A DNA stretch of 64,000 bases. Origin: Labyrinthula sp. Ha. Its lineage: Eukaryota > Sar > Bigyra > Labyrinthulida > Labyrinthulaceae. Shown in pieces: positions 1 to 64,000 of the stretch. The stretch lies in contig JAALGZ010000063.1 of assembly GCA_015227615.1 (NCBI GenBank), forward strand, positions 82,178 to 146,177. Reading direction: 5' to 3'. Under the pieces are notes generated by a model. The model did not search any database. It saw only the letters and a list, made by a program, of their open reading frames with translations, and was not told the DNA's origin. The position numbers and the translations under genes were made by a program. Every line of letters starts with the position of its first letter. Positions within the stretch are counted from its first letter, which is position 1.

Positions 1-2
1 CG

Positions 3-245
3 TATTTGCGTAATTGTACTGCGATTAGAAATAATACTTATCCAAAAAATCATGAGGGAGCTTTACTGGGATTATTTTGGGAAACCAACTTAAAGCCAAG
101 AGAAAGAGCTGGTTTGAAGGAACATTGGAGAGTTGATTATTGAAGGGTCAGGAGTCGAGAACTCATTGGCAGAGACAAAGATAAGGCTATTAGTAAGTTG
201 GAGGCTAGAGATGAAAGTAAAGGAGAGGGCTTAGTACCTCTCTAG
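3..245 (+). pseudogene. Possible C-terminal coding fragment with an in-frame TGA
   Basis: The frame starting at base 3 is open from the window edge to a TGA at 141-143, and the same frame then continues with protein-like composition to a TAG at 243-245. The first part includes the residues NHEGALLGLFW and LKEHWRVDY; the second includes RDKDKAISKLEARD. The first part weakly resembles the beginning of an ELMO domain, but the glycine- and aspartate-rich core expected to follow is absent. I do not recognise the protein. It may end at the TGA, be a decaying copy, or hide an intron that I could not place with valid splice sites. Confidence 0.3.
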
Positions 246-3200
246 GGTTTCTTGTTTTTAATAATTGATTTTCACTAATATAACTTAAAGTTCTGCATCC
301 CTAGGTAGATATTCATTTTGAGAAACTACAAAGTTAATAAGACGCTTTTTATTTCATGGAAATTGCTTAATACTTGAGTCCATGTTTTCAACACACGGAA
401 GGCAGCCTCTCGTGTTGAAACATGAGTTAAAGCTTCAAATTCATTGTAACAACCTTGCCTTGGTTCCCCAGAACTGGAGAAAATAACCCATTCGGTCAAG
501 GTGATAGGCACATACAAGCGTAGCTATCGTAGACCACTAATTTGGCAGTCTCGGCATGAGAAGTTAAAAAATATGTTGTAAGTGGAAGCCAAATTGAGAT
601 GCAAGTACTTGGACACTACATTGAACTACTTTTCTCAATAGTTCTACTTAATAAGCACTCCTCATTAATACCATTTCTTTCAAGTTCGTGTTTCAATATT
701 ACCTTCCTATGTCAGTAAAGTCTTTATAACGCGTCTCCAAGTCATAGGAGGATACTGGGGTTAGTGATCATAACCTGATAAAACTCGAGAATTGTGCTGT
801 ACTAGAGTTTTCAACCAGTTCTACATGGGCTCTTCATTGAATTATCATTGCTGTGATGATTTATCTCTTTGTAGGAGTTTGTTTATTTTCAGAATAAGTT
901 TGAATTAGTTACCCAGTTTCTTTGTACGTATAAAGATTACTCAGGTTCTACACATTATGAACTCATAAAAAAATTGAAACTATAGCCTGTGCCAACATGT
1001 CGAAGAGAACTAACTAATTGTCAACAAGTAAAAGTTACATTGTTTTTAATTATAAGTTTTGTTTTCTTTTATGTGATTAGTAGTTTCTGAGAAGTTTGTT
1101 TTCGCAATTTTTCTGCTACAATCGATAAAGCTCATTTTACATTCTTCCACCTTATTTGCCTGGGACCCTGTGCTCACGAAAGCTTGGATCTACTGGACAA
1201 AAATAAGCGCAACAACAACAACAACATAGAAAATTACAGAAAAACTAGGAAAATGTACATTTAACATAGAAAAGAAATATTTTTTTCATTTTTATAGGAA
1301 GATAATGTGGTCGCATTGTTTTCAATCTATGTTTTTGAGGTAATATAAGCCTGTTAGGTCCTTTATAACATCTGATCGATACGCTGAAGCGATGAAATAA
1401 AGGGTTATTATTAAGAAATTAAAAAGATCTCAACTATGAGACAATCGGTCTAATCCAAATCTATACTAATGTGCCCCAAACCGTAAGTCATTTGAAGTAG
1501 TAGCTAGTATTAATTTCTTCTGTGATCTTAGTACCGAGATACTTAATTAAAGTTTAATCTCCATAAGTGCTGAAAGATACCATTCATCAAAAACTGAAGT
1601 TACCTATGAAAAAATTTCCAGAGCTAATGAAACCTCACATCTTCAATGGCACTCAAATTACATTCGTCTTGTCATCATTTTCCAAGAACCCTATTTTTTA
1701 TTTTACTTTTGTTGCCGTTCAGTTGAGTGTCTCTGTGAATTATATTTCTTTTTTGTATAGTGCGAGAAATTAAAAAAACTGCTATTTGATGTGTCAATAG
1801 TATTTAAGCATTCTAAAATCAGATATTCTTAGCGAATTGCTTGGATAAAATAAAAATTATCCTAAAACATAAAGTCAACACTAATAGTTGAGACATAGTC
1901 CAAGAACAAAGGTTTATAGTTTGAATACCTAATTATTCATAGGAATTCCGCACTATAAGCAGTGACTGCAGCCTTAGAAGGATAGTTTAGTTTGACATCT
2001 CGGGAAAATCACGAGGCATACCCAATACAATGAAATTAATTATACATATATACCAAGAGTATACCAAAGAGCGACCAATTTAGTCAGGGTAACCTAAATT
2101 GTTTAGTGGGAAGAACTCAAAACTTACATTCCGAGTGTAATTCCTTACTACTGTCTTGTTACAAGTACTACATCATCCTACTAGATGAGGTCGAATATGA
2201 GATGAATTTTTTAAGTAGGCAGTGCAACTTCAGCGATAGCTCTTAACTTTCCTCCTCCATGTGACTTGGCTAATTATAAGCAACGTAAGATAACCATTAA
2301 CGAGCTTCAGTATAGTAGATACATTGTGCATTTAAAATTGACCTTAATAGTAGTTTGCAGTTCAATATATTTTTTCCAAGACAAATTGGTCTTCAATAAA
2401 CTAGCAGTAACCTATAGTTCAGTGTCTCTGCTCTTAAGAATACAAAGAAAGACCAAATCAACCCTCTCTATAATATTCGGTACAATCTCAAGAGAAACGC
2501 GTAGCTAGTCACTATACCTTTAAGGAAACAGTTTGATTCCGGGTTACTCTATATTTTCAATGATTGAGCCAAATAAACATTCTCCCAAGTCAAGGAAATA
2601 TGTCATATGACTTAACAAATGTTGATATGAAAAATAAGTTAGTTGAAGATAAAAATGAGCAGTATATAGGATTCAATTTTACTCCTCCATTATCAATTGT
2701 TTGTTTAAATAGGCTAATAATTTTCTGGATATATTATCTAATTCCATAGCATGACTGTTGGCTAGAGCAGGGAGAAAATAAGTATTTAAGTGGATAGCAA
2801 ATATTACATCGTTGAACTCGACATCAGATATGCTAGATATCCTCATAGATTCGGATTTGGAATTGGTTATATTTCTTTGAGCTGCTATCTCTCTTATAAA
2901 TTACATCACAGGGAAAGGCAAATTAATATACCTTTGTAGAAACCCAATATCTTGTCATACTAAGCAACAAACAATCTCAATTGTATCTATTTCTCTTGAA
3001 ATAAATACCTAAGGAAAAACTACTCTGTATCACACAATACTGAAAACTTATTCAGTAAAGTATTTTCTTCTAGTTTATCTATAATCAAATTAGAAGTTTC
3101 GAAATAATTGTAGAGAGGTAAGATATAGGGAAGAGATATAGCTATGATTTTTGATGAGGTACCCCTCAACACATATAGGGTTGCATGACTTAGTCTACTG

Positions 3201-5180
3201 GCATTGTTCACTATATTTACTATTTGCTGTTGCATCGCCTATTTAACAGACTTTGTATTTTAATGCAACGTTCTTAATACAAATTTATAGTCAGTGCTCT
3301 AAATGCAGGAAATGTGAAGTATGTTGAAACCAATTCAGTCGAAAAACGTTGCCTATAGCACAGAAGCAAGAAGGTTACTCTGTATTAACAAAAATACTTT
3401 AACTCCGTACTGGTATAAACTAAATTGAAAAAATCCTTAGCTACAAGATATTGTGGATTGGTCATATAGTGCCACTATTACACCAAATAGTACAAGGTTT
3501 TATGAAAATGACGAGTTCAGAAAAGTGAGATCTTCATACTTTCGAAAAGTAATAAATTCAAGTTGTTATTCTCTTCAGTTTTATATCTATGAAACGTACT
3601 GATACAAATGTTGGTGAACACCTTAGGAAAACAAAACATGCATTGAAGCCTTAATTTAATTATAACAATTTCTTTCAAGTAAAATTCATTCCAACTAGTT
3701 GTACCTAAACTTATGTTTTAGAGGATGCTGTTAAGAAATAGAAAATAATTGTTCCATTTTGTGCATTCTCTCATACCACTATACCAAACTATTTTATTTT
3801 CATTAGGTGGACAAATATTTTTCGCTAAAGGTTTGTTACTAGTTGCTGGACCTAAGTGTCAGTGTAAGGTATTATTAAATAAAATGAGACTAAAAGGAAC
3901 AGTAACAATTGAACAAGTTGTAATTAGTCTTGTGCGTACATCTGACATACTTGTGTAGTTGCAATTATGGATGCGTTGTTATTTCTTCAAAAGAGAAATT
4001 AGTGCTAGAAAACATACCTGCCACAATCTGGGGAACATTTGAATAGAGTTATGTATTTGGTTCCAGATTTCAGCTCGTTGGTTCGAAGTTGAAGGAAAGG
4101 GGTTAAAACGCAGCGTTCTCAAACAGTCTTTCAAATCTTTTTTTAGGTCAATGAAAAGGGCGATATTAGCGTTTCGGTCATGTAATGACAGCATAAGTGC
4201 TACTAATATGGAGCCTCTGGCACTTGGGGTATACGTTTCTATGGGATATGTTGATATAGAGTAGTAAAAAATGTTTCAGAATTACTTTGATAGCTTATGG
4301 AAAGAACTTAACTTACCCACTTATTCTTTGAGAGTTGTTATAGTTGCAAGTGTTGTATGTTACAAAATGATTATTGCTTCTTTCTGCAATAACCAGGTGA
4401 AGTCCTAGCTAAAGAAACTGTGTGGTCCTATTAAGATTGCGAAAATGATAGCTGGGGGCATGATACCAAATAGATCCATAATTTAGGTTATCCTAGATTT
4501 GATTCTTAAATAAAACTTTTTCTCAATCAGACTACAACAACAACCTCGCACATTTCAAGCATCAATGTTTCCTGTTACGGTTACAATCTGAAAAAATGAA
4601 TCACTCTTAATTTATCCAAATGCTTGAAATTTTGATAATTCTAAAATATTTTTCAAGCAAGCTCTTACCTTTTCCTCAAAACTTAAACTAATATCTCCAT
4701 TTAGTTTCGCAATGGTTGCTTTGAAAGCCACACCAGTCAGTCTCAATGTAACCCAATGTGTTTCTAACAACTTTGTTTATAAATCAAGCATTTAATGAAA
4801 TGATTGAGTCCTCTATACAAATGTTTACTCTTAACCTTAGTTTCTTTCTAGTAATCCTCCTAGAATGATATATCAGTAATGCCTTAGTAATAAAGTGGAT
4901 TCTTCAACTGGGAATATCTTCGCTTTCTCGGTAAGGTTTTGAAAATTTCCTGACTCTCAATCAAATTTCCTACTAGATTTCTCAGTAATAAACATTTACC
5001 GGGAAATTTCTCAGAACTCTATTGAGGTCTCATTGAGAAATCGAGTTGCATTGATAATCTGCATGAATTTCAGGAAATAAGAATCTACCCAAAATTAGCC
5101 CTTCTCGCACAAACCCCTTTTTTTAACAAACCAACGAAAAGATATCAAGACCAACAACAAGAAATCAAAGTTAGTAAGAA
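246..5180. other. Gene-poor AT-rich intergenic region
   Basis: No open frame here has recognisable protein character; the longest are 60-80 codons, mostly with non-ATG starts and low-complexity composition. There is a short AAC microsatellite (five units, about 1211-1225). A small inverted repeat with arms reading ATTTCTCA and TGAGAAAT lies at about 5008-5043, upstream of RACK1. No RNA gene was seen. Confidence 0.5.
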
Positions 5181-6152
5181 ATGTCATATGAAGAAGAAAT
5201 TCGCTTAAGAGGAGTCCTTGAGGGCCACTCTGGCTGGGTAACCGCACTTGCAACAACTCCAGAAAACCCAAACTTACTTCTATCTGCCTCAAGAGACAAG
5301 ACCCTGCTTATCTGGCATCTAAATCCTGGTTCACATGCTCAAGAATCTGCTGGATTTCCTGCTAGAGTATTGAAAGGACACTCTCACTTCGTAGAAGATG
5401 TTGCAATATCATCAGATGGACAGTTTGCGCTTTCTGGGTCCTGGGACGGCACTCTTCGTTTGTGGGATCTTGCAACCGGGGAGACGACCAAGTCATTCGT
5501 CGGACATACAAAAGATGTTTTGTCAGTTGCTTTTTCTTTCAATAACCGACAAATTATTTCTGCATCCAGAGATAAGACTATTAAAGTATGGAATACATTG
5601 GGAGAGTGTAAGTACACGATTAAGGATGATTCTCACACTGAGTGGGTTTCTTGTGTAAGATTTTCACCAAGAGAGAACGATGATCCTCTAATTGTATCCT
5701 GTGGATGGGATAAATTGGTAAAAGTATGGCAGATGTCTACCTGTAAACTTGTGGAAAACCTTGTAGGACACGAAGGATATTTGAACACTGTCACTGTAAG
5801 TCCAGATGGCTCACTTTGTGCTTCTGGTGGAAAAGACGGTATTGCGCAGTTGTGGGATTTACAGGAAGGAAAGAGTTTGTACAGATTAGAAGCTGGAGAT
5901 GTTATTCATTCTCTTGTTTTCAGTCCAAACAGATACTGGTTATGCGCTGCAACTGGAAACGTGATCAAGGTTTGGGATCTAGAGAGTAAGAATGTGCTTT
6001 GCGAGTTAACTTTGATGAGTGAGGAAGAATTGAAGGGAAGAGGAAAGAAGTTTACTCCTCCACACTGTGCATCACTAGCATGGTCTGCTGATGGAACTAC
6101 CTTATTTGCTGGATGTACTGATAACAAGATTAGAGTATATGGAGTTAACTAA
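5181..6152 (+). CDS. RACK1: RACK1-like WD40 scaffold protein, 40S ribosome-associated
   Basis: A 323-residue seven-bladed WD40 propeller, close to the usual length of about 317. Blade-ending motifs are visible in order: LLIWHL, LRLWDL, IKVWNT, VKVWQM, AQLWDL, IKVWDL and IRVYGV, most preceded by GH or SRDK-type turns. The N-terminal [17 protein letters not shown] and the blade with [15 protein letters not shown] are characteristic of RACK1 rather than other WD40 families. In known eukaryotes RACK1 sits on the 40S head near the mRNA exit channel and docks protein kinase C and other signalling proteins. The gene has no intron and starts at the first ATG of the open frame. The epimerase start codon lies 302 bp downstream on the same strand. 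Confidence 0.95.
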
Positions 6153-6454
6153 GCAAAGTGAGTTTAAGGATTTAAGACCACAAAAAGTTTCTTTCATCCA
6201 AAAACTAATTACCCAGCCGCAGAATTAAACCAAACTATATCGAGTTAATTGATTTTCTTCAGTATAAAATACCTCTTTGTCATAGTGTCCGTCTGAAATA
6301 TGCAGGAAGCAAAACCTAAGGCTTTGATGGTTCTCTTATATATATACCTGCACAGTAATGCACCACTAAGAAACAACGAATCGAGAAATACCCAAAATAT
6401 TGCGCGAACAGAATCTGCTTTACGTGAAAGGAAATAGAAACAGAAAGTAACAAC

Positions 6455-7382
6455 ATGAGCAGATACGTATACCATGACTTTACCCAATACCACTTAGCAC
6501 TGTTGTGAAGGGAAAATAGGACCATCTGTTCTGGACTGTGATATGGTACTCTCATATATAAGCTTCTCATTTTAGGCTAAGCTTGCTGATGAGGTAAAAA
6601 AAGTACTTGACGCCGGCGCCGATTATATCCACTTAGATGTTATGGATGGTCACTTTGTACCAAAAATATCGTTTGGGCCTTATGTTATCGAGTGGTATCT
6701 GAAAAATTCATTTTCTCACTGTTTAGCCTTCGCAGACATGTTCCCGACATCCCATTCGACTGTCACATGATGACCTCGAATCCAGAGAACGTAAATTTAA
6801 TTCCTTGAATTAAATCAGTGGGTAAAAGAAGTTGCTAAGGCAAAGGGTGAAAAAGCTGGATTAACAACATATACTTTTCACTTGGAAGCTACAGAGCCCC
6901 GGGGGATAACGCAGCAGGGTAAATTATTGTTGTTCATTTGAAGTTCAGTAATTGATGATATTAAAGCAAATGGATTAAGAGTTGGGTTAAGTATTAGCCC
7001 AGCAACACCTGTTTCTGCATTGCTAAAATATGCAGATCAACTTGATCTCGCGTTAATTATGACTGTTGTTCCTGGAAAAGGTGGTCAAAAATTTATGCAG
7101 GATATGATGGATAAAGTGCGCACAGTTCGTGAACAATATCCAAACTTAGTACTTATTTTTGCTGAGATTATATTCTAGGATATAGAAGTTGATGGAGGTG
7201 TAAAACCTGCTACAATAGAACACGCAGCCAAAGCTGGTGCCAATTTGATAGTTTCTGGTTCTGGAGTATACAAAGCACCAGATATGGCTGAAAGTATATC
7301 TGTTATGAGACGTAGCGTTGAGCTTTTTGGTAATGGCAAATCTGATGAAGAACTCAATCCGATAAATACTGATCAAAAATAG
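6455..7382 (+). CDS. RPE: Ribulose-phosphate 3-epimerase, seven exons with micro-introns
   Basis: Interconverts ribulose 5-phosphate and xylulose 5-phosphate in the pentose phosphate pathway. Spliced exons: 6455-6466, 6498-6545, 6576-6694, 6727-6790, 6819-6918, 6949-7148, 7179-7382; 747 nt, 248 residues. The six introns are 31, 30, 32, 28, 30 and 30 nt, all GT...AG. Family motifs appear in order across the junctions: [53 protein letters not shown] and [11 protein letters not shown]. These include the metal-binding His/Asp residues and the two active-site aspartates. The KIGPS start groups it with the cytosolic eukaryotic enzyme; no transit peptide is seen. Exon 1 is only 12 nt (MSRY) and is the least certain exon, but its phase and its 31-nt intron fit. 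The stop codon is 5 bp from that of the convergent gene. Confidence 0.93.
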
Positions 7383-7387
7383 TAGAC

Positions 7388-8617
7388 TTAAGCAAAATGT
7401 TCTTCGAGATGATTTCTTATTTTCTCTATGTTCTTACTGAAGTTTGAGTAAGATGTTCCTAAAAATTTACCTGCTAAGCTACAAATTAACTGCTCCACAA
7501 CACCAAAAATATCATTTGCTAACTCACCCTCACTTGCAGAGTATTTATGAATCTTTTCAAAAATCTTCCTTAGTTTTGGCGAATCTGAAAAATGTACACT
7601 CTTGAAGGTACTCAAGAATTTCTTAAAGTACCATGAAGGTCGATTAGGCTCTGTTGCTATGTATAAAGGAGTAGATCTTGAAAAATTCAGGGCTAGTATT
7701 CGATTTATAAATACCTCAGGCCGGATGAAACGATCATAATTCCGTAAGTAATCCCCTAACCTGACATGAATCGCATTGATCTCCTGCTTTTCATCTTCTC
7801 CAGTTAAAACGCGAACAGCTTCTTCCGCAAGTTGCTTCAGATTGTCTTTGTAAGTGAAATATTTTTCTATATTTCTGGTTATACTGTGGTTGTACCACTT
7901 ATGGTACATTGAAGAGCCCTTCAGGAACAAGAATTTCGCATCATCACTTCCATGCGAAAATTTTCCAAACGTGTGCAAAACTTGTTTTGTTCCTTTCCAG
8001 CTCATTCTTTCTTTAGGCTTGTAAACTCGTATCAATTTTGAACATTCAACCACTTGAGGCGTTAATTTTGTCTTCCACCATCTTAACTCACTTTCTAACT
8101 TGCTAATCGAAATATTCAACACGTAAATGTTGATCTTCTTGTTGAAATTTCTTAATTTTGAGAGATTGAGGACCTTGTCCACAGAGATTAGATTAGGTTC
8201 TTTACTTAGTCCAAGAGTTAATCTTTGATACTTTGTCCACCAGGTTGTGTGTCTTCCAAGTAGAGGTAAGAGAAGTGAACGCCCGAGATCTGAAGCAATC
8301 TGTATAGCGTAAATCATCTCCTTCTCTTGATTACTAAATCCTCCAGAAGGTGAGTAGAAAAAGAACCTTTCACGAGGAGTCCCCGCAATAAGATTCTCTA
8401 AATTTTTTTCTGTGACCCATTCTTCAACATTATACTTCTTAGAGTAATTTAAAGCGGACCCTTCCCGGTAAAAATGGTTTCTTCCTTCATTCCAATGATT
8501 CTTGGAAATTGATATTTCTTGACCATTTGGAATTTTACTGTCTAGTGTTTTTGTGAGGAGAAACAAGAGCGCAATAGTCACAGCGGTTCGAAGTTTCGCT
8601 AGATTCAAATCTTTCAT
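7388..8617 (-). CDS. O-fucosyltransferase-like type II membrane glycosyltransferase
   Basis: A 409-residue protein with a single hydrophobic anchor near residues 9-22 (TAVTIALLFLL), as expected for a Golgi or ER type II enzyme with a luminal catalytic domain. GDP-fucose O-fucosyltransferase features are visible: a donor-site region GGFSNQEKEMIYAIQIA followed by SLLLPLL, the central HVRLGDY around residue 285 (family H.R.GD), and a C-terminal QLICSLAGKFLGTSYSNFS matching the family D..v...a..f.G...S.fS pattern. Several N-x-S/T sites fit luminal exposure. The acceptor protein cannot be told from sequence, and membership of a related plant-type GT-B subfamily is possible. The gene is intronless, tail-to-tail with the epimerase, and starts 116 bp from the condensin stop. 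Confidence 0.72.
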   Translation of the reverse strand: MKDLNLAKLRTAVTIALLFLLTKTLDSKIPNGQEISISKNHWNEGRNHFYREGSALNYSKKYNVEEWVTEKNLENLIAGTPRERFFFYSPSGGFSNQEKEMIYAIQIASDLGRSLLLPLLGRHTTWWTKYQRLTLGLSKEPNLISVDKVLNLSKLRNFNKKINIYVLNISISKLESELRWWKTKLTPQVVECSKLIRVYKPKERMSWKGTKQVLHTFGKFSHGSDDAKFLFLKGSSMYHKWYNHSITRNIEKYFTYKDNLKQLAEEAVRVLTGEDEKQEINAIHVRLGDYLRNYDRFIRPEVFINRILALNFSRSTPLYIATEPNRPSWYFKKFLSTFKSVHFSDSPKLRKIFEKIHKYSASEGELANDIFGVVEQLICSLAGKFLGTSYSNFSKNIEKIRNHLEEHFA

Positions 8618-8733
8618 TTTAAACCGATAAATCTAATGGTTATTAGCTAAAAAAATGAAGTTCTAAGATTATACTTTTTTCTTTAGAAGATAGTTTAATA
8701 TAAGGTATTAAATTATAGTACAATTTCTATGGT

Positions 8734-11700
8734 TTAACAGTTTGAAAAAGCAAGGCTAAGATTTCTTCTAGTATTTTCTTTTTCTTCTACCTTCATTGAA
8801 TTTTCTTCAGGCGAAGATTTTATCACTGAGACCTCAACTGGTTTCTGCGCATTTAGAGAAGACGATAGTCTTGTACTGCGTGTGGCGCTGCTTCCTCTTA
8901 CACTCCTCATGACACTTGCGAGTTCGGGAGTTTTTCTTAGCGAAGATTTTGTTGCACTTTCCAACCTTTCTAAGCGTTGCTTCGAGAACCTAGATGCAGA
9001 TTGAGGGTCGCGCCTAATAGAGGCAGAAAGCTTATCTCGCTCCCTTCTATTCTTTTTCTGTTGGACTACTTTTTCTCTATCTTTTTCTTCTTCAACATAT
9101 CTCTTAATCTCTTCGAGCATATGGTTTTTATTGAACTCAGGATATGCAATAATGGCTTCTTTCAATACTTCATAACACTCTTTGTACAAGAACACGAGAA
9201 AATTAATTACGTACTTCTGTAAACCTGATCTGCGTTTCTTCAAACCTAGAAAAAGCTTTAACGTAATTGGAATAGTGTGTCTCATCATAAGAATAGAAGC
9301 ATGTTTTGTCCAATAAGCCGCACTGACCTTCGCTTTCAGCTGAGTTTTTGTTTGTGCTACTTGATCTTCTTCCTCATCATCAGGTGTTCCCGATTGCGTT
9401 CCCTTCGCTTGCTTAAATAAATCCACAAATAACTCATTTTCCAACAACTTAAAAAGATCAATGAACAGCTGTTCCAGTCGTGGAGTAAATGGTTGGTATA
9501 CTTTTACTGGAGCCATTACCTTATTTCTTGTTAGATCTTCTGTGAACTCATTTGGAGGCTCATCTACATAAAACTCGAGAACGACGTCTTCGAATAAATT
9601 ACGAAGAATCTGAAACCTGCCTTTAGTGTCACAAGCGTAGAATAGGGTATCATATATATCTAACCTCCTGGATCTGGCATCACTTGTGTCAGCACATATC
9701 TCTCTCTCAATGAAACTTTCTCTAGCCCATACAATCAGGTTTTTCCTATCTTTTTCGGAGGCCCAGAAACTGGTTTCCTCATTGTCTGCACTCTTTATAA
9801 ATTTATTTTTCAAAGTTTGGCCATTTAGCGTAAACAAAATATCTAGAAACTCCTTTGCAATGACATCGACGTCTTTTTTTGCAAACACCCCATACACTGC
9901 TTGCAGAGCTTCTTTCTGAACCGAGTTATTCTTCTTCCACAATTTTTTCTTTATTAATTCCATTTTTCCTGAATGAGGAGTCGATCTTGAAGATGGCTTG
10001 TTTGAAAACGAAACTCGTTTCCGTTTTTCCTTTACACTCGGCGTCATTGCCTCAAATCTGTTTTCCGGGTTCTCCAAAAACTTATAGTAGTCTACTCCAG
10101 GATCCACAAGGTTAACAGCAAAACGTATTAGAACCTTATCATTTATCTTCAAGAAATCTTCCTGTATTAGTCGCCTAAAGGCCCAGAGGGCTGTTCCTCT
10201 TACCATGAAACTTGGATCATTGAGCGCTGTTAAGAAGTCATTCTGAGCATTGGAAACAAGAGTTGTATTTAAGCGACAAAGATCGTACAATATAGGTACC
10301 ATATTGTTGCGAATAATCTCATTTTGGCAATTATTGAGTTCATAAATGAACATCTTTACACAATCCGTAGCCAGTTTATGATCTGTAAGACACAATTTTC
10401 CTGTGGAAACGAAAGCATTTGCCCTGAGAGAAGGTGGAATGAAAGATATGTTCTGTCTCTTTTCGCCTCCCTTGAGATCCAGTGTAGGCGTAGTTGGAGC
10501 AGTCAAGAAACCCATAACCAACGTGATTAAATCTTCACGAATATGAATGGTTCTATCATTAGCACTAGCTATTGGATTATTAAGATCGAAGCCCAAGAGA
10601 CTGATGGCTCCAAAAGCAAAGACATTCCTACAGAGTTTTTGAATCACAAGGTTCTTGTCGAGAGCTTGATTAGTCTCTTGAGTTGCTGCAGGGTTTTCTT
10701 CCTCATCAACATTCTTATATATTTCATCTAGTAACTCTGAAGCCCAACTATGTTTCCCTTTAGATCCAGTTGCAACAATATCCTCTTTTAACCTGAATAG
10801 AGTATCAACTAATTTCTGAAGTACCGTATACCCAACAAAAGAAGAGGAATCATCTAGAATTCTCAGGTTGTTACAAATACTGTCATAAAATTGTCGTATT
10901 AGGGTTTGCCTTTGCAGGTCATCAAGTCTTGGAGAAAGATTTAGAAACAAATCAAGAAGAGTACAGGTAATATCAGCCTTCAGATTTGGTGAGACATCGG
11001 CTAGACAATCATATAGAACGCTGCGAACAAAAACCTTCTCCCAGCTGTTGGCCAAGAAGTCTAGGTCAAAGTTGCTTCTCCATGTCTCGACACATTCCTT
11101 TACATTAATTGGAGTGGTAGGTCTTAAGTCAAAGCTACACACAACACCAAAAAGCTTCCATGAAATTTTAAATATCATTTTAGCATATTTAATCGTCTGA
11201 TCCTCATCATCGTCCAATATGTGAAGCATGCTGTTAAAAAATGAGTTAAAGTTACCCTCATCTAGGAAGTTCTGAAGGGCTTTGAATATACTCATGTGAT
11301 CAGTATGATCTGTAATAACGTAGACTAGTGATACGAAGTGGTCCTTTCCAACCGAACTAAGCATCTTCCAGACAGAAAAACTTCTTATTAGATCAGTTTG
11401 ATCAATGTGATCGGAATTTTTTTGGTAAAATTCGCTTTGAAACTGAAGTATCCCATCAAGAAAGATGTTTTTCAAAGCTTTTCTGGACCTAGTAGCAACT
11501 GATTCTTCCGGATCGTTGAAATGTTGTAGGAGTACACCCAGAGATTTCTTGTGCAAGATATTCAGGTGTCTTTCTTCAACAAGCAGCCTAGACACAGTTT
11601 CGTTTACAGCATTTCTTATGGCGACAGATTCATCACTTCTTCTTTGACAAATAAAATGTAGGATTTGATGCCATTTTTTCCCATCTATGGCGAAGAATGT

Positions 11701-13483
11701 GTGATAATGTTTGCGGAAGTATTTATCTAGTAGAAGACTTTGGCAGCATTTAATAGCGTTCCTTCTCACAACTGGTCTCTCGTCATCAAAGCACAAGATA
11801 ATTTTTTTCAATATCTTTCGGCAAAACAAACGACAGAAATCTTCCTTTCTCTCTTGGTTTAATTGGCCATCTCCAGCGGTAAAGAAAACAGCAAGTCTTT
11901 CTAAGTTCTTTATTGCCGCTACTCGAACACTGGGAGACTCATCAACAACTCTTAAATCGCAAAAGTCAACAAGTTGCTTTACATGGCTTGGGTCTAGATT
12001 CACATTTACTAGCATCAATATTTCAGCACTGAGTTCGGCCCCAAACGCTCTGAACCAAATCTTTTTAGCAAAAGATAGACGCTCCAAGAACTCCATTAAT
12101 TCTAAGAAAAAATTAGCTGAAGTCGATTCTTGAACTAGACAATAATCTAGAAATTTTGCTGTAATTTTCAGCAGCATTGACCTTTGATCTGTTTTTTCCA
12201 TTGCACTCAAACACCATCCTTGAACGCTATACAGCTTAAACAATTGAGGATCAAGTTGGAGCGAAGGTAAATTACTGGTCTTTTCACATTTACCTTTCTT
12301 AGTACTCTCCTCACCTTCACTTTCTTCCATTTCTTCATTGTCCCCCTGAACCCGATCTTCCTCTTCACTAGAGTCATAATCTACTCCAAATGCTTTTTGG
12401 CTCTCCCAGACTTTTAGTTTCTCTTTGACTATCTTTTTGTTAACCTTTAGTTCTACCAGATTCTGCAACACTTCCAAAATACAGTCATTTACACCACTAA
12501 CCTTCCGAACATCTATCAAGTACGTACCAGACTTTGATTTTAAACATGCTTCAATATTTTCAGTAATTTTAAGCATAGACAAACAGCCGAGTGAAGAGAG
12601 AAAATTATGATGCGCATTATCCAATGCAAAATCCAACAATTTCTTACCGATATTATCATTGTTCTCTTCAAAGAAATATATCCCATGGAGATTAAGCAAA
12701 GTAAAAATATTTTCTTGAACTTCTGTTCTTTCTGTTTCTTCAACTTTGTCGTTCTCTGCAAATAGTAAGTTAAATACTCTTGGCTTAGAGAGCAACTCAG
12801 ATAAGATTTCGCCTGCTCTTAAGGTATTTGTTGCCTGAAGCTTTGCATTTTTTCTGCTCTTGCTAGGTTCGAAATAAGAATTGGAAAATTTATCAAATAT
12901 TTTTCTGATTTTGGAAAGATAAACAATAGAGAACATCCGAAATTTGAACGCATTCTGCTGTTTCAACATCTGCAGGTAAAGAAAAGCCGCATCACCTAGG
13001 GTGTCTTTGCAATATGATTTCCCATCTGGGCCATATCCAGATAAAATAAACCCAAAAAATAATCTTAAGAAGTCCTTCTGTATATCCACTTTAATTTCTA
13101 CGTTCACTTGAACATCCTCTCGCTGAACAGAAACAAATATATCTCTGTGAAACAGCTCCTCAAAAAAACAACTCTGGTGTTTTTCCGAGTATTGCAATAC
13201 ACTAGTTAAACCTTTCAATACCATTTGTACTTTTTCTTCATTAAATTCATGCTCTTCAGTTGTTTCAAGATTTTGTCGGTTTGCATTATCAGGCTTTAGA
13301 ATTTCATGAAATTCATCTGCAGAAAGTATCTCCCTTGCTTTAGATTTAAGCTCATCCGCGTCTATTTTATCTCCTAGAAAATAAGAGAAACTAAGGTTTG
13401 CTACCAGATATGAATTCTGTGATTATTGGAGCGAGTAGATATAATGTGAGGGCAACGGTTTCTTGTGTTGTTGTTTCTTCCAT
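8734..13483 (-). CDS. NCAPD3: Condensin-II complex subunit D3-like HEAT-repeat protein
   Basis: Non-SMC HEAT subunit that helps condensin II compact mitotic chromosomes in the nucleus. A 79-nt first exon (13483-13405) is joined across a 31-nt intron (13404-13374, GTAGCA...TTCTAG) to exon 2 (13373-8734). This gives 1572 residues, 76 more than the ATG at 13224 would allow. HEAT repeats run throughout. The conserved Cnd1 block around residues 1010-1110 contains KLCL, IIRNN, and RGTALWAFRRLIQEDF followed by RFAVNLVD; it matches the D3 pattern (KLCL, VRNN, LLQEEF, FRFVSTLID) better than D2. The segment near 1400-1460, with EEIKRYVEEEKDREK, also resembles D3. An acidic linker lies near residue 365, and the C-terminal 110 residues are basic and Ser/Arg-rich, as in the regulated tails of the family. 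D2 remains a weaker alternative. Confidence 0.8.
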
Positions 13484-16400
13484 TTGATATGTCCTTGAGA
13501 AATTGTTGAGTATCACAGTATGTTGTCATTTTGGGCAGAATCTCATTCCAAGTAGCTTAGATTGAATAGGGACATTGGGTAGGGTTTATTATCGGAATTA
13601 CCGTTAACTTTCGGGGAAAATCTTCAAATTTTGCTTAACGTTAACTACTGGTAAAGGAATCCTTAACGGATACTGAATTTTACGGAAATTACGTATATAA
13701 CGATTATCACGATATCTTTTGGTGTTTAAAAAATCTTTTAACAATTAAATATTTTGTTCTAAATTATATCTTTATAATATATTATATTTATATTCTTTTT
13801 CTAAAGGAATAAAATTGAAACAAAAGCTGAATCAGAAGCAAATTAAACAAAGAATAAACATCATTCGGAAGCTATTTGAAATGAAAATCATCTCATAACT
13901 ACTACCCTTACCTTTGGAATTAACTCGATCTAAGCTCAAACTGAGCTCCTATAGAATAGCAAATATTCCAGAATCTTTTCTAGATAATGTTAAGGAACTA
14001 GTTGTACTCTCTGATAGAAAGTGCAACTGGGAAAATACCTTGCCCAAAACGAATTTTTTTCACAACAATCAAACAGAAATGAACGTATCTTCACTTCAAC
14101 CTTTTTCAGAAAATTTAACATGGACTAATCTAAAATTATGCTCAAGAAAAATTATTTTATAATCATCTTAGTTTATCTGGTCAGGTTTTCCCTTTTTTTT
14201 CTAATCTTAGCATTTCTCCTAATAATCAAATATGTCTCAGATTTTTTAGTTACGTAAAACCTCCAAAAAATTAAGGACAACGAGTTTTAAAACTTTTTCT
14301 ACCAAGTGATTATTTTTTCCTGGTCAGAAATTATGCGTATATTCATTGTCACCAAATTTTTGTTCACGCTAGGAATTTTTCGTGGACTTCTTTGGTTTTG
14401 TCTTTAACCAGGTAGAAAAAAATTCGGATTTGTTGAAGACGACCAAGCATATCTGTACGTACTGCTAGGTTTCCTGTTCATTGTGAACTCTGTTAACTTC
14501 ACGATTACTCAATTTAACGATACGGCTAAAATTTTACTTACCGTTAACTATCGTTATTCACGAAACCATAAGAAAACCTAACAGAGGATATTATTTATCT
14601 AGCTTAGGATTCTAAAAGCGACTCTAATCTAATTGCTCGAATTATCTCATTGGTTAGACTAAGTAAACAAAAGTATAATTCACAAATAAGTAAAAGAAAA
14701 AAGTGAACCAGAAAGAGAAGATATCGCGGTGAGCCACATGACTAACTAGAATATAAGGAAAATCAGTAGTGTATATATATATGAGAAGAAAAGGAACCCA
14801 GACAATATACATACAACTTCAAACCTTACAAATAATGATCTATAATCAGTCAAGAGGCGTTCTAGGATAGAGGCGTTCTAGGATAAAGTCGTTATGAACT
14901 CTTGAGTATTAGAGGTAACCATGTACAATTGTAACTAACAAGACCGTATCCAAGAACTTTGGGCTAACTAGAACAACTAGTAGAGGGGAGATGTATATAT
15001 ACATTTTAGCTGTACATTGAACAAAACATTTAACCCTTGTTAATATCAGCTTCAATATCATGTGGATTATATGGGCTCAGCAGTATTCATGTTAGTACTG
15101 TAAACAAAAAAAGCAATACAAGAGTTAGAACTTGTTTTAATCAGGAATAGAACGACTTGAAATAAATATTTTAAATACAAGAACACTGTTTACTTTTATA
15201 TTTAAACCCCAAATCGTGTATGAAGTGATATAAAAGAAAATAACTCATTCATGAGTGCGGCTTCGAAAGTTACAGCTTCACCAATAAAAGAAAATCAAAA
15301 GAAAAAATACTAAGAATGTTTAACTTGGCATAGCTTAGCTCCTTACAGGAGATGATACGTTTTTACTTATGCGGAAAGATTGTAACATTCTTTGTCATAC
15401 TTATGAATTCATTGACAAAATTAATACCGGGTGAAAAATAGTTAGAATATCCTTCTAACATATCAAGAAAGCAGTTCTAATTAAATAACAAAAATCCCTG
15501 ATCTCTTTGTGCTTGAATAATAAAATTTCCAAGAGTCAGAGTTTAAGTGAAATAATCCAGTGGAACTGTCGAACTAATACTTTAAACCCTGTGTAAAATT
15601 AAAATGATAGATCTTGGGCCTATGTTGGCAGTAGAAATAGTTTCGAACAGGAACTCCTAACGATAAGAAAGCGACTTGTAAGTTCTACAAGTTATCTGGA
15701 TGTACCAAATCATTGCAAAAGTTGAGAGAAGTAGCTGTGGTTGTTAAAAACCCAAGAGTTATTGCGCCTGAGATTATGATATATTAACTGATATATTTTG
15801 CTAAGAATTTTAATTTTCCGCTCTTTAAGCAGAAATTGTTATCTTATTTAGCAGATCAGAAGGCATTTGATATATATTTTGGCCTGCATTGGCCATTCTT
15901 ATAAACATATGGTCCTGTATTCAAGATCCGTTGCAACTAAGAGCGATGTTTGACTGAAATATGAAAAACTTAGTACACGTATAATTGAGTGAATAGTACA
16001 GATCTAGAGCAACATCATACTTTAGCGAAAGGTTATTAGACAGATAAAACACGTTTCTGGTTCATCTAAAAAGTATGAAAAAACTGCTGAATTGACTTCA
16101 TAAAGCTTGCACTAGGAAAGCATAGCTAATAGATATTATTTTCTCTGCGGTTCCAGTGGATAAACATATGCATATTAATTGAAAGGGAAAAGGACGAGTT
16201 AAATCTATTTAATACTTATTAACCTGTTTTGATATAAGAGAAAGGAAAAATTGATGGAGAAAGAGATTTACCTAAGAAACTTTTTACTGAAGAGTAGTTC
16301 TCGAGTTGCTTATCTTTCCTTGTAAGTGCAAGTATTAGCCATCTCGGTGGCCTCATTGTTCTCTAAGTAGCAAAAATAATCACAGTTCTCTTCTGTTGAG

Positions 16401-17798
16401 GTTCTTGAATGAAAATATTGAACAAAAACACACTTTCATAATACTTTGTACAGAGGTGCAACAAGCCATGCAGAATTTGTCATAAGAAGAACCAACACTA
16501 TTTTCTAATTCAATATATGACCAATTATCTAAGTTAGGAATGAAAGAACAGATACATAACGTTTTATATCTAATTGAAATAAATATTGGAAATTTATATA
16601 GCTTGCTGAAAACACCGTTTTCATACCTAAAATCAAATCGAAAATACTAAGTAGTTTGCTCTTATGACACTATAGAGAGTGTATATCTAGAAAGTTCACC
16701 TCGCATTATGCTGGACAAGTAGCTTTGAAGGAATTTAGCATCTAAAAAAATCTTATAATTTCTTTTAATTGAGCTCAATACGAAAATCTAAGCTAAATCC
16801 AACTTAGTATCTGCATTTGCACTTCAACTTTATCAGGTTGCATTAGAAAGATATAGGTGCATTTGTGGTTCAACGCTCTGTTTGATTTGATTGGCTCAGC
16901 CTCTGCAGGTATATTTCCTCTTTAAAACCGTTAAGATTATGCACATCTATGCTAATAGAGTTTTTGAATTTAAGCTGGTTTCCTTCGAAATAATTATTAC
17001 TACAGTTTTCAGAGCTCTTTGCCTCTTAAGAAATGTCTTTCCTCTGTTCTCATTAACTACCATTAACCACTTTACTGCGCTTTGGGACTTCCCAGAGGTC
17101 AACTGGAATAGTAACTACTTTGTCAGCTACTATCTAAATGTTGAAGAATAGGTTGATAACATTGAGTAAAGGCCCTGCAGAACAGTTGGAAGATTAAATG
17201 GATTAGCCTACTCTGATAGATCATTTTATGCAACCAAGGTTTTACCTTGTTTAAGTTGCCCTATGCTGCCAAAGTATAAAGTGCAGCCTCGAGTTTAAAA
17301 AATGAACTTTTACCATTTTCTTGAATGGGGGAATTCGAAGAGTGTTCAATTGTCTTGTGAACGCGTGAAAGGACAATCCCATATTAGTGGGAACAATTGC
17401 ACACAAAACAAAAAAGAAAGGATAATACAGTTGAAACATTACTAGACTCTTAAGCAATGTATTTATCTCAAGCCTATGAAGTCTCAGTCCTATTGGCCAT
17501 CTCGGCCTCGCTTCTGCTCCAAACCTAGACCTCGATTCAAAAGATGCATTTTGTGGGTTTTCAGCCGTAAATAGCTAGAAGAGTTGAAATTTTTCATTCG
17601 CCACTTTTTGTTCTGTTCATGTGTACAATGATTAAATATCCTTGTATTATAAGGTAAATCTGAAATAGAGATCTTTATTACATAAGATCAGTAAATAAAC
17701 TCAAACCATAGATACAATATAAAACAGAGTTTGCAATTTAATTATTGCTCAACTAAACAAAACTAACAATACTGAAACTTAACCATATCCGAAGACAA
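13484..17798. other. Intergenic region: condensin promoter and non-coding part of unit 1
   Basis: Bases 13484-13632 separate the condensin start from the array. The rest of unit 1 before the GTPase gene holds no convincing gene. Short frames at 13914-14162, 16891-17151 and 17251-17457 have counterparts in unit 2, but these differ by many amino-acid changes and stops, as expected for non-coding DNA. A phrase like the array start (ACTTACCGTTAACTA) recurs at 14536-14550. Confidence 0.55.
15189..15882. repeat. Near-identical 694-bp non-coding block, copy in unit 1
   Basis: Aligned base by base with 21976-22669, this block has equal length, no indel and three substitutions, all transitions (in the contexts GGAGATG/GGAAATG, AAATTAAT/AAATCAAT and GTTCTAA/GTTTTAA). 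Neighbouring non-coding sequence of the same units is far more diverged. No open frame of 60 codons or more lies in it on either strand. A recent gene-conversion tract, or a conserved non-coding RNA or regulatory element, would both fit. Confidence 0.85.
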
Positions 17799-19692
17799 CT
17801 AATTCGTGGTTCTTGTTCTGAATATATCCATAGTATTTTGCAGCCATGTCTTCTTTACTAACTTAAAACCTATTTTTTTTTCAGTAAGTAGAAACATATC
17901 AACAATTTTGTCAGGATTGAAAATAAATCTTGCAAAATATCGATATAATAAAATATCTCTTGGTTGATGTTCGTTTTTATATTGAAGGACTGCATTTAAG
18001 AACGTTGTCAAGCTAATTGGTTCATCAAATTCAATATAGTCCCCAGTTTCAGTTGATGGTTTAATTCTCATATCTTTTAAAACAGGAATTAATTCTGGAA
18101 CAATAAAACTTTCAGGTTTTTCATCATATTTTAATAAAATCATACTACTTAAAGCAACTTTCAAAACATATTCTCTTTCTTCCTTAGTATATTTTTTGAG
18201 AAGGACATTGAATAAAGTTTTTCTAATAATTCCAAAATCAATATATTTTCTATATTCAGGAAAAATCTCTGAATTCAACCTAAAAGCAAGTTGATGAAGA
18301 CTTGAATCTCGAATAAAGCTTCCTAAAGCTTGAGCTATATAGGAAGGTGCAAAAAATATAAAATTGGCTTCTTCAGATAACTCAAGATTATTGTGGTAGA
18401 AAATAATTCCTGCTCTTGAATAAATATCAAGCATATTGTCCAAATTTTCTTCTGTAAAGTTACAAAGTTTTCCTTTATTCTTGAAGTTTTTCACACTTAT
18501 ATAATTTGATTCTTCTCTACAATTATCTAAGAATAAAACCCAAACACAAGGTAAACTTAACTCAGTTGAAGCATATTTGGTAAGAAATGTATCTTCTTTT
18601 GTAAAGCTCTTAAGTTTTTCATGTATCTCAGAAATAGTATTAGAAGAAGGATTTGAGTTCTCAATAGGAAAAAAACTAATCTCCTCATTTTTTGGTACCT
18701 GAAAATCAGTAAAAGTTTCAGAAACAAGTTTAAAGACTTTTAATTCAGTTCTTTCTAGTTCCTCTTTTTCATTTTTCTTAAGAAACAGTTTTAAATAAGT
18801 TCCAATTAAAATAATAGGTGCTCTTGCAGCATTTTTGACAACACTTTTTAACCAAAATTTAAGTCTATTCATATCTGTGTTATTCTGTTTTGTTAAGTTA
18901 AATACAAGAACATAAACTGCATTTGGATTCATAAATAGATGGTGAAGAGAAGAAAAAACTTCTTGACCTCCAAAATCAGAAACACGATAGAAAGGGTTGT
19001 TTGATTTATAATCAGTGTCTCCATCTCTCGTAAACAGTTTTAGAAATTCTTCATCTTGAACAGTTCTTTCCAAAAGTTCTTTTTCAAAAGGAAGATTGAA
19101 TTTTGATGTATTTCCAACTCTGTCATCAAAATCATATTTAATAGCAAGAACGTTTTTCACTCTCTGCACACTAAGTTCATATTTAGTGAGAGGTTTTAAA
19201 TTATGTTTTTTTATTTCAAAAATATTTGCATCTTCTAAAACCAAAGTTGAAGAAATGTCTTTCATAAATCTTTTTTTACATAAACTTCTTATTGTTGAAG
19301 TTTTTCCAGTTTTACCATCACCCATAAATAATATTTGAAGTTCGTTCAAAGAGAGTTCTTCATCATATCTTTTTTGTAACATAGACTGAAGCATAGTATA
19401 AATATTTTTTTTATTTTTTATCTTTTTGTTTATTGTTTCCAAATATAAAAGTGAAGGATGTTTTTCAACTAGTTTTATCAAAGCTGTTTCAAAAACTTTA
19501 ATATCAAATAAGAGAAAACTAAAGAATAAACAAAATAAACAAAATAACTCAAAATAGCAAAGAGAAGAACTTCCCACCAGCAAATTTCTCACACCTTCAA
19601 TTATTGTTTTTTTCTTTTGATATTCTTTATAATTCGTCAACTCCCAAACACTAAAGTTTAAATAAAAGGTTTGTTTACATTAAGTATTTCAT
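17799..19692 (-). CDS. Roc-COR family GTPase with N-terminal membrane segment, copy 1
   Basis: Exon 1 (19692-19679, 14 nt) and exon 2 (19650-17799) flank a 28-nt intron (19678-19651, GTAAAC...TTTAG); 621 residues. Without the intron the frame has no ATG before codon 91. A hydrophobic stretch at about residues 34-55 looks like a membrane anchor. The Roc domain follows: P-loop GDGKTGKTS at 115-123 and DFGGQ at 230-234 (Roc DxxGQ). The guanine-specificity motif reads GTYLK near 288-292, where Roc proteins usually have THxD, so the specificity aspartate is missing. A COR-like domain covers about 370-600, with SLPCVWVLFL, the YSRAGIIFYH segment and FIVPELIP. No leucine-rich repeats, kinase or other effector domain is present. 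Compared with copy 2, a TAG replaces a Lys codon and removes the last seven residues. The GTPase call is firm; the biological role is unknown. Confidence 0.85.
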
Positions 19693-22600
19693 AGTATTAT
19701 TTTCTGATAGTGTTTGAAAAATAATTGATAACTCAGTTGCAGTGAATTTATTATTCCGAAACCTAAATATGAAATAAAAGAAAAATATACCTCCACTTTT
19801 CTACTTTTGTTCTCTTGCTTATAAACATATCAAAAGACTCAAAAGATATTATTTCACAGCGAGTAAAACTATAGTAAGTAAATAATAAGAAAATACTCTA
19901 TCTGTTTTAAGTTAGGAAATATTTTTGGTTTAGAAAGTATATTTAAATTATCACCATTTATTGAACAGTCAAAAAACCTATCTTAAAATAAGGACAAAAA
20001 ATACAACAAGTCATCAACTGCTGGAAAAGAATTTAATAACCTTTCAAAATGTTCTTTTAGAACAAAAAGTGGACAATAATAAAACCTATATTCTTTGAGA
20101 AGGAAATATCTTACGCTAAGCTAGTTATCTCCTTATTCACTTTCATATTTTGGAGAAAAGTTTTGATTACCTTGTTGAACTTTTCTGACTCAGTTTCTTT
20201 TCTACTCGACCTTATAATAATCTTATTCAAAATATATACCACCTAATCTCAAATTCATTGGTATACTTCCTTTCTTCATATTGTTTTAGTATAAATTTTT
20301 CATCATATTTCATCTTTATTTTTGTTCTTTTTTGACACAAAAAATTATTTTACTGAAACTTTTTCGATTAATTAGTTTAAAATATAAAAATATACTAAAT
20401 TAAAACCAATAAAATAATTATTAGTTTTTTCTTATTGAGCTTAACGTTAACTACTGGTAAAGAAATTCTTAACGGATACTGAATTTTACTTAAATTACGT
20501 TTATAACGATATTCACGATATTTTTTTGTGTTTTCAAAATCTTTTAACAATTAAATATTTTGTTCTAAATTATATCTTTATAATATATTATATTTATATT
20601 CTTTTTCTAAAGGAAAAAAATTGAAACGAAAGCTGAATCAGATGAAAATTAAACAAAGAATCAACATCATTTGCAAGTTTTTTTATATGAAAATCATCTC
20701 ATGACTACTACCCTTACCTTTGGAATTAACTCGATCTAAGCTCAAACTGAGCTCCTATAGAATAGCAAATATTCCAGAATCTTTTATAGACAATATCAAG
20801 GAACTAGTTGTACTCTCTGACAGAAAGTGCAACTGGGAAAATACCTTGCCCATAGCGAATTTTTTTCACAACAATCAAACAGAAATGAACGTATCTTCAC
20901 TTCAACCTTTTTCAGAAAATTTAGCATAGACTAATCTAAAATTATGCTCAAGAAAAATTGTTTTATAATCAACTTAGTTTATCTGGTCAGGTTTTTCCTT
21001 TTTTTCCTAATCTTAGCATTTCTCCTAATAATCAAACATGTCTCTTAGACTTTTTAGCTACGTAAAACCTTCAAAAAATTAAGGACAACTAGTTTTGAAA
21101 CTTTTTCTACCAAGTGATTAATTTTTCCTGGTCAGAAACTATGCGTATATTCATTGTCACTAAATTTTTGTTCACGCTAGGAGTTTTTTGTGGAATTCTT
21201 TTGATTTTTGCTGTAAACAGGTAGAAAAAATTTCGGATTTGTTTAAGTCGACCAAGCATATCGGTGCGTACTGTTAGGTTTCTTGTTCATTGTGAACTCT
21301 GTTAACTTCACGATTACTCCGTTTAACGATACGGCTAAAATTTTGCTTACCGTTAACTATCGTTATTCACGAAACCATAAGAAAACCTAACAGAGGATAT
21401 TATTTATCTAGCTTAGGATTCTAAAGGCAATTCTAATCTTATTGTTCCAATTATTTCATTGGTTAGACTAAGTAGACAAAAATATGATTCACAAATAAGT
21501 AAAAGAAAAAAGTAAACCAGAAAAAGAATATATCACGGTGAGCCACATGACTAACTAGAATATAAGGAAAACCAGTAGTCTACATATATGAGAAGAAACT
21601 CAATTCCGAGAATATGCACGCAATTTCAAAGCTTAAAAATAATCATTTATAATCAGTCAAGAGGTGTTCTACGATAAAACCGTTATGAACTCTTGAGTAT
21701 TAGAGATAACCATGTAGAATTATGACTAGCTAAAATGTATCCGAGGGCAGTGAGTGAAAAAAAAAACTCGTAGAGGGAGATGTATATACTCTTTAGTCAT
21801 ACATTGAATATTATATTTATCCCTTGTTAGCCCCTGCTTCATTATCATGTGAATTAAATGGGCTCAGCAGTATTCATGTTAGTACTGTAAACAAGGACAG
21901 TAAAAGAGAAGCTAGAACATATTCTAATCAGGAATAGAACGATTTCAAATAAATATTTTAAATATAATAACACTATTTACTTTTATATTTAAACCCCAAA
22001 TCGTGTATGAAGTGATATAAAAGAAAATAACTCATTCATGAGTGCGGCTTCGAAAGTTACAGCTTCACCAATAAAAGAAAATCAAAAGAAAAAATACTAA
22101 GAATGTTTAACTTGGCATAGCTTAGCTCCTTACAGGAAATGATACGTTTTTACTTATGCGGAAAGATTGTAACATTCTTTGTCATACTTATGAATTCATT
22201 GACAAAATCAATACCGGGTGAAAAATAGTTAGAATATCCTTCTAACATATCAAGAAAGCAGTTTTAATTAAATAACAAAAATCCCTGATCTCTTTGTGCT
22301 TGAATAATAAAATTTCCAAGAGTCAGAGTTTAAGTGAAATAATCCAGTGGAACTGTCGAACTAATACTTTAAACCCTGTGTAAAATTAAAATGATAGATC
22401 TTGGGCCTATGTTGGCAGTAGAAATAGTTTCGAACAGGAACTCCTAACGATAAGAAAGCGACTTGTAAGTTCTACAAGTTATCTGGATGTACCAAATCAT
22501 TGCAAAAGTTGAGAGAAGTAGCTGTGGTTGTTAAAAACCCAAGAGTTATTGCGCCTGAGATTATGATATATTAACTGATATATTTTGCTAAGAATTTTAA

Positions 22601-24564
22601 TTTTCCGCTCTTTAAGCAGAAATTGTTATCTTATTTAGCAGATCAGAAGGCATTTGATATATATTTTGGTCTACGTTGGCCTTTCTTGTAAATATTTTGC
22701 CCTGTATTCAAGATCCGTTGCAACTAAGAGTGATGTTTGACTGAAATATGGGAAACTTAGTACACATACAATTGAGTGAGTGGTACTGATTTAAAGCAAT
22801 AACATACCTTAGCGGAACATTTCTAGACATATGAGAGGCATTTTTAGCTCATCTAAAAAGTATACAAAAACTACTTAATTAGATTTATAGAGCTTACAAT
22901 AGGTAAGCATAGCAAACAGATATTTTTTTCTGTGCGGTTCCAATATATAAACATATGCATATTAATTGAAAGAGAAAAGGATGATTTAATTCTGCTTAAT
23001 ACTTATTAACCTATTTTGATACAAGAGCAAGCAGCCATTGATGCAGAAAGCGACTTGCCCCAATTTTTTTTTACTCAAGAGTAGCTATCTAGCCGCTCAT
23101 CATTGCTTGCAAGTGCCAGCTCTTGCATCTTGGTAGCTTCATCGTTCTCTAAATAGTAAAAAATAAGCACAGTTCTCTTCTGTTGAGGTTCTTGAATGAA
23201 AATATTGAACAAAAACACACTTTCATAATACTTTGTATTGAGGTGCAACAAGCCATGCAGAATTAGTCATAAGAAGAATCAACACTATTTTCTAATTCAA
23301 TATATGACCAATTATCTAAGTTAGGAGTGAAAGAACAGGTACATGGCGTTTTATATCTAGTTGTAATAAATATTGGAAATGTATATCACTTGATGAAAAC
23401 ACCATTTTCATACCTAAACCCAAATCGAAAATACACTGTAACTTGTGAATATGACACTATAGAGAGTGTATATCTAGAAAGTTCACCTCGCATTATGCTG
23501 GACAAGTAGCTTTGAAGGAATTTAGCATCTAAAAAAATCTTATAGTTTCTTTTAATTGAGCTCAATACGAAAATCCAAGCTAAATCCAACTTAGTATCTG
23601 CATTTGCACTTCAACTTTATCAGGTTGCATTAGAAAGATATAGGTGCATTTGTGGTTCAACACTCTGTTTGATTTGATTGGCTCAGCCTCTGCAGGTATA
23701 TTTCCTCTTTAAAACCGTTAAGATTATGCACATCTATGCTAATAGAGTTTTTGAATTTAAGATGGTTTCCTTCAAGATAATTATTACTACAGTTTTCAGA
23801 GCTATTTTTCTCTTAAGAACCGTGTTACCTCTGTTCTCATTAAATACCATTAACCACTCTACTACGTTCTGTGACTTCCCAAAGGTCAACTGGGATAGTA
23901 ACTATTTAGTCAGCTACTAACTAGCTGTTGAAGACTACGTTAATAACATTGAGTAAGGTCCATGCAGAACAGTTGAAAGGTTAAATGGATTTGCCTACAC
24001 TGATAGATCATTTTATACAACTAAGGTCTTACCTTGTTTAAATGGCCCTACGCTGCGAAAGTATAAAATGCAGCCTCGAATATAAGACCTGAATTTTTAG
24101 CATTTTTTTGAATGTTGGAATTTGAAGAGTGTTCAATTGTCTTGGGAATGCGTGAAAGGGGAATCCCATATTAATGGGAGCAATTGCACAAAAAACAAAA
24201 AAGAAAGGATAGTACAGTTGAAACATTACTAGACTCTTAAGCAATGTATTTATCTGGGGCCTATGAAGTCTCAATTTTATTAGCCGTCTCGGCCTCGTTT
24301 CTGCTCCAAACCTAGACCTCGAATAAAAAAATACATTTTGTGGGTTTTCATCCGTAAAAAGCTAGTATACTTGCAAATTCTCATTCTCCACTTTCTGTTC
24401 TGTTCATATGCCCAATGATTAAATATCCTTGTATTATAAGGTAAATCTGAAACACAAATATTTATTACATAAGATCAGTAAATAAACTCAAACCATAGAT
24501 ACAATATAAAACAGATTTTGCAAGTGAATTATTGCTCAACTGAATAAAATTAACAATACTCAAA
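19693..24564. other. Non-coding DNA between the two Roc-COR genes
   Basis: Contains the 5' flank of copy 1 (19693-20438), the unit boundary at 20439, the near-identical block 21976-22669 and the 3' flank of copy 2. A phrase like the unit start (GCTTACCGTTAACTA) recurs at 21345-21359. No convincing gene was found on either strand; the short frames at 20720-20929, 23678-23920 and 24038-24274 are counterparts of those in unit 1 and are not conserved as protein. Confidence 0.55.
21976..22669. repeat. Near-identical 694-bp non-coding block, copy in unit 2
   Basis: Partner of 15189-15882. The edges are sharp: mismatches resume immediately on both sides, at 21975 and 22670. Confidence 0.85.
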
Positions 24565-26479
24565 CTAAACCATGTCAGAAGACAACTTATCCTTGAATGT
24601 TGTGTTTAATACTTCCATTGTATTTTGCAGCCATGTCTTCTTTACCAATTTTAAACCAAGTTTTTTTTCACTTAGTAAAAACATATCAACAATTTTCTCG
24701 GGATTGAAAATAAATCTTGCAAAATATCGATATAACAAAATATCTTTTGGTTGATGTTCATTTTTGTATTCAAGGACTGCATTTAAAAAGGTTATCAAGG
24801 TAATTGGCTTTTCAAATTCCAAATAGTCTTCAGTATTTTTTGAAGGTCTAATTCTCCTATCTTTTAAAACAGGAATTAATTCTGGAACAATAAAACTTTC
24901 TGCTTTTTCATCATATTTTAATAAAATCATACTACTTAAAGCAACTTTCAAAACATATTCTCTTTCTTCTTTAGTATAATCTCTGAGAAGGAAATTGAAT
25001 AAAGTTTTTCTTATTATTCCAAAATCAATATATTTTCTATATTCAGGAAAAATCTCAGAATTCAACCTAAAAGCAAGTTGATGAAGACTTGAATCCCGAA
25101 TAAAACTTCCTAAAGCTTGAGCTATATAGGAAGGTGCAAAAAATATAAAATTAGTTTCTTCAGACAACTCAAGGTTTTTATGGTAGAAAATAATTCCTGC
25201 TCTTGAATAGATCTGCAGCATATTTTCAATATCTTCTTCTGGAAAGTTACAAAGTTTTCCTTTAATCTTGAAGTTTTTCACACTTGTATAATTTGATTCT
25301 TCTCTACAATTATCCAAGAATAAAACCCAAACACAAGGTAAGCTTAACTCAGTTGAAACATAGTTGGTAAAAAATGTATCTTCTTCTGCAAAGCTCTTAA
25401 GTTTGTCATGTATCTCAGAAAGAGTTTTAGAAGAAGGATTTGAATTCTCAATAGGAAAAAAACTATTCTTCTCATTTTTTGGTACCTGAAAATCAGTAAA
25501 AGCTTCAGAAACAAGTTTAAAGACTTTTAATTCAGTTTTCTCTAGTTCATGTTTTTCATTTTTCTTAAGAAATAGTTTAAAATAAGTTCCAATTAAAATA
25601 ATAGGTGCTCTTGGAGCATTTTTGACAACACTTTTTAACCAGAACTTAAGTCTATTCATATCTTTGTTATTTTGTTTTGTTAAGTTAAATACAACAACAT
25701 AAACTGCATTTTGATTCATAAATAAATGATGAAGAGAAGAAAAAACTTCTTGACCTCCAAAATCAGAAACACGATAGAAAGGGTTGTTTGATTTATAATC
25801 AGTGTTCCAATCTCTCGTAAACAGTTTTAGAAATTCTTCATCTTGAACAGTTCTTTCCAAAAGTTCTTTTTCAAAAGGAAGATTGTATTTTGATGTATTT
25901 CCAACTCTGTCATCAAAATCATATTCAATAGCAAGAACGTTTTTCACTCTCTGCACACTAAGTTCATATTTAGTGAGATGTTTTAGTTTGTCTTCTTCGA
26001 TTTCAAAAATATTTGTATCTTCTAAAACCAAAGTTGAAGAAATATTATTTATAAATCTTTTTTTACATAAACTTCTTATTGTTGAAGTTTTTCCAGTTTT
26101 ACCATCTCCCATAAATATTAGTTGAAGTTCGTTCAAAGAGAGTTCTTGATCATATCTTTTTTGTAACATAGATTGAACCATAATATAAATATTTTTTTTA
26201 TTTTTTATCTTTTTGTTTATTGTTTTCAAATATAAAAGTGAAGGATGTTTTTCAACTAGTTTTACCACAGCTGTTTCAAAATCTTTAATATCAAATAAGT
26301 CAAACCTAAAAAATGAATAAAATAAACAAAATAACCTGAAATAGCAAAGAGAAGGACTTCCGAGAAGTAACTGTTTCACACCTCCAATTATTGCTTTTTT
26401 CTCTTGATATTCTTTATAATTCGTCGACTCCCAAACACTAAAGTTTAACTAAAAGGTTTGTTTACAATAAGTATTTCAT
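24565..26479 (-). CDS. Roc-COR family GTPase with N-terminal membrane segment, copy 2
   Basis: Paralogue of the gene at 17799-19692, with the same structure: exon 1 of 14 nt (26479-26466), a 28-nt intron (26465-26438) and exon 2 (26437-24565); 628 residues. The two proteins align without a single indel over 621 codons although the surrounding DNA has indels, which implies selection on both as proteins. P-loop GDGKTGKTS and DFGGQ are kept; the specificity motif is GTYFK, again without Asp. Substitutions cluster in the membrane segment, in surface-like charged stretches (for example KKHNLK versus EEDKLK) and at the C-terminus, which here ends DKLSSDMV. The 3n+2 first exon and the intron are conserved, supporting the gene model. 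Confidence 0.85.
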
Positions 26480-27225
26480 AGTATTATTTTCTGATAGTGT
26501 TTGAAAAATAATTGATAACTCAGCTACAGTGAAATTATTATTTTCAATCCTAAATATGAAATAGAAGAAAAATATACGTCCACTCTTCAACTTTTGTTCT
26601 CTTGCTTATAAACATATCAAAAGACTTAAAAGATATTATTTCACACCTATAAAAACTATAGTAAATAAATATTAAAAAAATACTATATCTTTTTTAACTT
26701 AGGAAATATTTTTTGTTTAGAAAGTATATTAAGAGTATCATCATTTATTGAACAGTGGCGAAACCTATCTTAAAATAAGGACAAAAAATACTCCAAGTAA
26801 TCAACTGCTGGAAATAAATTTAATAATCTTTCAAATTCTTCTTTCAGAAGAAAAAGTGGACAATAAATAAACCTATATTCTTTGAGAAGGAAACATCTTA
26901 CTTTAACCTAGTTATCTCCTTATTCACTTTCATATTTTGGAGAAAAGTTTTGATTGCTTTGTTGAACATTTCTGACTCATCTATGACACTACCCGACCTT
27001 ATAATAACCAAATTGAAAATATATACCACTTAATACTAAAATTATTGGTTTCATATCTTCCTTCATATTGTTTTAGTATAGATTTTTCATCATATGTCAT
27101 CTTTGTTTTTGTTCTTTTTTGACACAAAAAATTATTTTACTGAAACTTTTTCGATTAATTAGTTTAAAATATAAAAATATACTAAATTAAAACCAATAAA
27201 ATGATTATTAGTTTTTTCTTATTGA

Positions 27226-27715
27226 GCTTAACGTTAACTACTGGTAAAGAAATTCTTAACGGATACTGAATCTTACGGAAATTACCGTTTATAACGATAT
27301 TCACGATATCTTTTTGTGTTTTCAAAATCTTTTAACAATTAAATATTTTGTTCTAAATTATATCTTTATAATATATTATATTTATATTCTTTCTCTAAAG
27401 GAATAAAATTGAAACAAAAGCTGCCTTAGATCAAAATAAAACAAAGAATCAACATCATTTGCAAGTTATTTGATATGAAAAACTTCTCATGACTACTACC
27501 CTTAGCCTTGAAGTTATCTCGATCCAATCTCAAAATAAGCTCCTAGAGGTTAATGAAATATTCCAAAATCTTTTCAGAAAATTTTAAGGAACTAGTTGTA
27601 CTATATGATAGAAAATACAACTGAAAAAATAGAGGAAATACCTTGCCCATAGCGATTTTTTTTCATAATCATGAAATAGAAACGACGTATCTTCGCTTCA
27701 ACTTTTTTTCAGAAA
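27226..27715. repeat. Tandem array unit 3, truncated
   Basis: About 490 bp matching the beginning of units 1 and 2, from the GCTTAACGTTAACTACTGG start through the segment resembling 20700-20920. It is more diverged and carries small indels. Similarity fades near 27715, so this is the broken right end of the array and no gene is preserved. Confidence 0.8.
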
Positions 27716-30700
27716 AACCAGATTACACCATTGGAAAAATATTTTACTTTCCCAGCTACTCCTGAAAGAGAGTTCAGTTTTTTATAAAGTTAATCACGGA
27801 TTTGTACGGTCTAATATCCGAAAATCAAAGCAAGACTTCACATAACAATACTTGCGGCAGAAAAGTTCATATTTCAGAGTTTACATTTAATCCTCTTAAA
27901 CCAAATAAAATACAAGGTTATTTAAAGCCTAATTCACAAATTTTCGTAGCTTTTTTTCTTTTCTTTATTGAGATATGCTATGATTGAACTACGTATTTTT
28001 ATATTTCCGGCCTACAATCTATTTTCAAGTGATATATTCTATATTTTCCTATCCAGCTAAATTCTAATTTAAAACAGTATTGCAACTAATTTAGCCTATC
28101 TTCAAAATCGAATCTAATAGGTGGGTTTCAAATTTTCCATATTTAGGCACAGGAAGGGATTTTTCTATTTCATTCTTTTCAGGTCTACCTGTATTCTTGG
28201 TGAATTACCAAATAATTGCAAAGCTTGTTCCTCAGTCAAAACTTCGAGTTAAAAAAGCTAAACTTAGTTGCGGAAAAATCTTTTAAATAATTCTCTGTTT
28301 ATATAAGATTTTAAAAGCTTTAAAACGGTTGATATTATGTACAGTACCAAATGCCACCAGAATATTGTTCTTTCCTTTTATAGCAACCAGAAAACAATGA
28401 AGAAACATGCTACACCACCTCTGTAAACTGTCACGGTTAGTTCCTATGTTTAAGCTAAACCTTGTAGTAAATAATAGTTTTTATGGTTTTTGTTATTACG
28501 TGGTGTTGGAAACTCTGTCAATGATTTTTTCAAAAATCCAGTATAATAGCCATATAATAAACAATACCTTTTCAGGTCTTGTATAAAGCTCAAAACCTAT
28601 TGTAAACTAAACTTAGAACTTACTCACATAAAAATTTATAGGATTAAAACAATATAAAGTATAAAAAAAACACGATTATTGAAAATAACACATATAGTAT
28701 TTGTTAGTTTTTGTCACGAAATCTTCCATGAATAAAATATTATCACCCACAATGTGTTTCAAATTGAAGAAAGTTTCCCAATCATATGTTTTTTCAAGGT
28801 ATTTGGTAAGGATGAGTACTTTAAACCCTAATAAAGGCTAATTTTAAGGGTCCGTTTCACTAAGTTTACAGATCTTTAAAAAAACATACATTCAAACGTA
28901 ACATCACGAAGAACAACACTATAGATGATCTAATTCTTCCCATACGCTAAGTATTTACTATATCTGACTTTTAAATTCATTTCTCAGGATTTTATTCTCT
29001 AGTTAATTGTAACTGAGCTAAACTTCACTCAGAAAAGTCAAATGTTGAAAATCTGCACATCAGAAAATACTAAATCACTTAGTTTTGCTATAATCCCTCA
29101 AATTTTTATACTAGGTAGCCTCAAAAAACAAAAAAACACGACATGTAACCTTTAGCTCAGTTCTTTAGGATATTTTTAATGTATTTTTTAAGAAAAGTCG
29201 ATATTGGGCTAAAATGCTATTTTGATAAACTTCGATCCGTGTAATACCTCAAGAAATACTCTCCTAGAGCCAAAACAGACCTCACCAGTCGAAAGAACGA
29301 ATGAATTTAGGTCTAAATATAAGTTTTTTGAAAATTGGAGTCCTGTCTACAGCCTTCCTAGAAATGAATCTTATTTCCAAGATTTGAGAAACTCTGAAAA
29401 GGATACTCTTAAATGTCAAATAGTCCTAAATGGGTGATACTAAGTGACAAAACATCCTGAGAAATGGTTATCACCTCAATACATGATTGATTTAGGGCTC
29501 CACCAAATTTGGTTCGAACAAACTCCAAGAACTTCCCTATTGAACTCGGCAATTGTTATTTCGCTTATTTTTGCTTTACTCCAAACTCAACTTTGAAATA
29601 GCCAAAACAGAGCTTCTATTAGTTCAAATATCAGTAAATTTAATTCTAACCTCATCTAAGACTATTAATTAGTAACTTAGGAAGGAAAAAAAAATAAATT
29701 TGAAGATTCTTGCTTTCAACTATACAAATCTCTGTCATATTGTTGCAAATTCCTATGTTAAAATATGTTTTTTTTTACATTTAAATATGTTTAAGTGCTC
29801 AAAAATACATATAAATTGGCATTGTGAAAGCAGTAATATATTAAAAACATCTACGCATTTAGTTTTTGAAAAAACCCGTAGTGTGGACACTTTACTTATG
29901 TATATAAGGTAACAAAGTGATATTCTTGTTCTTATAGGTTTAACTGCTTGCTCTTACTTTTATAAAGCGTGTTCATTGTAATTACAAAAAAAGAAAATTA
30001 TTGAGAGGTGTAAACCGTAGGAAATATAATATGCGGGAAACCCTTCATTTTCTTCTTCTTTGGGTTTCCTCTTACGTGGGTAGCCTTTGTCGGGTTTTCT
30101 TGTTTTTAGTTTACCTAAAACATAGTTGAACTAGACGAAACAAAACATTCTTATGCGCTATGAAAACACTAGACTTTGTTGCTTTCTTTTGGATATCCAA
30201 GTTTGTCCTTCTTCGCCATGTTTGTTGTTCAAACATGGCAACTTGTCCAATCTTCTCGTCTGTATTTGTCCACTGCAAACAGGGTGAGTTCTTTTTCAAA
30301 AGCCAACAACCAGGAAGGGATTTCCAATAGCTTATTTAATTTCCATGGCAGAAAAATATTTCTTGATTTCCACAAAGGCTCTATTGTGACTTCTGTAGCA
30401 ATAGAATAAAATACTTCTTGTTAACTTCCTATTCTTTTTCATTACTAGCATCACAGTACAAGAGAATTTAGTTTGAGAGTATATATTTCTACCATGGAAT
30501 GTCATTTGTTATATTTTAATTCCACATTCTTTTGTTTGTTTTCTCTCGGATTTCTATGTGGATGCACGGCGGATATTCTTATTGAAAACATGTCCTCAAA
30601 CTATACCACGGTATCATCATATTGGAATGATTTCGATAGTATATCCAACAGGAATCAATATCACTTTTAAGTCATCAATATATAATTTATCATTATCGAA

Positions 30701-31236
30701 GTTTTACCATTAGACAACGATATACTTCATTTAAAGTTGTTAAGTATAACGGTACTGGCAATGATTATCAATTTAAAATAACTGATAAAACACAATTAAT
30801 CGGTTTTCCATAATTTCTGTTTGATACCGATGACTACTTGCGACGACATAGTTTACCGATTTCTTTGTCCGCGAAAAAACGGGAACATAGTATTCCGTCA
30901 ACCCATATCTCCCTGCATAATCCCAGCCTACAAAAACGACCTCAAACGAATACGATCAAACATATCGTCAACATTCAATCAACACCCATTTCCACATAAG
31001 AAAACACACACAACTATCGCTAGAATCAACCCGAAAATCGTAATGTATATACCAACAGACAAATTGACTGAGTATGTGAATATTAAGGTTTACTTGAGAA
31101 ATTATATATATATTTGATTAATAGACACATTCATATACCATTGATTTACCCAAAATTGGAGGAAAAAAGGAACTGTTGAACGATCACACGAAAAAAAAAG
31201 AAAAACAGACCAACTTTCCACAAATTCAAAACCAAG
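27716..31236. other. Gene-poor AT-rich intergenic region
   Basis: No recognisable gene. A frame at 29222-29437 has fairly balanced amino-acid composition but starts with TTG and matches nothing I know. Bases 30830-31060 are unusually C/A-rich on the plus strand and carry an open frame with an ATG at 30830 ending near 31117; it has no recognisable motif and may only reflect base composition. Confidence 0.45.
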
Positions 31237-31692
31237 ATGAACTGCTTCCCCAGCCGTCAGAAATCGAAAGCCAAGCAATGTCAAAACCCAAGATACACTA
31301 ATAAGAATCCAAGTGTCAAGGATTCTCCTCCTCTTTTCGAAACGCGGACGCATTTAGACCCTTTTGACGAATTGATACAAAACAAGTCTTCTTTCTCGCT
31401 GTTCAAACGAAGACCAAGTTCTTCTAAGTCAAAAAGCTACTCATTCTTCAACTTATTTGGGAAAGATGAAGAGGAAGAAGATCTTCCCCGGAAAGAAAAA
31501 TATGTTTCTGCCGAGTACAGGGATGGAGATGCGATGTATGAGTTACTAATGGGATTTGAATGGAAGAACGGTAAAGAAACTAAAGTTCCAAAAAAAAAGG
31601 AAATAATTGAAGAAGATAATGAACTTGAAGAAATATTTAAGGAAGCTGAAAGATTAGACTACAAATATCTTGAGGATTATTTGTTTGACTAG
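31237..31692 (+). CDS. Hypothetical acidic 151-residue protein
   Basis: I do not recognise this protein. It starts at ATG with MNCFPSR, has a basic, Ser-rich first half (KRRPSSSKSKSYSFFNLFG) and a strongly acidic second half (DEEEEDLPRKEK, then EEDNELEEIFKEAERLDYKYLEDYLFD-like composition with predicted helix). There is no membrane segment. The GC content of the frame is higher than that of the flanks and the codon use looks coding. The cysteine at position 3 could be an acylation site, which is inference. No intron is needed and there are no near neighbours, so context gives no clue to function. Confidence 0.55.
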   Translation: MNCFPSRQKSKAKQCQNPRYTNKNPSVKDSPPLFETRTHLDPFDELIQNKSSFSLFKRRPSSSKSKSYSFFNLFGKDEEEEDLPRKEKYVSAEYRDGDAMYELLMGFEWKNGKETKVPKKKEIIEEDNELEEIFKEAERLDYKYLEDYLFD

Positions 31693-34600
31693 AATGCTGT
31701 TATGGCCTAAACTAACAGAAAACTTTAGAGTTGTGTTTTTTGTTTAGAAAGTTGTTTACACGGGATGGAAGTTTTTGAATATGGTTAATGTGAGTGTCTG
31801 GGCTAGATTTTCTTTTTGATAGCGGAAAACGTATTGTTACAGATGTAATTTTTTATATAATTTCGGGAAACCTTTGGGTAATAAAGTTTAAAAATGATTA
31901 TTCATGAAACTTTTCAACAAGGCTGTCTATGGTTTGTTTTTAGGATGCGTATGCGTTTTCACCGTTTTTCTTTTCTGTAGCCTCATTTAACACTAAAGGG
32001 ATGAAATGTTTGTTCATTGTTGGATTTGCCTTGCTCAAGTTCAAGCGTCTTCTCAAGATTTGACCAGGAACTAGGACATGCAACATTATATGAGAACAGT
32101 ACAACCTTTATGTTTGATTAAATGCACAGGTTTGGTTAATGTCTCTAATCCAAAGGGTTTAGTGTGGAGAAAAACGTTTTGGTTTCGTATTATTCCGGAT
32201 CTTAATACTCTCTTAAGAACTATTGTTTCGAAATTGAGACGAGATAGAATTTAGTATCAGCTAGATTGCGGGCATTAATAATAGATTAGCTGTTTCTTTC
32301 ACCAAACTTTTTATTTCAGCTAAAAGTTCTCAACAGTGGGTTAATTAAGCATAAGCCATTACTTCCAACCTAGAATCAGTACTTGAATCACTGCTTTTGG
32401 CTAAGTTTCAGACATTTCGTACATTATGCTCGAAATTTAGACTAGATAATTAAATCTAAACGTCACTAAGAAGCGGAATGTAACAAATTAAGCGGTGCAA
32501 GTATCTTACAGCATTTCCAAGTAATTGGGGAATCATTAAGAATTAATGAGGTAAGTTTCGTGATACAAGGGGGAACAGTTACTGAAAAAGAAAACATACA
32601 ATTGATAATACAACACCCGCCCTAGGCTATATTTAGAGTAGCAATGTGCAACTATTTTTGTTCATTTCGGTAGTTCGACGACTTAGGTCCAAGTGAAGGA
32701 AAGATCATGTAGAAGTGTGCATGACTTTAAGCACCACACCTTGTCCATATATAAATTTAAGTCTTAGGCTAAAGGAATGACAGCAATTAATATTATTTTT
32801 CCGAAGAAAAACTAAGCTTATTCATTTTGTTGTCATGAACTAGCTTATGGCAATGCAATTTGAACTTAACACCTTTTCAACAAAGAAAGGGGAGATATGA
32901 GGCTAACTTGGTTAGCGTCTAGGAATCCAATAGGAAATATAATTCTTATCAGCATATATATATAAATATATAGATAGATAGATATAAAGATGAAGCTGTC
33001 CACGGCTTTTCTTTAATCTTATCTATCCTGCACTTGCTATTTCTTCAAGAGGTTTAGTATTTTTATAGTAAAACATGTTGAATATAAGTTATTTGCGTTC
33101 ACGGTTGTTAAAGTAGTACCTTGAGAATTAGTTTAGTTTTCATAGTTCGGAATCATCAGTCTTATTACGTGACCATAATAGAAAGCACAACCTGCATCAA
33201 TCATTATGCACATATATAAATGTGTCTATTCTTTCTTTTCAGAAGAGTGTTAGTTCTTTTCATTCTCGTGAGATATTAAATAAATCCCTCAGTGAGACAA
33301 AACTGGCTAGGCTCTCTCTCTCTATATAAACAAGTAATTTATTGAAACGAGAAAAGCCCCAAGGTAGACCCATGCCTTATTACCAGTTTTAGAGTTTTCT
33401 TGCTGGAACTTAGTTTTGGCTCTTGTTCAGAACAGTAATATAGTGAATGGTCAAGAATTATGTCTTAGCATAGCTTTAGTGAGTCTATTGCACAAGCTAA
33501 TTTGCTGTAAGTGTTGATATAGCTCCTACTGTTGGGGTAGGAGATTCCATGGGTATCTCAGGGTTTTTTAATAAAGATTTTCTTTAAGGCCATCTTTTGG
33601 ATATCCACTGAAAAAATGCATTGTTTAGCTTTTTAATTTTCTGTATTTCATAGTCATTACCGGTACCACGACGCGGGAATTTAATCTAATGGAAACTATT
33701 CCAACTTTTCTTTAGTTTAGTTTGCTATAACTGAACGGGGTTTTGCTTCTTCCCATCTACCTCTTCAAGTTTTTTCGAGAGTTAGTAATTGCTTTCTCAA
33801 TGTGCATTCGTACCTATGTCTACACACAAAAGAAATATTTAAAAGAGTAATTCTACCAATTTGTTAGTAAATTGAGCATAAAACCTCACGACTTGGCAAA
33901 TAGAAGGACAAATTATTATCAATGCTACCTTTTAAAAATATTCAGCAAAGCAATTATTGTCTACGTTTCCTTTATATTGAAGAGCGTGTATGCTGTACAT
34001 CGAAAATATCTAATATAGCTATTTAATCTTCAGTCGATACAATAAATTTAAGATAATGCTGCGCCGAGTAAGAAGGAAAAGAAAATACAGGTATCTATGA
34101 TGAACAGAAACGAGTATTTATAGCCTAAAACTATCCAGAATAAAAGTTTTCACTATATTATTTCTCACATTTCTCCGTTTTCAGCTTTCTTGTAAAGATC
34201 CACATGTTTAGGTTAATGCGATTAAGTGGGAGATCTATCTCTTGCATAAGTACTGTGTCTTACCTCCATAACTCGTACTAAAACTATGTTGCATTCCTAT
34301 TCCACTGTAAAGCTAAAAAAGATTAAACTTTTCAAATTTCTGAGCATCAGGTTGAACAAATGCTGAATAATAATTGGAGTTGACTAATTTGAGGACGGTT
34401 GCAAAGAAAAAGAGAGAGAAATCAAGAATTAATATTTAGATTTCGGAAACCGATTTCTATAGGCTACGGTAGCTGCTCCATTCCATAGACAAGGTAGATA
34501 TTGGACTGTGTAAGCCCTGATGGGGCTGACTTCGGGTAGTTTGGAATGAAAAGATTATAATCGCTTGTCAATAATAGGGTAAACATTCAAAATCGGAGTT

Positions 34601-36904
34601 AAGACATGTAGTTTAAGGAGTAGCTTTGTAAGCAGTATGTACCATCAGTATTGTTTTTTATATATTTTGCCATAGATTTTTCCTGTGTTAATCAAAAATA
34701 ATTCCAAATGAGAATCCTAGTATAGATTCTAAGCTGCCTTACATAATTGTATCATATTAGTGGGATTTATTCGAGAGGGCAAAACAGTTAGATTGCATTT
34801 AGCATATTTGCAAGAATGTACCTATTCTTGTTTTTATACTGGCCATTCAGCGTTTGCTGAGTGATTTAAATATGTGCTTTGTGGTTCAAAAGAAAATTTT
34901 CCTTACTCGTGAAAGCAGGTACCAACAAAATTTGTATTTAAAGACACAGAATTGACACATGTCTAAAAATAAGGCCTGTAGAATTTAGTATACATATACT
35001 CAATGAGACTAAAAAAACCTTCTCCAGTAAATAACTTACCTAACAAGTTATTCCAAAGCCATTAAAATTCCTTCAAGGCGATTAGAATGCAATAAGTAAC
35101 ATCTCTACATCCACCGTAAATATGCTTTGATATGGTAGCTAAATGGATTATCGGACACTTTATACCACATCCCCAATACTAAGTGAACTCAACTTACGTG
35201 CATGTAGTAATTAATCACAAGTAGAGCCCTTATATCGAAGGGATAGTTATCCAATATGAAATTATCTTAATTGCTTCACAAGAAGAATGCGCCTAACATA
35301 TATTTCTTCTGCGAACTACTATGGTATCGCCAATAAGGAAGTATATTCCTTTTTCATTAAGCTTGATTAATTACAATATAAGAATTTCTCAGCTCTAATG
35401 AACCACAGCTACCCAGAATCTTGCACTAATACTGGTGTGTTGCATCAAGAGAGAATCTTCCATTCTTATTTTCCAAGTAGTCAAAGAATGAGCAAGTATT
35501 TAAGCAGGACCTAAGCCTTATAATAATAAGACTCATGGGAATAAACTTAGTTTTGCATATATTTGAACCTATATTAGTGTAGGTTTACTTCTATGATGTA
35601 CTGTTAATCTACCACTTTGCGCAGAAAGCAATAGGATGAACCCCATTGAAGATACTATTAATGAATTTATACATAGGCGATATAAACATAGTTAAAGAAT
35701 GAAACGAGATCTAACACTAGCGAGAAAACTTTCTGAACAATGATAGGCACAGACATTGGTTCCATTATTAGCACAACAGGAATAAAACGTGGTAAGATAA
35801 AACTTCCTCTATTCATAAATTAAAAGGATATATACAAACCGGCTATCATTTCCTCAACTACTTGTACTAAAATCCTTAAAACATGAGGAAATAGCTAAGT
35901 TCAGTACATATAATATACATCTCAGTACTGGTAAATTAGAATACCAGGTGATATCAAACCATTACCCCTCTCCCAAATAACCAGTTTTCGCTAAGTTTTC
36001 TATTACTGAAAAAGTTAACACTGAAATCCAGTGCTTATTCTAACCACTGAGACTTGCGACTTTTTTTTGCTTAGACACTGAGAGTTATAGAATATTAACT
36101 AGTGCATTGCTGTATGTTTGAGTTATTTTAGGCGATATATCAAAACCATGATAATAAATGATTAATTTATTACACTCTACTTCTTCGTTCGATGCACTTG
36201 AGCTTTCCTCATATTCTCTGTCATTCAAAACTTTTTATTTGAATTATCTTTCATGATTTGACATAACTTACTTTCTGGTCTTTATTTTAGTGTCAAAAAA
36301 TATCTACAGAAAATAGGGGTAAATTTAGCATTGCATTGAGCATTAAGTTGTAACTAGCTTAAATCGAGGGTATTCGGTATGATTTTCTTCAAATCTGTAA
36401 ATGAAAAGAGAAATCTCTTATCCATAAAAATCTGAAAATAGAAATAATGAAAAAAAAAATAAAAAAAATATCTATTTGATGCATTTGTAGCTTTAATATG
36501 AAAGTATTACTTTGACTTTGATTATTTTTCAACTTGGAACCTCTTGATTTACCTTCCCCTTACCTGTTCAAACCAATTTACAAATGGGCTCAAGATAAGT
36601 AGGAATTTGGGGTTAGGATCAAATATTAGCCATGAAGTTGGGAAATCTAATTTATTTCAATATATCACATGTTTTTTGATAATACTTTATTGCTGGTATT
36701 TTATAGTTCAAAGGTGTCAAAAGATTGTTATTATTATCTGCAACATTTTGGAGATGAAGTAGTAAAAACAGTTAAGCGTTCGTGCACCAACGAGGCTGCT
36801 CAACTTCGACCTCCACTAAGGTTTTTGAGTATGTGAGCCAGCATGAGCAGAGACGAATTGTGTTCTCTATGAGCGTTAGTGGTCTTACCACATCAAAAAT
36901 TAGC
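31693..36904. other. Gene-poor AT-rich intergenic region
   Basis: No open frame with protein character was found on either strand. Simple repeats are present: AT/GATA runs at about 32953-32986, a CT run followed by TATA at about 33313-33328, and homopolymer A runs near 36450-36470. I found no RNA gene and no similarity to the Roc-COR array. Confidence 0.5.
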
Positions 36905-39900
36905 CTTTTGAAAGAGAAAACCCAGAAAATGCCAATTTGATGTTGCCAGAGTTCCATATAAACGGGTACAAGACCTTGAAAGAATCGCTGAATGTCAGCA
37001 GCAGCAAAGGTATGAGGGGTTTCTTTAACCGCTTACTGGAGCAGCAGGCGTAGTAATCTACTTGGCCGAAGAACTTTCTTGCAACGTCCCTACAGTTCAA
37101 AGTACTAGCGACATGATCCTGAAAGTAGTTCTCCAAGGCACCGGCAAGAAAAGGATTAATGTAGTGAACTGCTACGCTCCACACTGTGGACTAGGCAGAG
37201 AATCTTACAAAGAATTCCTGAAAGAATTGAGTGTGGTAACGAGGAACCTGAACAAGAGAAGGACGTTACTTTTAGGTGGTGATTTCAATGCACAAGTGAG
37301 TAGAACGGCGCTGAAGAAGAAATGTAAGCTGGGGTTCTCAAAAAGAAGTAATGCAAATGGAAAGCTACTGGAAAGTTGGTTAAGACTTAAGGTATACTCT
37401 ATCATTAATCACAGACATTTCACTAGGAAAAGGGAGTGAAAAAATATGGAAAATTTTATTGCCGATATGATAGTACGAAGGTAACAGATATTGAATTCTT
37501 CATTACCAATAAACCAGAAAAAAATATCTGTTAAAACCCAAAAGGGACAACAACAACAGGATCTGGCAGAAAGAAAAGTTTCATCACATCGCTATCATAG
37601 TAGAGCTAAGAAAACTCCACGGAGGCAAGAAAAGATGGGAAAAGACGCCCCATAAAGATATCTCTAGCCATCTTTAAAACAAGCAAGTTTTACAACAAGT
37701 AGAACACAAATTTACTCATGAGATCATAAAGCTAAAAGAGAAAGAAATAGATATCGAAGCCCTGAAACAGATTGATCTAAAACTGGTTAAGGATATTGTA
37801 CCTGAGCAGAGTAATAACTTGGTAGATCAAAGGACATCCAATCAAACACGAGGACTGCTACAAAGGAAGAGCTCATTGTAGAATATATCAACATTAGAAG
37901 AAAAGAAGGAACTCGTCAGTGCAGTAAAAAGAAGCACAAGGAAGGACCAAATGGACTGGTAAATGGAAAGTGCTAACAAATAACAGCTTCTATTTGAGCA
38001 GAACCACACAAAGGAACGATACTCAGTGTTAAAACTAGTAAAACAGGCAACCAAAACATATGCCCGGATTACTAAAGATAATAAAGGAAACAAAGTAGAT
38101 ACGTGTCAGAGGTTGAAAATACTCAGTGACTATATAACCCGCCAACAACTTCCACCAATGCCCCAAAACGCATAACTGAGAAGAAGAGGTGCATTACTGT
38201 AAACAAATATATGAACCGACTCCAGAAAAGCACATAAACTAAAACCCTCCATCAATGGATGAAGTCATAGCATGGAAAAACAACTAAAGAACAATCGAGT
38301 CATAGGTGTTGATTGAATCAATAATGAAGTGCTGAAAGCGTCACCAACAGTCCAAAAAATCTTGCTAAGAGAAATCTATGAGCTCCTCAGAAAAACCACA
38401 TTAAGTCAGAGGATGAAGAAGCAGTTCTGCCTTGGGAAAATCGTACATGTATACAAACAAAAAAGGAAAACAATTTACCGGGGTCATACAGGACCATAGC
38501 ACTCTTGGATAGAGCTTTCAAACTGACAACGAAGATAATTCATAGCCGTTTTTACCCAATAATCAATAAGCTACCTTCCTATCAGACAGGTTTCAGATCA
38601 GGTCTCTCCACAATAAATAAGGTGGAAAACTAAACAGTATTGTGAAGGAGAAACTACTGCAGAATGCGACGTTGAAGATTCTTTTCATTGATTTTCAAAA
38701 GGCATTCTACTCAGTCAACCATGACTTCATAGAGCTATCGCTGAAAGAGCTTTGAGTGCCCAGCAAACTGAGAAAAATCATTCGTGTGCTATGTAAAGAT
38801 GCTACAGTCAAAGTCTCAGAAGGGAAGCATATTTCCAAAAAGTACACTTGAGAAAAGGAGTACTTGAAGGAGACTCACTATCTCTCTTGATATATTTATA
38901 TTGGTGCTAAGATTTACAGTAAGAAAAGACAAAAGTTTCATTGGCAAACATAAAAATAGTAGGAAACACCTTTAACTACCTCGTTTTGCGGAAAACTTGG
39001 TTGTACTTTATGAAAACAACAACCAACTAAACTCCTTCATCCAGCAACTCTACAAAATGGAATCCCACTCTGGTCTAAGAATAAACTTGAGTAAAACAAA
39101 AATACTCTTAACAAACAAAGGATACTCTCTGACAGGAGAGATACCAAATGAAACCATAAATAAGCTCCTTATTAACTTCTTTTGCGATAAGTGTCAAAGA
39201 TAGTTCCATCGAGAGAAGCCTCTAAAAGCAAACCACAGAAGCCGTTTCTGCGATGGTACTTTTAATCGAAAAAACTGGAATGTTAGCTGTCAAAGACACC
39301 AAATATATTATCATGAAAATGTTACAACCAGTTGCTGAACCAATATCAATGCTAGGAGAAGAAGTCCAGGTAGTGAAAGAAATGAAGTATCTGGGTACGA
39401 TCTTTAACTCCAGTAGAATAGCGCAAGAACATGTTCTTTCTCACCTGGACAATTGCGAGGCGAGACTTACCAAATACAGGGGCATACTACTCTGCAACAC
39501 TCTGACCCAAAAGGTGAAGAGATAACTAGTATGCAGCAGCGTCTTAGCTCCAGGAATGTATAACCTTGGTAACTGGTCCTTAAACAGTGGCATGGAAAAA
39601 AAGTTAAACTTCCTTACAAGGAAAATAAACACCATCCTGAAAAAACGTACCTATCCAAAAATATAGATTCTGTGAAGGGGACCTGGATATGTAAGAAATA
39701 CCACTAGAGCAAGGAGCAAAGTATATAGAAGCCAACGGAGCAACAGCTGACAAACAGATCCATAACCTCCGTGAAGCTGGAATCATAAACTACCTGGATC
39801 CAAGAGATCCAACATATATAACTCCCACTGAAGCATGCCAAAAGATTAGACTAGCAAAAGACTTAGATATCGATCCTGTGCCTCCCATCCAGGCTCTACC

Positions 39901-40560
39901 AAGCCAGCAACTACCCCCAACCAATATGCCTAAGGAGAACCTATAATGTACCGGGCACAGGATCAACAGCACCAACGAAAGAAAATTATCAGGAACAAGC
40001 AGCATGATATCGTGGAATAGTACCAGCTAACATCAAGCCTTTCACCTATGTGGAAGAACTCCTTAGGCTCTCTGCAACATCCACACAGCAGGAACACTTG
40101 AACTTTCTTGAACGCCCAATGGACAGGAAACACAACTGCAATAGCAGCGCACCTAAAAAATATTACAACCCCAACCAGTAATGGACCTTAACTCCTTCTC
40201 ACCCAGAATACAGCCACGATAGAGTTCCTTATCTCCAGCCAAACCCAAATATCTTAATAACCAGCATCCATATCCTGAACGTGAAACCCACTGGAACCTT
40301 AATAACACCGCCCCATTGGACCTCTAATAACCACATATACTAAAAATATACCTCCCAGAAGCATGAATTGATTCCAGCTAAAGTTCGATGCACCAAAATC
40401 ACCCAGAAACCCTAGTTCACCACCTTCCACTCAAAAACAGCAATAGCCACTAGGAAACTTGTTCAACAACACTTCATATACCTCAATACATCCCTCAAAA
40501 GCATCTTTCTGGTTCCCCGTCACCTTCTTGGAGCTCCCCAACTTGGCGCGAGATAAATTC
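36905..40560 (+). mobile_element. Decayed LINE-like non-LTR retrotransposon
   Basis: Broken by stops and frameshifts, but the domain order is clear. APE-type endonuclease pieces come first: LPEFHINGYKTLKES near 36943-36990, then an INVVNCYAPH segment and LLLGGDFNAQVS between 37080 and 37300. Reverse-transcriptase pieces follow: PGSYRTIALLDRAFK and YQTGFRSG near 38480-38610, ILFIDFQKAFYSVNHDF near 38675-38730, KGVLEGDSLS near 38855-38885, the catalytic YADD position altered to FAENLVVL near 38985, GLRINLSKTK near 39075, and MKYLGTIFNSS near 39382. A C/A-rich tail with many stops runs to about 40560. Both ends are approximate and no target-site duplication was found. It cannot encode active enzymes. 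Confidence 0.85.
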
Positions 40561-41248
40561 AGCCTTTGTCAATTTGGTTTGATTTAAGATTGAAATTTTG
40601 GGCAATTAAGAATAACGCAATCTGGAGTAATACAACCTTGGACGAATGAAATCAGGTATCCTAGAAGACTGATCAATAAGAACCAGTGAAAGAAGACAAG
40701 GTATTGATAGCAACAATAAGGATATAAATAGAAATAAAACAACTATCAATAGGCTAAGAGCGTAGTAAGAGCCAGGCTCGCAGAAGGGTAGGCCAAATTG
40801 CCAATTTGAATCCTTAAATAATTATCTAATATCTGCGGTAAAAACCTAATATTTCAAAGCTTTTCCTTATTTAAACTACAATTGTACTGTAAAAATAAGG
40901 TAGCATAAATTATATTGCAACTGAATAAATCACTGGTGATGCTACAACTTTGTTTTTTAACACCAATACCCATATTCTGTTGCTCAGGACTTGAAAACCT
41001 GAAAAAACTCAGATACTTCATATATAAAAACATTTCTTTTGTTTTCATAAACCCATATCATTGACTTGCATAAACATACTCTCAATCCTAGGTGGAAAAC
41101 CTTAGTTTTTAGCCATCTTTAAAACAAGAGACAATTCTTTTTTTCAATATCTTTTGCCCAAAATTTTTTGACACTAACGTTAGATATTAATAGTGCCAAA
41201 TTCAAAAAAAATGACAAGAAAAGAACCGTTTGAATATTTAGAAATGAA
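40561..41248. other. Intergenic region upstream of the armadillo gene
   Basis: AT-rich, with no gene seen. It should hold the promoter of the giant armadillo gene. An out-of-frame ATG at 41244, five bases before the main start, opens a frame of only three codons. Confidence 0.5.
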
Positions 41249-44200
41249 ATGGAAATAGAAACGCTTGTTGCGAGAGCAAGAAGAGTCCGAAGACCAAAAG
41301 AACAAAGAGATGTGGCTTTTGGATTGGCAGAACTATCAACAAAACAGGAATTGCATTTGAAGTTAATGCAAAAAGGAGCAATCAAGTCTCTCCTGCTCTT
41401 GTTAACAAAGTCAAAAGATGCCGAAGCGCACCGTATGGCTTCTCTCGCACTGGGGAATATTTGTTGTCATAAAGATAATAAAATTATGTTTGCTAGACAA
41501 GGAGGCATCAAAATTATGGTAAACTATCTTTCGGCATCTGAGAATGATGTTCATGCGAAAGGGTTCTGCGCATTCTGTTTGGGGAATGTGGCCTCAGAAG
41601 CAGCAAATCAACAAGAAATTGCTAAGCTTGGTGGAATAAATGTTTTAATAGAACTCCTTAATCTCTCGGAAGAACAGCCTGGTGCTTTCGGCGCAGCGGC
41701 CTTAGCTAACCTAGCCTACGACAAGGAATGGAGAACCGAAATTGTGAAAAATGATGCGATTCCTGCACTTGTTGACCTCGCATGTATGGAGTCGCAACGA
41801 GCACAAAAAGCTGCACTTTTTGCCATGCGCAATATCTCTATTACACCGGAATACAGAGTTGCATTGGTTAATTGTGGTATCATTGACCCACTGGTTCTAA
41901 TAGCAAAAAGTCAAAACCAAAATCTGCAAATCGAAGTAGCTGCTGCCTTTTGCACATTATCTGTTATGCCAGGGGTAAAGAAAGAGATTACAAATAGAGG
42001 ATTTTCCACAATTTTGTCCCAAGCACTATCTAATCTTCCTGCGTTAGAATTACATAGTATGAACACGATGGCTAATCTTCTTGAGGATGTTGAATTACGA
42101 GAAAAAATAGTTAATGAGTTTGCTCTTCCTGTTATTATGAATCTTTCTGGTTCAAATAATGTAGAGACTAGAACTGGGGCCTCTAGGGCTTTGGCTAATC
42201 TTTCCTCTGAAGTGACCTATCAATCCTTGATGGTACAAGAGGGTTGCTTACAACGACTTGTAGCATGCTTAGAGGTTGAGAAGGATGGAAGGAATGATTG
42301 TTTAATGTATACAGCATTAGCCCTCGGAAATTTTTCGTCTACGATGGAGTATCAAGAGTTAATTGTCGAGTACGGGGTTGTGCAAAAGTTCGTTTCTCTT
42401 ATGCAGAATTCATTTGTGCCAATAGAAGCTAAAAGGTACTGTTCGTTTGCATTGTGTAATATTTTTACAACTCCTGCAAATCAACACAAGTTTATTGAGT
42501 TGGATGGTCTGCCTTGTTTGTTCTCTCTTTCAAACTCGTCTGACCTAGATTCGAAGTACTTTACAAGTTGCTGTTTAGTTAACCTGGCAAAATCCCTAGA
42601 GAATCACGAAAACCTACTCGAATTTGGGATCGTACAACCAATCTTACTGCTTCTCGGAACTGAAGAGGTTCGCACTAGAACAAAAGCAGCAGAGGTTATT
42701 AAACTTCTCTCCCAAAGGAATAATACTGTTGCGAAGTTGTTACAACAAGGTGTTTTGAAACTTTTGATTAAAGGTTTAAAAGCAAGTGAACTTTGCTTTC
42801 TTAGTGAGTGTCTCGCAGCCTTGCATAATTTACTTCAAGAAAGGGAGGCTAGACAAGAGATTAACAAAGGATCATTCTTAGATGATCTTAAAACCATGGT
42901 TCTTTCTGAAGATGAAAAGGTTTGCACTCTATCCCTGGCTTGCTTGGCAGTAGCCGCAGAAGAAGAATGCAACCAAATAAAGCTAGCTGCAAAGAACGAT
43001 GCCCCAAATATAGTCTCCTTAGCTGTGCTGAAGCTTCGAGCCCCGAATAGTGAAAATCAAAAGCAATCCTTAAGATTGCTAGCGAACTTAAGTGCTTTCT
43101 CGAGTAATTGTGAGGAAATTATCTCACTAGGTGCGCACTTACAAATTATTTCTTTTACACTGAGCAATGAAACTTTTTGTCAAAAATCTGCACTCATAGC
43201 CCTGAAGAACTTTACTACTCATGAAAATTTACACGATATCTTATGTAGCTCAGGAATTCTGAACAACATAAATCAGGTTCTGGCTTCTAAAGAAGTCGAA
43301 ATTGAATGTCAACGACTGGCTTTGTCGTGTGTTGCCAACCTCAGCTTAAGTGCCAAAGGCAAAAGTTACTTGACCGGTAAAGGTGTTCCGGATTTGTTAG
43401 TTTCGTTGACTGCATCGAAAGACGAAGACATCCGGCAAACCGCTTGTTTCTCTCTAGGAAAAATAAGCGAAGAGCAGGCTTTTATTGACCTTGTTACCTC
43501 TTCTGGTGGGCTTCAGCCTATTCTTTACCTTTGTAGAACTCATAACTTCAACATTTATACAGAGCTTTGTGTATGTTTGTATCAGTTAAGCCTACTTCAT
43601 CAGAACCGGTACAATATTTGTAACAATGGTGGCCTAAATGTGGTACTTTATTTCATTAGAAAGGTTGTAAGAAAAAAATCAACTGGTCCAAGGGGTTCGG
43701 TTAGCAAGCCTGTACTTTTTGCGTACCGCTGCGTGGCTAACCTCTGCGAGGACTTAAAAAATCATGATTTTCTGTCAAGAAATCAGGTTTATTCTCTACT
43801 TCTGCAAACACTTTCGTTTGTGAGCAGCGTTGAGCTACAAGCAGAATGTTTCAGGGCTGCGGGCAATCTGCTGTTTAGTTTGGCGAACACTGGTTCTTTT
43901 ATTAACAAAGAAGAGAACATTCTGGAAAACATTGTTCAAGTACTTCCTGCTGATGTTGATACTAAATCAGTGTATGCCTTGTATGCCTTTGCAAATGCAA
44001 GCGCTAATCTTGAGTTTCATCATAAAAAGAGCATGTTTAAATATCTTTCGCTAATCTCTGATTTGTTGATTAGAATTCTTAAGACCTTTGCTACTGTTTC
44101 GCGAGTTGATGACACGGACTTATTGGCATGTCAATACGCATTGTTGGGACTAGCCAATGTATGCTCTGGGGCTATCAACGGAGAAAACGTAAAATATATC

Positions 44201-47200
44201 GAAGAAATGCAGCTGGTTGTGTACTACATTAAGTTTGATGACAGACGAACTCGCCTGTGTGCCCTTTCTTTAGCTCTGTCTCTCTTGCATGAAATTGGGT
44301 GTCACCAACAGTTTTTTTCTCAGCGCATTTTCTCGGTTGTAGTAAATGAAGCACTTAGTGTGAATGGAACTTCAAAGTTACTTGCTTTGAATTGCCTAAA
44401 GGCATTATCGTCGAATCCTATAGTTCGGGTTCATGTGGGAAGGAACGGTGGATTTGATCCACTGTTGGTAGAAATCTCAAAAGCATCATTCTCTCAGGGT
44501 AGAGTAAAGGATAGTACATGTTTAACACTCTCGTTTGAGACATTCTATAACTTGACCTTAAATGAGGAGAATAGAGTTCAAGCCATTTATCTTGGGATCG
44601 CTCCTTTGATTGATACATTGTTAAAGAAAGTAGTTTCATATGATGAACCAGAGGAGGACAAAGGCATACTTATCATATTGTTTTTTGTGTTTCAAACTTT
44701 GGGAAACATTTGCGAACTCAATGATGAGTACTTACATCAAAAAGTGCTCAACGAGGAAATCTTTGACAGTGCAATATCACTTGGTACAAGACTTTTGGAG
44801 TTGCATACTAAGGCTTCGAATGTCGAATTGGTCCCATTGCAGGTTTCTATCTTCCGGTTCATTGCTGTACTAACTGCCCGAGAACAAACGGCCAAGTTGC
44901 TATCAAATGTGGCTCCGTTCGAAATGTTGTGTGGTCTACTGGACAAACAATCAAACTCACAAATCCTGCAATATGGTGCTTTAGCATTAGGAAACTTTTT
45001 AAGTTATGGATACAGCCAAGATAAAGTCCTTGACAGAGGCAACATTAAAGCAGTGCTCAACTTTTCTGTTGCAATAGGTAAACCAGACGTACCGATGAAC
45101 ATGAAGAAGTCTATTCTGTATTGTTTCAGTGCTTTTTCCACAAATGAGAATTCTCATTCAACACTCTTTAAAATTGGTGTTCCCTCTGCCATTCTTAAAT
45201 TTATTCTGTTGCTCTTGTCTTCGAAAAATGGTAAAGTTGTATACGAAGTCTTATCCATTGCCCTGTTTGTTCTCAGGAATTTTGTCGTGTCAGAGGATAT
45301 AGCAGCAAGAATGGTTGAACTTGGAATTGCTGACACATTAACCAAAGTCTTCAAGCTACTTCAAACTACCCCTGAAAGTGCTTGCCTATTTAACAGTTTC
45401 ATGATGTTGAAGGCCTTCAGGGAGTTAGCGTGCCTGATAAGAAACCTCTCAATTCCGAAAGGGACTAAGCAAATCTTATGTTTCTTTGAGTTCTTGAATG
45501 AAGCATTATACATGTTAACACTCGATGATGTTGAAATAAAAACCCAGACGCTTGCTTTTTTGGCGAACTTAAGCGAGGATACAAACTGTCATGATGCTTT
45601 ACTTGGTGCAGGTCTAGTATCAAGGATAATCGCCGTATTTCAAGTATGTCAGAACGATGTCTTTATAGAAAGAGAATGTCTACGTTTATTTGCAAACTTA
45701 CTTTCGAATAGTAAAATCTGCGGGACTATTGCTAGACAAGGAATAATTCAAATTATTATAAGGATGCTTGATGCTAAAGATAAGTTTCTTGTTAAGTATG
45801 CCGCGTTAGCTTTGTTTAACCTCTCGAGTGACCCAGCAAATTTTTCTTTGCTGCTACAAGATTCAGGGGTTAAGCGTGTGTTGAAACTTCTTGAAATGAA
45901 CTCCATTAACTCTGACCAAGCAAAATTCAGTTTGTATTGTCTGTGTAATATGTCTTCAAGCTTTCAGTTTCATAACCAATTGTTCCAACATAATGTAGCT
46001 GCTTTTGCTTTCAACTCCTTGGAAAATATCAGTACTGATGTAGAACTATTCGAGCAAAGAAAAGCTGCGGGTGTCGTCTTATGCAACTTACTTATTGACC
46101 AAAGAAATCATAGACGGCTTTTTGATGAATTTCCTCACCTTATACCTGTTGTGCTTAAATCTATTCAGGCTCGTGGTTTGGATAGTTTTTCTCTCAAGGC
46201 ATTGGTTTTGTGCATACAAGCGTTAAGCTACAATAGGTTTCACCACAATAAACTTCTCATGGGAGGGGCACTGATTATTTGTCTGAAGTTGCTTATGAGT
46301 CTTGATTCTGTCACTTCCGTTGATGAGGACCATTTTGAAGTGGAGCACAAACTCATCTTAACTCTTATTAACCTATCATTGTCAGGGAAGCTGTTTCAAG
46401 AAAAGTCTACTTTTATATCCAGTATTGAACAGGACAAGCTTCTACTATATTTTGCTAATTTCGATGCTAGTTTTAAGTTATTCAGTGCTCTAGTGACAGG
46501 AAACTGTATTCACATGAACTCTTCCGCTGAGATTATTAAAGAGTATGAGAAGCAGTTTGGTGGAACGGAGCCAGAAGTCCAGCGACTTATATCTCTTGGA
46601 GTGGCCAATTTGCTTTCTAATTCGAAGTCTAGAAGAAACTTACTGAGCCATCCAAACCTTGTTGACATCATTTGTTCACTTGCAAGAAGTAACAATGTTG
46701 CTGATAAAATATACGCATTAAAATGCCTACGCTCCCTTTGCGCAAACGTAGAGTATAAGCATTTACTGTTTGAGAAATGTGTTCATGTGGTCTTGATTGA
46801 AGAGGTTAGGGTAGATAATGCTTGGGAGGCCGTAGTAGAAGCATTGGAAGGTTTGGTTTACCTAACATTCGACAATATGATTAGAAAATACTTCGTTACA
46901 CAAAACCTTGTCAGAAAATTACATTTAGTTAGGTTGTGTCAAATTCACAGTTTTCCTGTGCTGAGTCGAACGCATGGATTAATTGCCAACCTCTTGCAGT
47001 ATAGCGGTGGTGATTATGCTCTGGATATAAAGTTCCTCACTGCTGCCTTTCCAGTGTACACTCATCTGGAGGTGCAGGCTAAGAATACGAGATACAATGT
47101 ACAATTCATGACGCGGACTGTTTTCTTTTCTCTTCTTCTTTCAAGACTCGTAGCTGAGCGGGAGGAGAAAGGCTCTAGCACATTATTGGTAGAATATGTA

Positions 47201-50200
47201 CATGAAAACTATTTCGCCGAGTTGGTGGTAACTGAGACACTTAGGAACGTAGTGTCTATAGTCGAAGAGCTGAGCATCGAAACTGTACTTGTAATGGAAC
47301 GCATGATTGAGTGTATTTCGTGGCCTACAACTAGCATTAAAAAATATGTTGCACTTGAGATGGAAGAGACAACTGAGCTGGAGTTTGATCTTCTATGTGC
47401 CGAAAAAATCAAGGAAACTGAAAACCAACTGCAACTCACTCTCTCAAATGTTCTGCCTTCGCAACTGTCCATTCAAGCCGTGTTGACAGAGTCTTTGCGA
47501 TCTATAATAAACTTTACATCCAATTCCAGTTTCAATGAGGTTTGTTTTGAAGAAAGAATGTACTTGAGTGCGCTCTCAGTTATTCTTTACTATCCTAATC
47601 TCCAAATACTAGGTTTGGCATTGAAAATTATTGTCAATGTCACAACTGGCACAGATTTAATAGAAAAAATAGCTATGGATTATGATCTACTTGTTTCAGA
47701 GAAAGCAGAAACTATCACGGAGAGACAATGCTTTTGGAGCGCTGGACCAGAGACATGTACACTCGCTATACGAGACTATTTGGATGGCTGCTGTTTTCTT
47801 CCCATTCTCGGCGGAAACTTTCAGTTCGCAACCAGCAGAGCCAGAACTGAAGACTTTAACTTTTTCTATAGTTATTCTTCTAAAGAAAACAATAGTAACT
47901 CTAAGTTGTCTCCTATGGCTCTCTTCAAAATATTTGAAATGCTATTAATACAGTTGATTGAACTCTCTGAGGCCGATTATAACCATCTATCTTATAAGGA
48001 GGTTTGTCAGCTTGCGTTTCAAGTTTACTGCAACTTCTTTACCTCTCCTTTGGAGTCGTTTATTAGGGATACCGTAGGTAGCTCAGTTTTAGGTTCATTT
48101 AGAACCTTTTTTTGTCTTTACATAGAACATGATGATACAAATTGTTCTATGATCTATTGGTTATCATGCGTCGTTGCGAAGGTGTCTGTTGCATCCCCTC
48201 TCCATGACGTTTTTGAGAGGAGCTCAATGCTGAAAGATCTACTACTGGTAGCAAAAAGCTCCTGGAAGCCTTTAACTGTTGCCAATATCTTGTGTACGTT
48301 GAAGAATCTAAGCCTCACAGAAGGTGTGAAAAGAAAACTTATTGATGAGTACCAACTTCTTTTGGAAGGCCTCATTGAGCATTGCGTTGCTGTTTTCTCT
48401 TATTTAGAGGATAGAAACTGGATTAAACTTCTTCTCCAAGATGAGCTTACTTCGGTGCAGTTGGTGCAATTTAACCATGTTGTTAGCCAAGTTCTCCAAA
48501 ATTCGAAGGAGGAGCTCCATGGCTTTAGGTTAACTCCTGCCCAGGAGCAGTTGTGGAAACGATCTCAGTTTGGTTTTGCGAGAGAGTTTTCTGGTTTCTG
48601 GAGTCAAATTACGTCCGGAAGTTATGGCCCTGCAAACTTTTTTCTGAATGATTGTTCTTTAAAAACAATTTTGAAGAGACTTGTTGTCTTATATTCGTCT
48701 CTAGATGAAGAAACTACTCGAGTTTCACTTTCAGTATGGAGTAACGTTTTGGCTCATGATGATTTGCAGCACTTGGTTTTTCCTCATTTACAGAGCGATG
48801 AAAGACATAAAAAGCCAACTTATTCTCGAGAAGGACCAGATGTGTTACGGCAGGCGGTTAAATTACTTTCATGCAGGAAGAAATCTCAGCTAATTGAGAG
48901 CACTAGGTTAATAGAAATAGTGCTACGTAGGAAAGAAAATGCGGCACTTGTGTGTAGGATTTTGGATTTTGATGACTTAAAGTCCCCTTCCAAGTTATCG
49001 AACGTCTTCGTTAGACTAAATATAGAGCGAATATTCTTGCATCTTTTGATCAGTGAAGAAGTTTCCTTACCAACTCAGATGAAATTTATTGTAGAAACCT
49101 GCCATAGGTACATGATTCAAATGAAAAACGATTGTACTCAGTTCTTAGAAACTTTGTCTTCTATTACGATAAAGCAGCAAAAGGCCTGTTTATGCCTGAA
49201 AGAGTCTGGACAGAAACTTTTTACTGAGCTTGGTCTTAATGTCTTGCTCTATGCCATCACGGTACTCTGCTTGGTCTCCTTTCAGAGGAATGGGAAGGAA
49301 CATATTTATTTTACTGAAAATCTGGTAAACCAGTTGGAACTCACGCTTGAGGCAACTGATGACAACTATGTTAAAACTTTACTTAAACCTCTTGAATGTT
49401 TCTCTGTGTCGAAAGGGCACTCAAAATTAATTTCTTACGTCAAGACCATCGCTATTACACTCTTTTCCAGTCTGGTTTGTCGAGATGCCCTAAGAATTAA
49501 GTTGTGCAAGAGTAGTCTCTTGCAGAAAATATTCACATGCTACTTATGCAGTAAACTGACAGCCATGAACAAACAAGTCTCTCATCTAACGTTTTTATTT
49601 TCTGCCGAATCAGCAAATAAGATTAGGATTGCCAAATCTATATTTCTTCATACTGAAGTGAAGAAGAGATATTCTGGGAGCGATTTTATCTTGCTTCTGG
49701 CTTTGGATAATAGCAAGGAAGTGTCCTTGTACGGTCTACGTTGTCTTGCAAACATTTCTTCCGATCGTGCTGTACTTTGTAATAATTATTTGTCAAAGGA
49801 AAACCTTGTTACTTTGTGCAATATTTTGAAAGGGGCTCTCCTGGAACTAATTTCCACTGGGAAAAACACATCAAACCGTCTTTTGGACAGAATAGAAAAT
49901 GCGTGGATAGCTCTTGGAAACCTACTCTCCTTTGGTGAGTTTAGGCAGTGGTTTCTATATGAGGTAGGAACTAGATCCAGTTGGGTAACCACGTGTTTTT
50001 CACAGCCCTATCTTAGTTTACTACTTGATTCTACTGCAGATTCTTCAGAGAAGTTATGGAATATTTTCAAGCACAGTACTAGAGTTGCAGTGAACCTTAC
50101 AACAGAAGTTAATGAACTTAGTTTCTGGGCAAGCAACTCTGTTCTCTCGACAATCTCCTTTTGTGTTTCCAGGTTCTTGCTGAAATACCCCAGGTCTGAT

Positions 50201-53200
50201 AGACCACAACCGGTAGAGAATTCTCTTCATTTACTCTTCAAACTTCTCACTAACATATCTTTCTCTGGAAACTTAAATGTTAATCAGCAAGCAGAACATC
50301 ATATAATAAACAGCATAAAGTCACTGGCCAAAATTGGAGCCTTCTTCGAATCTTTCGAGTACAGCACTCTTGAATCCCTTTCCTCTTTTCTCTGCAATTA
50401 CAGCTCGTATTCTTCAACTCAAGCGAATTTATTGAATGAATTTCCCACTTTGATCTCTGAAAGCTTAAATTGCATAGAAACATGTCAATTGACACAACCC
50501 CGTAGTGGTTCACTCTTGATAGCAAAGCTGTTTCAGATGTTGGCAAATATCAGCTGCAGCCATGAATATATTAAACTATTTCTCCCAAAACGCCATTTAA
50601 AAATTATGAAAGACTTGTTGGCAAAAACCGATGACACTCAAGTTCAACGGGCAATTAGCCTCTTAATGTATAATTTCTCCGTGTTGAAAGAAACCCATGT
50701 ATCTCTTCTGGGCGAATCTGCAAGTCAAGTAAGGTCCAAGTCGACCGTTCATGATATATTGGAGTTGCTTGATGTTACAGATCCTTCTGAGCTAAATTTC
50801 GCCGCCATGACCTTAGTGAATTTTCTTTCTAATGAGAATGTAGTAACTCGTTTGCTCTCAGCTGGTACTATGTCTCAAATATTGAAGCGATATAAAGTTT
50901 CCTCCCAAGCTAAACATATTCTTGAACTTTGTCTGGTAAATTTAGCAGCCAGCGACGATACAAAAGATGCCCTTCTCGCTCATGGAGGGTGGCGCCTAAT
51001 GACTGAGAGTTTCAAAAATATTGAATCTAAGAAGCAGGTCTTAACTGCAATATTTTTCTTAATGAACATGTCAGTAGATGCGAACCTACACAAGGAACTT
51101 TTATCAGTTTCTAACTCCCATTTTATTCTAGAAGACTTGGAAAAAAAATTAAGAGAAAACCTAAAGGACATAGTGGTTTTTGAAATCTTTGGTTTCTTAA
51201 TTTCAAATTTCGCGTGCTCGAGTCAAGAAAATCTCTTGCGAAAGCTTTGCTGTGTCAAGATAATTCAATATCCTTTGCTCAACCTTATGTCATCTGATCC
51301 TAATACTATTTTAGTCTCACTACAATTTTTACTGAGGATTGGATATTTTCAGAGCATCATCTCTATAGGATATGTAGAAAATATTTGTTCTTTGTTTCGG
51401 AAGATAATGCAAAGTTCATTCTTGCCTAACCTCCACTACAGATACGTCTCAAAACACTTATGCCAAATATCTAATGTTGAGTTTTGTCGTTTAACGCTTT
51501 CCAACAATGAAGCTATTAACCTGCTACTACAAAATTTTGCAAATATAGAGCACATAAGAGAAGATTCAATAATTCAAACGAATATCTGTTTCTTCCTTGC
51601 CAACCTTTCTGTAGAAACAAAGACGCATTTCCTTATAGATTTTCTCTCTTTTGCTAAATACTTCAAGTGTGAGAATATTGAAACAGCTAGGCAAGTGGTA
51701 AGATTATTGAATAATCTTCTACAATCCATCGAAATGCAAAATAAAGTACTCGGGAATCCTGATCTCTGCAACATTATATTGAATATGGCACAATCTAAGG
51801 ATAACACTGTTATGCGAAACACTTCGGCCCTCTTGCGGAAGCTCTCGTGCTTTAAGGGGTCTCATGAATTCCTTCTTCAGAATTTTATATTGAAAATACT
51901 TAATTTATTCACCGCTGTAGAAGATGATGTAGTAGCTCTGCAAGCTGCTCTCGTACTACGAGATCTTTCTTCCGTAGAAAGAAATAAGGCTTCTCTTGGT
52001 GAAAATATAGTGCCCATGTCCAAGTTATTATTTGCCTTAGATATCGACTTGAAAATCACTGCTGCTCAATTTTTGTGTCACGTATCCTCTATAGCCCATT
52101 TCACGGAAACAATCTTAAACCTTTGTCCAGAGATTCCTAATCAGATTCGGTTTCTCCTTGATATCCGTATAAGAGAAGAAAACTTTTTGATGAAGGAGGA
52201 ATACCAAATGAAGAAAGCACAAAATGAGAAACTAAAAATTTTTCTCTTTCATTTTCTATCTAACCTATCAGAAGTGGTTTTGAATCATGCTACCCTGTTG
52301 CATGTTGGCATACTTCCTATGTTGTCATCCTTGCTGTTGATTGACTCCGTGGGCCTAAAACTAAATATATCTAGATTTGTAGCTAACTTGTTGTCAAATG
52401 ATGCAATTACTTACCAAGTATTCAAAAAGAATATCTTCCACTGTTTTTATTCTCTGCATGAAGAAGTGAACTCGGTTACACAGAGATACGCTTTCCTTGG
52501 ATTGAGGTTCATGGTAACTAATTCCGAGACAAAGCTAAGCTTGATGACGGAAAATTTAACCAGGGACATGATTAAACTAAGCACTAGAGATGTACTGGAT
52601 GCCAAACTAGTGGCCTGTTTAGCTTTAAACTGTTTTTCAATGATGAAAGATTTTTATGACCAAATGATTTTAGAGGATTCTTCAGGAAAGAGAATTGAAG
52701 AGTTCCTTCTTTGTTTGCTGAAGAGTTTGGAATATGCCAGTAAAGTGAATCAAGATGAAATGATCCTTGATTGTGCAAGAGCTTTGGCAAATTTAACGCG
52801 AGATACACGCGTTTCTGCTTATTTTCTCAAGGCTTCTTTTTTGTCGATCCATACTTGTTTCACTGCACTCTTAATGTCTCCAACTTCTAGGAAGGAGTAC
52901 CTTGACCCTTACTTTGCAAGGATATTTTTCAACTTTTCGTGTGATGAAAGTAGAATTCCCTTTCTCTCAAGAGATGTCTATATTCAACTCTTGATTGAAC
53001 TTGTTCGATCTCTTGATACTAATATAGCAAAATTTTCACTCCTTACGCTTGCGAATCTTGCATTCTCATCATACAAAGCAAGGATTATAGATGAAGGATA
53101 TTTCAAAGCAGTGCAGTATTCATTGAGACTTGTTGATTCGGAGATCATAATAGCATCAAGTCTGGGCATTACTGCTTGTTGTCTTGGAACAGAAGAATAT

Positions 53201-54067
53201 AAAAACCAAGTGGTCGAGCTGTCTCTAACTAAGGTTTTAATTTCTTTGTTGAGATATAGCGAAGATGAAGTGCTTACCTCTATTGCCCTTTCGATTACTG
53301 GAACTGTACTTGGTGGAAAAGAAGAGAATAAGAATGTTGTCCACAGCGATGGAGTTGCAGAGCGCCTGCTAGATGTTCTTTCCAGTTCTTCTCTCTCTTC
53401 TAGCCTCCTCAAGACAAGCCTCTTTCTTCTTGGTTGCTTGGCTGAGGCCTCAACCCCAAGACAGAAGCTCTTTGAATCCTACATAGTAGATCTAGTTTGC
53501 AACTTTGTTGGAAATCAAGATGTCGAAGTGTCTAGAGTCTTAGCTTATTTTATTGCATTATGCTGTGAAAGTGGATTTCTTAGACCATACTTAGTTTCAA
53601 CAACGGACAGGACAAAGAAGACAGTCAAGTTATTAATAGAAACCATGGTTCAGCTAGGAGAGAGTGAAGATATAGAAACACAGGAGTATGCGAGCTTTGG
53701 ATTGGCACATCTCTGCAGTTGTCTCAAGCTTCAGTCACGGTTAATTGACTTGGGTGTAATTAAGATCCTAATCCGCTTGGTTTTGAATGAAAAGGAACCC
53801 AAGTACTATGCTAGTTTGGCTCTACTGAAACTGGCTAATAATTATGAGAACCATGTAGCAATTGCCGAAAATGGTGGAATTCAAGCTTTGCTGAAGTTAA
53901 CAAAGATGAGGTTAACTGATGATCAACTTAATTACAAAGCCGCCTTAACAGTTGGGCATCTAGCTTCTTCTCTAGTTGAGAGTACTAGAGGTTCCGAGAA
54001 TGTAAATTTCAACTCTATTAGAACTACAAAGAGGATACTAAAACCAGAACAACGCCCACGAAGTTGA
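41249..54067 (+). CDS. Giant intronless armadillo-repeat protein (4272 residues)
   Basis: One uninterrupted frame of 12.8 kb made largely of tandem armadillo repeats of about 42 residues. The pattern GG(I/L)..L..LL.s...........A..aL.NLs is clear from the first repeats (QKGAIKSLLLLLTKSK, ASLALGNICC, QGGIKIMVNYL, AAALANLAY) and recurs to the C-terminus (ENGGIQALLKL). Residues 1-1700 and 3000-4230 are regular; the middle, about 1900-2900, is more degenerate but still helix-rich. No membrane segment, catalytic motif or other domain is visible. Repeats are closest in style to Vac8/plakoglobin-type ARM repeats, but those proteins have about 500-1050 residues. A superhelical scaffold role is inferred from the fold; the partner and location are unknown. 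Its stop lies 70 bp from that of the convergent aminotransferase. Confidence 0.9.
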   Translation: MEIETLVARARRVRRPKEQRDVAFGLAELSTKQELHLKLMQKGAIKSLLLLLTKSKDAEAHRMASLALGNICCHKDNKIMFARQGGIKIMVNYLSASENDVHAKGFCAFCLGNVASEAANQQEIAKLGGINVLIELLNLSEEQPGAFGAAALANLAYDKEWRTEIVKNDAIPALVDLACMESQRAQKAALFAMRNISITPEYRVALVNCGIIDPLVLIAKSQNQNLQIEVAAAFCTLSVMPGVKKEITNRGFSTILSQALSNLPALELHSMNTMANLLEDVELREKIVNEFALPVIMNLSGSNNVETRTGASRALANLSSEVTYQSLMVQEGCLQRLVACLEVEKDGRNDCLMYTALALGNFSSTMEYQELIVEYGVVQKFVSLMQNSFVPIEAKRYCSFALCNIFTTPANQHKFIELDGLPCLFSLSNSSDLDSKYFTSCCLVNLAKSLENHENLLEFGIVQPILLLLGTEEVRTRTKAAEVIKLLSQRNNTVAKLLQQGVLKLLIKGLKASELCFLSECLAALHNLLQEREARQEINKGSFLDDLKTMVLSEDEKVCTLSLACLAVAAEEECNQIKLAAKNDAPNIVSLAVLKLRAPNSENQKQSLRLLANLSAFSSNCEEIISLGAHLQIISFTLSNETFCQKSALIALKNFTTHENLHDILCSSGILNNINQVLASKEVEIECQRLALSCVANLSLSAKGKSYLTGKGVPDLLVSLTASKDEDIRQTACFSLGKISEEQAFIDLVTSSGGLQPILYLCRTHNFNIYTELCVCLYQLSLLHQNRYNICNNGGLNVVLYFIRKVVRKKSTGPRGSVSKPVLFAYRCVANLCEDLKNHDFLSRNQVYSLLLQTLSFVSSVELQAECFRAAGNLLFSLANTGSFINKEENILENIVQVLPADVDTKSVYALYAFANASANLEFHHKKSMFKYLSLISDLLIRILKTFATVSRVDDTDLLACQYALLGLANVCSGAINGENVKYIEEMQLVVYYIKFDDRRTRLCALSLALSLLHEIGCHQQFFSQRIFSVVVNEALSVNGTSKLLALNCLKALSSNPIVRVHVGRNGGFDPLLVEISKASFSQGRVKDSTCLTLSFETFYNLTLNEENRVQAIYLGIAPLIDTLLKKVVSYDEPEEDKGILIILFFVFQTLGNICELNDEYLHQKVLNEEIFDSAISLGTRLLELHTKASNVELVPLQVSIFRFIAVLTAREQTAKLLSNVAPFEMLCGLLDKQSNSQILQYGALALGNFLSYGYSQDKVLDRGNIKAVLNFSVAIGKPDVPMNMKKSILYCFSAFSTNENSHSTLFKIGVPSAILKFILLLLSSKNGKVVYEVLSIALFVLRNFVVSEDIAARMVELGIADTLTKVFKLLQTTPESACLFNSFMMLKAFRELACLIRNLSIPKGTKQILCFFEFLNEALYMLTLDDVEIKTQTLAFLANLSEDTNCHDALLGAGLVSRIIAVFQVCQNDVFIERECLRLFANLLSNSKICGTIARQGIIQIIIRMLDAKDKFLVKYAALALFNLSSDPANFSLLLQDSGVKRVLKLLEMNSINSDQAKFSLYCLCNMSSSFQFHNQLFQHNVAAFAFNSLENISTDVELFEQRKAAGVVLCNLLIDQRNHRRLFDEFPHLIPVVLKSIQARGLDSFSLKALVLCIQALSYNRFHHNKLLMGGALIICLKLLMSLDSVTSVDEDHFEVEHKLILTLINLSLSGKLFQEKSTFISSIEQDKLLLYFANFDASFKLFSALVTGNCIHMNSSAEIIKEYEKQFGGTEPEVQRLISLGVANLLSNSKSRRNLLSHPNLVDIICSLARSNNVADKIYALKCLRSLCANVEYKHLLFEKCVHVVLIEEVRVDNAWEAVVEALEGLVYLTFDNMIRKYFVTQNLVRKLHLVRLCQIHSFPVLSRTHGLIANLLQYSGGDYALDIKFLTAAFPVYTHLEVQAKNTRYNVQFMTRTVFFSLLLSRLVAEREEKGSSTLLVEYVHENYFAELVVTETLRNVVSIVEELSIETVLVMERMIECISWPTTSIKKYVALEMEETTELEFDLLCAEKIKETENQLQLTLSNVLPSQLSIQAVLTESLRSIINFTSNSSFNEVCFEERMYLSALSVILYYPNLQILGLALKIIVNVTTGTDLIEKIAMDYDLLVSEKAETITERQCFWSAGPETCTLAIRDYLDGCCFLPILGGNFQFATSRARTEDFNFFYSYSSKENNSNSKLSPMALFKIFEMLLIQLIELSEADYNHLSYKEVCQLAFQVYCNFFTSPLESFIRDTVGSSVLGSFRTFFCLYIEHDDTNCSMIYWLSCVVAKVSVASPLHDVFERSSMLKDLLLVAKSSWKPLTVANILCTLKNLSLTEGVKRKLIDEYQLLLEGLIEHCVAVFSYLEDRNWIKLLLQDELTSVQLVQFNHVVSQVLQNSKEELHGFRLTPAQEQLWKRSQFGFAREFSGFWSQITSGSYGPANFFLNDCSLKTILKRLVVLYSSLDEETTRVSLSVWSNVLAHDDLQHLVFPHLQSDERHKKPTYSREGPDVLRQAVKLLSCRKKSQLIESTRLIEIVLRRKENAALVCRILDFDDLKSPSKLSNVFVRLNIERIFLHLLISEEVSLPTQMKFIVETCHRYMIQMKNDCTQFLETLSSITIKQQKACLCLKESGQKLFTELGLNVLLYAITVLCLVSFQRNGKEHIYFTENLVNQLELTLEATDDNYVKTLLKPLECFSVSKGHSKLISYVKTIAITLFSSLVCRDALRIKLCKSSLLQKIFTCYLCSKLTAMNKQVSHLTFLFSAESANKIRIAKSIFLHTEVKKRYSGSDFILLLALDNSKEVSLYGLRCLANISSDRAVLCNNYLSKENLVTLCNILKGALLELISTGKNTSNRLLDRIENAWIALGNLLSFGEFRQWFLYEVGTRSSWVTTCFSQPYLSLLLDSTADSSEKLWNIFKHSTRVAVNLTTEVNELSFWASNSVLSTISFCVSRFLLKYPRSDRPQPVENSLHLLFKLLTNISFSGNLNVNQQAEHHIINSIKSLAKIGAFFESFEYSTLESLSSFLCNYSSYSSTQANLLNEFPTLISESLNCIETCQLTQPRSGSLLIAKLFQMLANISCSHEYIKLFLPKRHLKIMKDLLAKTDDTQVQRAISLLMYNFSVLKETHVSLLGESASQVRSKSTVHDILELLDVTDPSELNFAAMTLVNFLSNENVVTRLLSAGTMSQILKRYKVSSQAKHILELCLVNLAASDDTKDALLAHGGWRLMTESFKNIESKKQVLTAIFFLMNMSVDANLHKELLSVSNSHFILEDLEKKLRENLKDIVVFEIFGFLISNFACSSQENLLRKLCCVKIIQYPLLNLMSSDPNTILVSLQFLLRIGYFQSIISIGYVENICSLFRKIMQSSFLPNLHYRYVSKHLCQISNVEFCRLTLSNNEAINLLLQNFANIEHIREDSIIQTNICFFLANLSVETKTHFLIDFLSFAKYFKCENIETARQVVRLLNNLLQSIEMQNKVLGNPDLCNIILNMAQSKDNTVMRNTSALLRKLSCFKGSHEFLLQNFILKILNLFTAVEDDVVALQAALVLRDLSSVERNKASLGENIVPMSKLLFALDIDLKITAAQFLCHVSSIAHFTETILNLCPEIPNQIRFLLDIRIREENFLMKEEYQMKKAQNEKLKIFLFHFLSNLSEVVLNHATLLHVGILPMLSSLLLIDSVGLKLNISRFVANLLSNDAITYQVFKKNIFHCFYSLHEEVNSVTQRYAFLGLRFMVTNSETKLSLMTENLTRDMIKLSTRDVLDAKLVACLALNCFSMMKDFYDQMILEDSSGKRIEEFLLCLLKSLEYASKVNQDEMILDCARALANLTRDTRVSAYFLKASFLSIHTCFTALLMSPTSRKEYLDPYFARIFFNFSCDESRIPFLSRDVYIQLLIELVRSLDTNIAKFSLLTLANLAFSSYKARIIDEGYFKAVQYSLRLVDSEIIIASSLGITACCLGTEEYKNQVVELSLTKVLISLLRYSEDEVLTSIALSITGTVLGGKEENKNVVHSDGVAERLLDVLSSSSLSSSLLKTSLFLLGCLAEASTPRQKLFESYIVDLVCNFVGNQDVEVSRVLAYFIALCCESGFLRPYLVSTTDRTKKTVKLLIETMVQLGESEDIETQEYASFGLAHLCSCLKLQSRLIDLGVIKILIRLVLNEKEPKYYASLALLKLANNYENHVAIAENGGIQALLKLTKMRLTDDQLNYKAALTVGHLASSLVESTRGSENVNFNSIRTTKRILKPEQRPRS

Positions 54068-54137
54068 AAATACATACGTAGAGAAAGAGTAACCAATTAA
54101 ACTTTACAAATCCCATTCTGCTTCATACAATAATCCT

Positions 54138-55626
54138 CTATTTTGCAATCTCTACACCCTTTACTTGGGCAATGGATTTTGCAAATACCTTGGCCCCGTT
54201 AGAAAGTTCCACGTCTGACAAATATGAAAAAGATAATCTAAAGGCCATTTTCTTACTAAATCCACTCGGAGAGAACCCAACAGCTGGGGCCACACTGACT
54301 TTATTCTTCATTAAAATCTGCACCACATCTTCAATTTTTTCACCCTTCCACTTTGGAAACTCAACCCACAAAAACATTCCGTAACTTGGTTTCAATAAAA
54401 CATAATCTTCACCCTCGAGGATTCCATGCGCTTCAAGCTCTGTACCTATCGCCTCATATAACCAATCCCTTCTTCTTCTATAAATTGTACATAACTTTTC
54501 TATATGTTGTTTAAATCCACTAGCACCCATTTGATTCAACAATCCGTAAATAACAGTTTGATTTGGCCCTGATATGCCCCAGTTTGAAATCTGTGTGAGC
54601 ATTGCAAACTTTTTTATATAGGACTTGGGTCCAGTAACAATGCCTAGTCTAGAACCAGGAAAAACAGTCTTCGAAAAAGTATCTAATCGAATTACAAGTC
54701 CATCTTCATACGAACTTTCTCTATCTATAGCAATAAAACTTTTAACCTTTTGCTCATTCTCATCAAGTTTTAGAAAATAGTATGGATCGTCCTCTACAAG
54801 AACCAAGTCTTCTTCTCTGCAAACCTTATATATTTTTTCTCTTCTATTAAGAGGCATTGTTGTAGTCGTTGGATTTTGAGCTGTGGGAATAATATAAACA
54901 AACTTCACTGTTTTGCCTTCTGATCTTAGTTTCTGAACTGTTTTACGTAGACTTTCTGGAAACATCCCTTGTTCATCCATTTCAACCTCGGCCAAATGTC
55001 TACCCTTTGCAAAAGAAGACGTCATGGCAGCGGGATAAGTAAATTCTCCACAAAGAATATAATCACCCTCATTTGTCAACAAATCAACAGCTTTCATCAA
55101 CCCGTCAGTATTTCCACAACTCAAACACGACCCAAAAAATTCATCATCATCCCTGATTCCGTGTTCATCTTCAATAAGAAGTTTTCTACATAAACTCAAC
55201 ACCCTAGGAATTCCATTTGAATAGCTAACTCCATTATATTGCAAAGCATACCAAGTATCCAAATTCACCTCTGTAGTTTTGATCGTAGAGATTTGATTAC
55301 AGGTCCTATTTTCGCTCTGGCCGGTAGCCTCGCATTCACTACCAGATGTGGCAGTTGAAACTTCGTCCTTGGAATCAACGTTTTCGTTCAGCCAAGGAGA
55401 AGATATTTTCTTTACTTCAATCTCCATTCTATTTCCAATTGGAAAAACTTCTGGATGGGGTAGGCCTCCAGTAAGTAAGATCATTTCTGGATCATTTTCA
55501 GCAGCCGACATCATCTTTCTAAAACAAATACTCGAATGGAAGAATGTACCTCAAGTAGTTCGGTTTCATTTGTGTTGCAAACTTAGAAAAAAATCTAGAA
55601 AATCCATCTTCTTTAATTTTTTTCAT
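54138..55626 (-). CDS. PLP-dependent class I/II aminotransferase, ARO8/aminoadipate type
   Basis: Exon 1 (55626-55550, 77 nt) and exon 2 (55518-54138) flank a 31-nt intron (55549-55519, GTACAT...TTTAG); 485 residues, close to ARO8 and AADAT. The first exon restores the family's N-terminal segment (FSRFFSKFATQMKPNYLRK), which is missing if translation starts at the ATG at 55514. Fold-type I landmarks are visible: MILLTGGLPHPEVFP, YIIPTAQNP (cofactor Asn), VEDDPYYF, the Schiff-base lysine in RLDTFSKTVFPGSRLG (about K309), and AFRLSFSY with the carboxylate-binding Arg. An insertion of about 50 acidic/Ser-rich residues follows the GGLPHP motif. The family transfers amino groups between aromatic amino acids, kynurenine or 2-aminoadipate and 2-oxo acids; substrate choice is not evident. 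No targeting peptide is clear. Confidence 0.88.
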
Positions 55627-58600
55627 TTTGTATTTGCTTTTGCTTTTGTCCGCAACAAAACTTGAAGAAAATTTCGCGAAGTTTTCTATGAATTGAGAGG
55701 TTTCAATTTGGGCATCGAAATAACGGATAAAACTTAATCCCAACGGTTAAATAATACATCAAAAACATATATAAAGAAATTTTGGGAAATTAAAACATTT
55801 AGGCAGTTATTCCAAGAAAATTTCTAAGAATTATAAAATACGTGAAAGCTATTATACAAACTTTGGGAAATTATGAAAACATTTTATGAAAATTCTTAAA
55901 GAAGTAAATGATCAAACTTAAGATTTTCTAGACCCGATAAGCCTTAAGTAGCTCTTTTATAGCAGAAGCTCCAGTAAATCCGTTCAGTCATCTGTTGTCA
56001 GGAACGTGCAACTATAATATTAATATTCTATGTCAGCCATGATTTTGAAAGAAAAGAATTGAGATTTCTAGTTCGAATATTTTTTATTATTAGCCATGCT
56101 CCAAACATGTATAACCAGCGGGCTGGTTATATGACCTTTAATAATAGAATTTTCTAGTGGTATAATAGTGAAAGCACTACTTGGCACACAACTAGGGCTC
56201 CCTTATCTGAATATTTGTTTAAATATAAGTATTAAGTAATAGCAAGAACTGAAAATATTTGGAAGAAACAAGCAACCTTATCATGTATTCAAGAGACTAA
56301 GATAGAGTGATCACAATAGCAAGAACAACCAACAATCGCTTTGAGGCGTTAAAACCGGTGATAAAAAAACTTTTAACAAGATATTTAAACATTGCAATAA
56401 TAATGTCGTTCATATCAAGTTAAATAAACTTAACTCATCTCAAGAGGCGAATTTTATCTTTAGAAGTATAGTTTAAAACAACTATTCCAACAACCTAAAT
56501 CAACTGGTTACAGCATACATTGAAGATATAACGACCCAGTGAGCTCTACAAAAATATATCAACCAGGCAAAGGGTTGAAACCTTTAATCTTATTTGTTTT
56601 CTATACTTGGAGCAAAATACTGCATGAGGGAGCAGTATTACCCTCGTTAAGATTTCTAAGTCGCACATACTTCGACAATTTCTCATCAGCTGGTAAGAGC
56701 ATTAAGTTCTCGCAAAAAACACCTCAATCCCGCTCCAATTAGTCCAGCCGTAAGCCCAATGACTGTTTAAAAAGAGTTTAACAGAAATCGTTAAATTTGA
56801 ATGTCTTAGGTAACCTCTAAATACTCTTTCCAAGACCCTTGGAAACAATTCCATACTTCCCTTATCCAGTTCGGCCAAACTTAACGATGTCCTTTCAATA
56901 TGGTTATTGCATTTTATTAATCATGATAGAAGGCATGATTTTAACTAATGTGGCTAAGGTAACGTCATTATATTCATCAAAACGAAAAAATAAAGTTGCT
57001 CTAAATGCACTGCTTGTACAAAATATGAAGCTCGAAAATTAAATATGTCTTAGTTTCTAGAGTTTTCTATTCATGTGAAGTCATTATACAGGGCCTATAT
57101 TTTTTTTTTGATCAGACCCCCTCACCGTTTGAGATATCCACTGGATTCGTACCTCTAACTCCTCAAAAATTGCAAAAATAATCTCGGTTCATTAAACTTT
57201 AACCATGAATTTACTAATCTATACTTTCGTGTTATTGTAGTTTAATGTATAGGCCTCTGTTTATATTTAGGAGATTTAGTTACATTGTTACATGGCTTCA
57301 GTTTATATAAACCATCCAGGAACTCAACTAGATTTCATAAGGTAAGAATTTCACGGAATCTGATATCTTCTGGCACGTTTCTCAGGCTGTATAGTATTAA
57401 AGAATTGAGTTATACAGTTACAGCAACTTGTTCCCTACCCATCATTATCTGTGTAATAAGATACTATCCTTTCCCATTGTTGTTCTTATCTTTTGGTACC
57501 TAGAAACCCTAGTTTTCAAATTAACTTTATCTTTGGTTAGCTTAAGAATGAGACTTTCGCAGTTAATCGCTAGTTAAAACCTTATATAAAATCCTAATTG
57601 GTTCTTTGTAAAGCAGCAGGGCAGTCAAAGAAAAAAAATTGGGGTATGAGTATTTCTTAAGAAGTTGACACCATAAATTTTCAGTAATTATTTTTGAAAT
57701 CTTACATGCTGAGGCGTTTCGTACTATGAAACTTTTCATATTATGATTAATTTTCTTTAATTGTTAATTGTAGCTGCTGAGAACTGGAACTGCCTGAGCG
57801 CAGCTAGTACAGGAATTTATTATTCTAGTTTCAACTTGTAGAGGAATATTAAGAAGTTGATATCCTCTCGGTCATGCACCTGGACTAACTAGTTGTTGTC
57901 ATGTTTCTTATGTCATACTGTAGTTGAAGATGCATCTAACCGAGATAAATCAATGACACTTCAACATGGGTTAATACTTTAAGAGTGACTCGATACCTAA
58001 TATAACAGCAACAGCAGAGATACTTCATATGAATCCCAGAGCAGTTGGGGTAAGAACTAAGAAAGGAATGCCTTCTAGTGTCATTGAAAAGATTGGCTCG
58101 TATGAAAAGGTCTTAGTTGAGAATTATGATAAAATCCATTCATTTCAAGAGCGTAAGAAAACTCATCAAAAGTTATCGGATATATCATTTTCAGTTCAAA
58201 CGCCCCAATTATATATAGAAAAATATTAATAAATAAATTGTGGAAGCATTTTGGGAATCGCTCGAATATTTTTTTGATGAGCTATTAACTCTAAGCTGGT
58301 ATTCCAAGATGCTAAGAGTTAATAGTAGTTTCTCGATGGCCAGAACATGCTGTTGAATTCTTATCCTTATGTTGTTTGCTCTATATGCTGGAAATTATTA
58401 TTCACTGTAGCAAGTAACATAATAAACTCTATATTGTAAAATTATCTATGTGTTCTATTTTATTTATTGTTTTTAGGCTGTGTACAATTTTATTTCACAT
58501 CGCTTTAGATATGAGGCTGAAAAAGATTTAAATATTTTTTCTTCTTTAAGCATCCTTTATCCTTCTTCAGCTCACACTCAAAAATGCTAGTGGGGCCCCT

Positions 58601-59933
58601 TTAAATACCTATTAATAAAAATGAAAATTGGTGAGCTCTTGATAATTGGTGATATGAGCAAAGACACATCAATTAGAGGTAAACGAGACGTCTACCCATA
58701 TGATTGTGATATGTTATAATTTAAAAACTTCATTTAGCTTCCTCAAGTGAATAGAGCATTCTACAGGAAAAGAAGATGTAATAGAAATAAACCTAAAAGA
58801 GAAGTCGTCTCGAGTACATTTTTCCAAGATTCTGCGCCTAAATATCATCAACATCCCAAACTATGCAAGGCTATTCACTTGCAGTACGTAGATTGAACTT
58901 AACATACGATTTCTGAATTTCATGACGCACTTTTCAGATTGTCCATTAGAAGCGAGTAGTCAGCCATTGACTTCTAAAACCTTAATGAGAATGTTACGCT
59001 TATAAACATCCTCATTAACAGGTTCGTGTTTTTAATTCTTGAATCGTACATGTTCCTAGCCATTGCTCTTTTATCCATAAAAACAAAAACTCTGCATATG
59101 CCATGGCATTGAGAAAGCGCTATTAATGTACTCTCTTTATTTTTTCGGTGACTACAGAAACCACTTCAAAAAAAAAATGAAGTTGACAGATTTGCTTCGC
59201 AATAATAATCTGGAAAACTAGAGTCAGTATTCCTTCCTAGTTTTTAAGAAACACACTGATTTTGACCAATGCAAAGTTCCTAAAGAGTCTTAGTAGCTCT
59301 GTAGAGAAGTTCTTACCCATATGGTTTGCATATGTAATCACTGCTGCCAAGACATATCTACAAGAAACACTGCTTAATCGTTTTTTTGGATTTCTAGAAA
59401 GCTCCGTTATGCAATTAGTAGCTCCAGTTTATTTGTATAATAAGAGAATACTCTTAGTATTATTATCCCTCTCAGTAGCTGTTCTCTATTCATATCAAGA
59501 GTATAACTCCCTTATCTGTGGGAAAACAGCTGTGCTTTGATCATGTTTTAGATGTGGGTTGGTTTTTTGTTGCACACAGGAGTAGGTGCTTCCTATGATC
59601 ATAAATTCAACTATTGGTTGCGCATTATAAATAAAAGAAGAATTTGGGGATTTGATTTCTTGAGCAAAATGGTGACCAATATGTTGTGCATATACCTTGC
59701 AACGGGTATTTGGTAAATGAGTCAACTTGTAGGCTCATTGGCAAAGTTGTACAGCCTAAATGGATCTACCAAGTAGGTACAGAAAAGCTTTACAAACCGA
59801 AATTTTGCTTTGAGATAGTATCATATAATCTGAAGATATTCTGCCTTCCTAGAATATTTAAATAATAGGAACTGTTGAAAAATGCCTTTACTTGATTCTA
59901 ATAAAATTTATCGTCAAATTCTATCTAGATCAA
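55627..59933. other. Gene-poor AT-rich intergenic region
   Basis: Apart from the small frame at 58029-58229 described separately, I see nothing convincing. Frames at 56839-57042, 57285-57503 and 59262-59540 start at TTG and have leucine/isoleucine-rich, low-information composition. No RNA gene was found. Confidence 0.45.
58029..58229 (+). CDS. Small hypothetical protein (66 residues)
   Basis: Begins with ATG (MNPRAVGVRTKKGMPSSV) and continues with a lysine-, glutamate- and serine-rich sequence of helix-forming composition (VIEKIGSYEKVLVENYDK). This is unlike the leucine- and phenylalanine-rich random frames around it. I do not recognise it. It could be a real small gene, a single exon of a spliced gene given the very short introns in this genome, or a chance frame. 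Confidence 0.25.
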   Translation: MNPRAVGVRTKKGMPSSVIEKIGSYEKVLVENYDKIHSFQERKKTHQKLSDISFSVQTPQLYIEKY

Positions 59934-62900
59934 TCAGCTATTTAGAACTGAGGAACGAATGGATTTTTCCATCTGAGAACCAAGTTCACTTACAATCTTT
60001 GAAAACTCTGTACTTCTATCTGAAAGTAAATTAGTGGGTTTTCCGAACTCAACATTCCTTCCTCCACTTATGACCAGCACAAAATCATTATCAATAATTG
60101 TTTGAACTCGATGAGCTATTGTAAGTATTGTGGTCCCAACGAAATTTTCCCGTATCGTTTTTTGAATTATACTGTCTGTTTCGTAGTCAATAGAACTAGT
60201 TGCCTCATCAAGTAGCAGTATCTTAGGCTTTGCCAGAAGAGTTCTCGCCATGCAAATCAACTGTCTCTGACCTTGCGAAAAGTTTTCCCCATATTCAGAC
60301 ACCTCGGCTTCTAGTTTATCTGGTAGTGATTCAATTACATCCGAAAGATTTACCAAAGCCAAGCTTCTCCATAATTCTTCTGGCGTATGCTCTTCAAAAG
60401 GATCGAGATTAGACTTGATGCTACCAGAAAACATAAACGGACTCTGTGGAACAACTGCTATACCCTTTCTTAATGTCTCTAGTGGGAGTGCACTGATATC
60501 CTGTTCATCTATAGATATATGCCCAGATTCCGCCTCAATAATACGAAGTAAGGCCATGAAGGTTGAACTCTTACCCTCTCCTGAACGGCCAACTACACCA
60601 ACTCGAGAACCACCAGGTATCACAACATCTAGCCCCTTTAAGACTAAAGGCGTGTCTGTGCGATACCTTACTTCCAGCGACTTTATTTCTATCTGGCCAG
60701 TGGATGGCCACTCAATATTCTTTGCTTCAAGAGCACCTTCTGGATCATTTGGTGGTTTTCTCTCTTGCGGCACCTCCTTTGAATAATAATTTATTCTTTC
60801 AACCGAGTTCATTAATTTTTCCAAGGTAGTCAGGGATCGAAATACCATATTAAACATTCCAGATACCTGAACTGTAAGACTAATTGCTAATCCTGCAAAC
60901 CCTGGTTCTAGTCCTTGTTCTATTGCTGCATAAACAACCAGGACAGATGAAAAGGTTACCAAAATAGCTGCTATTACCTGAAGATAGAACCCGAACCATC
61001 TATCCGCCATGCGCTGCACATAGAAAGCACGGACATTCCGATCTACTAGAGTTTCATTCCTCTCAGCAAAACTTTTTGTTAACTTATAAGACCGAATAGA
61101 TGATAAACCAGTAAGAGTTTCCGAAAAATGTGCATAAATTGGTGAGCGAGCAATTGCCTCCAATCTGGTCGAGTCTCTTGCTACGGGTCTGTATAATGAT
61201 GACAGGTAGTAGTTCACTATAAATACAAAAGGAACTGCTGCCAAGAAAAAAGGGATCTGTGTCACCACACTTAATAAGCCAATAATAACAAACAATACCC
61301 CCATCACAGCGGAGTTAAACGACATAGGTACTTCTGAATCCACACTGAATAAGTCCTTACTGAATCTAGATAGGATTCTTCCAGTGGGTGTTATATCAAA
61401 GAAATAGACAGGGGCGTGAAAAATGCTATCCAGAAGCCTACCATGTAATGATTTTGATGCAGCAAGTCCAATAGAAAGGAAAACATAAGTTGCACTAAAA
61501 GCAGATATTCCAAGCAAGACAGCTGAGCCTACATAGAGCTGCAAATAGAACGAGAGCGGTCGGATTTCATAGTTGGGATCATTGGTCCAGAAGCTTACTA
61601 CAAATTGATTGCCAAAAGAAATGACAGTATTGAGGATAGATAGAAATATAGCTACAAAAAGCCAGCACATACCCCCACTTGCCTTTATGTATGACAAATA
61701 CTCACGAGATTTCACAGCACCGGTTTGACGCTCTTCCTCTCCCCTTGCGTCTACCTCGTTATGTTCATCTATCGCACTCCCCGGTCCCACGTCTAACTTG
61801 GGCCCTTTATCAGTTTTTTCGTGCTGATCACTCTCCTCAGCTTGAAACTTTTGCACTAACGATGCAAAAGCATTCCCTGAGGTCATCAACTCATTGTAGC
61901 TTCCTTGCTCTTTTATGGTACCATCTTCTAGTACAATAATATAATCACATTTCTTTAAGAAACTAAGTTGGTTCAGTGCCATAATAACTGTACGATCATT
62001 CATACCTTGCAGAACGCATTTTTCAAATACTTTATTCGCAACCTCTGGATCTAGAGCAGAAAAAGGATCATCCAAAATTACAAACTCTGTGAATGAATAT
62101 GCAGTGCGTGCTAGAGAAACTCTTTGTGCTTGTCCTCCACTCAAATTGACTCCGTTCTCACCTATTATAGTAAAGTCCCCAGCTTTCAGAGTCTTGAAAT
62201 CCTTTGAAAGTTCGCAACTATCAATTACTGAACGATAGCGTGTTTCATCAAATTTATTTGAAAATACTATATTCTCTCGAACACTCGCATTTAATATCCA
62301 CGGTGTTTGCGAAGCATATGCCTTGGGGACATCTGCTACCTTCAGGTCCCCTTCTACTTTAATGAGCTCCCCAAGTAAAGCAGAAAGCAGAGAGGATTTT
62401 CCAGTACCTACGGCTCCAACCACTCCTACAAGGCTTCCCTTTTTTATTTCAAATGAAATTTTTTCCAATACAGGCTTAGCTACAACCTCCTCTCCTTGAG
62501 ATTCTTCTTCGGAGCCATTAGCTTCTTTATCTACACCAACCCATTGAAAACTAGCATCCTTAACAGAGACAAGAATATTGGATTCCTTGTCCTCTTTGTT
62601 TTCATCCAGATTTCCTCCTTTGCTGTTCACTTTTTCCTCAGTTTCATCTAACTCCAGAAAATGTTTAATTCTTCTGTAACTAATCAAGGCATCAGCATAT
62701 ACAACAAATGCCATTGGGTACATTAGTAAGGGTGCTCGCAGTGAATTAAAAGCTTGCAGTGCAGAAAAAACTGTAGACGCCTTAACTTCATCTACATTGT
62801 TCGCGTATACAGCAAGAGCTGTAACTGCTGTTAAGGCAGGAAGCGCAGTTACATAAGATATAGCAAAAGCTTTTAGCTTCAAGGTTTTTCGAAAAATAGA

Positions 62901-63905
62901 TAATTCCGCAGTTCTAATACTGTTTATCTTGTCCATGAATTTCTGTTCCCAGGCTGAGAGTTTCACACCTAAAATTGATTGAAGAGCTTCATTGGTGGTC
63001 TTTACTCTTGAATCTGTCAGTACAACAACGGATTTTGTGTATTTAATTAAGAAACTCATTAGAAAAACTTGCAAAGGCAGTGCAAAAAGAATTATACCAA
63101 CCCCAGCAAATACAGCACTTCCAATGTAAAAATAAATTATTGTGATATATCCGCATATCTGTAATAATCCGTCCCATAAAACGTGAATTTGATCAAAAAG
63201 CCGTTCAATTTTTGTTGCATCTAACTGCATAACATTGACAATTTTTCCCAAAGAGATGCTTTGCCTCGCAGATGGACTAATTCTAAGCGATTTCTTATAA
63301 ATAATTGACGATATTGCTGACCTTGACTTCCAACCACATCTTTGAAGTAACCAAAATAACTTTGTTTCAGTAAAACTACGAAGAAAAAATAGCACCCCAA
63401 ACATTGCACCCCAAAAATATCCTTCATACAGTTTCTCTGAACTGAAATCTTGTTCTTCTATAAACAGCAAAAGCTGATTTAAAACCAGAGGCTCACTAAA
63501 CTGCAATATTGTGTTTAGCAATCTAATTATGATGGACGGGTATAACTGCCCTTTTACCACATTTAGTATCCCAGAGCGCAAATTTCCAGTACGTTTATAT
63601 TTCTCGTTCAACTTCATACTGAGATATTTTGTTCCATCACTTGCAGGAAGCCAATACAAGTCTTCGTGGCTTAACTCTTCTCCAACCCGATTCTTCTTTT
63701 TCGTCAAGTTAAGCAACGGAAACGCCCAATAGAATGTCATGCGCGAAAATACATTAGCCGTAACTTCCGGACTCCAACGCTTTGTTTCAACTTCATACTC
63801 CTCAGCCACAGGAACTTCGTCTACATTTATTTTCACTTCTTCTGAGTTTTCCTCCACATTTTCGTTTTCCATTTCTACACTAACGGTTAAACTTGAAGTT
63901 GTCAT
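59934..63905 (-). CDS. ABCC (MRP-type) ABC transporter, full-length, without TMD0
   Basis: A 1323-residue exporter arranged TMD1-NBD1-TMD2-NBD2, intronless. NBD1 has Walker A GAVGTGKSS (K503), signature LSGGQ (588-592) and Walker B ILDDP (D612-D613), with Asp in the catalytic Glu position. NBD2 has GRSGEGKSS (K1112), signature FSQGQ (1209-1213) and LLLDEATS (D1233, E1234). This asymmetric pair, one degenerate and one canonical catalytic site, is typical of ABCC proteins. The N-terminus is hydrophilic and acidic and leads into WSPEVTANVFSRMTFYWAFPLL, the usual ABCC start before TMD1. There is no extra five-helix TMD0, as in short MRP4/5-type members. The family exports organic anions, glutathione conjugates and drugs across the plasma or vacuolar membrane with ATP. 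Substrate and membrane are not evident here. Confidence 0.95.
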   Translation of the reverse strand: MTTSSLTVSVEMENENVEENSEEVKINVDEVPVAEEYEVETKRWSPEVTANVFSRMTFYWAFPLLNLTKKKNRVGEELSHEDLYWLPASDGTKYLSMKLNEKYKRTGNLRSGILNVVKGQLYPSIIIRLLNTILQFSEPLVLNQLLLFIEEQDFSSEKLYEGYFWGAMFGVLFFLRSFTETKLFWLLQRCGWKSRSAISSIIYKKSLRISPSARQSISLGKIVNVMQLDATKIERLFDQIHVLWDGLLQICGYITIIYFYIGSAVFAGVGIILFALPLQVFLMSFLIKYTKSVVVLTDSRVKTTNEALQSILGVKLSAWEQKFMDKINSIRTAELSIFRKTLKLKAFAISYVTALPALTAVTALAVYANNVDEVKASTVFSALQAFNSLRAPLLMYPMAFVVYADALISYRRIKHFLELDETEEKVNSKGGNLDENKEDKESNILVSVKDASFQWVGVDKEANGSEEESQGEEVVAKPVLEKISFEIKKGSLVGVVGAVGTGKSSLLSALLGELIKVEGDLKVADVPKAYASQTPWILNASVRENIVFSNKFDETRYRSVIDSCELSKDFKTLKAGDFTIIGENGVNLSGGQAQRVSLARTAYSFTEFVILDDPFSALDPEVANKVFEKCVLQGMNDRTVIMALNQLSFLKKCDYIIVLEDGTIKEQGSYNELMTSGNAFASLVQKFQAEESDQHEKTDKGPKLDVGPGSAIDEHNEVDARGEEERQTGAVKSREYLSYIKASGGMCWLFVAIFLSILNTVISFGNQFVVSFWTNDPNYEIRPLSFYLQLYVGSAVLLGISAFSATYVFLSIGLAASKSLHGRLLDSIFHAPVYFFDITPTGRILSRFSKDLFSVDSEVPMSFNSAVMGVLFVIIGLLSVVTQIPFFLAAVPFVFIVNYYLSSLYRPVARDSTRLEAIARSPIYAHFSETLTGLSSIRSYKLTKSFAERNETLVDRNVRAFYVQRMADRWFGFYLQVIAAILVTFSSVLVVYAAIEQGLEPGFAGLAISLTVQVSGMFNMVFRSLTTLEKLMNSVERINYYSKEVPQERKPPNDPEGALEAKNIEWPSTGQIEIKSLEVRYRTDTPLVLKGLDVVIPGGSRVGVVGRSGEGKSSTFMALLRIIEAESGHISIDEQDISALPLETLRKGIAVVPQSPFMFSGSIKSNLDPFEEHTPEELWRSLALVNLSDVIESLPDKLEAEVSEYGENFSQGQRQLICMARTLLAKPKILLLDEATSSIDYETDSIIQKTIRENFVGTTILTIAHRVQTIIDNDFVLVISGGRNVEFGKPTNLLSDRSTEFSKIVSELGSQMEKSIRSSVLNS

Positions 63906-64000
63906 TTGGTTCGACCGATTAATTTCTCCGACAGATCTTAACGGACACGGTGAAATTTCATATCTCGGGATTTTATTCGTATTATTTGAACCTATATTAT

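What the first reader, a model, noticed from the sequence alone, without database searches (positions are those of the whole stretch)
13633..27715. Tandem array of 6.8-kb units, each with an intact membrane-anchored Roc-COR gene
Two complete units and a broken third lie head to tail. Both genes keep a 14-nt first exon, a 28-nt intron and 621 alignable codons without an indel, so both appear to be under protein-level selection after duplication. The architecture (N-terminal hydrophobic segment, Roc, COR, nothing else) differs from LRRK2-type Roco proteins, which have LRRs and usually a kinase. This looks like a lineage-specific expanding family.
Basis: partly seen in the sequence, partly recalled or inferred. 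Interest (0 to 1): 0.72.

Follow-up and report, generated by a model that had tools for sequence, protein, structure and literature searches.

The report
Huge hypervariable LRR-GTPase gene family

Summary
The tandem array is real, but the gene model is wrong. Each Roc-COR gene starts 621 nt upstream of the proposed ATG. It has eight exons separated by seven GT-AG introns of 27-30 nt, all phase 2, roughly one leucine-rich repeat (LRR) per exon. The "14-nt first exon" is the tail of exon 6; the "hydrophobic anchor" is unspliced 30-nt intron 7. Both genes encode LRR-Roc-COR proteins of 771 and 778 aa. The genome holds at least 159 Roc loci with open frames of 400 aa or more, broken copies included. 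Across 16 intact close copies, dN/dS is 0.98 in the LRR part, 0.40 in Roc, 0.34 in COR; exposed LRR positions 1.94, buried 0.41. A second subfamily is hypervariable at the same positions, though its dN/dS of 1.30 is not significantly above 1. Copies are recombination mosaics. Best reading: an intracellular receptor-like LRR-ROCO repertoire resembling brown-algal candidate immune receptors, with over three times as many loci, ribonuclease-inhibitor-type LRRs and tiny introns. Function is inferred. No transcripts, usable fold model or organism name were available.

The parts
13633..20438 (.). tandem unit 1 (6806 bp)
20439..27225 (.). tandem unit 2 (6787 bp)
27226..29990 (.). 5' flank of gene 2; its first 491 bp (27226-27716) are the 'third copy'. 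From about 27659 it matches a dispersed repeat
17799..20313 (-). gene 1 (W1): LRR-Roc-COR, 8 exons, 771 aa, ATG at 20313
20240..20313 (-). gene 1 exon 1 (74 nt)
   Evidence: coordinates added up from exon and intron lengths
20115..20210 (-). gene 1 exon 2 (96 nt)
20005..20085 (-). gene 1 exon 3, LRR (81 nt)
19897..19977 (-). gene 1 exon 4, LRR (81 nt)
19791..19868 (-). gene 1 exon 5, LRR (78 nt)
19549..19650 (-). gene 1 exon 7, LRR (102 nt)
19519..19548 (-). gene 1 intron 7 (30 nt, frame stays open if retained): the supposed hydrophobic anchor
17799..19518 (-). gene 1 exon 8: last LRR, Roc (two-part match around an insertion), COR, stop
24565..27100 (-). gene 2 (W2): LRR-Roc-COR, 8 exons, 778 aa, ATG at 27100
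27027..27100 (-). gene 2 exon 1
   Evidence: same exon lengths as gene 1; no internal indel between the genes
26902..26997 (-). gene 2 exon 2
26792..26872 (-). gene 2 exon 3, LRR
26684..26764 (-). gene 2 exon 4, LRR
26578..26655 (-). gene 2 exon 5, LRR
26466..26549 (-). gene 2 exon 6, LRR
26336..26437 (-). gene 2 exon 7, LRR
24565..26305 (-). gene 2 exon 8: last LRR, Roc, COR region, stop
   Evidence: no COR-A match listed for this copy itself; aligned with copy 1
14127..17798 (.). downstream flank of gene 1, no coding potential recognised; its left end is shared with the dispersed repeat

Best explanation
The two genes are members of a very large LRR-Roc-COR (Roco) family. Shown by sequence: a seven-repeat, ribonuclease-inhibitor-type LRR domain with roughly one repeat per phase-2 exon, followed by a Roc domain and a COR domain; hypervariability concentrated at the exposed beta-strand positions of the LRRs; a conserved Roc-COR; and mosaicism between copies. 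Inferred: the proteins are intracellular recognition receptors. The LRR concave face binds variable ligands, and binding changes the nucleotide- and dimer-state of a shared Roc-COR switch, which signals through partners because no effector domain was found. Duplication by unequal crossing-over, recombination between copies that swaps LRR stretches, and diversifying selection on the exposed positions together generate the repertoire. The likeliest ligands are foreign (pathogens, symbionts or prey).
For: Gene model: 16 of the 18 full-length close copies are open end to end when spliced. Of 126 introns, 125 start GT and 124 end AG, with lengths 27-30 nt; all seven sites are phase 2. Shuffle control: 0 of 500 gave an open chain. 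Diverged paralogs give the same kind of layout: 12 of 16 subfamily-B upstream regions fitted a six-intron phase-2 model open, and a 13th (L034) is open with two extra units (alignment A1). LRR: a profile of the spliced N-terminus (10 sequences) finds ribonuclease inhibitor at 3.8e-6 for the whole sequence (best single stretch 0.031), then LRRC34, tropomodulin and leiomodin. Roc in 10 of 10 and COR-A in 8 of 10 members at E<=0.01. Selection: LRR part 0.98, Roc 0.40, COR 0.34 (16 copies); exposed sites 1.94 (0.5% of codon bootstraps with pN-pS at or below zero), buried 0.41, entropy 1.97 against 0.67 (0 of 20,000 permutations). Subfamily B, same mask: entropy 2.09 against 0.94 (0 of 20,000). Six of seven introns (divergence 0.014-0.086) differ less between copies than any LRR exon (0.108-0.172); intron 1 is 0.121. 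Recombination: PHI 0 of 1000 permutations (15 copies); L035 and L037 are 76-86% identical in exons 1-3 but 98.7-100% in exons 4-6 and 100% in introns 3-6. No hydrophobic stretch: in 16 of 16 spliced proteins the first 60 residues peak at 0.49 or less and the whole protein at 1.47 or less (Kyte-Doolittle, 19 aa), so probably cytosolic.
Against: No transcript or protein data; splicing is inferred. Pfam finds no LRR family over its cut-off in the spliced protein or in the 10 N-terminal parts (one member has a weak LRR_At5g56370 match, E 0.11). In subfamily B the exposed-site dN/dS of 1.30 is not significantly above 1 (7.35% of bootstraps at or below zero). In subfamily A ratios for single LRR positions are unstable: x5 gives 4.47, but offsets outside the mask with almost no synonymous change give 12.15 and 16.24, so only the pooled mask and the entropies carry weight. 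Synonymous divergence is also raised at exposed sites (0.32 against 0.14), so recombination and multi-base codon changes add to the signal. The mask was fixed after I had seen per-residue entropies of subfamily A. The G4 motif lacks its Asp in 27 of 27 family rows, so normal GTP specificity is uncertain. Ligand, output and organism are unknown. LRR exon number was constant within the 18 close copies.
Confidence: 0.62

Rival explanations
1. Allorecognition or mating: the same hypervariable LRR-Roco repertoire marks or reads self (mate, fusion or kin recognition) rather than foreign organisms.
For: Hypervariable exposed positions, mosaic copies and large copy number fit any recognition system.
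Against: No hydrophobic N-terminus or membrane-type stretch in 16 of 16 spliced proteins, which fits intracellular sensing better than surface recognition.
Confidence: 0.15
2. Membrane-anchored Roc-COR proteins without LRRs, at least as an isoform in which intron 7 is retained.
For: Retaining intron 7 keeps the frame open in 16 of 16 copies tested (L023 and L025 left out) and adds 10 mostly hydrophobic residues.
Against: Even with retention only 8 of 15 copies reach a Kyte-Doolittle mean of 1.6, and W2 reaches 1.3. The homologous insert in L029 and L030 breaks the frame (read by eye). Upstream exons are conserved in frame in diverged paralogs.
Confidence: 0.04
3. The variable LRR part is merely relaxed and decaying; the copies are debris of repeat-driven segmental duplication.
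For: Whole LRR-part dN/dS is close to 1; repeat pieces flank the copies; some copies are broken (L014, L025, and the fragments L027, L031, L033) and many subfamily-B rows hold stops.
Against: Buried LRR positions are constrained (0.41; 0.38 in subfamily B), pooled exposed ones exceed 1 in subfamily A, and frames and splice sites are kept in 16 of 18 copies.
Confidence: 0.12
4. The Roc-COR units are cargo of a mobile element that spreads them.
For: The flanks belong to a repeat with 45 listed matches from 409 first-look candidates, one copy of which spans a hAT-dimerisation-like fragment (E 0.0011, 19.1 bits, cut-off 21.4).
Against: I recognised no target-site duplication at the boundaries printed, and one search found no inverted repeats of 200 bp or more in the window. 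By eye, most of the 45 listed repeat matches are not beside a listed Roc gene (both lists are capped). Copies share long flanks like segmental duplications.
Confidence: 0.07

Closest known systems
Brown-algal LRR-ROCO genes (Teng 2024, PMC11378527; Zambounis 2012 known only through it)
   Same: LRR-Roc-COR order with no kinase; one LRR per exon with phase-2 introns; variability at four concave-face positions with the spacing 14, 16, 18, 19, the same spacing as x3, x5, x7, x8 here; proposed as immune receptors.
   Different: 72-bp exons with 23-aa LRRs there, 78-84 nt for the regular LRR exons and ribonuclease-inhibitor-type repeats here; 9-47 genes per species against at least 159 loci (broken copies included); 4-49 LRRs and alternative splicing there, seven repeats in the window subfamily; introns of 27-30 nt here.
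[quoted passage not shown]
   Same: Protist LRR family expanded by exon shuffling, overwhelmingly phase-2 introns.
   Different: No Roc-COR switch mentioned in the passages read; exons exactly 90 bp.
LRRK2 and bacterial LRR-Roc-COR proteins (Chlorobium tepidum Roco)
   Same: LRRK2 Roc is the best PDB match (4.3e-12) and the bacterial Roco entries also match; LRR-Roc-COR order in the bacterial form is recalled and is in PMC11378527.
   Different: No kinase; insertion between the P-loop and DFGGQE; G4 Asp missing; hypervariable LRRs.
Plant and animal NLR receptors (recalled, not tested)
   Same: Intracellular LRR sensor joined to a nucleotide-binding switch; large, diversifying families.
   Different: The switch is Roc-COR, not NB-ARC or NACHT.

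Membership tests
Roco proteins | Roc domain | tested here: met
   10 of 10 members at E<=0.01, best 3.3e-17; W1 59.3 bits, cut-off 27; PDB profile best match LRRK2 Roc 4.3e-12
Roco proteins | COR domain directly after Roc | tested here: met
   COR-A in 8 of 10 members at E<=0.01, best 1.1e-9; W1 itself 33.2 bits, under its 35.3 cut-off; W2 itself not listed at E<=1 but aligned without internal indel to W1
Roco proteins, LRR-Roc-COR class | N-terminal LRRs | tested here: met
   Profile of spliced N-termini: ribonuclease inhibitor 3.8e-6 and other LRR proteins; no Pfam LRR family over its cut-off
LRRK-type Roco | kinase domain after COR | tested here: not met
   No kinase family listed for either gene at E<=1 or the spliced gene 1
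Canonical Ras-like G domain | G1 P-loop and G3 DxxG | tested here: met
   GDGKTGKTST and DFGGQE in both window genes (rows L009 and L016)
Canonical Ras-like G domain | G4 motif with Asp (NKxD, or THxD in LRRK2; motif recalled) | tested here: not met
   27 of 27 family rows have Lys, Asn, Glu or Ser (GTYLK, GTFLN, GTYLE, GTYLS and the like) in place of Asp
Brown-algal shuffled LRR-ROCO receptors | one LRR per phase-2 exon | tested here: met
Brown-algal shuffled LRR-ROCO receptors | 72-bp exons encoding 23-aa LRRs | tested here: not met
   81, 81, 78 and 84 nt for the regular LRR exons
Brown-algal shuffled LRR-ROCO receptors | positive selection at concave-face LRR positions | tested here: inconclusive
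   Subfamily A pooled dN/dS 1.94, bootstrap 0.5%; subfamily B 1.30, bootstrap 7.35%, not significant
Brown-algal shuffled LRR-ROCO receptors | alternative splicing of LRR exons and stress-responsive expression | not testable with these tools
   no transcript data
   Spliced: 0 of 16 intact proteins with a 19-aa window at Kyte-Doolittle 1.6 or more

The most novel reading that the evidence does not exclude
A eukaryote with 28-nt introns has built, with a different LRR class from the brown algae, the largest ROCO repertoire that I found in print or here: an NLR-like intracellular receptor system in which single-LRR exons bounded by phase-2 introns are swapped between more than 150 loci, and which is variable at the same four concave-face positions as brown-algal ROCOs. 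Its switch has also lost the guanine-specifying Asp, so it may not be an ordinary GTPase.
Probability: 0.4. Interest if true: 0.8.

Novelty: new variant of a known kind. Interest (0 to 1): 0.62.

Why it matters
In the papers I saw, LRR-ROCOs as a diversified receptor repertoire are described only for brown algae, where at most 47 genes per species are reported and unicellular SAR relatives have four or fewer (PMC11378527). A further case with at least 159 loci, a different LRR class and the same hypervariable positions would suggest that Roc-COR is an evolvable receptor switch used repeatedly, as NB-ARC and NACHT are (recalled). Whether the source organism is itself a relative of brown algae is unknown. 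The family is also a warning for annotation: reading long frames alone turned an LRR receptor with 28-nt introns into an LRR-less membrane protein.

Tried and rejected
Structure: AlphaFold2 on gene 1 from a single sequence gave pLDDT 33, so it was not used and no fold search was run. Rfam: only one match at E<=1 in the window (E 0.6, a lncRNA model below its cut-off), so the idea that the non-coding part is rDNA was dropped. Viral contigs: four pattern matches, none a relative by tblastn (records near the window's own genome may be left out). Mobile element: no target-site duplication recognised; copies share flanks, so segmental duplication is preferred. Mikrocytos as source: rejected, its introns are 16-17 nt (PMC10245619, passages); the Ascetosporea paper (PMC11069148, passages) gave no match either. 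Organism: not identified; the SSU rRNA search did not complete, and literature searches by intron length (listings) did not name one. LRR by Pfam: no family over its cut-off; the PDB profile search settled it. Downstream 3.7 kb: 8 of 9 gaps between the two units are not multiples of three, so no second gene is proposed. The chain finder found no chain for L030, L032 and L036, chose an incomplete start for L034, and for L029 chose an intron 7 that I doubt; these models were not used for selection tests.
Full report
1. What is in the window. The window is contig C114:82178-146177 of a 50.8-Mb assembly of 153 contigs, not named; genes with spliceosomal introns make it eukaryotic. The tandem array is real: 13633-20919 aligns to 20439-27716 at 90.3% over 7.3 kb. 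Each unit holds one long open frame on the minus strand with a Roc match (59 and 60 bits, cut-off 27).

2. The gene model is different. Comparing the copies, I saw that the 14-nt "first exon" is preceded, in frame, by LRR-like sequence cut up by short GT-AG gaps. Splicing seven such gaps gives an open frame from an ATG at 20313 to the stop at 17799 (771 aa) and, with the same layout, from 27100 to 24565 (778 aa). All seven introns are phase 2. I modelled all 18 copies that match over nearly the full length at 81% identity or more (W1, W2 and 16 loci); 16 of 18 are open, and L014 and L025 are broken. Three further fragments (L027, L031, L033) were left out. Of 126 introns, 125 start GT, 124 end AG, and lengths are 27 (16), 28 (57), 29 (35) and 30 nt (18). 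Control: with everything before intron 7 dinucleotide-shuffled 500 times, no open phase-2 chain from an ATG at least 500 nt upstream entered exon 8; the real sequence gives one with seven introns. Between the two window genes the only gap is 21 nt at the 3' end.

3. The anchor is an intron. The hydrophobic segment is intron 7, 30 nt, which happens to keep the frame open if retained (16 of 16 copies tested, L023 and L025 left out; introns 1-6: 0 of 16). At the homologous site of the diverged copies L029 and L030 the GT-AG insert does not stay in frame (read by eye). Retained, 8 of 15 copies reach Kyte-Doolittle 1.6 over 19 residues, and W2 does not. Spliced, 0 of 16 intact proteins reaches it anywhere (highest 1.47), and the first 60 residues peak at 0.49. 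In 7 of 8 diverged paralogs examined a further 27-30-nt GT-AG insert lies inside the P-loop; removing it would restore an MGDG-type P-loop, and in L032 it carries an in-frame stop.

4. The N-terminus is an LRR domain. Exons 3-6 are 81, 81, 78 and 84 nt, each with one LxxLxFxxC-type repeat. Pfam finds no LRR family in the spliced protein; among ten N-terminal parts the only LRR match is one member at E 0.11. A profile of those ten parts finds, in the PDB, ribonuclease inhibitor at 3.8e-6 for the whole sequence (best single stretch 0.031), then LRRC34, tropomodulin and leiomodin; 10 of the 12 sequences listed to E=10 are LRR proteins (DRC5 counted as one from recall), the others being a chain labelled tubulin alpha-3 (0.075) and a ribonucleotide reductase subunit (2.3). 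Roc is found in 10 of 10 and COR-A in 8 of 10 members of an exon-8 alignment at E<=0.01; gene 2 by itself had no COR-A match at E<=1. The Roc match is in two parts around an insertion between the P-loop and DFGGQE. At the Asp of the G4 motif (NKxD or THxD, recalled) 27 of 27 family rows have Lys, Asn, Glu or Ser.

5. The family. The union (115 rows with frames of 400 aa or more, retyped; 151 matches, not all listed; 70 rows; 74 rows) gives 159 distinct loci with open frames of 400 aa or more on 60 contigs. This is a lower bound because only the best candidates are scored; it includes broken copies, and 18 loci with frames over 720 aa whose layout I did not study. The window type (18 copies plus fragments) and a second subfamily (50 rows at 54% or more to L035, itself included, many with stops) are 46-48% identical to each other.

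6. Selection. In 16 intact copies pooled dN/dS is 0.98 in the LRR part, 0.40 in Roc and 0.34 in COR, with similar dS (0.157, 0.166, 0.204). I set an LRR frame by motif and took the canonical exposed positions x3, x5, x7 and x8 of seven repeats; I had seen the per-residue entropies before fixing the mask, so the choice rests on general LRR knowledge (recalled) but was not blind. Exposed sites 1.94 (codon bootstrap of pN-pS at or below zero in 0.5%), LRR part without them 0.72, buried positions 0.41; mean entropy 1.97 against 0.67, 0 of 20,000 permutations; shifting the mask by one residue drops it to 0.59 or 0.80, by two to 1.53 or 1.19. Ratios for single positions are unstable: x5 gives 4.47, but offsets -4 and +12, which have almost no synonymous change, give 12.15 and 16.24. 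The independent test is subfamily B: I fetched 12 further upstream regions and used four in hand (16); 12 were used, and L062, L065, L068 (no clean model) and L034 (extra LRR units) were dropped. The same mask gives entropy 2.09 against 0.94, 0 of 20,000; dN/dS 1.30 exposed, 0.51 rest, 0.38 buried; here pN is not significantly above pS (7.35%). dS is also raised at exposed sites in subfamily A (0.32 against 0.14), so recombination with diverged copies and multi-base codon changes contribute. Six of seven introns (0.014-0.086) differ less between copies than any LRR exon (0.108-0.172); intron 1 is 0.121, its inner part 0.178.

7. Recombination. PHI on 15 copies (L023 dropped as nearly identical to L024): observed 0.515, permuted mean 0.647, 0 of 1000; the nearest relative often changes from exon to exon. 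L035 and L037 differ in exons 1-3 (76, 83 and 86% identical) but are 98.7-100% identical in exons 4-6 and 100% in introns 3-6. L034 has two extra LRR-like units in the exon-2 region.

8. How the copies spread. Window 27659-29990, a spacer and the left end of the downstream flank (from 14127) occur together as one repeat in L059, where the spacer holds a hAT-dimerisation-like fragment (E 0.0011, below cut-off). The 27230-30000 stretch has 45 listed matches from 409 first-look candidates. I infer that copies of this repeat flank Roc genes and gave sites for unequal crossing-over; the window tandem arose after a junction joined about 27716 to 14127. I recognised no target-site duplication.

9. 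Comparison. The closest published case is brown-algal LRR-ROCOs (PMC11378527: abstract, first part of Results, the section on exon shuffling, first part of Discussion): one LRR per phase-2 exon, positive selection at sites 14, 16, 18 and 19 on the concave face, 9-47 genes per species, at most four in unicellular SAR relatives. The spacing of those four sites equals x3, x5, x7, x8; my mask was set before I read that section, though I had read in the abstract and Discussion that diversifying selection on LRRs was claimed. Exon length and LRR class differ, so I call this the same kind of system, not a member of that gene group. Tetrahymena has LRR genes with 90-bp phase-2 exons (PMC6564038, passages). 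Literature searches (listings only) showed no other large LRR-ROCO repertoire; the library is partial.

10. Verdict. Architecture (LRR-Roc-COR with tiny introns) about 0.95. Recognition-receptor function 0.62, of which foreign ligands are the likeliest. Not shown: transcription, structure, nucleotide binding, ligand, organism, and whether the family is specific to this lineage.

Noticed in passing
window 27659-29990; L059:1669-5392: Non-coding repeat with 45 listed matches in the genome (409 first-look candidates), whose copy in L059 spans a hAT-transposase-like fragment (Dimer_Tnp_hAT E 0.0011, below cut-off).
   Followed up: partly
gene 1 and gene 2 exon 8 and paralogs: The Asp of the G4 guanine-specificity motif is replaced (Lys, Asn, Glu or Ser) in 27 of 27 family rows, while G1 and G3 are kept; base specificity may be altered.
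   Followed up: partly
gene 1 residues about 290-370 and paralogs: Insertion between the P-loop and DFGGQE with a strongly conserved core (KPLTKYxLSVQRVKN), interrupting the Roc match.
   Followed up: no
gene 1 19519-19548, gene 2 26306-26335 and paralogs: Intron 7 is 30 nt and stop-free in 16 of 16 copies tested, unlike introns 1-6; retention would add 10 mostly hydrophobic residues.
   Followed up: partly
L029, L032, L034-L038: An additional 27-30-nt GT-AG insert sits inside the P-loop codons of these diverged paralogs and is absent from the window genes.
   Followed up: partly
L034: Two extra LRR-like exon/intron units in the exon-2 region: probable LRR exon duplication.
   Followed up: partly
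L023 and L024 (C64:46413 and C64:54881): Two copies 8.5 kb apart whose first 260 predicted residues are identical, probably a recent duplication.
   Followed up: no
window 36900-39525: Fragments that look like a non-LTR retrotransposon (endonuclease-RT domain, E 1.9e-4, below cut-off, at 37029-37439).
   Followed up: no
window 41249-54067: Single uninterrupted 4272-aa ORF full of armadillo-type repeats (ARMC5 model, E 2.4e-67).
   Followed up: no
window 5181-13422 and 54138-63998: Ordinary-looking neighbours: WD40 protein, O-fucosyltransferase-like protein, condensin-subunit-like HEAT protein (Cnd1 match below cut-off), aminotransferase and ABC transporter.
   Followed up: partly
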